Origin: Corynespora cassiicola
Taxonomy: Eukaryota; Ascomycota; Dothideomycetes; Pleosporales; Corynesporascaceae
Length of the DNA stretch: 64,000 nt
Direction of reading: 5' to 3'
NCBI GenBank assembly: GCA_022059125.1
Contig: JAEUWY010000007.1
Coordinates: 226,768 to 290,767, forward strand
The notes beneath the pieces are model-generated. The model had not been told where the DNA came from, ran no database searches, and saw nothing but the letters and a program-made list of their open reading frames with translations. A program made the translations under genes and the position numbers. Positions 1 to 64,000 of this stretch are shown here, piece by piece. How positions within the stretch are numbered: the stretch's first letter is position 1; the number at the start of each line of letters is the position of its first letter.

Positions 1-537
1 GGAGGCTGCGTGAATACCTCAGTAGGTGCTGGTGCCTGCCCTAGGAGAGCGGTCACGTGAGAGCCTTGTTTCCCGTCCACTCAGGTCTCACCGTTTCCAC
101 GCCCTCGACTGATCTCTTCACTCCCTCCCACGCCCGGCCTCCCACCACGCCCCCCTCTCCTGTCCAACGAGTTTCCAACAAGCAAGATTCTTCCTCGGCG
201 ACGCGCGCATTGGGTCGCGTGGGGTAAGCCCGGATGACATCACGCTAAGGTCAAAGCGGGCAGCCGCAAAAATGTTTTGCGGGGTCTCCAAGGTGCAACA
301 CCACGACCGCGCAATCCCCGTGGGCCTCCAAGCAGGGCAGAGAGCACATGGCGCCGCGCCGGTCCACACAAATGGCTCCAATGGCCTCAATTGACATGCT
401 GCCAAGATCACCGTCCTTGTGCTCCCCCGCTCGCCATGCTGTGGTTGGGCCAGCCACCTACGTGTACCTTCGTACTGCGGCCCGTTGCGGGCACGCGCCC
501 GGCTTCTTTGTGCAATGTGAGAGCGCGAGTGCAGCCT

Positions 538-543
538 TATAAA
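538..543 (+). promoter_or_regulatory. TATA-like box upstream of trehalase
   Basis: A TATAAA hexamer lies 60 nt upstream of the trehalase ATG, a plausible core-promoter position for a filamentous fungus. The rest of 1-602 is GC-rich, and I see no other gene in it; open frames there look like chance. Inference only. Confidence 0.4.
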
Positions 544-602
544 CATGGGCATGGGGCGAGCACTGGCCGCTTTGACCCCCCGCACCCATTTCGACTACAA
601 CC

Positions 603-2674
603 ATGAAGCCGTCGAGCTTCTCCTGGATGGCTGCGGCCCTTGCAGCCTCGCCAATCGTCTCCGCCTTGTATGAGAATGGTTCTGTGATTGCGCCCTGCGA
701 CTCGCCCATCTACTGCTATGGAGATCTACTGCGCGAAATCGAGCTCGCACGTCCGTTCGAGGACTCGAAGACGTTTGTGGACCTGTGAGTACAACATGTG
801 TGATACAACAGACGTCGTCAGCGCTGAAGCAATCCAGTCCAACGCGACGGCCCTTGCAAGAGGTCATCGAGGCCTTCAATCAACTAGAAAAACCCATCCA
901 GAACAACAGCGCGTTAAACGACTTTCTCCAGGAATACTTTGGCGAGGCGGGATCGGAGCTGGAGCCCGTCCCCACCGACGAGCTGGAAACTTCTCCTGAT
1001 TTCCTGGACAATGTGAATAGCTCCACCCTCGTCGACTTCACGCGTCAAGTCATCGAGATTTGGCCCGATTTGACCAGGCGCTACATCGGCGCCGGCAACT
1101 GCTCGGGATGCGTAAATTCTTTCATCCCAATCAACCGCACATTCGTCGTGGCTGGTGGCCGTTTCCGTGAGCCTTATTATTGGGACTCGTACTGGATCAT
1201 CGAGGGCCTTCTGCGCACCAAAGGTTCCTTTACGCAAATTGCCGAGAACATCATCGAGAACTTTCTGGATTTAGTTGAGACAATCGGCTTCGTACCTAAT
1301 GGCGCCCGCGTCTACTACTTGAATCGCTCACAGCCTCCTCTCCTCACCCAGATGGTCCGTGCATATGTCGACTATACCCAGAATGCCACCATCTTGGAGC
1401 GAGCCTTGCCCATCTTGGAGAGAGAGTACGACTTTTGGGTCAAAAACCGTACTGTTACTCTTGAACGCGCCGGCAGGAACTATTCCTTGAACCACTACGC
1501 GGTGTCCAACACCCAACCTCGCCCGGAGTCCTATTATGAGGACTACGTGACCGCAACCAACGAGACCTACTTCAACGAAGAGGGTGAAGAGTTCAATGCT
1601 ACTGAACCCCTCAGTGAAGAGGAAAGGGCTCGACTCTACGCCAACCTTGCTTCGGGCGCAGAGAGCGGGTGGGACTACACCGCTCGGTGGCTCAAGAACC
1701 CATCAGACGCTGTCACCGACACTTTCTTCCCCCTTCGTTCTTTGAACACAATCGAAATCATTCCGGTAGAGCTCAATGCAATTTTGTACGGTAACGAAAT
1801 GGCCATTGCCGAGTTCCATCGTCGCGAAGGCAACTATACCGCAGCCAAGGCATGGGCTGACCGCGCAGCTGACCGCAGTGAAGCTATGACTGCTCTCCTG
1901 TGGGATACCGAGCACTATAGCTACTTTGACTACAACCTGACTTCTGGCACCAAGAACATTTACACAATCGCGGACAACAGTACTGTCCGCGACGATAACG
2001 CCGGCGCCCCATCGGGCCAGCAAGTCTGGTTCTCCATTGCACAATTCTATCCTTTCTGGACTGGTGCGGTGCCCGAGTCTATCAAAAATGACCCGACAGC
2101 CCTCCGCCGGGTCTACGCTCGTATTGAAGAGCTACTTGACGACCGTGACGGCGCCATTTCTGCCACTAATCTCCAAACCGGCCAGCAATGGGACGAGCCT
2201 AATGTTTGGCCCCCGCTCATGCATATTTTGATGCAAGGCCTTCTCAACACCCCCCTTGAGACGGGTGCCGATGATACAAATCAGACTGCTGAAGACTACG
2301 TTTGGACACAGGACCTAGCTTTGCGGCTTGCGCAGCGTTATGTCGACTCTACATTTTGCACCTGGCGGTCGACCGGCGGTGCCACGCCTGAGCTGCCTCG
2401 CATTCAAGGTACAGAGGGCAACGGAACCATGTTCGAGAAGTATAGTGACGAGGCTATCAACGCAGCCGGGGGTGGAGGGGAATATGAGGTCGTAGAAGGC
2501 TTTGGGTGGACGAATGGTGTGCTCATCTGGGCGGTTGATTCGTTTGGCCAGCAGTTGCAGACACCAGACTGCGGCAACATTACTGCCGCACAGCCCGAAG
2601 AGAGACGCAGGAAGAGGAGAAACGCAGTCGAGTTGCCGAGGAGAGACGCCAGCTGGGTGAAGCGGTTTAATTAG
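603..2674 (+). CDS. Secreted alpha,alpha-trehalase, GH37
   Basis: Join 603..784, 838..2674 (672 aa). It should hydrolyse trehalose to two glucose, probably outside the cell or in the wall. The 53-nt intron starts GTGAGT and restores the frame exactly (VDL then PTRRPLQEV). The N-terminus is a signal peptide (MKPSSFSWMAAALAASPIVSA). GH37 signatures are present: AGGRFREPYYWDSYW near residue 140 and QWDEPNVWPPL near 500. PRPESYYED, ESGWDYTARW and EGFGWTNGV match the usual substrate and catalytic segments. Many N-x-S/T sequons fit secretion. Length is normal for a secreted GH37 enzyme; the cytosolic neutral trehalases are longer, with a regulatory N-terminus that is absent here. The C-terminus has an unusual basic tail (ERRRKRRNAVELPRRD) with possible dibasic processing sites. 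Family assignment is firm; localisation is inferred. Confidence 0.93.
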
Positions 2675-4701
<2,027 letters not shown>

Positions 4702-4901
4702 GTTTCCCTTTGAAGTAGATACTATCTTTTAAAGAATAATCGGCAATGAGGGGGGTATGAAACCCCAATTTTGGATCTAACAGGTCAATTAATTGAACAA
4801 TACTCCACTGGAAAGAGTCCGAACTCGTACAATGTAGTAAATTGAATAATCCTTCGATTAAGTAAAATAGTTATAGTTATGAAGAAAACTTGTGCTATTG
4901 A

Positions 4902-4919
4902 CTATCTGTGTTGAAACAC
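4902..4919 (-). pseudogene. Orphaned last codons of the transposon-split P450
   Basis: Reading leftward from the TA target site, the minus strand completes the P450 frame interrupted at 13911: a few residues ending in ...HR and then a TAG stop at 4902-4904. This tail sits about 9 kb from the body of the gene because the DNA transposon inserted into the final codons. The joined C-terminus (GKFSL followed by VFQHR) looks like a normal P450 end. Confidence 0.7.
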
Positions 4920-4921
4920 TA

Positions 4922-4970
4922 AGCTCGGCTACAGGGGTTCCGCCCACCCTCTGGTTCTGCCCACTTTTAA
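4922..4970 (+). repeat. Left terminal inverted repeat, copy 1
   Basis: 49 bp beginning AGCTCGGCTACAGGGGTTCC. It pairs with the reverse complement of 13860-13908. It contains two imperfect direct copies of a GGTTCYGCCCAC motif, a possible transposase-binding subrepeat. It is GC-rich in sharp contrast to the adjacent interior. Confidence 0.9.
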
Positions 4971-5572
4971 AAAAATAAGCTACTCCGTAAAAACACGTAT
5001 ATTACTACTAAGCTTTCTAATTAAAATATATAGACTTAAAAGCTTCTGTAGCAGTTATCTTAGTATTTTTAAAAATATTTTTTTTTTTTATATAATTATT
5101 TTAGTAAGCTAGCTAAGTCTGCTAAGTTACTAATTAGCTTATTATAATTTTTATATTTTTAATATTTATAAATTATTAATTAAAGTTTATATAAATTTAA
5201 TAATAAAAACTTTAAAGCTTAAACGCAGCTAACTAGCTTTTTAACTTTTAATTTTTAATTTTAAAATTTATAGTTTTTATATTAGCTTTTAAAAAATTTT
5301 TATTAATTTTATAAAATAATAGCTAAGTTTTATAGCTAAGTTTTTTATTTATTTAAAATTTTTACTAAGTTTAGTAAAAGTTTTAAAACTTCTAAAAAAT
5401 AGTTATAAAGTTTTTTATTAGTAATATAGCTTTTTTTTAAGCCAGCGGAATAGCTAGCTAAGTTATTATTTAAAAAAACTTTAGTATATAATTAATATTA
5501 AATAGTAATAAGCTAGCTGCTTTTTAGCTAGTTTAAATTATATACTTAATAAAGCTTTACTTTTTAGCTTAG

Positions 5573-5933
5573 TGTAAGAATACAGAGCGACTTGTCTTCG
5601 ATACGGCTCAAGTACTACTTAGAATAAGAGTTTATAGAACTAGAGAACAATTATAAGTCAGAACCTATAAGTTTTATACGAAAAAATATTTCTAAACTAC
5701 AGAACTATCTAAAACTATTATAACTTTTTATAGTTTTTTTTTAGCGCCTATTCTAAGTTTAGTTTAGTTTTTTTTTTAGTTATTATAAAAGAGTATAAAA
5801 AAATAAAAGATTAAAGCTAAGTTAAAGCTATATTAGAAGTTAGAAACTAGAAATTAGATGTAAAGTTCTAAATTACGTGCGCGATACTTAGAAGTAAATA
5901 TATTTAAACTTTATATAAATAAAGTTTATTATA
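5573..5933 (-). repeat. Left LTR (3' LTR in coding orientation)
   Basis: 361 bp starting TGTAAGAATACAGAGCGACT on the plus strand and ending in a mutated form of the CA terminus (ATTATA against GTCACA in the partner). It aligns end to end with 12404-12764. This LTR is more mutated at its right end than the other. Confidence 0.9.
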
Positions 5934-8900
5934 TTACTTTTTTTTAGTAGACAGATTATTCTAATTTAATATAATTTATAGTCTATTTAAAAAAAAATAT
6001 AAATAGTTTTTATTAAAAACAGAGTACTTTATTTTATTATTTATTTTTATTTTTAGTATTTTATAAAAAAAAGTATTACGCGTTTATATAACTAGTAAAA
6101 TATTTTTACAGAGCTGCTATCTAGCAGTTATAAATTTAGTTTTTTAAATTTTTTTTAATTTTTTTTTATTTTTTTAATTATTATATTCTGTAAATAGTTT
6201 ATTTTAAATTTAGTATCTCTACTAACTTTTCTTAGAGCTTTTTACTATTAAATTAGCTCTCTAATTTATTTTATAATATCTATTTTAGTTTTATCTAATA
6301 CTTTATTAGCAGTTTACTATAAAATATACTTACACGCCTATTATATATTAGTAAAAAAATATATAATTAATTTTAAATTTAAGTTAATTTTAAATAAAAA
6401 GTGCGAGTACTATACTGCTTAAAAAAGTTTATATAAACTAATATATATCTAACTTAGTACGTATTTAAAATAGTTAGCTAATATTTTATTTTAGATTTTA
6501 AAGTGCTGCGCTGCTAAGTATAAAGCATTAATATAAACTATAAATAACTAAAAAAAAAAACTTAAATAATTTTATTTTAACTACTATAGTAAAAATCGCG
6601 GCTAGAGCTGTTTTAGTTATAGCTTAAATAACTAAAACAAAGTTAGAACGTATACAGATAGAAAAAGTATTACTAGCTATTTATATAACTCTAAAAATAA
6701 TTTACTAAAATATAGAAAAAATAAATTAAAAGCTACCTAACTTAAAAATAATTTTTTTATATAGTTTAGTTTACGTAAACAGAAAAAAAACAGCTAAATT
6801 TACTAAATTTTTTTTAGTAAAGTAGTTTTAGCGGGCGGGTAAATTAAATAAAATATTACTAAAGTTTAAAAATAAGTCTAAGTTAAAAAAATCTAATAGT
6901 AATAACAATTTAATTTTTAATAAAAATAAAAAAAATCTATAGTTAGTTCTAAAGAGTTTTAGAATTAGACCTAAAATAAATTTTAAGTAAAAAATTTAAT
7001 AACTATTCTACTCTACTCTATTGTTTTACAGATAATTTATATTTTTTATTTTCTATTTCTATATTTAAAGCTATTAGTTTAGAGACCAGAAAAGTTCTAG
7101 CTTATTAGAATACTTATTATAAAAAGCTTTTAACTTATATAGAGCTTTTATAAAATTAAATACGTTATACTATACAGAATTTAAGTTATATCTAATCTAG
7201 CTTATTCTGTACTTTAGTAATAAGCGTATAAATTTACTAGCAAAAATATTTTTAATTTTTTATTTTTCTACTTTATTAATTAGTACTTTAGTAAATTTTA
7301 GAGCTTTTTGTTCTAAAAGTAAATCGCCTAAATTTTTATAAAAAATATTTAGTATAAATATATTATAAATTTTTAATTTTAGAAGTAGTTTAAAATAGTA
7401 TAAATAATCTATTTTTTTTAATACTTTAAAAGAATCTGTCTACTATTTAGACAGCTTTTAACTTAGTTTTATAGATATTAAATTTTTTATATTAAAATAT
7501 ACTTAATTTCTAATAGTTTAGTCTACTTAGCGATAGTAGAGGTTAATTTAAGCTTATATTTATTTCTAAGCTTTCTTAAAATTTTTTTTTATAAGCTTTT
7601 ATACTTTATATATTTATAAAGCAAGTACTAAAGTATTTTAGTAATTTAGTTTTTTTTAAAGCTTAGAAAGTTTAGATTTTTTCTAATACTAACTTTAACA
7701 GAATTTAGAACTAAATAAAACTTAATATAAAGTTATTTCTAAGTTTATATATAAAAAAGTAAGTTAAGCGCGATCTATTAATAGCAGAAGTTTATTCTAG
7801 TTATTCTAATAATAGCTTATAAATAGCTTTAGTCTCTAGTTAATATATTAGTTTATAATTTTAGTTTAGCTATTAGTTTTTTTATAGTAGGTAGTAAATA
7901 ATTTAATTTTAACGCTAATAATACAACAGAATTCAGACTAGAAACTAGAAATAAACTATAGTTTTTAGTCTAATATAATTATTTCTAAAATATATTTAAA
8001 TTAGTATATTTACTAAATAAATAAATAGGCTATACTACGTGCGTTAATATTTTTATAATATAAAATTAATACAGCTTACTTAGAAAGTTAATTAATAATT
8101 ACTAAAATTTAATTATAGCTAGTTTTATTACAGAGAAATTTTTTAAAGTCTATACAAAAGTATTATATAAAATAGTTTAAAATAAAAAAAAAATAGATTT
8201 TTTTAGTAGAATAAATTTATTTTAAATATATTTATTAACAGACGAAGCAGTTTTATATATATTACTTATATAAGTTTTCTATATCTTTTTAGTAATACTT
8301 CTGGGCTAATAGCTGGTAGGTTTTTATAGCGCTAAAATATGCTAAAAAAACTTAGTTATAAGCTTTTTATATTAAGCGTGTAATAAGCGTAGAGTTCTAA
8401 AAAATATATAGTTAATATTAGTATAATATAAGTCTGTTATATATCTAGTACTAATTAAAAAAATTTTTATATTTTTTTATAAAGCTTAATTAATTTTTTT
8501 TTAGAAAAGTATTAATAAGTTTAAAAAAGTTAAAGCTTATTAAGTTTTTTAAGAATATTGCATATACGCAAGCCACACACTTAGTCTAAACTTTAATATA
8601 TTTTTAAACTAATTTAGCGTTAATTTAAAAGTTAAAGTAATATAGTCTAATTAGTACGCAAAAACAGTTATTTTACTATATAACTAAAAAAATTTTTATA
8701 TTTTATTCGCAACGGCTAAAAATATTAGCTTTAGTATTATTTTTATTTAAAGTATATTTAATTTAAAAGTTAAAAAACGCTAGTTCTTCTGCCTATTTTA
8801 CTTATTTAGTATTTAGAATTTTAGTTGTTATAAAGTATTCTAGTAACCTATAATTAGAATATATTTAAATCTAATATTTTATAGAAAAGAAATTAGCTTA

Positions 8901-11900
8901 CTATTTTTAGAAAGCGGTAATAATAGCGAAAAGTTTTTTATTATATATTTTTTAATTAAGTTTAGAACCGGATAAAGTTTTGCTATAGAAAGTATATAAA
9001 TACTAATTTTTATTAATATATTACTAAAACTATACGCCTGCAATAGCGCTATTAAATATATTAGTTTTTAGTTTTATAAATAGTTTAAAATTAAAATAAT
9101 AAAAAGTTAGAATAGAAAAAAAAAAGTTTTTTAAAATTTTAAATATTTAGTTATATTTTTAAGTCTATTTAAAAAATACAGCAGAGCTTTAAAGTACACT
9201 AATTAGTAAAATAATACAGAAATATTTTAGTATAAATTATTAGTAAAAGCTAGTAAATTTAAAAAAAAATTTTATTTTTATAATAGTAGTAAGTCAGACC
9301 TAATTTTATAAAGCTTTAACTTTTTCTAGATCTACTTCTAGTTTTTAGTTAGTTAGAATATATTTTAAGTATTAAGTACGTTTTATATAAAATTTAGATT
9401 TAGCTATATTTACTTATAGTTTAGCTTAATATAGTTATTCTAAAACAGCTTTAATATACTAAATATAAATTTATTTATTTTTAAAGTAAATAAAAATATT
9501 ATCTAGATATGCGATGTAGAAGTTATTAAAATAGTTAATTAAAACGTTATTTATATATTACTAGAAAGTAGCTGGTCTGTTACACAACCTAAATAAAAAA
9601 ATTTTATATTTATATATTCTGTATTATATTTAAAAAATAGTATATTTTTTATTATTAAAGTTTATTTAAATTTTGTTAAATACAGCGTAAATATCTAACT
9701 TTATAAAAACTTTAGCTTTACTAGATCTTACTAGAAGTTTATCTATTCTAAATATTAAATAAATATTTTTTCTAATTAAAGTATTTAGTTTATAATAGTT
9801 AATATATATTTTAAGTTTTTTATTTACTTTACAAACACACAAAATAGATAATATAAAAAAACTCTAACTCTACTTAATAAAACTGTGTTATAGTTAAATT
9901 ATTATAAACTTTTAAATAGTTTTAAGTTTTTTAAAATTCTGCTTATATAGAAAACTATAGCTGTTTAGAAAAAGTTTAGTAAAAATAATTTTATAGTTAT
10001 AAAGTTAGTAGAGCGGAAAATAGAGTGCGGCCTTAAAGTTAAATATATTTTAGTATATTTAATATATAGAAAAAAGTCAGAACAGTACTAGAACTACAGT
10101 ATTCTAAATTCTAAAAAAAAAGTTTTTAATTAATTAGTTAATTTTAAAAATAGTTATTATAGAAAATTTATTTTTAGATTATTTTATTTAAAAATAAAAA
10201 GTATTAGCTAAAATAGCAGCTATTTAAAAACTTTAACTAAATTTAAAATTTAGTTAGAAATTAGTTAGAAAAAAGTATTTAAACTAAAAAAGTTTTAGTT
10301 TTTAGAGTTAATACAGATAAATTTCTAAGCTTTAATAGTATTTAGTTTAGTTAGCTTTTTAAAAAGCGTTTTTTTAGAAAATATTTTACTCTGCACTCCG
10401 GCTAGTAGATAATTAGTATAAGCGTTAAAGTATAGATAGAGTAGATATATATAAAAGTAGATACTAAAAAAACTAGATAATCCGGTTATATTCCGTGTTT
10501 AGTTTAAGTTTAAATTTTTTTATTTATTTTAGACTAATAATACAGTTTTAGAATTTAAAATTAAAAATAATAAAAAAGCAATTTAGTATTATACGTTTAT
10601 TTAGATAAAAATAGAAACAGATATAATAAGTAACTAAAAATTTAATTAAATTTTAAAAGCTGCGTACTTTAACCTAGTAAAGCAGTTTTTAAATAGAAAT
10701 CTAAAAAGTACAAAATAATAAAATTATAATAGAAGTATTAATAAATAAAAAGCTTTATATACTAATATTAATAAGAGAATATAAACAGATTTTAAATCTG
10801 TTAGAATAGAGAACTAAAAATATTTTAAAATACTTTTTTTTTAGTAAGTTTAAAATTTTTATCTGTAATAGGTTGTACTTATCTAAATCTAAAATAGAAA
10901 ATTTTTCTAAACGTTTTTATTTTTTAATTAGAATAAATTCAGGTTACAAAAGTTAATCGCGTTTTTAAATTAGTTATATAAATTATTTTTTATATTAATT
11001 TAGCTTATTTATAAAAAGTTATAATTATATATAAAATAGTTTTACTTATTATAGTTATAGCAGTTTTCTTCTGCAGCTTAAGCTGGTTTAAATAGCTTAC
11101 TGTTTTCGCGTTAGTACAGTAGTTATAACTCTACGTAGATAGTATACTAGTAAATAGTTTTTTTTTTTTTTATAAATACTGCAGATAAGTTAGGTATTTT
11201 TTAATTTTTTAAAACTTTATTTAGTAGAAAACTATAGTTACTTTTTTTATTTCTGCTAATAGCAGATATAGAGTTATTTCAGCGCTTTATATTATAGGCA
11301 GAGAAATATTTTACTATATTATTAAAAAAGTTATTCTATAGAGATTTAAATTTAAAGTTTAGAACTCGCAGAGCTAAAGTAATCTTTTTCTATAAATAAA
11401 AAAACTATTTTTTTTTTTATACTTTACTTTTAATAGTAATAAATAAAAATTAAGTTTTAAAAATAAAAAAAAGTTTTTTTTATTCTATCTGCAATTAATA
11501 AAAAATAACTTAATTTTTTACTTTTTTATTTTCTAAAATAAAGTATAATTTTAAAAAGTTAAGTATTTTCTCTGCGTTAAAAAACTGTTTTAGAAAATTA
11601 TTAGCTAAATAACAGGGCTTTAAGTATTTTTAAGCTAGTTTTAACGTATATTTCTAAACTTCTACTATATAAGCTTATTTAGTAAAATAGTAATTTTAAT
11701 TAATATTAAAGTAATTTTAAATAGAGGCTAGCTATTATAAAAAAGTAACAGTTTTTCTGTTACTAAAAAACTTAATTTTAAAAATCTGCTTAAATAACTT
11801 TAGCTAAACTAAAATTAAAAATAATTTAGATAGTTATTAAATGCGAGTTAATAGTAATAGTTTAAACTATTTTTTTTAATAAAAAAAAAAATCTGCAGCA

Positions 11901-12403
11901 GCGGCTTTAAATTTTAGTATTCTAATTTATAACTATAAAATTTTAATTTCTGTTAGTATAAAATAAAAATCGCTATTATTAAGTTAGAGTAGAAATTTAA
12001 TAAGTTTTAAATTATTATTAGAAAGTTAAAGCTGTTTTTACAGCCTGCTTAATTTTTAAATAATATTTTTTTAAAATATATTTAGTAGATATATAGAGCT
12101 AGATATTAATAGTTAGAATTAATTTTAGTAAGTTTTTAGTAGTTATTTAGTTTTTACTTTAGTATATAACACGTTTTTTTTAAAAGTAATCTAACTTACG
12201 TAAAAATAGAAATTTTAAACTTAAAAACTTTAGTTATTAAAAAATCTAAAAAATTTTAACTTTACTAAAAGTTAAAAATATATATAGTAATTTAAAACAG
12301 ATCTAGTCCGATACGTGTACTATCTAGTTATACTTTTTTTTATAATAAATAAAAAGGTAATATTTTTAAGCTGTTACTAGTAAAAAGTAGTTTAAAAATA
12401 TAA

Positions 12404-12764
12404 TATAAAAATACAGAGCGACTTATCTTTAATACAGCTTAAATACTACTTAAAATAAAAATTTACAAAACTAAAAAATAATTATAAATTAGAATCTATA
12501 GATTTTATATAAAAAAATATTTCTAGACTACAGAACTATCTAGAACTCTTATAACTTTTTATAGTTTTCTTCTAGCGCCTATTTTAAATTTAATCTAATT
12601 TTTTTTTTAGTTATTATAAAAAAGTATAAAAAAATAAGAGATTAGAGCTAAATTAAAGCTATGTCGGAAGTTAGAAGCTAGAAATTAGATGTAAAGTTCT
12701 AAATCACGTGCGCGATACTTAGAAGTAAATATATTCAGACTTTATACGAACGAGGTTCGTCACA
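12404..12764 (-). repeat. Right LTR (5' LTR in coding orientation)
   Basis: 361 bp, ending ACGAGGTTCGTCACA on the plus strand and followed by the CTTAG duplication. It shares long blocks with 5573-5933, including the conserved stretch around CACGTGCGCGATACTTAGAA. A related LTR in opposite orientation lies at 61694-62052. Confidence 0.9.
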
Positions 12765-13859
12765 CTTAGCTATAGTAAATAATAAAACGTTTTTTTTTAA
12801 TAGAGGCTGTATTATTAATTATAGCTAAAACTAAAATAGTTTAATAATATTTTAATTTAATAATAAAAAATTTAATAAAATTAAAAAGCTAAAAAAGGTA
12901 TATAGCATACAGAAGTAAAAAAAAAAAAATAATCTAATTCTGTTTATATAACTAGAGAAAATCTAAACTAATATAGTTATTATAGTTATTTAGTATAAGT
13001 ATTTAAAATTAAAGCTAGCTGTAAATTATTTTTAGTATAAATATATAGTATAGCTACTTACAGCTAATTTTATTTAATATTTATTTATTTTTTAAAGTTA
13101 TATAATACTACTAAAAAATTATTTTAGTTAGAAACTATATTATTTAAAGCGTTTTACTTTTAAAAACTACTATTAAATTTAACTTAGTTTTTATAGCTAA
13201 AATATATTTAAATATAGTAATCTACTTATAATTTTTTAAGCTTTTAATATAAGCTTTTTTTTTTTATAAGTTAGTAAAAATCCGGCTGTTTATATATACT
13301 CTAAAATTTAACTTATTTTTATTTATATTATATATATTTTTAAATTAAATATTTAGTTTTAGTTTTATACGCTTAAACAGTTTTAAAAAAATTTATATTT
13401 AAACTAAAATAGCAGCTTTAGCTTTTAGAATTTTAAACTTTCTACTTATTATTAAAACTATTTTTAAATTATAATTAATAAAATAAAAAATTTAGCGCTT
13501 ACTAAAAAAAGCTTAATTACTATTTATATAAAAAATTTAAATAGCTATTTTATAAATTTAAGTATATAAAAAAAAGTAGTTATAGATTTTTTTTTTAAAA
13601 ATTTATTTTATAAAAAAATTTTTTTATTAAAAGCTTAGTTATTACTAGTATTAGTTACTAATAGTTTTATATATTTAGTTTTTTATACAGTTTTATAGTA
13701 TTAATTAAAAAAAACTATATACTTTAGCAGCCGCTTACTAGCTATTATAATAATTTATATTAAAATTAGTAATAGCGCTTTATATAGCTAGTTCTCTAGT
13801 ATTTATTATAAATAGCTAGTATTAAAAGTAATTAAGGTTAACGCGGAGAGGTAAGTTTG

Positions 13860-13908
13860 TTAAGAGTGGGCGGAACCAGGAGGTGGGCGGAACCCTTGTA
13901 GCCGAGCT
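13860..13908 (-). repeat. Right terminal inverted repeat, copy 1
   Basis: 49 bp whose reverse complement begins AGCTCGGCTACAAGGGTTCC. It matches the left end with a few differences and is followed by the TA duplication. Confidence 0.9.
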
Positions 13909-13910
13909 TA

Positions 13911-15806
13911 GACTAAATTTTCCCAGCTGAGCTGTGAGCTGGTCCCGTATTCCTAGCTCGACCGTCGTGATATCGAATCCATCCTTGAATCGAAATTTGT
14001 ACGTTGTGATGAGGTTTGCTGTAATAAGTCGAATTTGTGCAAGTGCAAGATTCTTCCCTACACATGCTCTGCAGCCTATTCAATGTCAGTCTTCCAGGCC
14101 TTTTATTCAATCTTGAAAGCACATACCAACTCCGAATAGCGCAAAAGCGCGCTTGTCTCTGATCAGCTCAAGCTTGCTTGTCCATTATTCTGGAATAAAC
14201 TCATCGGGTCTTTCAAAGGCGCGTTGCACCAGGAATTACTTAGTTCCGAGTCAAATAGAAGCCAAAGTCCTTACTTCGAGAAATTTTATACCGAGGCGCT
14301 GCGATCTTTGTGTATGGGGGGGGTAAAAGTGTCATAAATTTTTATCCCTTCCGGGCCAGTAATGCGGCTGCCAGTTATAAGAGCAGCTGGAATGAGGCGC
14401 ATTGACTCGTTTATGACAGCATTGAAATGCTCCAATGATGCTAAAGTGTGAATATCGTATGGGGTGGGCAGACGAATCAACTCTTCGTACACTTTCTCTG
14501 CATAGAGCTGATAGCATGCCGATAGATAGAAAAGAATGATAAAGCTACGCCCCGTTGCATCACTAAACAAAAAAAAGCTATTGTCTGCACGTCTGTGATG
14601 CGCATTATAGAGACAAATCACCTTGTGCTTACTTGCCACCTATAATCACTCTTGCAGCGTTCCCACTAAGAAGATTTTTCTGGGCTAATTCGTCTAGGCT
14701 TTGTTTGTTTTCTTCCATGTCCTCTATAGAGTACTTTGCGATGTCTGGTTCCGCGACCTTTGTCCGAAAAAGTCAGTCTTGTCAGTCTCGTCAGAGCAAT
14801 ACCCGCTAACGTGCCTTCAGTCATCTTTCCATGTATTCATCACCAAATTTCATCATCTCATTCCATGCTTTGATATCGGGTGCAAATGAAAAAAATGATA
14901 ATCCAATGCGGATGACCCAGGTGGCCATGCTCAATGGCCCTGGAAGGGACAACCCTGCCCGTTGCTGCGCCACGACTCGATGCCATGCGGCAGACTTCAT
15001 CATGCAGAAACTTTCATTAAATTCAAATTCACCCATGGTATCGTGAACAATCATTGCATTATGTCATTCACAACCACTGGATTTGATATTGTGCTCGCGA
15101 TGAGTTCTTCCAATGCAGCGACCTGCTTCCGGATACGCGGAACATTGGTTAATTGCTAAGTGCTGGTCAAATACTTGCTACCAAAAGTGAGCAGCATGGG
15201 GTTCTACCTTTGGAGTAAAGAGCCTTCTGCCATGCTTGACGCCTGCTCAGATGGTCCTGTGGTAGCCGGGAGAATATTGGCGAAGTTCTTGGGTAGACGA
15301 TATCGTACAACTCTGACCGTGTGAGGTCATTTCCTGGACTATACATGGCTTCGAAAGCGGCGGGATGGAATATCGTAATTTCATTCGGCCCTAAACTCAT
15401 GAGCTTCCAGTGATATATAGCTGACATCTTAAAAAGGAGGCCTACCTGTCCGAACGAACTGGCCATATTGCTTGTACAATGCATCTAGTACCTCATGATT
15501 CCTGGAATCACGGCATTTCCATACATGCCATAACTTGGAAATGGCGGCACTGACTGGGCCCAGAAATCTCTTTAGCTTATGAAAGAGGATCCTATACGCG
15601 ACAATGCTCCCAAAAAGGCCAAATTGGTACAATCCGCTTAACAGGATAAGGTTATAAAGTTCTCCTGTGATTGCAAGGACGAAGAAAAATGTTAGGAGAT
15701 GGAACAATACAACATATGGCCGCTTTAGGTGCCATTAGACGTTGATAAAGATAGGTTGATGTGCTAGTATACCAGTCACAATAGCAACCATGTATATTCT
15801 ATCCAT
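13911..15806 (-). pseudogene. Cytochrome P450 pseudogene (tryprostatin 6-hydroxylase-like group), C-terminus cut by transposon
   Basis: Read from an ATG at 15806, this has a P450 N-terminal membrane segment, then GPNEITIFHP, an I-helix VIIGGNDATG, the K-helix ESMRL (ExxR) and the haem motif FGVGCRACVGKNLA restored over a 51-nt intron. It is broken in several ways. There is an in-frame TAA about 24 codons in, and a one-base loss near 15050. A TGA follows EYMER near 14830. A frameshift lies in the C-run near 14320, and a TAA stands in place of the Arg of the PERW segment near 14180. The C/G-to-T/A stops are consistent with RIP leakage. The last codons are displaced to 4902-4919 by transposon copy 1. 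It is probably a former member of the biosynthetic locus on its right. Confidence 0.82.
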
Positions 15807-16497
15807 AGTGCTGCACTTGAGGAACAAGGACTACGAGAATGTAGCAATCGGGAATGTTTAAAATAATAAATTATTACCTGATGCTATCCGAGCTCAACGG
15901 GTTCCTCTTGTAAATTATCGGTGAATCGTTGTCCAGTTCCTGAACTGATTGAGATGTATCACTAGCGAATCCAACAGAGATGACAACATAGATAGGGTAG
16001 ATCTCACTAAGGATTGTGCATGCTAGAGAGAATAGTATGCATATGGTATTGATTTAATCACACTCCAGGAAGACTAATATGGGCCTGAACACTTTGAAAT
16101 CCAATAAAAATGTGCAGCTAACACCCTTCCCAGCGGAGATTGTATGCTCAGACTAGCATTTCTCTATTGAGTTTGGCTACGCACATCACATTGGTAATTT
16201 CCGAAGTCCGTCGCTACATGAGACACCTAATTCTATTGTTAGGAGTTCAGGGAATTGTTTCATTGCCTCGTCTTGCTCCTCTACATATCGGTCAGGTGGC
16301 GCAGTAGACAGGTGCCTGTGTTTCTCCCAGTCTCAACTCCGATTGAGGATACTTACCAATCATTTTATGCTTACATTCTATCCTATCAATCGAACACTGG
16401 TATTTCCTAGGAGATATTCCATTGAACGCATTTTCTTCTCGAACATCTCGCAGTCTAAACTTCACCAAACAAAAGAACCCACACAATAATCGAATGA
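15807..16497. other. Intergenic region between two pseudogenes
   Basis: I see no supported gene or repeat here. The short open frames show no family motif. Confidence 0.45.
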
Positions 16498-17628
16498 ATG
16501 ACCCAAAACAATCAAGCAACTGCAGCAGTCATAGCTACAAGTTTGGTCCTAATTCTAGTATGTTCAGTTGCTCTAGGGCTTTGATTCTGGGCTATAAAAG
16601 GATTGGGCATTCGATGAAGATTCACGATTATCTTTGCATTGTCTCATTTGCAAATAATCTGACAGCTCCCCCTTTCTTTCTCTGATGCTAAGAAAAAAAA
16701 ATTTTCAGCGTTGCATACTGTATCGATATTTTTATCGTTAAGCCTGAGAACTAATTAGTACCTATAACTTGATATAGCAACCAACATGTATACATGAATG
16801 GCTTACGGGAATATTGGAACTCACATTTCTGAAGTTCAGATGGAACAACTCACCATATCTTTGAAGTTATGCGCCAAATTGCTTTAGCTATGTGTTTATT
16901 AAGCATTAGCAGATCTTCTTTGCCTCACAGCCCTTATGGGCGGTGTCGATCACAGCATTCCGACTCTCTATTATCTTTGTCTATATTGAGATATTAGTAT
17001 AGGCTCATTTTTAATTACGTATATGTTTTCGTTGCTATCATATCGCTTTTCTTCATTGGAAGTATCACAACTACTTTACGGCTCTGCCAACTGATCAACT
17101 TTTCGTGGAGTAAAACCAAATCAAGTGTCTGCGGAGATATTGGAGCAGCTGAGCTGCAGAAGCAAGCTCTCAATCTCTCTCTTAATATCATAATTGACCT
17201 ACTTCCATTGCCACTTGTTTGGGGGCTCAACATGGACAAACAAGAGAAGATAGATATAACCGTAACATTTGCTTTGGGCTTACTGTGAGTTTCCCAGACA
17301 TGCTCTCATGATGTTTCAGCTTCATACGTGCTTGATCATCTAGGATCTCCCTATCACTTTAGGGCGCATTATACAGCTCAAGCATTGCGACGTAAAAGAA
17401 TTCACCTACTGTACCTATACTGCTATTCTTCCTACAATTTCTGATATGGCTGTGGGCGTTATCCTCGCTTGTTTTCCGCTACTAGGTCCCCTCATATACT
17501 GCAATCGATACAAAAATTCCGAACCTTCACTATATGCCAACCTTCTTGACAATTTTAAGAAGCAGCAGTCGGCTACTTCATCTACAAAGACTAAATTGAC
17601 GAACCAAAAAAACCCAACCAGGCACTAG
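16498..17628 (+). pseudogene. Fungal rhodopsin-domain (PTH11-like) membrane protein pseudogene
   Basis: From the ATG at 16498 the first segment reads as transmembrane sequence followed by VALGL-stop-FWAIKGLGIR-stop, where two TGA codons replace expected Arg or Trp. The next recognisable piece (near 16920-17000) is QPLWAVSITAFRLSIIFVYIEIL. Then comes the family core with VCGDIGAAELQKQALNLSL and NIIIDLLPLPLVWGLNMDK (17040-17250). Last is DMAVGVILACFPLLGPL (17440-17490) with a polar tail ending at 17628. Order and motifs (C-D, NI-D-LPLP-VW, VGVI-AC-P-LGP) match the fungal rhodopsin domain. Stops and frame changes between pieces show that it is dead. It was possibly a membrane component of the decayed cluster. 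Confidence 0.7.
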
Positions 17629-18411
17629 ATAAGTCTCCTACTAATTCAATTGAGCTATCTGATTTACCTGGCATGAATCACTCTCATAAGGCTCAGGCAC
17701 ATTCGGAAACAACTCTATGGAATACTCCTGATACGACAGTTACAGGAAATAAAACAGAAGTTGAATGAGAATTCAGAGTAACTACATGAATGAAATTAAC
17801 AGATAGCAAGCATGTGGATATTCTGTTCGGGTTCTTTACCCGAGTTATCGAAGAGTTTTTAGACAATACGAAATAGATTTGTACAAAAAACAAACCTATA
17901 ACAGGCGGTACTAGTTTACGCAGAGGCTGTAGACAAGCTTTAAAGTTACTAATAATGATATTGCCTAAAGAATGTAACGGAATGTATTTACCGATCGCCT
18001 GAAGACGTTGTTAAATCTAATTGCAGTACAGAACGGGACGGAACGGGACGGGGGGTACGGGGCAGTACGGGGCGGTAACGTGTTAAATAAAATACAATAA
18101 GACGACAGGTTGATTATCTATTGTTTGTTACCAGCAGTAGATATATACTATGTAGATAATCTGCAGTAAGTGCTTAACTAACACATACTTTTCTATGGCT
18201 GTTTATAAGCGTATATGCCCATGTAAGAGAAAAATAAAGATATTAAGCCAAAATTGTGGTTACTACAGCTATTAAGGAAGCTATTAAATATTCGCGTACA
18301 GGTCAGTAAGCCCCATGGTTGATTTTATATAATATTTGTCGATGGAGAATACAGGGAGTATATACAATATCTGAGTACCATGACTGCTCATTCCGTCGCC
18401 TTATGTTGGTT
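17629..18411. other. Intergenic region with a short G-rich patch
   Basis: No gene is seen. Positions 18027-18075 hold a G-rich run with repeated ACGGGACGG and TACGGGGC units in otherwise AT-rich sequence; it could form a G-quadruplex, but function is unknown. Confidence 0.45.
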
Positions 18412-18801
18412 TCAATTTCTGGAAGTGACTGATTTGTCCCCAATTACCACAGCCCTCATTTTATCCCGCACAATGAAAGTTTCCTCGTCTGCAGCAATTT
18501 TTGCTGCCGCTTCAGGTGCCGACACGATCCCAAAGAAGGTCTGGAAAGCTGTCTCACTTGGAAAAACAAGCTCAGCAATACCATCATAAGTAAAGTCTTC
18601 TTGTGTACCAACAAGAACTGTAGCACCCCAGGAGCCATTTTGATTCGTGCGGTCGATGTAATGGCGTGTGTGGGTAAGTGGGAAGGTTTCCCCAGCAATT
18701 GACTTCAGAAGTTCGACATGTTTGTTGTCCCAGTGAGATTTGAACTCGGCTGGCGTAAGCGAGGGTTTTCTTGTGATAAAAAGAAGAAAACTGAACGTCA
18801 T
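18412..18801 (-). CDS. EthD-domain protein
   Basis: Single exon, 129 aa. EthD-fold proteins are small dimeric alpha/beta barrels. In fungal aromatic-polyketide clusters they act as decarboxylases, oxygenases or cyclases. It starts MTFSFLLFITRKPSLTPAEFKSHW, the typical first strand and helix (RKP-LT-eeF-hW), with NKHVELLKSIAG, THTRHYIDR and a C-terminal RDKMRAVVIGDKS. It is the only clearly intact reading frame between the two transposon copies, with a P450 pseudogene and a rhodopsin-domain pseudogene on one side and a broken terpene cyclase on the other. Whether it still functions is open; its substrate is unknown. Confidence 0.8.
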   Translation of the reverse strand: MTFSFLLFITRKPSLTPAEFKSHWDNKHVELLKSIAGETFPLTHTRHYIDRTNQNGSWGATVLVGTQEDFTYDGIAELVFPSETAFQTFFGIVSAPEAAAKIAADEETFIVRDKMRAVVIGDKSVTSRN

Positions 18802-19249
18802 TCTTTAGTATTGCATGTGTATTTTGGATTTTGAAAATTGATGATTGTAGTGGAGTAAAGCGAGGGTTCTGAGATTTAAGCTGGAACGACTTGACCAGTC
18901 TTCTTGTATATGGGCGCAGTGACTCATTTTTAGACTTCTTATTGGGTTTGGTGCAACATGTTTTATTTCGGACTCCGAAATCTCATCTAATAGTTGGGAT
19001 CCACTTTATTGCCAACGTGCGGCGTGGTCATATATGTGGCGGGGCAATAACGCCCTGACTCGATCTAACCGCCGGGGCTAGAACAAGCGATGCTCGGCTG
19101 TAGATGTTTAGTGCAACTTCGCCGCAATGCTTCCAGACATGCAGGCATGCATGAAATCCAACGATTTTATGAACATTGCACTGCCTCTTACATTATCCCC
19201 CGATTGTCCCCCGATTCGTCACATCTTATAAACTGCTAGGATCAAAATC
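18802..19249. other. Divergent intergenic region between EthD gene and terpene-cyclase pseudogene
   Basis: 448 bp separate the EthD start from the opposite-strand terpene-cyclase remnant, so this was probably a shared promoter region. No specific site is recognisable. Confidence 0.4.
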
Positions 19250-20265
19250 ATGCCAGCAGATATCGGTTCTTCTTCACCAAGCTCATCTTCAATGTCGTAA
19301 TTGCCAAAATCTTTCGATAGATAGAATTTCTATCTGCATTATAATAGACTTAAACCCTGGTTTCTATTGCAAAATTGCATTTATCACATTCATAAACATT
19401 TCCTCTTTACCTATAGCGACCTGAAGACAATGGTCATCCCCAGCACAGCTTTTGGACTCTCTGTCGGCATTGCTAAAGGAATTTCCGAGTACGACATAGA
19501 TCTACACCATTATCTTTACGGTCTAGTGCACAAGGTGCCCGTCATGTTACTTTTGACCTGGATCAACTGCCTGGCGTTCAACGTGCATAATCAGAAATCG
19601 CCGCGTGCAGTTAAAGAAGACACATTGAACAAACCCTGGCGCCCAATCCCATCCAATCGAATAGATTAGAGACATCTGAGACTACTATCTATAGTCATAT
19701 ATCCAATCTCCATCACCACAAGCTTCGTCCTTGGAGGAGGGCTAACACAATCGCCACTTCTTGCTCTACTTGATTTCATGCACAACGACCAAGGACTTGG
19801 TGACAAGAATTCATTATACGGAACATTCTCAATGCATGCGGATTTGTGTCCTTTGCATCAAGGGCGTCTGGAGTCGCAGAATAGTCGAGTGTTGATGCTG
19901 TCATTGTTAAATGGTCATTAATAATCGGACTCATTGTCTTTGCAACTGTACACATCCAAGACATGTACGACCAGATCGGCGGGCGATGCGGCAGCAGGTC
20001 GCCGGGCCATTCCGCTTATATTGGGGGATGATATCGCTCGCTGGACCATTGTCACGCCAATCCTATTGTGGAGCTGCATCTGTCCTAGTCACCGGGATGT
20101 TAATATTTTTTGGATATTATACAGTGGCTGGATTGGGAATTATAATTCCTGGGAGACTGATTACTTGTCGAACTGCGAGGAGCGATAGAACAACGTTTTT
20201 GATATACGATGGTTGGTTCGTGGGGGTATATTATCAGCTTATAATTAGGAAGAATTTTCCTATCT
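19250..20265 (+). pseudogene. UbiA-type membrane terpene cyclase / prenyltransferase pseudogene
   Basis: The frame 19415-19666 reads FTYSDLKTMVIPSTAFG and then EDTLNKPWRPIPSNRID. These are the hallmark blocks of the fungal UbiA-like family that includes the fumagillin beta-trans-bergamotene synthase. A TAG stops the frame at 19667. The family then continues in shifted frames: ILNACGFVSFAS, VHIQDMYDQ (second Asp-rich region) and GDAAAGRRAIPLILGDDIARW. There are at least two further stops or frameshifts, and the N-terminal part (from the ATG at 19250) also has stops. The product would have been an integral-membrane sesquiterpene cyclase or aromatic prenyltransferase. It is dead as sequenced. 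Confidence 0.75.
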
Positions 20266-20473
20266 AGAAATAGATAATTTTTTGTCCTTTTCTTACTATC
20301 TAACATGAATGTGATGAATTCTAGTTTTTTAAGCGTTTGCGTAATTAGAAGTGTCTCATAAATCTAAGTAGTAATCTTATCTAATCAGATTTTCAGAGCC
20401 CCGCTTTTGCCGATCGTTACTCTGAAAATAGCCATAGGACACATCTCCCAGTTGCCACCTCATCTTTTTCGTC
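20266..20473. other. Short intergenic region before the regulator
   Basis: AT-rich; no gene is seen. It probably contains the promoter of the Zn2Cys6 gene. Confidence 0.4.
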
Positions 20474-21949
20474 ATGCCGATCCAACGTTCTCGCGGTGGC
20501 TGCCATACATGCAAGAAACGAAAAAGAAAATGCGACGAAACAAGACCCGAGTGTCGAGCATGTCAAAGTCGGGGTAACACATGCGGAGGGTATGACCTGC
20601 AGCTTCGCTGGAACTCATCCTATCCATCACCCACTGGAATAACGGTTGCGGAACGAATCGAAGGCACTCTGGCCAACAACTGTGACGAAGAGTTGAGACT
20701 TCGAGACACAGCTCTCACGCAGAGCTCATCTCTATCTACGCCATGCACCGTGGTGGGGGATCATGCAGATGAAGTTGAACAGCAGGCATTCCAGAGATGT
20801 CCGTCATGCTCACATCAGATTTACATTCGTCGGGACTAACCATTTGTCAGTCCTTTTATCGGGGGTTCATGCTCTCTATGCCACCACAATCAATGCTTGG
20901 ATCAAACCATTGATAGCAGAGCACTCACGAAACTCCTCTGCACTCTTGATTGTATGCGCCAATATCCAGATTCTGATCGAAGAAGGATCCTCTTTGCAGT
21001 TTCATAGCCACTTCGACCGCGCTTTAAAAATATTCCAGGTCGAGCTGTTTGCTTCAAATGGAGCGATAAAGCCCCCGACACTTGGTGCTGGGTTGCTCTT
21101 GTGCACGCTTTCTGTTAGTTAGTCGCCTTTCGAGAAAAATGTATGACTTATGCATGACAGCTACTGCAAGGCCTCCAGTGGACACAGCATTTGCTTTGCA
21201 TGGCTGATCTCTACGACTTGCGCGGAGATCTGGATGGCCTGCGCATAGAACGTGACATGTACACACGTCATTGCTTAGAGGTCATGGGCGTTATGGACTT
21301 GCCTAATCTCGTTCTAGGAAGACACACCCAATGTATGGGATTCTGGAAGAGGTTGCGAAAAGTCCAAGACCGCTGGAGTCATTACGACATGGATGGCGTT
21401 GAGCCTATTTCAGGGATTCCACGATCTCTTCTCGATATATGTGCACGAATTGACGAACCAGCAGCCGATAGCCGATTTTGGCTTTGGCAGGGGGGTATCG
21501 GAGAGTTCACACAATGCCATCTTTGGGACGCCTGGCGATTTGCCGGTATGCTGGACCATCGCCGACGTTGGCGCCCATCGTCGGTCGGTGCGACACACCC
21601 CCCGACAGGTGTCATTCTGCCTTCTTCCACTCAGTTAATGTTCCGGTTATTAAGTGCACTTGATGCACTACGTCTTGGATTAAAACAGAAGGAGAACTCG
21701 CATATGTTGGTTGCAAATGCCACTTTATATCCTTGGTTTGTAGCCAGCACTGAGGTTGGAATCCTCAACGAATATCCATCATGGATGTCAGCCACGGAAC
21801 AGTTGCGCGATGATCTTCTGGCTTCTGATTCTAGTCAGAATTCTCGCATCCTGATGGAGCTGGTATCAGATATCCACCAGAGTCCGGACCAGTCTCTTGA
21901 TATAGAGCGTAGTTTACTTGCAAAGTCTGTGGAAATCGCACTTTTTTAA
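20474..21949 (+). pseudogene. Zn2Cys6 transcription factor with probable frameshift
   Basis: The N-terminus has a complete Zn2Cys6 cluster: CHTCKKRKRKCDETRPEC followed by RAC and the last Cys in NTC, spaced C-x2-C-x6-C-x6-C-x2-C-x6-C, then the usual GYDLQLRW. The frame stops at 20839. From about 20795 the next frame continues as a typical fungal transcription-factor middle domain (DVRHAHIRFTF). It then passes through a normal intron at 21114-21160 (TLS then LLQGLQWTQ) and runs to 21949. I found no intron that could join the first two frames while keeping the coding-looking sequence, so a 1-nt frameshift is the simplest reading. It was probably the pathway regulator of the decayed locus. A sequencing error is the main alternative. 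Confidence 0.65.
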
Positions 21950-22271
21950 GTCCAAATTCGCTGGTCACACTTTCCCTACATGTTGGCGCAATCGCAAGGT
22001 CTTTTTGTGCATGTGGTCAAACTTGGGCTTTATTCTTTAATCACACATTGCTTGGACAAGTGATAAAGACGTCTTCAAGGGAGAGGGTTTGAAAGGTGCA
22101 GTCAAGCGCATTCCGTCAAATTAGGAACCAAAAGTATACTGACTATGACGGCGAACCTTTTCGAAGCTCAGATGGATTTTAGGATCATATTCCCTGTTTG
22201 TGTCTTGAATGTACGAGTATCAATATCTTGCTGTCGCCTGGGATGATTTCATCATTCCACCTCCAGCCTTT

Positions 22272-23644
22272 TTAAGCCAGTCTCTTTGGCTTGGCCACGA
22301 TAATAGAATCACCAGTCTCTGCAGCATGTTTCCAGATCTTTATAAGTTTCAGCCCTGAGGACTCGAGAAGTGCAAGCCATTCCTTCTCTGTACGCTCTTT
22401 AGCGGCAAGACCTGTCATCATGTTGAAGTCAGCCATCGTCACACGCCATGGAACTCCACCAGAGTCTGGTATTACAATGTCATCAATTAGCATCAATGAA
22501 TTTTGATCAAAAGCAGAAGTTATATGATCAAGAATTTCTTGGGCTTGACTGTCTTGATGATCGTGAATGATGTTTCGCATATAATAGGCACGGGCGCCTG
22601 TTTTCTTTTATTAGCGATTGTTATTCTTAGAGATATTATACACCTTACCTTTGACTGGCTGGGGTGTGAAGAATTCATAGACTTGGGCCTCAACTCCAGG
22701 TTTGGATAATGCACCCCAAGCATCAATTACATGCCTCTGATCTTGTATGATGATCCTTCCCTTCAGGTGAGAATCGTTCCTTCACCAAAAGGCTTTGACT
22801 TCCGAGACCACCCCCAATATCTACGAAGAGAACCGTGTCATCTATCATATCCTGTCCAACCTCCTGTTCGAAAGGAAAAACATCGACGAATTCAGGTAAA
22901 CCGTGACGTTCAAAAGGTAGTCACTCCATGAACGTGCGAAATTCTTCTGGATGAGACTGGAGCCATACAAACGGATATTCGTTTGTGTTGAAGCTAGCTT
23001 GCAAGGCGGAGTCGAGGACGATCATTGGGTTTCTGTAGTTCTTGGATTTAAGGTACTGAGGGAGGGCCGCGAATCCAGGATTCAGTACAGTGTTGCTGGG
23101 TTGATGTTAGCACGTGATGGACATTGATGAAGATTCTATACTAATAAGATATAACCAAGCTCAATGGTGGTGTAAGTGCCTGGGTGATATTGTTAACTAC
23201 ATACTGGTTTTCGCCAACTTGCTTGATCCAACGAAAGGACTGATAGAACCGTAGCAGTCTCTCCAGACCACATCTCAGCACTTTTAAAGATTCATTGCAC
23301 AAGACTAGAAAGCTTTCGGTGAAACTCACGCGTGAGAGTGTAATCAATTCCCTTAATCTCTGCGATATTTTCAGCACTTGAAGGGCCAGAGCTTGCAGCC
23401 AGCGTTTCGAACATTTTTGTGTCAATACCGACGCGAGCTAGGGAAGAATATAACGCCCCGTATGCGATCAAGTGAACACTGTCACTTGGAAAATGAACTG
23501 AAAGACTCGCATTGTACGCTACGTCACGAAATCTACGCCGAAGATCTTCGTTCTGGAGTATTGAAGATGGTGGGTTTCGCTTAGCTGTTCCAGCTTTTGA
23601 ACCAGAGCTTCGGCTTCGACTGCGGACAACGACGGGGACGACAT
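22272..23644 (-). pseudogene. SAM-dependent O-methyltransferase pseudogene
   Basis: From the ATG at 23644 the order is that of fungal secondary-metabolism O-methyltransferases: a helical N-terminus with FRDVAYNASLSVHF, LERLLRFYQSFRWI, NNITQALT, the SAM-binding VDIGGGLGSQ, RHVIDAWGALSKPGVE, RAYYMRNIIHDHQD and the closing LMLIDDIVIPDSG. It is broken by a frameshift after about 20 codons, a TGA after FME (near 22930) and a frameshift after the SAM motif (near 22770). Two intron positions remain recognisable. The last exon (22272-22580) is open. It is probably another tailoring enzyme of the dead locus. Confidence 0.78.
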
Positions 23645-24312
23645 GCTCTATGTGGAAATTAGTGTCCTGTGGGTTTTTTAAAATGTCAAAATAATGTTCA
23701 GTAGCTAGGCTGGGATAATTGAGAACGTTTTGTATCCGGAAGAGGGGACCAAGCTCTTGAGAAGGGCTTGTAACGCTTGATATACATACGGCAATAGTCT
23801 ATCGGAAGGATTGCGACGAAGTTGAGACATACATTCCCTTGCATGAATGACTTTTGCATTTCAAATTAAACCGATTAGCTTACGCATGGTCAGCTATCGA
23901 CGTTGTAATGGGGCGTATGCGTCGCATAGAATTCGCCTGCTTGTTCGCTTTTAACCGACGTCATTAGGGCGCAGTATCATCACCGCGCTTCCACCATCCC
24001 TCTAAATTCGCTTAATAAGCTGATTTCAAAGTATATGCCTATTAAAGAACTATTATGTTCGTTATTAATGCTTGAACTAAGGCTACATTTTTTTTAACTT
24101 AATGAGCATTAGCAAGGGGTACCGTATACAGAATATGGAGGCATTACAAAACGAAAGCCTATAAGCCACTACCCGGCTTAAAAACTCGACATGCGAGACT
24201 AATATTAGATTAACAAATTATGTCTACTCAAATTAGTATTTTTAGGTAATCTTATTTTCAAGTGGTAGAGCCAAACGTTAGGATATTTTCTGTGCCTCAA
24301 ACAAAACAATAG
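23645..24312. other. Intergenic region
   Basis: 668 bp with no supported gene; it becomes AT-rich towards the transposon. Confidence 0.45.
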
Positions 24313-26103
24313 TAAGCTCGGCTACAGGGGTTCCGCCCACCCCCTGGTTCCGCCTACTTTTAAAAAAATAAACTACTCTATAAAAATACGTATATTGCTA
24401 CTAAGCTTTTTAATTAAAATATATAGACTTAAAAGCTTCTGTAGCAGCTATTTTAGTATTTTTAAAAATTTTTTTTTTTTTATATAATTATTTTAGTAAG
24501 CTAGCTAAGTCTGCTAAGTTACTAATTAGCTTATTATAGCTTTTATATTTTTAATATTTATAAATTATTAATTAAAGTTTATATAAATTTAATAATAAAA
24601 GCTTTAAAACCTAAACGCAGCTAGCTAGTTTTTTAATTTTTAATTTTTAGTTTTAAAACTTATAGCTTTTATATTAGCTTTTAAAATTTTTTTACTAGCT
24701 TTATAAAATAACAGCTAAATTTTATAACTAAGTTTTTTATTTATTTAAAATTTTTATTAAATTTAGTAAAAGTTTTAAAACTTTTAAAAAGTAGCTATAA
24801 AACTTTTTATTAGTAATATAGCTTTTTTTTAAACTAATAAAGTAGCTAGCTAAATTATTATTTAAAAAAACTTTAGTACGTAATTAATATTAAATAGTAA
24901 TAAACTAACTATTTTTTAGTTAGTTTAAATTATACGTTTAATAAAGCTTTACTTTTTAGTTTAGCTATAGTAAGTAATAAAGCGTTTTTTTTTAATAAAA
25001 GCTGTATTATTAATTATAGCTAAAACTAAAATAGTTTAATAATATTTTAATTTAATAATAGAAAATTTAGTAAAATTAAAAAGCTAACGAAAATATATAG
25101 TATATAAAAGTAAAAAAAAAAAAAAATTTAATTCTGTTTATATAATTAAAAAAAATTTAAACTAATATAGCTACTATAGCTATTTAGTATAAATATTTAA
25201 AGCTAAAGCTAGTTATAAGCTGTTTTTAATATAAATATATAGTATAGCTACTTATAGCTAATTTTATTTAATATTTATTTATTTTCTAAAATTATATAAT
25301 ACTACTAAAAAATTATTTTAGCTAAAAACTATATTATTTAAAATATTTTACTTTTAAAAATTATTATTAAACTTAACTTAGCTTTTACAGCTAAAATATA
25401 CTTAAATATAATAACTTATTTATAATTTTTTAAATTTTTAATATAAGTTTTTTTTTTTATAAGCTAGTAAAAACTTAGCTGTTTATATATACTCTAAATC
25501 CTAACTTACTTTTATTTATATTATATATATTTTTAAGCTAAATATTTAGTTTTAGTTTTATATATTTAAACAGCTTTAAAAAAATTTATATCTAAACTAA
25601 AATAGCAGCTTTAGTTTTTAAAATTTTAAACTTTCTACTTACTATTAAAACTATTTTTAAATTATAATTAATAAAATAAAAAATTTAGCACTTACTAATA
25701 AAAATTTAATTACTATTTATATAAAAAATTTAAATAGCTATTTTATAAATTTAAATATATAAAAAAAAATAGCTATAAGTTTTTTTTTTAAAAATTTATT
25801 TTATAAAAAATTTTTTTTACTAAAAGCTTAGCTGTTATTAGTATTAGTTACTAATAGTTTTACGTATTTAGCTTTTTATATAACTTTATAGTATTAATTA
25901 AAAAAAACTATATATTTTAACAGCTGCTTACTAGCTATTATAATAACTTATATTAAAATTAATAATAGCACTTTATATAGCTAGTTCTCTAGTATTTATT
26001 ATAGATAGCTAGTATTAAAAGTAATTAAAGTTAACGCGGAGAGGTAAGTTTGTTAAAGATGGGCGGAACTAGGGGGTGGGCGGAACCCTTGTAGCCGAGC
26101 TTA
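24313..26103. mobile_element. Fot1/Pot2-like DNA transposon, copy 2 (no nested insert)
   Basis: TA duplications lie at 24313-24314 and 26102-26103, and the element is 24315-26101 (1,787 bp). Inverted ends: 24315 onward reads AGCTCGGCTACAGGGGTTCC, and the reverse complement of the right end reads AGCTCGGCTACAAGGGTTCC. The left ~650 bp and right ~1.14 kb align with the two arms of copy 1, in the same orientation. At the position of the retroelement in copy 1 this copy reads TTTAGCTATAG without interruption, so it is the empty site. The interior is RIP-like, with no readable transposase. It ends about 170 bp upstream of the next gene. Confidence 0.88.
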
Positions 26104-26270
26104 GTTGAATTCCTCGCTCCTATGACAAGCGAGTTGTTTTCTCACTATGGAGCTCGCCCATGACGTAATGAGGGTAATGATTAACCGAGGTTCCCAACAT
26201 CGCCTTGGCTCGCGCGGGGTTTCCACCAGATACCACCAAACGGACAATCCGCCGATCTGTATGTTCAGAG

Positions 26271-27842
26271 ATGCCCTCTAGTCAACTTGAGTGCGACGTT
26301 CTTGTTGTTGGTAGCGGCAATGCAGGCTATTGTGCCGCCATCTCCGCGGCAGAAAATGGCGCCAAAGAAGTACTGATAATCGACAAATGCCCTGTGGAGT
26401 GGGCTGGTGGAAATACCTACTTTACGGCAGGCGCTTATCGAACGACTCACAATGGCCTCAGTGAACTGATGCCTCTGGTCAACAATGTGTCCGATGAAGC
26501 CGCCTCGAAAATCGATCTCGCGCCTTATACCTCTTCGAATTTCATGGACGACCTTGATCGTGTATGTCTCGGGCGGTCCGATCCACAGTTGAGTAGCGCA
26601 TTAGTAGGAGACTCAAATGCGATTATTCGCTGGCTTGCTGGTAACGGTGTCCGGTTTCAATTATCATTCAACCGCCAGGCGTACAAGGTCAATGGTCGCT
26701 ACCAATTTTGGGGAGGGCTGCATCTAAAGACCGAGGATGGAGGCAAAGGACTCATTTCAGACCTTCGGGCTGCAGCTTCGCGATATGGAGTGCGCGAAAT
26801 TTTCTCAACGGCGCTTGTCGGCATTTCCCTCTCCGCAAAGGGAGACAAAGCTCATGCAACCGTACAGAATGCTGATTCCCACGGCCCCCATTCCATTGTA
26901 GCTGGCGCGCTTGTGCTTGCTGCTGGCGGTTTTGAGTCGAATCCACGTATGCGCTGCCAGTACCTAGGGCCTGGATGGGATATGGCAATGGTTCGAGGCA
27001 CACCTTTCAATACTGGTGAAGTTTTGGACATTGCGCACCGCGATCTCAACGCGAAGTCTGCAGGCAATTGGTCTGGATGTCACTCAGTAGCCTGGGACGC
27101 AAACGCAAATCCTAACATGGGCGATCGCTCAGTTTCCAATGAAAACACAAAGTCTGGATACCCTTTGGGACTAATGATCAATGGTCTCGGACATCGCTTT
27201 GTTGACGAAGGCTTGGATATGCGCAATTACACTTACGCCAAATTTGGACGAAAAATCCTGGAGCAACCGAACCACATCGCATTCCAGGTATGGGATGCGC
27301 AGACTTCCGGCTGGCTACGAGATGAAGAATACAGAGCAGAAAGGACCGAACGTATTGTAGCGGATACACTAGAAGAGCTAGCCGAATGCTGTTTTGCACA
27401 CGGCCTTGAGAACCGCGATTCGTTTCTTCAAACGATCAGAGAGTACAACGAGGCTGTATATGCTAGGCGACGAGAAGATGCGTCTCTCGAATGGAACCCT
27501 GCAGTCAAAGATGGCCTCTCAACTCAATCATATACCAAGCGGTTGCATGTCCCTAAATCGAACTGGGCATTACCTATTGATCAAGGGCCCTTCATGGCAG
27601 TAAAGGTCACCTGTGGTGTGACATTTACGTTCGGCGGATTAGCCACGAATCCAAATAACGCGCAGTTAATTAGCGAAACAACAGGTAAAGAGATACCCCG
27701 TGTCTTTTGCGCAGGTGAGATGTTAGGCGGGTTATTCTATCAAAATTACCCCGGGGGTAGCGGACTAACATCTGGGGCGGTTTTTGGACGTAGAGCTGGA
27801 GCCAGTGCCGCTCGCACTGCCATAGGGATTGAACATGGCTAA
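26271..27842 (+). CDS. FAD-dependent dehydrogenase, fumarate-reductase / tricarballylate-dehydrogenase (TcuA-like) family
   Basis: Single exon, 523 aa from the ATG at 26271 (MPSSQLECDVLVVGSGNAG); the upstream in-frame start is only TTG. The N-terminal Rossmann motif VVGSGNAGYCAAISAAENG binds FAD. WAGGNTYFTAGAYR, the VLAAGGFESNPRM segment, and the C-terminal GEMLGGLFYQNYPGGSGLTSGAVFG are characteristic of the FAD_binding_2 / fumarate reductase flavoprotein family. It probably oxidises or reduces a small carboxylate or an enone-type substrate. Its promoter abuts transposon copy 2, whose right end is about 170 bp upstream. It sits next to the multicopper oxidase pair and could belong to that cluster, but no direct link is visible. 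Confidence 0.85.
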   Translation: MPSSQLECDVLVVGSGNAGYCAAISAAENGAKEVLIIDKCPVEWAGGNTYFTAGAYRTTHNGLSELMPLVNNVSDEAASKIDLAPYTSSNFMDDLDRVCLGRSDPQLSSALVGDSNAIIRWLAGNGVRFQLSFNRQAYKVNGRYQFWGGLHLKTEDGGKGLISDLRAAASRYGVREIFSTALVGISLSAKGDKAHATVQNADSHGPHSIVAGALVLAAGGFESNPRMRCQYLGPGWDMAMVRGTPFNTGEVLDIAHRDLNAKSAGNWSGCHSVAWDANANPNMGDRSVSNENTKSGYPLGLMINGLGHRFVDEGLDMRNYTYAKFGRKILEQPNHIAFQVWDAQTSGWLRDEEYRAERTERIVADTLEELAECCFAHGLENRDSFLQTIREYNEAVYARRREDASLEWNPAVKDGLSTQSYTKRLHVPKSNWALPIDQGPFMAVKVTCGVTFTFGGLATNPNNAQLISETTGKEIPRVFCAGEMLGGLFYQNYPGGSGLTSGAVFGRRAGASAARTAIGIEHG

Positions 27843-28124
27843 CCCGATCTTAATAAAGTACTACTTCTACTAAAGATCTGAGCTTCAAAAATGAGAAATA
27901 AAATGTTTCTATAACACAACCAGAAGAGTGTTCCGTCGTATATATATATCTAATTCATCTCAAGGCTTTCAAGAGTCACCATATCAGCGGGAATTTGCAG
28001 TAACGGGAAACGAGTTGATCACATATAGATAGCTACAACTTCATAAATGAAAAAAAAATATTATATTGCCTCTTGCCTCAACAAAACACCATCGACGAGT
28101 TGCGATTTGTCCGTTGGAAGAAAT
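27843..28124. other. Convergent 3' intergenic region
   Basis: 282 bp between two converging genes; AT-rich, no gene seen. Confidence 0.4.
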
Positions 28125-30252
28125 TTAATCTAGCGGTCCATACCGAAGTGGAGGCACAAACTCCGAATGTGTGAGGTGTTTGATGTAATCAGGTGCTGGA
28201 GGCATGACATCGCCACCCTCAATCAGAACAATCTGTTGACCTCCCTGCGCCAAATCTTAGTCACTGAAAGATAAGTGGAGGAGAAGAAACCTACAGCAAA
28301 ATGTGCAATTCGGTGGCAATGAAGCATGCTCATTGCAGGAAACGTGATTGTGTAGCGTATTACGGTCCATGACCCAGGACCTGCGGCCAGTCTTGCACCA
28401 TCGCGAAGAGGCGGGTCGATCATGTTGAAATTCTCAGGTGATTCCTTCAGTGCAGTTGCAACATCGTGCCACTTGAAGTAACCTGTTCCATGCCCAATAA
28501 TGAAAGCTTTGTGATTATGCTGCTACAGTTAGTCTCGAATTTGGTCTTGCGAAATAGGAGCTTACTTTATGAAATGGATGCATTGCATATGCTCCATTCT
28601 CGTAAATCAGGTCGACAACAGAGCCATTCTTGAGACCCGAAAATGTGGTTGGTCCGTGCGATTCCTTGTTCCAGAGAATAGGTGGCATCTGCTGTCTGAA
28701 ACCTTGGTGTGGCTCCGACGCCAAGACCCAGGTGCTAGGACCAGTCATGTTGGCCAGGAACCGCAAAGTTATGTCTGAAGCGGCTGGAGGACTGCGAGAC
28801 GGGAAAGGTGCCAGATCGGTCATCTCGTCCATCGTTACACCTTCAGAGACCAAGTCTCCGAAAATATTGATGTGAGGCTTGCTGTCTGGAGCTTTCATCA
28901 CACCATGCTCATCTCGTCTTTCGGGTTGGCCTGGGTAGCGAAGAATACTTAATCCTTGAATAATTTGCTCCGGTGCCAATGAAGAAAGGCGAATTGCATA
29001 ATCTCCAGGTTGTTGATTCAAGGGAACGATGACACTGATGCGGTCACCCATGTTCAGATTGAAGGCCTACGCACAGTTAGTCTAGAAAGATTATTGATAA
29101 AGCTACTAGTACATACTTGAACTTTCTTTGGTACTACAAAGTCACCATCGGCCGCGACAAGCCACATATCATGTTCATCAATGGCGATGCGCAGCTCGTG
29201 ATGAGCACCAGGATGGATGAAATTTAGGAACAGATACCTCTGTCCTTCCTTTGCTTCGATAACCTCAAAATCTGTATATGTATTCTTGCAGGTCCTCTGG
29301 TTCATGAATTCAACTCCTCGTTTAGGAATAAGGCATGCGAGTGAGTCTCTCGGACCGTGTTCATCGTGTTGGTTGATGAAGTCGGGATCGAGACACGTGA
29401 TTCTGCCCCTTCCATTTGTGACCAGAGATGCAGCGCATGAAGGCGTGATGCCGGCGTCGCGATACATAACGGTCAATATTTCCATACCTTCGTAGTTCCA
29501 GTCGCTGACCATAAGATGGTGAGGCTGCGATTCGGCATCGAGCATTGCTTGTACATCGTGCTCTGAAGAAGAAATCTGTTCATATGGACGCGGTCGAGAT
29601 GCCTTCGGGCGAATCCAGAGCGGACCTCTCTGGCCCTAATGTGATTGGTTGTTAGTAAATCGAAGATTATAGATCTCACCGAGGCTTTTACACTTACATC
29701 TGCAAATGCGGGTCCGAAATGGCCGTGATAGAAGTAAATCCCCGTTTGATTCGTGAGGGTGAATTCGTAGGTATATTTGTTCCTTGGCTCAATGGGCCAT
29801 TGCGTAACTCCAGGGACCTACGACTGTCAGTATCAATGGAGCACAGGTATTTGGCGACCCACTTACACCATCATTCCAATACTTATCTACCTGGAAAACA
29901 CCATGACTACACCTGTCAGTCAAGCATTCCATCGACGTGCAACGAGCAACGTACTAATGCATTGTTGCCTCTATGAACATGTTGTTGGTAACGGTGATTC
30001 GGAGAGTATCGCCCTCTTCACCTTCAATAACTGGGCCTGGTGTTTGGCCATTAATCGTAAGGACTGGTCGCGAGTTTCCATCTGAGTTGTACTGGTTATT
30101 GTTTTGACCTAACCAAGTCCGGAACATGGACGATGAGACCTACCTAGAGAGATCCATTTCGCCTCTAGAGTAAGATTATACTCTCTGAGTTGCGCAGAAA
30201 ATACTGAACCAACGGCAGAGAGAGTAGTGACAAAACGCAAAATCCGCATCAT
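28125..30252 (-). CDS. Secreted multicopper oxidase (laccase-like), canonical copper sites
   Basis: Complement of join 28125..28244, 28295..28519, 28566..29066, 29117..29635, 29698..29817, 29867..29906, 29955..30108, 30144..30252 (595 aa). Signal peptide MMRILRFVTTLSAVGSVFSA. Three cupredoxin domains carry all copper motifs: HYHG (motif 1, Tyr in place of the common Trp), FYHGHFG (motif 2), HPFHKHNH (motif 3) and MLHCHRIAHFAGG (motif 4, with the type-1 Cys and His). It should oxidise phenolic or similar substrates with O2 outside the cell. The first intron is only 35 nt, unusually short; other junctions are standard. It is transcribed away from a paralogue that has lost these ligands. Axial residue and substrate cannot be judged by eye. 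Confidence 0.9.
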
Positions 30253-30890
30253 GAGGACAAATCCAACCAACTTCGGTGCAATATTCAGATAAGAGAGTAG
30301 ATACCCGTCTTCGGTCACAAGAGGGGTCTACTTCAAGGAGTGCGTGTAAGAATGGATGATGTCACGTAAAAAACTGCCGAGTTGTGACCTTCAGGAGTCA
30401 TTTGTAAGGAGCAATCAATATCGCGGACAAAAGTGAGGCGCTTCCACAGATTCAGTGTTCTGGCCAAGACCTTGGGCAGCGTTCTTGAGCGGCCGACAGT
30501 AGCACCGACGGGACTACTTCCACCGCCACTAGCGTAATCTGTTTCTGGATATCTCCGTGTATCATCAGGGCAGATCTCGGTTCTTTGTTGATGAATTGTG
30601 GCATGATTCCTAAACGCGAATGTTCTGGATGAGCGGGATACCGGGGTTTGAAGGCATACTCGGCCCGGCTAATAACTGATTCAAGCTACCAGTGAAAGTT
30701 AATGTCCGCAAGCTGATCCAACTTCCGGTTTCAGGCCATCGACTGGCTTGGTTTCTCTTGGGGGTTGCGACGAAGAGCAGGCCCGCTATCTTTACACTCG
30801 GTCGAAGGCGATCCAATACCCCCAACATTGAATCTTCTCTGCTCAATTTTATCTTCCCTACTTGAAATCGTTTCAAAATATTTTTTGAAC
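30253..30890. promoter_or_regulatory. Bidirectional promoter region of the multicopper oxidase pair
   Basis: 638 bp between two divergent starts, so the two oxidases are probably co-regulated. No known operator could be assigned. Confidence 0.5.
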
Positions 30891-33059
30891 ATGGAGCGAA
30901 AGAAAAAAGAGGAAGTACTCTTACAAAAGAGATCTAGCTCATTCCAAGCTATTTTCTCAAATTCTTTTTTGTTCCTTTTGTTAATACCTCTCCTTTTGAT
31001 TACCGCCAAATTATCTAGCCCGATATTGCTACATGGAACAGGTAGAGAAAAACCTGTGGTTTTTGGCACATCCAACACCGCACAGTCTCGTATTCCCTCT
31101 ACAGTTCACTACAATCTGACAGTGAGTCAAGCATGGAGAAATCCAGGTAGGCATTCGGCATTGATTCTGGCCTGTTGTATCCAGACTGATCTTCTCTTCA
31201 GATGGAGGCTACTGGAGACCTATCTTCGTCGGAAACTCCGAATCACCTTTCCCAACTATCAACGTGAACGAAGGAGATGAATTGAAAATTCATATTCATA
31301 ATGATCTAGGTCTTCCATTATCGCTACATTGGTACGAATATGTTTCCCCAAGTGATACCCTTACTCAACAATTATAGGGTTGGCGTACACCACAGCAACA
31401 GCATGGTGTGGCATGACGGCAGCTCCGGGGTGACATTTCGCCCCATGTTACCCCGCTCCAACTTTACCGCCGTAATCGACACTACAGATCAGTGGGGATT
31501 GAAGTGGTATCTGGACCACACATCGACTCCGTCGGTTGATGGCAATTATGGAACCATATGGATTCGCCCTCGCGCTGATCGGGACCGACCTTACCATCTT
31601 GTCTCAAGAGAAAGTCATGATATCCAGGACATGATTGATGCTGAAGGGACTCCCGAGCATGTCGTCATGTACAATTATCAGCATCGCGAAATGCCTGGGC
31701 TGTTGGCACAACTGCAGGGCGAGGGCTATGACCCTTACTGCTTCCAGTCAGTCCTCATCAACGGTCAGTTTTATCGAGCACCTTCGTCTAGATTTCGAAC
31801 CTGACAAATCATTAGGAAAGGGACGGGTTCACTGCAAGCCAAAGGATCTATTCCAAATCAAAGGAAACGCTGTGGATTCTCATGGCTGCGTACTGCAGGC
31901 TTCAGGGGCCGTCGGATATCCGGAGTGCAGGCCGTCTGATGCTGATTACGAGGTAACTACACGCACCCGGTTTAAGCCAGGTCACTAATGTAATCAGATT
32001 ATCAACACGAACAATCGCCGTTGGATTCTGATGAATTTCGTCAATCCAGGCTTGGAACACCCATGGCGTGTGTCGATTGATCACCATGATATGTGGATTG
32101 TGGCCAACGACGGTGGATTTATTCATCCCCAGAAAGTAAATGTACGAAAATTCACCGCGGATCTCACTTTGCGTGGCTGACATATGTCGAAGGCACTCAC
32201 TGTTCTGAACGCAGAACGAGTGACAGTCATGATCAAACTCGACCAGAACCCAGACGACTATGCGATCCGCTTTCACGCATTAAGTGATCTCCAGTCGCTC
32301 CAGGGATATGCCATTCTTCGCTATCCGCACAGAAGAACGCGCCAACCCTTGGGTGTTCCCATGCCTCGGCCGGACCAAGACTCCTCGTCTATAGAATTGG
32401 ATGGAACGCCCCGGGCCGGCAACATCCTCGAAGATAAGATGATTGCGCACCCTTTTCCCGAACAGAAACCGGACCAAAACGCCAACATCACCCTGCGGTT
32501 CAAGGCCACTGGCGCCCCTGACCCTTACAATCCCTACATTACGAACTGCTCTCTCAACGGCGTTCCTTGGTCAATATTCCGTGCACTTATGGACCCCTTA
32601 ATTGTGGATCCCAAGAAAGACCTGGACCCGCTCAACCCCTCGGTAAAAAATCTTCCCCTCGGAAGCGTGGTGGACATCATCGTCGAGAACGACCTCCCAG
32701 TATCTCTGCCCATGTACAAGCACAACGATCCTACCTTCTTGCTGGGCCGGGGAAACACCAAATTCGAATGGAATGACGTCGCAGAGGCGAAACTAAAACA
32801 TCCAGATTCCATCAACTTGGAAAATCCTCCCGTTGGCTACTTGCATGAGCTTCCGGCGGGCGGCTGGATGGCGCTGCGCTGGAAGATTACGCAGCCTGCC
32901 ATGACCATGTTTCACGTGTTCAGGGTGCGCTATTTTGTGCTTGGTATGCAGGTACCGCTCTTCGAGGGGGATGATGCCTGGCCGGAGATACCGGACTGGG
33001 TAGGTAAGCGCCCGCACGTCGATTTTGAGATTCCGGGTCATGGTGGAATTTTCGATTAG
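30891..33059 (+). CDS. Multicopper-oxidase-like protein lacking copper ligands (pseudo-oxidase)
   Basis: Join 30891..31146, 31202..31331, 31378..31763, 31816..31952, 31998..32141, 32193..33059 (639 aa); every junction keeps frame and there is no internal stop. It starts with a basic patch and a hydrophobic segment (FLFLLLIPLLLITAKL), a signal anchor or uncleaved signal. Its length and landmarks (VDGNYGTIWIRP, DHHDMWIVANDGG, DDYAIRF) parallel the divergent paralogue. The metal motifs do not: HxHG is HWVG, HxH is LDH, HPxHxH is LPMYKH, and HCHxxxH is HVFRVRY. The type-1 site has lost both His and the Cys, and six of ten His are gone overall. A laccase reaction is therefore very unlikely. A scaffold, partner or substrate-binding role is inferred. 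Confidence 0.88.
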
Positions 33060-33583
33060 CTTTGGCATATGTGAATAAAGTTTCAACAAGCATCAGAATA
33101 TGCATCGGCAGATTGAGTAGTCGATTGTGTTCCTTGTTAACGGCTGATCGTGTGCTTGCGTATCCTCCGCGATTTCACCCCTGGCCCCATGGGTTATGGA
33201 TCGACGCTAAGCCTTCAAGAAATCCGTTGTCCCGCCCGCGCGGCCTTACAGCGGCAAAACTATAGCCAGGGCGCAATGAAACCGGGATATTGTCTAAAAC
33301 ATCGGCGGCTCCGCGCTTTGACCCTTGCCGAATTCTGGTATCGACACTAACAAGCGGCACTTGGCTTTCAAGTTGTTTGCGCTTGCTGATCAGCGCCTAC
33401 CACTCCGTTATGGGAAAGATGCCGAATATCAATGGTCATGTCAACGGACGAATCTGAGAATATGGCCCGTGTTGGGCAGCTTTTCTATTGCCACGCCGAA
33501 AAATGCCGAAGCTATGTGGGACAAGTCACGGTTCAGGTCTTGGTACTACAAGCTCTGACAAATGTGAACCCAAATGAACAAAG
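33060..33583. other. Intergenic region upstream of the NO synthase
   Basis: 524 bp with no recognisable gene; it should hold the NO synthase promoter. Confidence 0.4.
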
Positions 33584-36500
33584 ATGGATCAAGAGACGAT
33601 GGCGCGACGTAAAGATTTTCTCATAGCTTCGGTGGCACGTAGAGTGTGCAACATAACCAACAATTTGGACATTGAACCAAGGGTCGAATTGCTTTACAAA
33701 ATGTCATGTCCTAATGCTGAGCAAGCCCACCCGGCGGTGAAGGAGGCCAGAGCCATTGTCTCACAGTATCCAATCCTTAATCCTACGGGATGTTCGGCTC
33801 AATTTTGTGAAGGTGGCCGAATGATCCACTCGAGTGAACCACGCGTTGGAGAAAATAAACACCTATCTGTTGTTCGCGCAGAGGCCGTCGATTTTCTCTC
33901 ACAACTGCATCGGGATGGAGTGATTCCATCAAAGAATAGTCTTGAGAAAAGGAAAGTGGAAGTAATTGGTGAGATAGAGACGAGATCGGCCACGGCACTT
34001 ATTAGATCTCTCCAGGGAGGTAAAAGTGTTGGTTGTGTGGGCGGAGCTTGGTCCCAGAATCGAGAGGAGCTTGAACATGGAATTCGTCTAGCCTGGAAAC
34101 ACTCCAGAAGATGCATCATGCGCTCCCAGTATGAGGATCTCAGGTATGTATGTCAAACTTTGACCATGTTGCATCTGACATCGCAAGGTTATGTGATCTC
34201 AGGAATATCCGAGGCAGTGAGCAAATGGGCTCGATTCTCGTCAGTGAACTTCAAAAAGCCTTCAACAATGGAGACATACTTCCTACAGGTTCGATCAGCC
34301 ATGGTTTCTATATAATGCAGGATGCTAATGGAGAAGCAGTATTTATTTTCCCTCCCCGAGAGATAGATAAGGTTGGCCCAATGATATGGAACAATCAACT
34401 ACTATCCTTTGCCGGAGTAGGTTGCACAGTCCCACACATGACAAGACGCTAAGGATCGCAGTACATGCAGGAGGATGGGTCCATTCTAGGTGACCCACTC
34501 AACGTACACCTCACTAAAGCGATCATCGAACTAGGATGGCGCCCCCCACCCTTCAGAACAAGATGGGATACGCTTCCGTTGGTGACGATGGCGGAAGGGG
34601 AAGATCCTGTTATTACCGAGTTACCCAAGGATATGTTCCCATTGGTTGAGATATCGCATCCACAGCACACACTGGCTTTCGATAAACTTGGGCTGAAATG
34701 GGTTCCAGCTCCGGCTCTTAGTCGAATGGGCTTCGACATAGGTGGTGTTCAGTATACAGCAACACCATTTATCGGTTGGTTTATGGATGCTGAGATCGGG
34801 GTTCGCAACCTGGCGGACCGTGAAAGGTACAATGTGTTACCATCACTCATCAAAGCACTCGGGTGGATAGACTCTGTCGAACAATTGGACGAGATTAATG
34901 AAGCTGATAGGCTACGTCTCCTGGTAAGCGAAAAAAATAAGAGCTCCTACCAGCCAGGATGAAGATAACACTTTTCTCAGTCCAACGCTCAATCGGAATT
35001 GAACTACGCTGTGCACTTTTCATTCCAACAAGCAAACATCCGGATGACAGATACCCTAACGGCTTCAGCAATGTACTGCAACTACGACGATGAACACCTC
35101 CGAAAACATGGGTTCCGCCTGCCAGCTGACCCTTATTGGCTTGCTCCGCCTCAAGGATCCATTGTCCCTTTATGGCACCGCGGCGGATCTCCAAATTACC
35201 AGCCTAAGCCTCTTATAGCTCGCCATCTGCAAGACCCGGTCAAAGTATGGAGGCGCAAGACAAAACAACAAGAAGAACTGAACTCTTTGACATACCCAGC
35301 CCGCCGATCTAACTGGCCTGCTACTAGGGAAAACCTGAGCCATGTGCGAATCGGCTATTGCAGCTCAGGGACAACAGCAGTGAAATTAGCGCGGAAAGCC
35401 GAGGCATATCTATTGCGACTGAACAAAATTTCAGTACAATACCATATCTCTTCTCCCCAACCCCTCAACACACTTTCTCCGGATACTTTGCAAAGCGGCG
35501 ATGTCGTGTTGCTGATCGCCAGCTCCTCAGGACATGGTGAGATCCCAGTCAATGGGAAGGATTTCGAAAATGCTTTGTCAAGATCCGAGTTACCCTCAGG
35601 ACTTGAATGGGCAATCTTTGGAAACGGAAACTCATCCTATTCAGACTCGTTCAACGGAGCTGCCAAGAAACTTCGCAACATCCTCCTCCGACGGGGCGCC
35701 AGCTTCCTATTACCTGACTTCTTCTACGGAGACACTTTGATCGAGGACCCGCCGTTTCGACAGCTTAATACATGGCTTTTCGCTGTCTCCATGCGACTTT
35801 TCAATTCTGCCGGGGAGGAAGCCACGGACTTGGGCTCTGGATCTCAGTCCACGCCTGGTTACAATATCTTCCAGGCCTTCTCACCCGCAAATGTCTCGTC
35901 TTGCACGGTCATTTCTTCAAACCACCGACGTCTGTTCATAGATGTTGAAAACTCAAACCCTTCCTGTTTTTCCCATGCACAGTTTTTGATTCCCAACTCC
36001 CACAAAACAACCCAAGAAATTTTGTCTATCATTGGATTGACAGGAAAAGAGTTACTAAGCCAAGAGTCGCCACGCCTCTGCCTGTACGATATTCTTTCCC
36101 ATTTCGTGGACGTCGATCGCCCGTTCAAACATATCCAATGGATCCATACGATCAAACTCAACAATGAGGAAGAAGATGCATTACTGCGGCAACCTCTCCT
36201 TCAGTCGTTGAAAATTCTCAAAAAGCGCCGAAAGATCAGGCCTAATTCCTCCGCCTTTTTCTCCGCTCTCCCGCTTGGTCGCCCACGTCACTTTTCCCTT
36301 GCATCGGCCATCGAAGTTAACAAAAATACATCACGTCTTGAATTCATTGTCAAGACTCATACGAAAGGAAAATTCAGCTCCGAATTCCTGTCAATTGCTG
36401 AGATCGGCGCATCTCTTCGAGTCAGACTTTCTGGCCAGTCTACTATGTCGATGATTGAGAATTTCTCGAAGCCGATCATTGCATTTGCCACAGGCTCCGG

Positions 36501-36921
36501 CATCGCACCAGTCAAATATATACTGCAACAAAGACTGAAGATTTCGCAAGAATCGCCTAGTTCTTTGAGACAAAACTTGGAACCTGGACCCATCAGCTTG
36601 TTCGTAGGGTTTCGCGGTGAGGATGCCCAAATGGTCTCTGATGCGCTCCACGACGGGATTAAGTCCAACATGATTGATATCCTCTCTCTTACACCGAGTA
36701 ACGATAAGAAGTGGCGGGCCCAGGATTGTGTCTTTAATCCTGGGTTTAAGAGCACGATTGAGCGCAAGGTTAAGAAAGAAGAATGTTTTGTATTTGTATG
36801 CGCATCCTCACAAGCTGCGAACGAATTTTCGAGCAACCTTAATGCTATAATAGGGGTGGATGTACAGAAGGAATTAGGCGATAGATATTTAGAGGAGGTA
36901 TTTGAAGTTGCGCAGCTATAG
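33584..36921 (+). CDS. Nitric oxide synthase, oxygenase plus reductase
   Basis: Join 33584..34143, 34188..34416, 34462..34923, 34981..36921 (1,063 aa). It should convert L-Arg to citrulline and NO with NADPH. The oxygenase half has the haem-thiolate segment LAWKHSRRCIMR (Cys ligand and stacking Trp kept), QEDGSILGDPLNV, the substrate-Glu block GVQYTATPFIGWFMDAEIG with VRNLADRERYN, and LNYAVHFSFQQANIRMTD. The reductase half has a flavodoxin domain (IGYCSSGTTAVKLARKAE, FGNGNSSYSDSF), the FAD motif RHFSLAS and the nucleotide motif FATGSGIAPVKYIL. The NADPH phosphate-binding region (LSLTPSNDKKWRAQD) is degenerate. The linker between halves is short. All three introns restore family sequence exactly. 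It ends 90 bp from the convergent MFS gene. Such fungal enzymes are known but patchily distributed; its role here is inferred. Confidence 0.92.
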
Positions 36922-37011
36922 GACGTATCTAGCAGCCCTAGATTTAGCTTCAGATTTCGGCCCGGTCGATGTCACATCATTTACCCTCAGATATGTGCCA
37001 TCTTTGCCGGT

Positions 37012-38789
37012 TCACTCTGGGGCCTTCTTCCCTATGAGTCCCCCATTTCGCAGTCCAAAGAAGCTCAAAGGAACAATAACCACACAGCCAGCAAATATTG
37101 TCCAAAACGCGGCCCTGAAACCGACCATGAGCCAGGCCTCGCGTGTGGTGACACCCGATTGCTCCGAAACAGATCTGGCGATAACGGCGATAACGGCCAG
37201 GCCGACCGAGTTACCAAACTGCCCAATCTCGCTGAAGACCCCACCAGCAAGCGATTGAAGGTCCGCCGGGAACGCGTCGGAGATTACGAGGTTCGAAATA
37301 GTAAACAGCGCTATCCGCATGTCAGCACAACAAGATGGGACATACTGTTCGGGGCACACGGACCGTCGGGATTGACGGGCGAAAGCACGAGAGCCCAGAA
37401 GGGTGCAAACCAATAGTTTGAGTCGATGGGCATCGTAGCCATCAAAGCAGGAGATGCCGCCGTCACTACGGCGGATATGACGGCGATCTTCTGGATGTGG
37501 ACTCGAGAGACGAGGTAGCCCGTCAGCACGTTGATGAAGACGCCTGAGCACACATGCGGGATGAACCTCAGTGAGCTCTCGAGCGCTGAAGTCCTCTCGA
37601 CCTGTTGGAAGCTGCGCGGGTTCTGTCAGAGGTGCTAGGGCAGTTGGGGGCTGGGTTCTGAGCATGCTTACTACAGTGTAGTCAAGTATTGGATGCAATT
37701 CATGGCAGCCCAGCTAAGGAAAACGCAAACACAAATGGATGAGAAGACAGCATTGCGCCACAGTCTGTTTGGGATAAGTGCCGGTCGATTTCTTCGCGTC
37801 TGATGTCTCATCCACAAGGGGAATAGAAGAATGAAGATAAAAGACAGCAGGAGCAACACGATGGCTTGAGGGTCCTGGATGCTCAGGCTGGAAGTTATTG
37901 CAGCCAAGATGTAAAGTAGAAGACCCAGACCAGCGCTTATGATAATTGCACCAATCCAGTCGATATCCCGAGTAAGGCGACGCATGCGGGAATCGGAGTG
38001 GTGGGCGTGCTGAATATCCGGCAGTAGCCACACAGCTGAAGTCGATATCAGGAAGTTGATTATAGCCGTAATGTAATAAGCCCATCTCCAGCCGATCGTG
38101 TCAGTGAAGACACCACCAAGCACAAGGCCTAGCGCGAAACCTAGGGGGGATCCAATGCCAACAATAGCGAAAGCGATATTGCGCCAGGTTCCCTTGGGAA
38201 AGGTATTTGTGATGAGACTCACGGTGGTTGGGAGACTCATGGCGATAGAGGCACCCTGAAATGTGCGGAACATGACGATTTGAATGCCAGAGCGAGAGAA
38301 GCCGACCGCCAAGGTGAAGACGATATACAGGTAGGTACCGGTGAGCCACATGAGTTTGGTGCCTATGATGTCGGCGACGGCGCCAAATATCAATAGTAAA
38401 CATCCTGCAGCGAGGTTGTAGACGGCGACAGGCCACAGAATCAGTGCTTCAGAAAGGTTGACGTCAAGGGCCACGCGGGGAAGAGCAGCTACAAGAATAC
38501 CGGTGCCAAAGGTGTTTATCACATATAAACTTGCTAGTATAGCGATGATGGAAACTCTTCGCGCCTTTGAAAGATTTCCGGCAGCTGTTGTGGAGTTTTC
38601 AGCGGTCAATTCCCCGGCCTCCACGTCGTCACTTGGCCCAGGTGCCTCTTTTCGTTGCTTTTCATCGGTCCACACTAGCTTTTGATCCAATTTACTGCCA
38701 GTCTCCGTGCATGAAGCCAAAATAGATGTATCCACAGCATCTACGGATGACAATTTGGCCGTGGTATCTGTGACAGAACCTGGCGTCAT
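37012..38789 (-). CDS. MFS exporter, DHA2-type drug:H+ antiporter (14 TM)
   Basis: Complement of join 37012..37310, 37364..37611, 37672..38789 (554 aa). A polar N-terminal tail of about 80 residues is followed by membrane segments. Family motifs include LPRVALDVNLSEALILWPVAVY, GAVADIIGTKLMWLTGT (motif A region), FRTFQGASIAMSLPT and GSPLGFALGLVLGGVFTDTIGW (motif C). The C-terminal half starts at FFQ-type sequence and includes LFTISNLVISDAFPADLQSL and GLAVIAVIARS. Both introns are canonical and restore frame. It lies tail to tail with the NO synthase and head to tail with the precursor gene. It probably exports the cluster product or gives self-protection. Confidence 0.9.
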
Positions 38790-39290
38790 AGCACCAGAAG
38801 AGGGCGTTTCTTTAACAAATGTAATGATGTGGATTGAATAACAACATGTACTGTTCTTGTGTAAGGTAGCTGTATGTGAAAAAATATATCGGATGAATGT
38901 GGATGCAGTATTAATATCCAGCGGTAATCATACTATATTTTATCCGCAGTGACGGTGTGATGGGATGCTGCTACTGCGGCGTGGGTCTTGGCGATGCGTT
39001 ACCCTAGAGAAAACTAGATAAAACTCGCATAAGCCCCAAGGGCACAGCACGCACATCACCCCGAATACTAGGGCCTTTTGGGTCGCATCTCCGTAAAGGG
39101 CGGTCTTCAACCATTCTTTTGGATTTGTTCATATTAGAAGCGGTTTTAGACAGATGACAGCGCACGAATTATTCTGGCAAATCAAAGACTGTTTAGTACT
39201 ACCTCTATCCCGATCCGAGATGGGGCTTCACAATTTCTTTTCTTTCGCTCAATTCTGCATAACTAAAAGCTAACACATGTTGCCTTCGCT
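38790..39290. promoter_or_regulatory. Region between precursor 3' end and MFS start
   Basis: 501 bp that should contain the MFS promoter and the precursor 3' UTR. No gene is seen. Confidence 0.35.
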
Positions 39291-39658
39291 TCAATTGTTT
39301 CCCCCCTTGGCATGCCAAAGGTTCCCAACAATCTCATCAGAGTCGCTTCTCTTGTCATCATCCTTTGCATGCCAGAGGTTTCCAACAACCTCATCCGAGT
39401 CGCTCCGCTTGCTGTCTTCCTTTGCATGCCAGAGGTTTCCAACGACCTCGTCAGAATCGCTCCGCTTGCTGTCTTCCTTTGCATGCCAGAGGTTCCCAAC
39501 CAGATTGTCAGAATCTTGGAGGGTTCCTATTTCGCCTTTTTAGATTTGAACTAGAGTTCAAGATCATGATCTTTTATGAGGCAGATGCACTTACTCTCCA
39601 CCAGTGGTGCGGCCAGAGCACCTACTGCCACGCCAAGGATGACCAACGAGAGTTTCAT
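39291..39658 (-). CDS. RiPP precursor peptide with four Kex2-delimited repeats (dikaritin-like)
   Basis: Complement of join 39291..39535, 39595..39658 (102 aa). Exon 1 is a signal peptide (MKLSLVILGVAVGALAAPLVE). A 59-nt GTAAGT...AAG intron leads to four repeats with unit SDSDEVVGNLWHAKEDSKR. The first repeat is a variant starting EIGTLQDSDNL, and the last ends WHAKGGNN without a dibasic site. Lys-Arg pairs separate the units, as in Kex2-processed ustiloxin/phomopsin-type precursors. Between units the codons vary at third positions while the peptide stays nearly identical, evidence that this frame is selected. The invariant VGNLWHAK has Trp and His as likely modification sites. A UstYa oxidase lies 1.16 kb upstream on the other strand. 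Main alternative: a secreted pheromone-like or effector repeat peptide. Confidence 0.85.
39308..39536. repeat. 57-bp tandem repeat, four copies (coding)
   Basis: Four 57-bp units, each with the GCATGCCAGAGGTT-type landmark on the plus strand. They encode the 19-residue repeats of the precursor on the minus strand. The outer two units are most diverged and the middle two nearly identical, as expected from unequal exchange. Confidence 0.9.
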
Positions 39659-40815
39659 ATTCGATGAAGGCAACTTTGGGGACAGGATTTGGTTTTCCTG
39701 GATTGAAAAAAAGTAGGACTGCTGAATATATTTTGATTTATTTCTAAAGGGAAGAAAATTGTAGGTGGCCCTGACGAGATAGATATTTATCAACGAGCCC
39801 TTGGGTTTTCCTGCCTGCTTCTAGGCAAATTTCCCTTTTGAGGCATGTGCCGAAGTACCGTACTGTCGGTTTTGGTCCCCACAGTGTATCCTGCTAGAAC
39901 CTGGGTGTTATTTAGCTTAGCATTGGGTCTAGCTAGTGACTAAGACAGTGATTGGTTCAGAATATTCCTTCCAACTTTTTGAAAGACAGCAATCGACAAC
40001 GGAGACGTCTCGCACGATAGGCATCGATTTATCCGCTTCTAGTAATTCAGAAATCAGTGGGGTTGCATTCAACCTGCATTTTAATATCTCGCTGGATTGC
40101 ATATGCAGAATCGGGGACAAGGGTTCCGAGAGCAGATGCCAAGTGCCTCGCAGTGCAAATCATATGTCTTGAACCGAAATCAGACGTATCATAGGCAAAG
40201 GACCGCCTGCGTTATGCCATGGATTGGTCCTCCGCATGCCTTGGAAAAAGGCAACATCTGATATTCGAGGCTGGAATCTAAGGTTATCGCAGCCAGCCCG
40301 GGCGCCGACCCGCATATGCATCGGGGGCTTGGCGAGTAGCCGTTGAAGGCTCGTCCCGGAGCCCCTGCAACCTCCTTCCCACATGGGATTGGGGTTTTCC
40401 GGAATGAGTAAGGTGTCTTGTTCAAATTTCTACTTTGGAACATTTGATGCGAGTCTCTGTGCACGAGAGGATCGGCGCTTAGGATCGTGAGTTACGTGTA
40501 CGTGCCACTACCGGCCGGAGATGGTGACCCGTAGGTGCTGTAGAATGCACAAGCTAGTCGTTTTTGCCGTTTGGGCACATGATTCGAGGATCTACGCAAT
40601 GATTGGAAAAAAGGCGTTGGTCCACTCGAATGATTCAACCGGGCCGATTCATGAACCGAGCACCATTAGGTGGAGGGTGTATTGGACACTCTTCTCCCTA
40701 TCCAAGTACTTCTAGATCTGTGACTACCCAGACCACGACAGATACATATTCCGGTTGTCAGAGAATCTGATTGCCGACCTCCCACCCTCCCCAAAGATCT
40801 GCCCCTCCATCCACA
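39659..40815. promoter_or_regulatory. Divergent promoter region of precursor and UstYa gene
   Basis: 1,157 bp between divergent starts. It holds a CCGGCCGG palindrome near 40508, of the CGG/CCG type bound by Zn2Cys6 regulators. No supported gene is seen. Shared regulation is inferred from the layout. Confidence 0.4.
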
Positions 40816-41882
40816 ATGAATTTAGATTTCTCACATCAAGGTCTGAAAAATGACATGGCCAGCGAGGAAGCTCCATTTCTCTCAGATGACGAGAAGAGAT
40901 CGGAAATATCAGTAGAAGGGATCCGAGGTTCACCGTCTCCAGCTCGAAGGCACCTAACCAACCTCGTGAACGCCCTTCTCCTTGTGCTCCTCGTTGTCTC
41001 AAATGGTGCTTGGTGGGCCGCGTTCCACAGTAGGGAGGCACAGGAAGCAAGCTCGTCTTGTGTGCGGCCCCAGCTCGTATGGTGTAAGATGATTCATGGA
41101 CGGGTATCGGCCCGCTGTTTGGAGAGACGGGAGCACTGACGTTGGTGTAGCACCGGGCACTATAGCGATTGAATACGAGAGGGTAGTCCTGAATAGGTCC
41201 ATCGAGTCGGAGAATGTATTTGCTGGAAAGCGCACCAAAGCGATGGATGAAGCGTGGGCTGAACTCGTCAAGCGTATGTACTTGTTCATCTTTTCCTTGG
41301 CGAAGTTGTCACTACTTTCGTTCATCAACTGCACCATTACTTACTTTTTTGCATAGCAATGGCACTGAAGATATCAAAGGAAGAGCTTGAGCAATTAGGA
41401 GAGACGTCCATCTCATTCAGAGATGGATCAGGCTACCTGGCTGAAATGGGCGTGTTCCATGAGCTCCATTGCGTGGTACGTACCTGGCGCTGAGGGCATG
41501 ACCATGTCACAACAGGACCTCTTACCTTGAAATAGAAGCACCTTCATGAGCACTTGAGTTTGGATTTCCGTAACATGACGGAGGACGAGCTGGACTTTGA
41601 AAGGGCTCACGTAGGTATGTTGGTTCCATGAAAAGAGTCTTGGCGGGGTGTACAGAAAACGACAGACTGACCGACGGACCAGACCACTGCTTGGAGTATT
41701 TGCGCGAGGCGGCGATGTGCAGGGGCGACCCCACACTAGCCTTCTTCACATGGGACGATGGGATTCCAAAGTCAAAGAGGGATACGACGAACGAGTGTGT
41801 GAAGTGGGACAAATTGCGTGCGTTTGCCGAGTCGCGCATGGTCGATGTGTCGGATTACAGCGTCTTGAACCGGGACGGATGA
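40816..41882 (+). CDS. UstYa-family (DUF3328) oxidase
   Basis: Join 40816..41083, 41151..41273, 41357..41475, 41536..41614, 41683..41882 (262 aa). UstYa proteins are membrane-anchored metal-dependent oxidases that cyclise or crosslink dikaritin RiPP cores and modify some other fungal peptides. A cytoplasmic tail is followed by one membrane segment (LVNALLLVLLVVSNGAWWAAF). Then come SPGTIAIEYERVV, the first signature FHELHCV-KHLHEH, and the second DHCLEYLREAAMCRGD, which together give the conserved HxxHC and HCxxxLR motifs. The conserved ending TWDDGIPKSKRDTTNECVKWDKL is present. All four introns restore family sequence. Its position next to a Kex2-repeat precursor is the classic dikaritin arrangement. 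Only one copy is found in the window, whereas ustiloxin-type loci often have two. Confidence 0.92.
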
Positions 41883-41924
41883 AGGCGACGCTGATGATTG
41901 GGTCTTCGAGCGCAGGAAAACTCA

Positions 41925-42005
41925 GGTATTCGGTCGTCAAACCTAGATGTTCGGTCGTCAAATCAAGATATTCGGTCGTCCAACCTAGATATTCGGTCAT
42001 CAAAA
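41925..42005 (+). repeat. 21-bp minisatellite, about four copies
   Basis: Successive units of the form TATTCGGTCGTCAAACCTAGA, 42 bp after the UstYa stop. Noncoding as far as I can see. Confidence 0.8.
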
Positions 42006-42282
42006 CCAAAAAAGGACATGTCTACAGCCATGAGCATAACCAATGGAAAAAAAGGGAAGAGAATCAAAATGCTCTCCTCAGTAAATCGGCAGGGCTGGTT
42101 GCGATTGGTGTCTCGTATTCAACCTGATGACTGGTTTCTAGCTCTATTTTTAAAGACATGTGGCCGGGCAGACGATTAGTGGCCAATGTCTTGTGTGATA
42201 ATGTACAATGTCCATATATCTGGACGAGTGATGTGTGAAGGCCGAGATTGGGGGTTTGCAGACCGCCCTCGATCGTCTGTTC

Positions 42283-43514
42283 TCAACACTTGGTCTGATT
42301 CTTGGGGTGAACTTCATGCAGGATGAGCTTCTTGTAGCCTTCGACTGCACTCTCGAGTTCTCCGACGGTGATGGACTCGTCGGCAGTGTGGGCCCTCAGT
42401 ATGTCCCCGGGCCCGTAGAGATATCGCGTGTGGTTGCCCTGCAGCCTCGGAATGTCGGTACCGTAGGACATGACGTCCGTCTCAAAACCTGGTAAGCAGT
42501 CAGCACCATGGCATTGCAGTCGAGCAGTCAGCGGAGGGGCGTACCATCGACGTTGCAGTTGGTATCGACGACACCAAAGCCAAAGGGGCAAACGAGGGTG
42601 AAGGCGTCGGGGTCAACGCTGGTCAGGAGTTCCTGGAGCCGGTCTCTCACGATGATGTGGCCGTTTTCCTGGGGCCCCAGGGCGACTCGAATGGCCAGCG
42701 ATGCGTTTGCTGCGTCGGGGATGACATTGGCGGCGACGCCGCCGGCCATGACGCCCACGTTGACCGTGGTGTTGCCATAGACGTCGCTGCTGCCGAGGTC
42801 GGCGTCGATGGCCCTCACGAGGGCACGCATGAGCACTTCGTTGGCGCTCTTCCCAGACGCAGGATAGCCACTGTGGCCGGACAGGCCCTTTGCGAAGACA
42901 TTGCAGGCCATGCCTCCCTTGTGGCCACAGGCCAAGGTGCTGTTGGTGGGCTCGCCGAAGATGGCGACGCTCGGGCGGGTGCTGCGGTTGGTCATGACGT
43001 CGGAGAAATGGATCATGCCATCGCCATTGGACTCCTCGCCGACGACGAAGGCGAGCATGACATCGTCGCCGGTGATGGCGCCGGCGGCCACGAGCTCTAG
43101 CACGGCCAGGGTCTGGGCGGCCACGGAGCCCTTTGCGTCCGAGGTGCCGCGGCCAGCGATGACAGTGTCGGCGGTTGGCGGGTCAGGCCCGGAGCGCGAG
43201 TAGGGGAAGAAGGGCGGGACGACGTCGATGTGGGTCGTGACGACAATGCGCGACCGGTTGGAGGCGCGCGGGCCGGGCCAGGCGAGGACGTTGAACCGAT
43301 CGGACTCGGGCAAGAATTGGCGCTCCGTGGCCAGGCCATGCTCGGCGAGGTAGTCAATCAGAAAGTCGCCGACGGCGGCCTCGGCCCCGGATATGGAGGG
43401 GATGTCGACGATGGACTGGTGCAGCGACAGGAGCTGGTCGCGGTATGGGGGGGCACTCTGGGCGCTTACGGCGAGGCCACACAGGAGCAGCGCGGGGGGG
43501 ACTGCCTGCTTCAT
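42283..43514 (-). CDS. Secreted M20-family metallopeptidase
   Basis: Complement of join 42283..42488, 42545..43514 (391 aa). Signal peptide MKQAVPPALLLCGLAVSAQS after the ATG at 43514; the frame extends further upstream but without signal-like sequence. Zinc ligands and catalytic residues of M20 are present: THIDVVPP, GRGTSDAKGSVAAQ, GEESNGDG, FGEPTNS and AHTADESI after the intron. SGHSGYPASGKSANEVLM marks the dimerisation domain. It is probably an exo- or aminoacyl-peptidase acting in the secretory path or outside. Next to a Kex2-type precursor it could trim core peptides after dibasic cleavage, but that is only inferred from position; M20 peptidases are common. Confidence 0.88.
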
Positions 43515-44394
43515 GCTGGGCGAGACGACGGAACGGCGTGCTGGTACGTCTGTCGGGCCTGTCGGAGGGTGGGTAGATAAAGACTGGCTCGCGGTTCCAC
43601 GTGGGAGTATGGGACCCTGGGCCTGGTAGGAACAGAACTGGCCGGGTAATGTCGACGGTTTAAGTACACCGACGCAGCCAAGCAGCCATGCCAGCCCGGC
43701 GCCCACAAACCCTCGCCCTCATCTCCGCACACTCGCAGGCGGCGGCTGGCCAGAGGGAGTGCCATGTCGACCGCGGCCCAGCTCCCCCATCCTCCTCGTA
43801 TCGGCCCCGCGTGCTGCAGTGGCTCGGCGCGGCCAGAGCGGCACGGCACGGCACGCCACGCCACGCCGCGCCACGGGACCCTGCCGTGACCCTCGCCAAT
43901 CGACACGGGCGTGCAAATGACGGGAGTGGGAGGAGCATCGCACGAGGCCGCGAGGGGAAGGCAGATGGCCTGTCGACGCGCCGTCGGACGCCGAAGCTTC
44001 ATGCACCATCTCTTCTGGCCCGGAGCATCCTCCTCCTGGCCGAACCGAGCCCTGGCTGGCAGGCACGTACCGTACTCGCAATCTATTCTCCCAGACAGGC
44101 CATGGATGAACGCGTGGGATCCAACAACCGCCAAGCAAACCCCTACGTCTTTTGCATGCACGCTTGCCTGAAAGCAATGTGCCCAACCGAGAACCCAACC
44201 GACACGACGGCTCCGTGGGCTGGCTCCGTGGGCTGGCTCCGTGGGCTGTGCAGTTCCGGGGTGAGGCTCCTGCCAGACGGCAACCGCCCTGCCTATAACA
44301 CACGCACTGGCTGTAGCGTGCCAGACGGGCTGCTAGCTTGACTTTCAGCTGGAGGCACACACGACACTGCAGCTCCTCTGGTAGCCACTCTGCC
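43515..44394. other. GC-rich divergent intergenic region
   Basis: 880 bp between divergent starts. Long open frames on both strands come from GC-rich composition and show no family motif. Contains CACGGCACGGCACGC-type runs near 43840 and a 13-bp direct repeat (GGCTCCGTGGGCT, three copies) at about 44211-44250. Confidence 0.5.
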
Positions 44395-45965
44395 ATGGCT
44401 CCTGTCTACTTCGAGACGGGTCGACACCTCATCGCCGCCAGCATCTCTCTGGCGGCCGTGGATGTCATCGCTGTCCTGACCAAGTTCTGGGTGCGCCTGA
44501 GCCTCAAGCAGCCTCTGCTGGCTGACGACTGGCTCCTGGTGCCCGCAACCGTACGTACCCACCCTCTCTTGTTCGCGCAGACCATGGCTCGACCGCGCCG
44601 CATCGCTTGACCGTCCTGGACAACATCAGTGTCAGTCTACATTGTTCTTGACTGTCCTTGCCGACCTGAGAGGGGGTTGACAGGCTACAGGCCCTATCCA
44701 TCGGCATCGGCGCCATGCTCACATATGGCGCTTCTGAGGGCGCCCTCGGAGGTTCCATGAGCATCCCCCCCGGAGCTCCCGGTCGACTCGAACTGGAGAT
44801 GGAGCGACTGACGCTGGGAAGAAAGGTATGTCTGTCAAGCCTTGGTAGGAGGCCCTCCGTTGAGCCCCACTGACCACGAACCGCCATGTCTGGACAGATC
44901 CAATACCCCTTTCTCTTCCTGCATCCGCTGGCTATGGGCTTGGTTAGATGCAGCTTCCTCTTCCTATACCTGCGCATCTTCTCCATCAACAGGCCCCGCA
45001 AGCTCGTCACCCTGTCCATATACATCGTCGCAGCATGGACAGTGTCCTTCTTCTTCGCTGAGCTGTTCCAATGCGGCACACACTTCACCTCCAACTGGGG
45101 CTCAGTCAAAGTCTTCGCCACCCATTGCCCGGACACGCTGTGGATATTATTTGTGTACTTCCTCACCAGCGCCATCCTTGACATTTACATACTCATCCTG
45201 CCTATACCGTTTGTACGCCCCCGCCTGTGCCCCTCTTTCTCTCGTCACGCGCAAAAACTGACCGAACGTGCTTTTGTAGATTTGGAAACTGAAGTTGACC
45301 ACTACCAAAAAGATTGGCATCTTGTCCATCTTTCTTGTGGGCTCCGCGTATGTCCATGTCCCTCGGGCCCACAAAAATGGCCTGGCTCGCCGCTGACAGG
45401 TGCTGACGTTTGTGGAATAGCACGGTTGTAGCCTCTGTGCTTCGGCTTTCCTTCATGGCCCCACGTGTTTTCTCCACAAAACAGGGCCCCCCAGTGTCGT
45501 TTGAGCAAAGATCAGGTTCGTCCACTCCCATGATTCCCCGGGGCGCCTGAGAAATCAAACTGACTCGCACCCCCAACAGCCAGCCTGTCATCGACCCTGT
45601 ACTGGGGCATGATTGAACTCGGTGTAGCCATCTTCGTGGCCTGCCTCCCCACGGTCCAAAAGTTCCTCCGCTCAAAAGGCGGCAAGGGCTTCCTATCCTT
45701 CATCAGCGTCACGACCCTGTCTTCCAAGTCGAAGAGTGCCACCACGTCGTCGTCGTCACAGACCATCGGCTCCAAGGCGACCTACAAGCCACGCATCTGC
45801 GTCGACCAGACCGTCGACGTCGCATACGAGGACACGGATACAGACAGCAGGCCCATTCTCTTCGGCCTGGATTCTCGGTGGACGAAGCGTAGCAAGAAGA
45901 GCGAGGATAACGCCAGCGACATCGAGATGCAGTCGGGACGGTCAAGGTCGTCAGACCCGTGTTAA
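44395..45965 (+). CDS. Fungal rhodopsin-domain (PTH11-like) seven-helix membrane protein
   Basis: Join 44395..44550, 44691..44825, 44898..45212, 45280..45347, 45421..45515, 45580..45965 (384 aa). The first helices include FWVRLSLKQPLLADDWLL, then IGIGAMLTYGASEGALGG. FLHPLAMGLVRCSFLFLYLRIF, FQCGTHFTSNWG and ILDIYILILPIPF-IWKLKL match the conserved core. ATVVASVLRLSF and LYWGMIELGVAIFVACLPTVQKFL close the domain. A Ser-rich cytoplasmic tail follows. These proteins are putative receptors or membrane sensors in plant-associated fungi. Exon 1-2 linkage (140-nt intron) is the least certain junction. It is possibly just a neighbour of the peptide cluster. Confidence 0.85.
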
Positions 45966-46298
45966 GGCTACAAGCTTCTAGCAAAGTCAAAGAGCTAGCA
46001 GCTACTTGAATCAAATTTGAAAAATGATTGTTATCAAGTTTGAAAACGGATATGTCTATAAACATCCCACCTAGTTGCATCGGATACATCACAGTACAAG
46101 TAAAGCCGTTGAATGTCTCATTGTCAGATATCTGATAGGTCACTTGCTTCTGGAAAGATCCCACATATTTCCATTGTGTCATTTCTCGGGTACAAACCGA
46201 AAATTGTATACCCGTTCCGTCAATCGGTAAGCAAGCTTTGCCCTCGATCTTGGCCCAGCCAAGGTAAGCATTGAGTAATCATGCTGCACTTAAGTTGC
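45966..46298. other. Convergent 3' intergenic region
   Basis: 333 bp between converging stops; no gene seen. Confidence 0.4.
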
Positions 46299-48116
46299 CT
46301 ATTCGGCGTTTCTAGATTCCACCATGACTTGTGATGTATTTGCCGAATCCCGCTCCTTCAGCTTCAGCAGCTCCTGGCAGTACGGGCTATGCAATCTAAG
46401 CCAAGTGCCATATCTGAGAAATACAAACGGTATGATTGCCATGACTAGAGTGAGGAACCCCAGAAGACTGCACGCCCATGGAATTCCGAGTCTCTCATAC
46501 ATCGGGCTAGCAGCCAATGGAAGAAGAACAGCAAATATGCTACGACTAAACGCCGACGATGCCAAAGCCGATGCCGCAAAGACGTCGTATGCGTCTGCGA
46601 GATAATTCAGCATGGATATAAAGACCAATTCGAGACCCATGCCGAATGGAACGCCGGCAAGCATGGGCACAATCCAGTGGATGTCTGATCGGGCAGTCCA
46701 ACCCTGAAAACATCTAAATTAGCTCAAAATGTCCGCGGGTTGGTTTTGCAAGTCTTACCAGCCAGAATAATGATGATACATTCAATGGCCCGCTGATACA
46801 CGCCAAAGGAAGTCGACGATATTCCTCACTCTTTGGCCACAAAGCATCGCGCTTTTTGGCTTGTTCGAGAAATGTGTCGTACCAGATTGCTATGCCACAA
46901 GCGATCACGCCGCCAACCCCGACTAAAATCTCAATACACAACCAAGCTACCTTTGGACGTTTGACTCACCTGGAACCAAGGCTACACCAGCAAGTCCATC
47001 ATTGAACTTGTATATGCCTAAAAGGAGTCAACATTCAAACACAGCCCGTGAATACTGGAACTGACCTTGAAACACAATGGGGTAGACTTGGAAGAAGATG
47101 TAGAATATTCCAAATTGGAGAGCCAAGTACATGCAAGAGCAGAAAACGATGGGTTCTTTGAACATCACCACCTAGATGGTTAGCTAACCTTTATAGCAAA
47201 TGAACCATCACACACCGGTCTTGCCAGCTTCACAGTTACGGTGTGCTTCCATCCATTGTCTTCAAGTTCGATGGGCGCGTATACGTTCTGGCCATGATTA
47301 GGCGATGCTGCCCTCATTCGTTTTGCACGCCGCAAAAGGATGACTGGAGGATATGTCTCTGAAGCGCATGTCAGGTGCATCTCATCAAGATCAAAGTCGA
47401 ATATCGTACCTGGGAGAACAAGAACAAGCGGCCAAGTCGCACCGGCAATTATCAACCCGACCCAAAACGTCCACCTCCACGAGACCGGTGATACGAACCC
47501 TGATATGATAGGTCCAATGATTGGACCTAAAGAAGTCAACTAAATCCCGTAAGCATTTTCAAACTTTCCATGGCAATATACTCACTCCTATTAGGGCTAT
47601 TGCTTGACCCCTTCTCACCGGATCATCATAAATGTCGGCAAAAATGCCGCCCACAACTGTTATTGGCGCCGATGCAAAGGCACCCGAGAGGAAGCGAAAA
47701 ATCAACAGAGCTGGCCATGTTGGTGCTAGAGCGCATGCCAGGGTGAAGACTGTAAAGCCGAAGAAGGTCGAAAGCATCACGATTCTTCTGCCATGCATCT
47801 CGCTGAGTGGACTGAACAACGGCGGCCCAAAGACATATCCAATCAGGTAGACGGAGTTTGGCAATGCCAGTTGTTCCGCGCTTGATACATTGAATTCTTT
47901 GGACAAATAGTGAGAAGAGCCGCTTGGCAGTGAGGAGCCAAGTGTGCTGTTGGATGCAAGTGCAAGTCCGATTATGAGGACGAGAATCTTCCTCTTCTAT
48001 GGAAAGTGAGAAGTTGAATATGATGGTAAAAACACGACTTTTCCACCTACCGTACTCCAATTTGCAGCGCGTTCGGGGTCTTCATCAGAAAAGGCGACCA
48101 ATCTCCCATCCTCCAT
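46299..48116 (-). CDS. MFS transporter, DHA1-type multidrug/polyamine family
   Basis: Complement of join 46299..46703, 46759..46922, 46970..47017, 47066..47171, 47216..47358, 47410..47539, 47586..47996, 48051..48116 (490 aa). It begins MEDGRLVAFSDEDPERAANW, the usual cytosolic start (P-NW). Typical segments are YLIGYVFGPPLFSPLSEMHGRR, FRFLSGAFASAPITVVGG, ADIYDDPVRRGQAIALIG, GPIIGPIISGFVS-WRWTFW and the large loop with TYPPVILLRRAKRMR. The C-terminal half includes FNDGLAGVALVPG and DAYDVFAASALASSAFSRS. Eight exons all join in frame. It resembles fungal polyamine/drug exporters. No intrinsic evidence ties it to the RiPP cluster. Confidence 0.9.
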
Positions 48117-49276
48117 CGTGGTGATTTGTCGTGATGTTGTGTCGTGATTTGGGAGCTCGGTGAGAGCTTAGCAAAAAGTTAACATGGGTAAAAGTGACGA
48201 TTGCTTAAATCAGGAGAACTAGATCAGCTTGATTGATTACTAAGCTCCAAAGAAGGTTCAGATCCAGAACCTTCTACGGCACGGGCTGGGGATACGGGCC
48301 TCTCGGCAAAGGATCTGGGGATCCATGCACCAACAAAGGTACAGGCAGAGAATTGAGCAGAGTACTGCAGCCATTCAGCGTGCAAAATACCAAGCCCAAC
48401 ACTCCTCGGAGATTGACTCCAGAGTCTCTAAGCGAGATGCAGGCTATTCTCTCTTCACTCATCTTCTCCGCGCATATTTTAGCACTATGCATGTCGCAGC
48501 AACTTTCCCTTCTCGCCACACTAATGCCCCGCTAAGCTATATATTCGTATTCTGCTTCTTAAGCCTTTCTAATATATATTTACGTTTTTAGATTAAATCT
48601 ATGTATTCAATTCGTAGCGTCCTTCCTTCCTAAAGGAGAAGCACTAGAAAATTACGATCGTCCATGTCGCAACAGTTTGAACCAACGCAAGGATGCGGAG
48701 GAATGCTAGTGCCGGCCTGGGGCTCGGCCAACGGCGACGCGGGAATTAGACGTGAATCCTACTCGAACATCGTCAACATGCAGGGAGCAAGTACCGCCGC
48801 AGTAGTCGAAACAGAAGCCCTTATTGAGCACCAAAACCAAAATCAACACAATATCGTCCGAGGGTGTGTAAGGCGAGATAAGGCGGGAATGGGCGGTGGG
48901 AAGATGGAGACAGAGAGGTAGGGCTTGTGTACTTGTGGACGTGTGTATTGCGTGCGTGGATTTCTGTGTGCAAGTCTGTGTGTGTACGCGTATCATGCGT
49001 GGACTGTGTATGCATGCTAGCATGTAAAGGTGTAGTGCAGTTGTCGTTGCATTCGCTGCAGTCAGCTCACTAATGTATGGATTCGCCTTCAGATGTGCAG
49101 ACCAAGCTCTCCTACCTCATCCCACTCTTCTGATACCGTTCCTATATAAATCACCTTACCTATACATATTCTTGCCCAACCCAAGTCCCCTTATATCTCA
49201 TCCTTCAATTCCTTCACTCAGCCATCGGCGTCCTTGGAAACGACACCAACGCTTCCACCGCCACACATCCCCAACA
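48117..49276. promoter_or_regulatory. Divergent intergenic region between MFS and P450
   Basis: 1.16 kb. Contains a GT-rich tract at about 48928-49010 and a TATATAA element near 49143 upstream of the P450. No gene is recognised. Confidence 0.45.
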
Positions 49277-51800
49277 ATGTTGTTCGAAATTGCCCCCCTC
49301 CCTAACCTGCTGGTTCTAGCAGTCCCCTCGACCATCATCGTCTTCTTGGTCCGCTTCATCCTAAAATCAGCCTTCCGCAAAACAGGACCGAAAATCCCGC
49401 CTGGTCCGCCGGGCAGTGATCATGCGAAGTACTTGCAAACTGATCGCTGGAATGTGTTCAAGGCGTGGAATGAGAAATATGGTATGTCTGCTCCTGTCCT
49501 GCCTGTGTAGAGAGAAGTGTGGCTTGCTGACATGGGGTGGGGGATAGGTAATGTGGCGAGTTTTTACACGGGCCCGCAGTTGAATGTTTGTATGTTACCT
49601 GACTTGAGAGAAGTGAGAAATCATGTGCTTGGGAAACGGTGACTGATGTGATGGGTATTAGTGCTTGGGACTATGGAGGGAGCTATAGATCTCCTCGAAA
49701 AAGCCGGCGAGACATTCTCCAGCCGCCCGGACTTCGTCATGGGGTAAGATCAACATCCTCTCCCATCCCCCCTCCTACCACCCCCTCAAACACTAAACAA
49801 GACCAGAGAATTCCTCTTCTCTCGACTCCGAGGATTTTCCATGGTCTACGGTCAAAAATGGCGGAATTGGCGCACGGTTAGTGTTCTTGCTCTCGTTTCA
49901 AATATTTGGAAAGAGTCGATTCATGAAAAGAGGCTAATGGAGGCGGTGTTACGCGATAGATTCACAACTCTCATTTTAGCGCTAAGGCATCGCCGGCGGC
50001 GAAGCCGATGCAGGATAATGAGTCGGCAGTACTAATTAAGGATTTGTTGGAGAATAAGGCGGAGGATGGAATTTTGGACCGTAAACATAAGATTTTGAGA
50101 AGGTAAGAGCGCTGAGGGATGGAGATTAGTGGGAGTGATAGAGGGGAGAGGTTGCTGATGGTTTCTATAGGCATATGGCGTCTACGATGTTTCAGTTGGC
50201 ATATGGACGGAGGGTTACGGCTATGGAAGATCCGTTAGTTATGGAGCATGATGAGGTCGAGGAGTGTAAGTACCTGATTCTTCCGCTTCGACAAGGGCTT
50301 TGCTGATCTTTTTAACAGATATTGAAAGGTACGTAGTAAACCATGCTGTTATAAATAGATAACTGTTTGCAAGTTATTCACACTGATTTTAGTACAAAGT
50401 AAGTATCAATTATGGACTCAACCTTCGAGTATGGACTAAGTTATAATCAGGGTCCCGGGCCGCTTCTTCCTCGAGAGTGTAAGTATTTCTAGCAGCGATA
50501 AATCTTGATCCAGAAATTAGAACTAACCACCAAAACAATCAGTGGCCTCAGCTACTATGGCTCCCAGTAAGCAGCACTTCTCCCTCGCCATAGAAAACGG
50601 TCCACTGACACCCCTCCGGAAACCCCTGCAGTGGTTCAGCTGGGAACCCGAGAGACGTCGAGACACCAATACAAGACTCTACATGACCGTATTGAATGAC
50701 GTCAAGAAGAGAATGGAAGAGGGCACGCAGGTTCCATGCACAACCCAATGGGCTCTCGAAAGACAAAAGGAATTGGGCTTCGATGACCTGGAACTGTCTT
50801 ATGCGCTCTCTTCTCCGTGGGCTGCAGGCATTGGAACTGTGTCTACTGCGATTGAGATTGCTATCCGTATGTTTAACCCCTCGATTATCTTATAATGCCT
50901 TTTATTTCTCATTTTTCAGGGAGCGTGGACCTCTGACTGTGTGATGTAGTCGCCATCTTGCACTACCCAGAAGCCTACGCCAAAGTCAAAGAGGAAATGG
51001 ACAGAGTGGTAGGACGAGACCGGATGCCTACTTTTGAAGACCAGAAAAACCTGCCTTATCTAGAAGCTTTCATCAAGGAGACTATGAGGTATATCTTCCC
51101 ATCCTATGTGCCCGTAAAGTAATGGTCTGACATGAATTTTGTTGTAGATGGCGCCTTGTGACACCAACAGTCATTGCGCACTCTTCGATCCAGGATTATA
51201 CGTATAAAGGCATGTTTATCCCGAAGGACACGGCGATTTATCCTAATGGCACGTAAGTCCTCCCTGAACCCCAAATCACAAGTCCATCCATCCATCAAGT
51301 GATTAACAAATATGAACCCTGGTAGCATGATGATGAGAGATCCAGCGGTATTTCCTGATGGCGATGCATTTAAGCCGGAGAGGTTCCTGAATGTCACCGA
51401 TCCAAGGCTGCAGACGTACAAGTTCGGCGTGTTTGGGTTCGGGAGAAGAATTTGTCCGGGGATGTATGTTGCGCTGCAGTCGTTGTATATTGCTATGGCG
51501 CGGTAAGTGAAATCTTCCGTCTTTCTTCCCTATTCCCCTCTTTCTACTGCCTTTAACTTTAAACCCGACTTCCCACTGACGTCGCCAAATAGCATGCTCT
51601 GGGCATTCGAAGTCCTCCCCGTCATCGAAAACGGTAAACCCTACATCCCCGACGCCGATGACTTTAGCTACGGTCTCGTTAGCTACCCCGCAGCGCTGAA
51701 ATACAGACTTGTTGCGCGCAGTGAGAAACACAAAGAGATCGCTATGAGGGAGGCGGAGCTGGCGGAAGAGAGGATGGCGGGGTTGCCGGGGTCGTATTGA
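49277..51800 (+). CDS. Cytochrome P450 monooxygenase
   Basis: About 15 exons; my model is 49277..49481, 49548..49589, 49662..49743, 49807..49876, 49960..50102, 50171..50265, 50319..50328, 50393..50398, 50451..50478, 50543..50566, 50632..50866, 50950..51088, 51148..51252, 51326..51502, 51593..51800 (522 aa). The 10-nt and 6-nt exons are the weakest part. Membrane anchor and PPGPPG hinge come first, then WRNWRT-IHNSHFSAKA, GRRV and VPGRFFLESWPQLLWLP. The I-helix is SSPWAAGIGTVSTA, where the usual acidic residue before Thr is Gly. K-helix is FIKETMR and the haem loop FGFGRRICPGM. It resembles the group of fungal P450s that oxidise polyketide-type metabolites. Intact and probably ER-bound. Substrate unknown; a link to the peptide cluster 6 kb away is unproven. 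Confidence 0.85.
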
Positions 51801-52440
51801 GAGAAAGGAAAAGAAGAGAGACGAGAAAATAAAGTGAATAGCTAAATTCAACATTTAGTTAACTCCTTCGTGTTAATTACGGAGGCCGATTAAAAGGTAG
51901 AGGGACAAAACTGTTTAGCGAGCTGAAAAAATTCTTTACCCCGCTTTTACAACCTTTCAAACCTGTATAAACTAATATTGTTCTGTTTTTTTTAATAATT
52001 TGTATTTACTATTTAGTTCTAGCCCGGCACAGTTAAAAGAAGGAGACTCCCGTAGCTCTTTTGATAATTTTATTTTAAGTTTAGTTTAAGTTTAGTTTTT
52101 AAAAATGTGTTAAAATTATTAAATAACAGTAAAATGCAGACTAGCGTATATAAAAGCTTATAGCTTAAAACTTTATTCTACAATCCTGGCACAAGATGAT
52201 CCGCCAGGTTAATCGTATCCGAAGGCGCAATGCATGCAGGACTGTTTCGAGTAAATAGATAAGCGATCTGCATCATACGCTTGTATTGGAGTCGAATCGA
52301 TGCTGGAATTGAATATGATGGTTTGCTGAAAGAACTCTGAGTATTTGACCATACTGATATGGTGTAATAAGATCTGAATTCCTCACATCCATCAAGAACC
52401 ACAATCACTAGCATTTCCATTTCCATTGACTGCCATCAAC
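51801..52440. other. Intergenic region with AT-rich patch
   Basis: About 51850-52170 is AT-rich, with composition like the RIP blocks, perhaps an eroded repeat remnant. No gene is seen. Confidence 0.4.
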
Positions 52441-52683
52441 ATGTGTGTCAAGCATCACACCACAACCAAATATGCTGTCTGTGGACATACAAAGAAAAGT
52501 TACTACGTCGCCCCATGTACTGAGTCAGACTGTGGTATTGTAACGAGTGAGGTGACCGATGGGTCAAATACCAAAAGAGAAATATGTCCTGATTTTCGGT
52601 ATGTTCACCCTCTGTCTGTTCCTCCAACAAGATAACATGCTGATAGATGGTTTTCAGTTGATGATGGGATGGTTCTGTATTGA
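52441..52683 (+). CDS. Small Cys/His-rich hypothetical protein
   Basis: Join 52441..52598, 52647..52683 (64 aa). The 48-nt intron has a GTATGT donor and a GCTGATAG end combining branch site and acceptor. The protein starts MCVKHHTTTKYAVCGHTKKS and continues with further Cys at APC, SDC and EIC. The C...CGH...C...C pattern resembles a group of small fungal proteins of unknown function that could bind zinc. There is no signal peptide. Short length makes the call tentative. Confidence 0.5.
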
Positions 52684-53167
52684 CTTGTTGCAAAATGTGG
52701 TTGACTAGCGATATTCCATGTAGTCGGCTCTGACATAGAAAGAAATTCAGACTAGCAATTGATCCAATCCACTGCACTGCAAAATCATGATCAAATGATC
52801 ATATCTTTAAACTGTATATATATTCGGTGCCTTAGCGGGTGGCGGGAATTTATTGTCGAGACATGATGGAGCGAAGCCTCTGTATTCAATCACACTAAAC
52901 TGCTTGAATGCATTAATATGCTTTTGTGCAGTACGTGAATGACAAAATACCACGAATTCATACCATGTATCTATATAAATGCGTATGCAAGGAGAAGAAA
53001 ATACACAAAGAGGCATAAATGGCGTGGATAAGTGTGTTGATGGTTTTATTGTGATTGGTCTAATTTACCCGCATCATCTGACGTCAATGCTCACCGCTAC
53101 TTACAGTAGCGGGTATATAACTAGTGACAGCTTTTCATCTAATCGCACCAACAGACAGACCGCTTCA
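52684..53167. other. Intergenic region
   Basis: Mostly AT-rich. A TATATAAC element near 53115 lies about 50 nt upstream of the next start. Confidence 0.4.
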
Positions 53168-54112
53168 ATGGCAGACAAACTACCACAAGGGGCCAAGCTA
53201 TCCCTCAAATGGGGCTTAGCGGTCCTAAGAACTCCCGACCCTAATTTCCCACATCTTCTGAAAAACCAAGGCAGTTGCTGTGCTGTTTGGCGTAATCCTC
53301 AGAAAAGGACCGTTTTGAAAACAGCTCGATTGTTTCATCTCGACGGTTGTAACGATCAAGATGCAAGACAGCACGAAAACGAGCAAGCGGAGTCTACTTT
53401 GCTTTTGCAACGCGAGAAAGAAATTTATCGGCATCTGGGCCAACACAAGGGAATTTTACGCTGTCTGAATATCACCAGTAATGGGATCGAATTTCCGTAC
53501 ATGGCATCTGGCACCCTCCGGAGCTATCTCAGCAACTTTGCCGAATCTCTAACTCAATCCATGCGCCAGGACTGGACCAAGAGCGCTTTGGAAGTGATCA
53601 ACTTCGTCCATTCCAAAGAAGTTCTCCAAGTCGACATCACTGCTGCAAATTTTCTCTTGGATGACAATTTATCCATTTTCATTTGCGACTTTGCCGGTTC
53701 CATACTACAGGAGAAAGAAAACCTGGTCCGACCGGAGACACGTTATGCAAAAATAGAGGGTATGGGACCACCGAAAATCTCTATGGCCACAGAAATATTC
53801 GCGCTAGGAAGCTTAATATACGAGATCAACACAGGAAGAAGACCGTATGACGAAATGGAAGATGATGAAGTGGCAGCGCGTTTCGCGAAAAACGATTTCC
53901 CTGAAACAGCGGATCTGGATTGTGGTGATATCATACGAAAATGTTGGGGAGGCGAATTCCAGTCCGTGGCAGATATATTGGATGCTTACCATAACTACAC
54001 AAATATGGCGTTGTCCAAGTTCCTCGAGGTAAGATCAAGATATTTGTTTGCCTGTTATTCTTTTCCCTTTATCGTCATTATCTCCGAATATCTAGAAGCT
54101 CCAAATGTTTAA
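53168..54112 (+). CDS. Protein-kinase-like protein, divergent
   Basis: Unspliced frame 314 aa from the ATG at 53168; an in-frame ATG at 52979 precedes the TATA-like box and is less likely. The kinase fold is visible: VLKTA (beta-3 Lys), QREKEIYRHLGQHKGI (alpha-C Glu), the hinge MASGTLRSYL, catalytic loop LQVDITAANFLL (HRD is QVD, catalytic Asp and Asn kept), CDFAGS in place of DFG, and ATEIFALGSLIYEINTGRRPY. A GTAAGA donor at 54029 and an acceptor at 54095 offer an alternative spliced C-terminus ending at 54143 (302 aa), which looks more natural than the hydrophobic read-through tail. It may be an active atypical kinase. Subtelomeric expanded kinases of this type are common in fungi; target unknown. 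Confidence 0.7.
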   Translation: MADKLPQGAKLSLKWGLAVLRTPDPNFPHLLKNQGSCCAVWRNPQKRTVLKTARLFHLDGCNDQDARQHENEQAESTLLLQREKEIYRHLGQHKGILRCLNITSNGIEFPYMASGTLRSYLSNFAESLTQSMRQDWTKSALEVINFVHSKEVLQVDITAANFLLDDNLSIFICDFAGSILQEKENLVRPETRYAKIEGMGPPKISMATEIFALGSLIYEINTGRRPYDEMEDDEVAARFAKNDFPETADLDCGDIIRKCWGGEFQSVADILDAYHNYTNMALSKFLEVRSRYLFACYSFPFIVIISEYLEAPNV

Positions 54113-54364
54113 TCTTACTCTGTTGTTGCGTTATAGTGCGTAAACGATGGGTAGGGTTAGGTGCGAGAAGGGCGCTATTCTAATTTAGATTTTGACGACA
54201 GCACTAACCCTATTTAAATTTTTAACGACAACGCTACGCCTATTTTAGTATTTAACAGCACGTAATTCTCCCGGCACCCTTTTTTTCTGCTTTGCTTTTT
54301 CTATACTACTTCTATGCTAATCTGAGATGCACTTTAGTTTTTACTAACTAGCATCTATATTCTA

Positions 54365-57300
54365 ATGTCAGCAACGAATGCTAGCAAACTGAAAAAGCGG
54401 GGTTAACCGTCTAAATATGCTTCTGCAGAGGAGAAAAAGGCTGCGAACGCAGAGAGACGATGTACATAGAAAGAATTAAACTGCTGGAGTGCAAAAAACG
54501 AAATATAAACTGTATTACGTCAAAGACCCGAGGCAGACAGCATTCGTTTTGCCAGTTTTTACACATATTGTATCAGCTGGGCTATCTACGCTTAGAATTG
54601 CAGTAGAAATAGATTTAGTCTGTCTTAAAAGTTTTACGCAGACTAAAAAAGATAAGCTTAGAAAACTTCTGCTACTATTTAGTTTATTTAGAAACTTTTC
54701 GCTAAACTGTATATCTAATAAACTTAATAACGTTTTTAATTAATATTTAAATAACAGCGAAACACTCGTAAATGCTATAGAGTTAAAAAATATAAAATAT
54801 AAGAATAATACTGTAAATACTGAAAATATAAATAATAGCTGTAAAAATAGAGATATTATAAATAAAACAGCTATTAGTAATAAGATTTTAAAAATTAATA
54901 AATTCGTAAATTAATTAGTAGATTAGCTAATTTAATATTAGAGCTGCTGTAAATATTACTATTAGTAGTCTAAAAAAAAGCACGCAGAAAATTATTTAAG
55001 CTATATTAGTCTGTAAAAGTACTTAGAGAAAGTTAAAAAAACTATAAATTACTTAAATAAATAAAAGTTAAATACTATAATAATTTATAAATCTAACTTT
55101 ACTAGCTATTTAAATAAAATAGCTAAACGTTATTTATATTATAAGAATAGAAAAAATAATAATTACCTGCCTGTTTATATATATTTAAATAAAAATAATA
55201 AAGTAGTAGTAGCTACTAAAATTATATTTAATATTAATAGTGTTTTTAGTTTTTTTAGCAGTTTAAATATTACTAAGTAAAATATTTATTAGAATTTTAT
55301 ATAGATAATAGTTTTAAATTTTTAATTAGACCTATATTTTAACAGTTATTTAGTATACTATATTAATATTTATAGCTACGTATACTTAGTAAAAAAACGT
55401 TATATTAACTGCTATATTATACTTTTAAGCGTTTTATAAATTTTAAATATATTTTACTTTATCTATTTTTTCTGTACTTTTATTAAAAAAAATAAAAAGT
55501 AAACTGCTTTTTAGATAATAACTACTATATTTAAATAGATTAAATTTTGCTTCTAGCTATATAATAGTACTATAGCAGCTTAACTATACAGTACTATCTA
55601 TTTAGTTATAATTATACGTAATATAATTTTATAATTTAAAATATAAAAAAAAAATTTTAATAGACAGACGCGACGCTGTAATAGTAGCTTTTTTTTTATT
55701 TTTTTATACTAAAATTTTTTTATAAAATATAGAAAATAATTTTATAGGCTGTTAAGCGTTTTAAACTACAGTATTTTTATAAAATATTTATTTTTTATTA
55801 TAGTAAAAACTTTAAATATTTTACGAAAAATAATACTTAGCAGAAAATAAACTTCTGCTTTAATAAATACTAAACTAGTACTATTAAAAAAATTTATATA
55901 ATTTTAGTTATTAATATTAATATAAATAAAAAAAAATATTCCGCGCAGAACTTTAAAGTTATATATAAAAAAATAATAGTAAAAATAAAACTGTAGCGAA
56001 AATAATACTATAAAAATAATACTATTTTAAAATTTATAGTAAGTAGATATAGAGTTAGAACAGCTAAAAATCAGACAAATATTATATAACGTTTTACTTT
56101 TTTAATATACTATATAATAGTAAAAGCTTAATAATTAAAACTATTTAAAAATTTAAAAGCTGTATAAATAGGCTTTTATACAGTTAGCTTTATTCTAGTA
56201 TTAAAAAAAAAATTCTACAGAAAATATATATTTTTTTACTAATATAGCTTTAGAAATATTAGCGCTTAATTCTAAGCTACAGAAGATATAGTAATATATT
56301 AAAGCAGGTTTTAGCTATAACTCTGTTATACTAATTTAGATTTATTTCTATATAAAACTCTGCTATTACTACGTTTTTTTAAGTTAATATAAAAATACTT
56401 TAGTATATAGAAAAAGCACCGCGTTTTAAAAAAACTATTCTATTAAATTAATACGTAATTATAATAATAATACTTTTATATATAATAATTTTAACTGCTA
56501 TAAAACAGTACTTCTCTGTATTATACTTTTAATATAGTTATTTTTCTAAAATAGTTGCGATAAAATATAAATAAGTTTTATATTAGATTTAAAATAGTAT
56601 ACAGTCTAAATAACTATTTTATTATATAGAAGTATAAACAAATTATGCTAATATTTCTACGCTGTTTTTAATTTTTCTATTCTAATAGCTTTATTTAATA
56701 ATCTAGCGGCCTCTAGTAGAACGTATAGTTAAATAATAATATTAACTAGCTAAACAAACTACAGCGATATAAAAGTTTAGAATTTTATAATAATATAAAG
56801 TAATATAGCTATATTTAGTTTATAGATAAAGTAAATTAGAAAAAAATAATATTTAAGCAGCTGTTTATTTAGTATATAATATTTAATAATTTATTTATAT
56901 AAGCAGTTTATTATATACGCTACAGCTAAATCTAAAATATATATATTAATTTTATTTAAATAAATAAAGCGCGCTAATAGATAACAGAGTTTAATACTAT
57001 ACTAACTTACTTAAAACTTTTAGAAAACTATTTTTAATAGCTTTATCTCTGTATCTTCTATAAAAATATATTTTTTTTAATTTAAAATCTATTATATAAA
57101 AACTATGTTAGTACAGCTCTAGCTAGTTAAATTTTTTTATATTAGCTAAGTATTAACTAAATTTTAAAAAGTAAGTATTAGTTTTTAAAACTAGTTATAG
57201 AAAACAGATTAGCAGTTAAAAATATTTAGGTTTTTTTTTAATAGCTATAAAAGTAGAAAAACAGCTAGTTTAAGTAAAAAAACTAAAATAATAAGTTTTA

Positions 57301-57960
57301 TTAGATACTATATTAATAAAGTTTTAAAATTATTAAACTAATATAAAATAAATATTAGATTTATAACTAAAAAAAAATAAAAAAAAATAATATTTTTTTT
57401 AAGCTACTAGCTGCTTTTATATTTCTAAAACTAAAATTTTATATAAAAGTATAAAAACTCTAATAAAATACTATAGTAGCTAAGCTTTTATTTTAGTTTT
57501 TATATATACTACTAACAGTTAAAACAATATAAAAAGATACTAAAGTCTTTTTCTGTATTTTATATTAAGTACTACTTTATAAATAGATAGTTTCTAGTCT
57601 ATAAATAACTAAATTGTATACTTTATAAAATTTAACTAAAATAATATTTTTTTAGAGCTATTAAAAACTAATGTTTACTGTTAGCTGTTTAAATTATAAA
57701 AAAAATTTAATATAATATTAGAAAAAAATTTTTATACAAAAAAAAAGCGCTAAAATAAAAATTTAAAATATAAAATATTATTAAAAATCTAACTTAAAGA
57801 CGTAAGTTTATAAATAGTTAAAATATAAGCTATTACAGTATCTAATTTAATAAAAACTTAGAAAAGTATAAAAACTTTTAATATTTTTATTAAATTTTAC
57901 GTAAGCGGAAGTATAACACTAGCTTAGTTTTTAGATTAGAGGCTAGTAGTTACTTTAAAA
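54365..57960 (+). mobile_element. RIP-degraded transposon relic, class uncertain
   Basis: AT-rich, stop-laden block. Near its left edge, from the ATG at 54365, a reading frame is still legible as KLKKRG-stop-PSKYASAEEKKAANAERRC, the basic start common in fungal transposon ORFs (Helitron-like or similar), with C-to-T type stops. I could not find terminal repeats or a target duplication, so the edges are approximate. Confidence 0.45.
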
Positions 57961-58189
57961 CTAATATAATATTTAATAATAACTTTTTTAAGCAGCAGAA
58001 GAGAAAGCAGTTGCAGATAGTTAGACAGGTAGAACTACATATACAAACTGGCATAGAAAAGGACTGAAAAAAATGGGGTCGGCCAGATGTATATAAGGGT
58101 ATACTAAAATGCACGAACTCAACGTTATATCTTATAGTCGAGACTTGATGAAATAATCGACAAAGGCGTTGAGGTGGTTTCCACGGTTC

Positions 58190-58742
58190 ATATGCCCCAA
58201 CAAACAACAATGATGGGACATCCAAAAGGCCATATAGCTTTTCCAGTGCAAAGTGATCGTCTCTTCTTCATCCAGAATCGTCAAAACCGTCAAAATCGGT
58301 TACGGTGCTCCGAGGAAGCCGCAGGAAAAGCCGCAGAAGGACCCCAGCAAGAAGCTCAGTGGCTTCTTGTTCTTTATGGCACAGGACCTAAAGGTATTCT
58401 ACTCTGACTTCCGACCCGCATGCAAGAGCCTTAATAAAAAAAACTAAGGCTTTTTTATAGAGCACCTTGCAAAGGCACGAGAGAAGAAAGAGGACGAGAG
58501 GAATATCGCATTAACGCGATGCTTCTTCTATGCCGAAAGCAAGAGCAAGAATCGCAAGAATCACAAGGCAAAGGGGAAAGGCATGGGTACGTTTGATCTC
58601 TCTGTATAATCAATCCGCTGATGAGCCACAGAGAGGAGCTTTCTAAACAAGCTGCACGATCATCTTATAAAGCTGCAGAAGACTGACCTAAAGAACTACA
58701 GCAACTTACAGAAGGCGTACATAAAAAAACTCTATAGTAACT
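58190..58742 (+). pseudogene. Possible relic of a small gene with HMG-box-like sequence
   Basis: Non-RIP composition. One frame reads RKPQEKPQKDPSKKLSGFLF, faintly like the start of an HMG box (KDP-K-LS-F-F). A downstream basic segment ends KAKGKGM. After a possible intron a further open segment ends KAYIKKLYSN before a TAA. Junction phases do not all agree, so it may be degenerate or not a gene. Confidence 0.25.
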
Positions 58743-58849
58743 AAATAAAAAAGGTTAAGAATAATTATATAATAAATATATACGTAAATTATGTTGCGGC
58801 GAAATAAGTAATAAGATAGTCGCGACCGCGACGCGTGCACAGGCTAATA

Positions 58850-58873
58850 TAAGAAGTTTAATTAAACTTCTTA
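58850..58873. repeat. Perfect 24-bp palindrome
   Basis: Symmetric about TTTAATTAAA, with arms TAAGAAG and CTTCTTA. A second hairpin (GCGGGAAGT ... ACTTCCGC) follows at about 58914-58939. Not part of any gene seen. Confidence 0.8.
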
Positions 58874-58977
58874 AGCCTTAAGCGTCTGAGGAGTTCTAGC
58901 GAGGGTCGCTTAGGCGGGAAGTATAACAAACTTCCGCGTCGCATTAGCCCAGTAGTAGATTATCATGTACAAACAAA

Positions 58978-59486
58978 CTAATCACGAATACACTCTCCGA
59001 ATACCTGTCAACCATCAGCGAATTCCCATTGAATACCACCATTGTCAATCACTTACCGTGCCAAAGTCCGTGTTAGTCCAGCCGCCAAATCCATCGCAAT
59101 AATTACCCTCCTGGTACTTCATGCACTCGTCGAAAGTGATCCGATGAGTGCCGCCGTTGACCTTATAGTTACCCCAGAAAATCTGTTGTTCACCATAGCC
59201 GTCAGGAACGTTACTAATCTTCAGCTGGTAGACATTGCTGGCTGAATTGCCGCCAGGAACCGTCAAAGGGGTGCTGAACGTCCCGCAGTAGAGGCGAGCT
59301 GCATTTCGCCAAGCATAAATATCTTTGTACCGGCAAGTCCGGCCTACGTCGTCGTCTAGGAATGTCATTAGAAAGGGGCGGGAGGTAAGAGGACTACAAC
59401 GTACCTTGTTTGTGGCAGCCGCTAGCCGCGAAGGCATTACCAATAGTTGCAGAGAACGCGAGGACAGTAGCCACTTTGATTTGCAT
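58978..59486 (-). CDS. Small secreted cysteine-rich protein (effector candidate)
   Basis: Complement of join 58978..59004, 59057..59355, 59405..59486 (135 aa). Signal peptide MQIKVATVLAFSATIGNAFA, mature start ASGCHKQ. Six cysteines, two of them in TCRYKDIYAW and RLYCGTF, plus FDECMKY, NYCDGF and the last in GECIRD. That last Cys is supplied only if the third exon (52-nt intron ending TTGACAG) is used, which gives an even number. Without it the frame ends shortly after FGT. The body (NVYQLKISNVPDGYGEQQ) suggests a compact beta fold. No family is recognised. The gene lies alone in AT-rich subtelomeric sequence, about 4.5 kb from the telomere, a typical setting for fast-evolving effectors. Confidence 0.75.
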
Positions 59487-59639
59487 TGTGGTAGAGTGTC
59501 GTATGATGAATTTGAGTACTAAGAATCAAAAAGGGTTTGTCGTTGAGTATGGTGTAGTGCAGGTATCAGGGAATGAACAGATGGGAAGTAGCAATGTCGA
59601 CTGTTCTCCGTCTCTTATATAGTCGCTTGGAAAATCGGC

Positions 59640-61508
59640 TTCTACCTTAATACACTATCTAAATTTAATCCCGCGTAAGCCAACAGGGGTCTGTTATTGA
59701 TATCTTCTAGTCAGGTTTAGCTTAGAACAAGGTGAGAAAAGCTAGCTAAATTATCAGCTAAACTAATAGATGTAAGGCAAACTGATCATTTTCCAACTTT
59801 TTTAATTATAGCTATTAGTATAAGTTAACTGTAATTTTTATAAGTAATTTTAATAAAGTAGTTGCAGCGTAGCTGCAGAGTAGACAGAACAGTTTTTATA
59901 ACACTATGCTAGGTTAGAAAAAGCAGAGTAATAGATCCCTACTCGCTTACGCGGGATGAAAGCTTAAACAGTATATTGAGATAGAAGCTAGTTTTGCAAG
60001 CGACTGTATCGAGATTTTCCTGTTCTATAATAGAAGTGTGTAGGGTCGAACAACGTCCTAATCCGGAATGTGCTGCTTAAGAAGTGCTGTTTCAGCTGAT
60101 ATAAGAGGCCGTGCACAGGGTGCTGACGAACACGATCTTTTTATAAAGCGTCGAAATCCTTTACCACAGCTCTGCTCTCAGGAGTTCCCTATTCTGTAAT
60201 AACGTAAAGAATAAGCGAGCGGCGCGGACAAGCGAGCGGTTTATCTCCTGACTGCCCCAGCGCGCACTACTTACACTTATCTAGAGAGCTGTAAAAGTTC
60301 TTTTCTCTCAGCTTTACTGGGCCAGAACTAAATAATAAATACGGATAATAAGTATAAACAGTAATAACGCTGGTTAGGCGTTTAATAAAACAGTAACTTA
60401 TACTTATAATACTACTACTTAAAAAATTCTAATTAATCTATAAAGAGGCCTCTATAGTTTTTATTTTTTTAATTATTTAAAATAAATTTATATAAAGTAT
60501 ATAACGCGCTGCTACTATATATAACATTTTTAAAATTATAATTTATTATTAACGCGCTAAATATTTATAATAATTTAGATTTTAGTACTGTATTTTACTA
60601 TATTCTCTTTATTTTTTAGTTTTAATTACTTTACTATACTTTATTTTATTTTATTATCAATAAATTAGTATAAAAAGCTAAATATTTTTATTAAAGCTGT
60701 GCTATAGATTATAAGTGAGTATAATAGCTATTTATTATAATATAGTTTTAGAAAAATCTAAGCAGATAATATTAAAAGCGTAGTTTTAATTATATATATA
60801 ATTACGCGTTTAAAAAGAAACTACTATACTATATTATATAACTAAAAAAAATATATATAATTTAAAATTTATATTTTAATAAAGTAAGCGCTTATAAGCA
60901 CTAATAGTAAATATTTATAATAAATATAGATAAGCGTAGTTACTATATATATATATAGTCTGTATAATTATACTTTATTATTATATTTATTTTATTAGTA
61001 AATCTATTATTTAAAATTAATTATTAATTTATTATACTTTATTGCTAATAAAAAAATTTATATAATATATTATATATTATTTTACTTATATAACTTTAGT
61101 AGTATGTATTTTTAAAAATTAATTTAAAAAGTTATTTACTTTTTAATATTACTTATAGTTTATAGTATAGTTTTAATATTATAAATGTTTTTTAAAATAA
61201 GTACTACTTTAGAATTACGCGTATTTTTAATTTTAACTAATAGTAATATTAGTACTAAAACTACTACTAGTATAATTATATAATCTAATACAGTAGATAA
61301 TAATTCTAACTATTATTCTACGAGAAATTACGCTGTATTTCTAAATCTTTAGCTAATAAAAATACTAAAAAAAAACTAAGCGAAATTAAATAATAGTATA
61401 TTTCTAACAGCGTATTTTATAGTTTTTTTAGTAATTATACAGAGAAACAGCACAGTAGATGTAGAGTTAGAGTTAGATATATACTTAAATCGCGAATATT
61501 TACTGTAA
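59640..61508. other. AT-rich subtelomeric region without recognisable genes
   Basis: RIP-like composition from about 60340 on. The part at 60040-60340 is less AT-rich and could be an old LTR or other repeat, but no partner copy is in the window. No coding frame is legible. Confidence 0.45.
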
Positions 61509-61693
61509 TTTTACTTAAATTTTAATTTATAATCTGTATAAGCGTGCAGAATTAATTTAAATATTTAGCTATATTCTATATTTTTATTTAAATTTTAATT
61601 TACAATATATACGAGCGTATAGAATTAATTTAAGTATTTAGCTATATTCTATAATTTTACTTAAATTTTAATTTATAATCTGTATAAACGTGC
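61509..61693 (+). repeat. ~73-bp tandem repeat, about 2.5 copies
   Basis: Units share TTTTAATTTATAATCTGTATA and end TATTTAGCTATATTCTATA. The third unit is cut off where the LTR at 61694 begins. Confidence 0.7.
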
Positions 61694-62052
61694 TGTAACG
61701 AACCTTGTCCGTATAAAATTTAAATTTACTTTCTAGTATTACGCACGTAACCTCAACTTCTAACTAAACTTTAACTTTAACTTTTAATCTAACTCTAATT
61801 TAAGTCTAAATATCTAGCTATTTAAATTTTTTATTTTTTTATAACTAAGACAGCACTAAGCTAAACTAGAAATAAAAGATTTTAAAAAAGAATATAAAAG
61901 AACGTAACATTTCTAAATAGTTCTATAATCTAGAAATGTTCTTTTGTATAAAACCTATAGGCTCTAACTTATAATTATTTTTTAGTTCTATAAATTTTTA
62001 TTCTAAGTAGTATTTAAGCTGTATCGGAAATAAGTCGCTCTGTATTTTTATA
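61694..62052 (+). repeat. LTR of a related Ty3/gypsy element, opposite orientation
   Basis: Starts TGTAACGAACCTTGTCCGTA and ends CTCTGTATTTTTATA. It is the reverse complement, with mutations, of the 361-bp LTRs at 5573 and 12404. By comparison with the RT strand of the complete element, this is the 5' LTR. Confidence 0.85.
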
Positions 62053-63873
62053 TTATATTTCTAAACTTTTTTTTACTAGTAACAGCTTAAAAATATTACT
62101 TTTCTATTTATTATAAAAGAGAAGTATAACTAGATAGTATACGTATTAGACTAGATCTGTTCTAAATTACTACGTACGTTTTTAATTTTTAGTAAAATTA
62201 AAATTCTTTAAATTTTTTAATAAATAAAACTTTTAAATTTAGAACTTCTACTTCTACGTAAGTTAAATTACTTTTAAAAAAAATACGTTATACGCTAAAA
62301 TAAAAACTAAGTAATTACTAAAAACTTACTAGAATTAATTTTAACTATTAATATTTAGTATTATATACTTTCTAAATACTTCTGCGGAAAAAGCTGTTTA
62401 AAAATTAAGCTAGCTATAAAAACAGTTTTAACTTTCTAATAATAATTTAGAACCTACTAGATTTTTATACTAATCTAATAACAGTAATTTCTATTTTATA
62501 CTAATAGAGGTAGAAATTTTATAGTTATAAGCTAGAATACTAGAACTTAAAGCCGCCGCTGCAGACTTTTCTCTCTAAAATAAAAAATAATTAGAACTGT
62601 TACTATTAACTCGCATCTAACAACTATTTAAATTACTTTTAATTTTAGTTTAAATAAAGTTATCTAAATAAATTTTTAAAATTAAGCTTTTTAGCAACAG
62701 AAAAACTGTTACTTTTCTATAATAGCTAGCTTTTATCTAAAATTATTTTAATATTAATTAGAACTACTATTTTACTAAGTAAGCTTATATAGCGGAAGTT
62801 TAAAAACATATATTAGAACTAGTTTAAAAATACTTAGAGCTCTGTTATTTAGCTAATAACTTTTAAAAATAGTTTTTTAACGTAGAGAAAATATTTAACT
62901 TTTTAAAATTATATTTTATTTTAGAAAATAAAAAAGTAGAAAATTAAGTAGTTTTCTACTAGTTACAGATAGAACAAAAAAAATCTTTTTCTATTTTTAA
63001 AGTTTAATTTCTATCTGCTGCTATTAAAAACAGAGTATAAAAAAAAAATAGTTTTTTTATTTATAAAAAAAAATAACTTTAGCTCTGCGAGTTCTAAACT
63101 TTAAATTTAAATTTTTATAAAATAACTTTTTCAATAACATAGTAAAATATTTTTTCTTCTATAATATAAAATACTAAAATATCTCTGTATCTGCTATTAG
63201 CAGAAATAGAAAAAATAATTCTAGTTCTACTTTATATAAAGTTTTAGAGAATTAGAAGCTAACCAGCTTATCTGCAGTACTTATATAAAAAAAAAAACTA
63301 CTTATTAGCGTACTATCTGTATAGAGTTATTATTACTATACTACTGCAAAATTAGTAAGCTATCTAAAACAGCTCTAGCTATAAAAAAAAACTACTATAA
63401 CTATAGTAAATAAAGCTATTTTATACGCAATTATAACTTTTTATAAATAAGCTAAATTTCTATTAAAAATAATTTATAAAATTAATTTAAAAATAAAATT
63501 AATTTTAACAAACCGGATCTAGTTTAACTAGAAAATAAAAACGCTTAAAAAAAATCTCTGCCCTAAATTACGGCAAGTATAATCTATTTAATATAAATTT
63601 ATTAAACTTATTAAAAAGCTATTATTTTTAAATACTTTCTGTTTTCTATTCTAACAGGCTTAAAATTTATTTATATTTTTTTATTAATACTAGCGTATAA
63701 AAATTTTTATTTATTAATACTTTTATTACAGCGTTTTTAGTTTGTACTTTTTAAGTATCTATTTAAAAACGACTCTATAAAGTTAAAGTATAAGAGTTCT
63801 AAGATTTAATTAAATTTTTAGCTACTTATTATATTTATTTTTATTTTCGCTTAGATAAACGTACTATTTTAAA
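62053..63873 (+). mobile_element. 5' internal fragment of the gypsy element, truncated at the telomere
   Basis: About 1.82 kb that matches the reverse complement of about 10585-12403 in the complete element, for example around GATAAACGTACTATTTTAAA at its right end. It stops abruptly where telomeric repeats begin, so the rest of the element has been lost. Confidence 0.82.
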
Positions 63874-64000
63874 TTAGGGTTTTTTAGGTTTTTAGGTTTT
63901 TAGGTTTTTAGGGTTAGGGTTAGGGTTAGGGTTAGGGTTAGGGTTAGGGTTAGGGTTAGGGTTAGGGTTAGGGTTAGGGTTAGGGTTAGGGTTAGGGTTA
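63874..64000 (+). repeat. Telomere, with degenerate proximal repeats
   Basis: Starts TTAGGG, then about four T-rich variants (TTTTTTAGG, TTTTTAGG), then perfect TTAGGG from 63908 to the end of the window (15.5 units). The G-rich strand runs outward, so the right edge of the window is the chromosome end. Confidence 0.98.

What the first reader, a model, noticed from the sequence alone, without database searches (positions are those of the whole stretch)
39291..39658. New Kex2-repeat RiPP precursor with core VGNLWHAK
A two-exon minus-strand gene encodes a signal peptide plus four 19-residue repeats separated by Lys-Arg. It is easy to miss because the repeat frame lacks a Met. Between repeats, third codon positions vary (Asp GAT/GAC, Ser TCT/TCG, Arg CGG/AGA, Leu CTC/CTT) while the peptide stays almost fixed, so this frame is under purifying selection. 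The core has Trp and His rather than the Tyr-centred cores of ustiloxin and phomopsin, so the product would be chemically new if real.
Basis: partly seen in the sequence, partly recalled or inferred. Interest (0 to 1): 0.92.

Follow-up and report, generated by a model that had tools for sequence, protein, structure and literature searches.

The report
Fungal repeat-peptide precursor with UstYa neighbour
A fungus close to the leaf-spot mould Corynespora carries a small gene for a secreted protein built of four near-identical peptides, next to a gene of the copper-enzyme family that ring-closes such peptides, and the same peptide is found in three other fungal genera, so it is probably an undescribed natural product of a known class.

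Summary
Window 39658-39291 (minus) encodes a 99-aa two-exon precursor: signal-peptide-like start, then four 19-residue units separated by Lys-Arg. The intron is better read as 68 nt than 59 nt. Homologues exist in Lentithecium fluviatile, Parastagonospora nodorum and Massariosphaeria phaeospora, each 61-62 aa with two units; all 10 units of the four proteins carry GNLWHAK. UstYa homologues (76-83% identical) occur in the same three species, in two of them on contigs of the precursor's contig length. No tyrosinase match lies on this contig. Most likely a dikaritin-type RiPP: Kex2 cuts the precursor and one UstYa oxidises or cross-links a Tyr-free Trp/His/Lys core. Product and chemistry are inferred. 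A nitric oxide synthase at 33.6-36.9 kb is probably no conserved partner. Kex2-repeat proteins beside UstYa genes are a known class (PMC7329392), so this is a new family of a known kind.

The parts
39595..39658 (-). Precursor exon 1: ATG and signal-peptide-like sequence MKLSLVILGVAVGALAAPLVE
   Evidence: M1-I7, A14, L15, A17, P18 invariant in 4 species; no signal-peptide program was available
39527..39594 (-).
   Evidence: gap-free alignment to Lentithecium
39291..39526 (-). Precursor exon 2: four repeat units, TGA at 39291-39293
39477..39497 (-). Core GNLWHAK, unit 1
   Evidence: sequence
39420..39440 (-). Core GNLWHAK, unit 2
   Evidence: sequence
39363..39383 (-). Core GNLWHAK, unit 3
   Evidence: sequence
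39306..39326 (-). Core GNLWHAK, unit 4
   Evidence: sequence
39462..39467 (-). Lys-Arg, predicted Kex2 site 1
   Evidence: sequence
39405..39410 (-). Lys-Arg, predicted Kex2 site 2
   Evidence: sequence
39348..39353 (-). Lys-Arg, predicted Kex2 site 3
   Evidence: sequence
40816..41882 (+). UstYa/DUF3328 gene, 5 inferred exons (40816-41083, 41151-41273, 41357-41475, 41536-41614, 41683-41882), 262 aa, hydrophobic helix near the N-terminus, HELHC and HVDHC motifs
   Evidence: many boundary pairs are possible for the first intron, the one used gives the ungapped join of the homologues
37012..38789 (-). MFS transporter gene downstream of the precursor, possible exporter (membership of the pathway not tested); C-terminal exon structure not resolved
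   Evidence: (piece 37671-38927: PF07690 E 1.9e-28; piece 37012-37713: no match)

Best explanation
The gene makes a secreted precursor that carries the same peptide four times. Shown from sequence: signal-peptide-like start, Lys-Arg between units, GNLWHAK in every unit of four fungi, and a UstYa gene with an intact double HxxHC motif next door whose homologues occur in the same species. Inferred: in the Golgi Kex2 cuts after Lys-Arg and a Kex1-type carboxypeptidase trims the basic residues, giving 17-18-residue acidic peptides such as SDSDEVVGNLWHAKEDS. The membrane-bound, copper-dependent UstYa, working in the secretory lumen, recognises the unit (perhaps the acidic DSDEV segment before the core) and oxidatively modifies the core, most likely by a cross-link that uses Trp and a neighbour (Leu, His or Lys). 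Peptidases then trim the flanks and a transporter or the secretory route exports the product.
For: Precursor and homologues. UstYa Pfam E 1.5e-44 and HxxHC-x25-HxxHC. The six His/Cys of the motif are invariant in the 21 of 24 homologues that I aligned (P0024, P0028 and P0029 left out), and lie in helices 164-178 and 186-210 of an AlphaFold2 model of the 97% identical Corynespora protein, mean pLDDT only 65. That motif forms a binuclear copper site and is needed for activity in CctR (PMC12435403, abstract and passages). UstYa homologues in Lentithecium (83%), P. nodorum (79%) and Massariosphaeria (76%); the longest-contig lengths of precursor and UstYa agree in Lentithecium (407925) and Massariosphaeria (301046). 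Beside 4 of 10 other UstYa loci examined in this genome there is also a Kex2-repeat reading frame. One Kex2-type P-domain match exists.
Against: No transcript, peptide or product data. A UstYa could instead hydroxylate, halogenate or desaturate, all of which the family does (PMC12435403 and PMC10512285 passages). None of the listings and passages that I saw describes a UstYa product cross-linked through Trp. Contig-length identity shows linkage within 301-408 kb, not adjacency, and for P. nodorum linkage could not be checked. The recognition role of DSDEV is weak: 44 of 500 shuffles score as well for the nearest other precursor of this genome, and a unit of a different one (L031) matches about as well.
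Confidence: 0.75

Rival explanations
1. A Kex2-processed linear secreted peptide (signal or pheromone-like), not modified; the UstYa gene belongs to something else.
For: 78% of the KEPs in the survey had no DUF3328 gene nearby, and known KEP peptides outside the dikaritins are linear (PMC7329392 and PMC9769878, passages). Most of the unit, not just a short core, is conserved.
Against: Divergent UstYa start 1.16 kb away, and UstYa homologues at 76-83% in the same three other species. 0 of 227 putative alpha-mating factors and 3 of 216 putative pheromones had a DUF3328 gene nearby (PMC7329392). No XA/XP dipeptides for STE13 follow the Lys-Arg; no Pfam match.
Confidence: 0.17
2. The nitric oxide synthase beside the cluster supplies NO and the core Trp is nitrated, as in bacterial thaxtomin biosynthesis (recalled).
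For: Full-length NOS model at 33584-36921, 1063 aa, Pfam NO_synthase E 5.7e-80 and flavodoxin E 1e-8; all 3 NOS matches of this genome are exons of it; the core has one invariant Trp.
Against: Best NOS homologue is 48% identical, in Neofusicoccum. Among the 120 listed of 277 hits (7999 candidates scored) none of those that bear a name is from C. cassiicola, Lentithecium, Massariosphaeria or P. nodorum, although those species hold the UstYa. A mis-annotated gene of another length would have been missed. No nitrating P450 was looked for.
Confidence: 0.04
3. Not a gene: a tandem repeat whose frame is open by chance.
For: The repeats stay open in several frames on both strands; an antisense frame has as many synonymous changes.
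Against: Homologues with the same start and units at E 1.5e-23 to 3.7e-18 in three other genera.
Confidence: 0.01

Closest known systems
Dikaritins (ustiloxin, phomopsin, asperipin-2a, victorin)
   Same: Signal peptide, dibasic-separated repeated cores, UstYa/DUF3328 gene beside the precursor; asperipin-2a also has a single UstYa (PMC7329392, passages)
   Different: No Tyr in any of the 10 units; Trp, His and Lys instead. No tyrosinase match on this contig, 47 elsewhere in the genome, whereas cyclization of ustiloxin and phomopsin needs one. Product unknown.
KEPs as defined by Umemura 2020
   Same: Four repeats of at least 8 aa between dibasic sites after a signal-peptide-like start
   Different: The three homologues have only two units and fall below that survey's threshold of three.
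Plant burpitides such as moroidin
   Same: Copper enzyme acting on a ribosomal core with Trp and His; the CctR paper likens its four-histidine arrangement to that of BURP proteins
   Different: Different enzyme family; likeness of the core is only by composition, and the moroidin cross-links are recalled, not tested.
Ascomycete alpha-pheromone precursors
   Same: Signal peptide plus Kex2 repeats
   Different: No STE13-type dipeptides, no Pfam match, UstYa neighbour

Membership tests
Kex2-processed repeat protein (KEP, criteria of PMC7329392, section 13) | At least 3 tandem repeats of 8 aa or more between dibasic sites | tested here: met
   4 units in the window gene; not met by the 3 homologues, 2 units each
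Kex2-processed repeat protein (KEP, criteria of PMC7329392, section 13) | Signal peptide | tested here: inconclusive
   Hydrophobic start (mean Kyte-Doolittle 2.6 over residues 3-16) conserved in 4 species; SignalP could not be run
Dikaritin | KEP precursor accompanied by a UstYa homologue | tested here: met
Dikaritin | Core cyclised by the UstYa homologue | not testable with these tools
   needs expression and mass spectrometry
Ustiloxin/phomopsin type | YxIx core and tyrosinase in the cluster | tested here: not met
   no Tyr in any of the 10 units; no tyrosinase match on contig C7
UstYa/DUF3328 (neighbour gene) | Pfam UstYa match over cut-off and HxxHC(x)nHxxHC | tested here: met
   152.9 bits against a cut-off of 25; HELHC and HVDHC
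Ascomycete alpha-pheromone | STE13 XA/XP dipeptides after Kex2 site | tested here: not met
   units begin SDSDE; a comparison with this genome's own pheromone gene was not made

The most novel reading that the evidence does not exclude
One UstYa forms a Trp-centred cross-link in GNLWHAK (to Lys, His or Leu), giving a fungal counterpart of Trp-cross-linked plant burpitides and bacterial streptide, made by a lineage whose two-unit precursors escape genome mining that asks for three repeats.
Probability: 0.33. Interest if true: 0.75.

Novelty: new member of a known kind. Interest (0 to 1): 0.52.

Why it matters
A 2022 review counts only five reported dikaritins (PMC10512285, passage) against 838 predicted KEP types (PMC7329392). 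Here the heptapeptide GNLWHAK is identical in all units of four genera while the whole proteins are 67-80% identical. The species include plant pathogens and, as I recall, saprobes, which would argue for a general role rather than a host-specific toxin. It pairs a Tyr-free core with a single nearby UstYa and no nearby tyrosinase, a small case for testing what UstYa enzymes do to Trp; and its two-unit relatives show that a three-repeat threshold leaves out real families.

Tried and rejected
Third-position variation as proof of frame: rejected as sole evidence, since an antisense frame does as well. Nitric oxide synthase as a cluster member: weakened, no close homologue among named hits from species that hold the UstYa. 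DSDEV as recognition motif: the closest UstYa paralogue of this genome (C1:1335776-1336240, 37% over query residues 106-255) lies beside a precursor with unit GDSDEVVAYPDEKLYAEEYKR, but of its four units 0, 854, 31 and 1246 of 2000 shuffles score as well against SDSDEVVGNLWHAKEDSKR; for the whole mature part 44 of 500. Other precursors: L031 units 341 and 18 of 2000, L021 units 1655 and 1732, L025 unit 1183; whole mature parts 358 (L021), 155 (L025) and 487 (L031) of 500 (all). So the likeness is not specific to the closest paralogue; kept only as a lead. Solved structures: no credible sequence relative of UstYa (one chain, E 0.82). Literature: NLWHAK in no paper text held; Corynespora cassiicola with RiPP gave 20 papers, none evidently on this from listing; VGNLW and Parastagonospora absent from the main text of the 2019 secretome survey PMC6339444. 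MFS gene: no convincing single-intron model. The 26 UstYa exon matches were grouped by eye into 15 loci, window included; 10 of the other 14 were scanned for repeats, one of them cut short by the contig end (L021, 2512 bases); four were not fetched. One search listed 8 rows: 5 genes, the window's included, and 3 other-frame rows of the same arrays, which I dropped. In one search units were located by the string GNLWHAK itself; that no further, diverged unit exists was read from the sequences. Its table shows one gap letter at position -7 because an aligned row was read; the residue is Gln.

Full report
Observation. The minus strand from 39658 encodes MKLSLVILGVAVGALAAPLVERTLQDSDNLVGNLWHAKEDSKRSDSDEVVGNLWHAKEDSKRSDSDEVVGNLWHAKDDDKRSDSDEIVGNLWHAKGGNN after removal of one phase-1 intron. 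The repeat array is found independently with period 57 and has the highest score of 31 rows. The repeat exon has no Met.

More than chance. A protein search found 3 proteins at E <= 1 among 892 candidates: Lentithecium fluviatile (E 1.5e-23), Parastagonospora nodorum (1.8e-18), Massariosphaeria phaeospora (3.7e-18). Each is 61-62 aa, has the same start and two units. Over the four proteins all 10 units contain GNLWHAK and two Asp at fixed positions before it. Third-position change within the window gene (13 variable third positions, 5 first, 5 second) fits coding, but an antisense frame shows 28 synonymous pairs against 26, so it does not by itself fix the frame.

Organism. The UstYa protein is 97% identical to one of Corynespora cassiicola strain Philippines, so the window comes from that species or a close one. 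The contig is 290,767 bases; the window ends it in 15.5 copies of TTAGGG, and the first 1500 bases of the other end hold no TTAGGG or CCCTAA.

Neighbour gene. The genome search for the UstYa family gave 26 exon matches, two of them in the window. The assembled gene has five exons and 262 aa (several boundaries are possible for the first intron) and scores 152.9 bits against UstYa. An N-terminal helix, residues 42-79 of the model, is hydrophobic by eye (no membrane predictor was run). The His and Cys of both HxxHC motifs are invariant in the 21 of 24 homologues aligned. In CctR this motif forms a binuclear copper site and is needed for activity; the same paper reports that the cyclase AprY is copper- and dioxygen-dependent too (PMC12435403, abstract and passages; the AprY paper itself is not held). 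The AlphaFold2 model of the 97% homologue puts the two motifs in two helices, mean pLDDT 65, so it is only moderate support.

Link between the two genes. Starts are 1.16 kb apart and divergent. UstYa homologues occur at 83, 79 and 76% identity in the three species that hold the precursor. Longest-contig lengths for precursor and UstYa agree in Lentithecium (407925) and Massariosphaeria (301046); for P. nodorum the records carry different strain tags and contig lengths and cannot be compared. The other UstYa homologues (24 hits in all, including Periconia and Xylariales) came without a precursor homologue; either their cores differ or the small gene is not annotated.

Within-genome comparison. 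Scanning 10 of 14 other UstYa loci (four not fetched) and the window, I found Kex2-repeat reading frames beside 4 of the 10: units DSDEVVAYPDEKLYAEEYKR (L017), VDVSDGFKR (L021), a repeat rich in His-His and Gly (L025; no start codon or signal peptide in the frame shown), and QHEYGLDADESANEKR (L031). In the 64-kb window the scan gave only the gene under study. The L031 locus on contig C20 also has a tyrosinase match (C20:40814-41365) next to its UstYa, whereas none of the 47 tyrosinase matches lies on the window's contig. This fits a Tyr-free core but is one contrast only: the Tyr-containing L017 locus has no tyrosinase match nearby either. The genome has one P-domain proprotein convertase match, the expected Kex2.

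Other genes near. MFS transporter 37012-38789, NOS 33584-36921, multicopper oxidase pieces 31310-33059, FAD-binding oxidoreductase 26262-27839, M20 peptidase 42528-43718. All NOS matches of the genome belong to this one gene, and its best database relative is 48% identical. I do not count it as part of the pathway. Whether the MFS and M20 genes belong to it was not tested.

Mechanism. Shown: precursor architecture, conservation, UstYa with intact motif, co-occurrence in species. From established knowledge: Kex2 cleavage at dibasic sites and UstYa action on dikaritin cores (PMC9769878, PMC9233826, PMC7329392, passages). Inferred: that this UstYa acts on this peptide, that Trp is a site, that the acidic segment guides it. 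A Lys-Trp cross-link exists in streptide (title in the reference list of PMC12186524); Trp cross-links in moroidin are recalled.

Known or new. Umemura's survey found 7878 KEPs in 838 types plus 2560 stand-alone ones, 22% near a DUF3328 gene; 65.6% of those had Tyr, 20.5% Trp (PMC7329392: abstract, passages, section 13 and part 1 of section 6 seen). Its criterion of at least three repeats would pass the window gene but not its homologues. NLWHAK is in no paper text searched; supplementary tables were not searchable, so the window species' gene could be listed in one. Verdict: a real, apparently undescribed family of a known kind, with a core that makes the chemistry worth testing.

Noticed in passing
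33584-36921 (+): A full-length fungal nitric oxide synthase gene (four inferred exons, oxygenase plus flavodoxin domains), the only one found in this genome; best database relative 48% identical and no named hit from C. cassiicola among the 120 listed, so it may be strain- or lineage-specific in a subtelomeric region.
   Followed up: partly
L017 2538-2954 (-); L021 349-681 (-); L025 1929-2666 (+); L031 1811-2524 (+): Four further Kex2-repeat reading frames beside UstYa genes in the same genome, with different cores.
   Followed up: partly
28515-33059: Multicopper oxidase gene next to the NOS gene (Pfam matches for 31310-31804 and 32181-33059, plus strand); frames on the minus strand at 28515-29817 look similar by eye, but the one piece tested gave no Pfam match.
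   Followed up: no
42001-46000: GC rises to 58-63% over the M20 peptidase region against 47-51% in the adjoining 2-kb windows.
   Followed up: no
6001-14000, 24001-26000, 56001-58000, 60001-64000: Blocks of 17-22% GC, as repeat-induced point mutation would leave (not tested), up to the telomere at 63908-64000.
   Followed up: no
41918-42008: Tandem repeat of 21 nt, 4.3 copies, just downstream of the UstYa stop codon.
   Followed up: no
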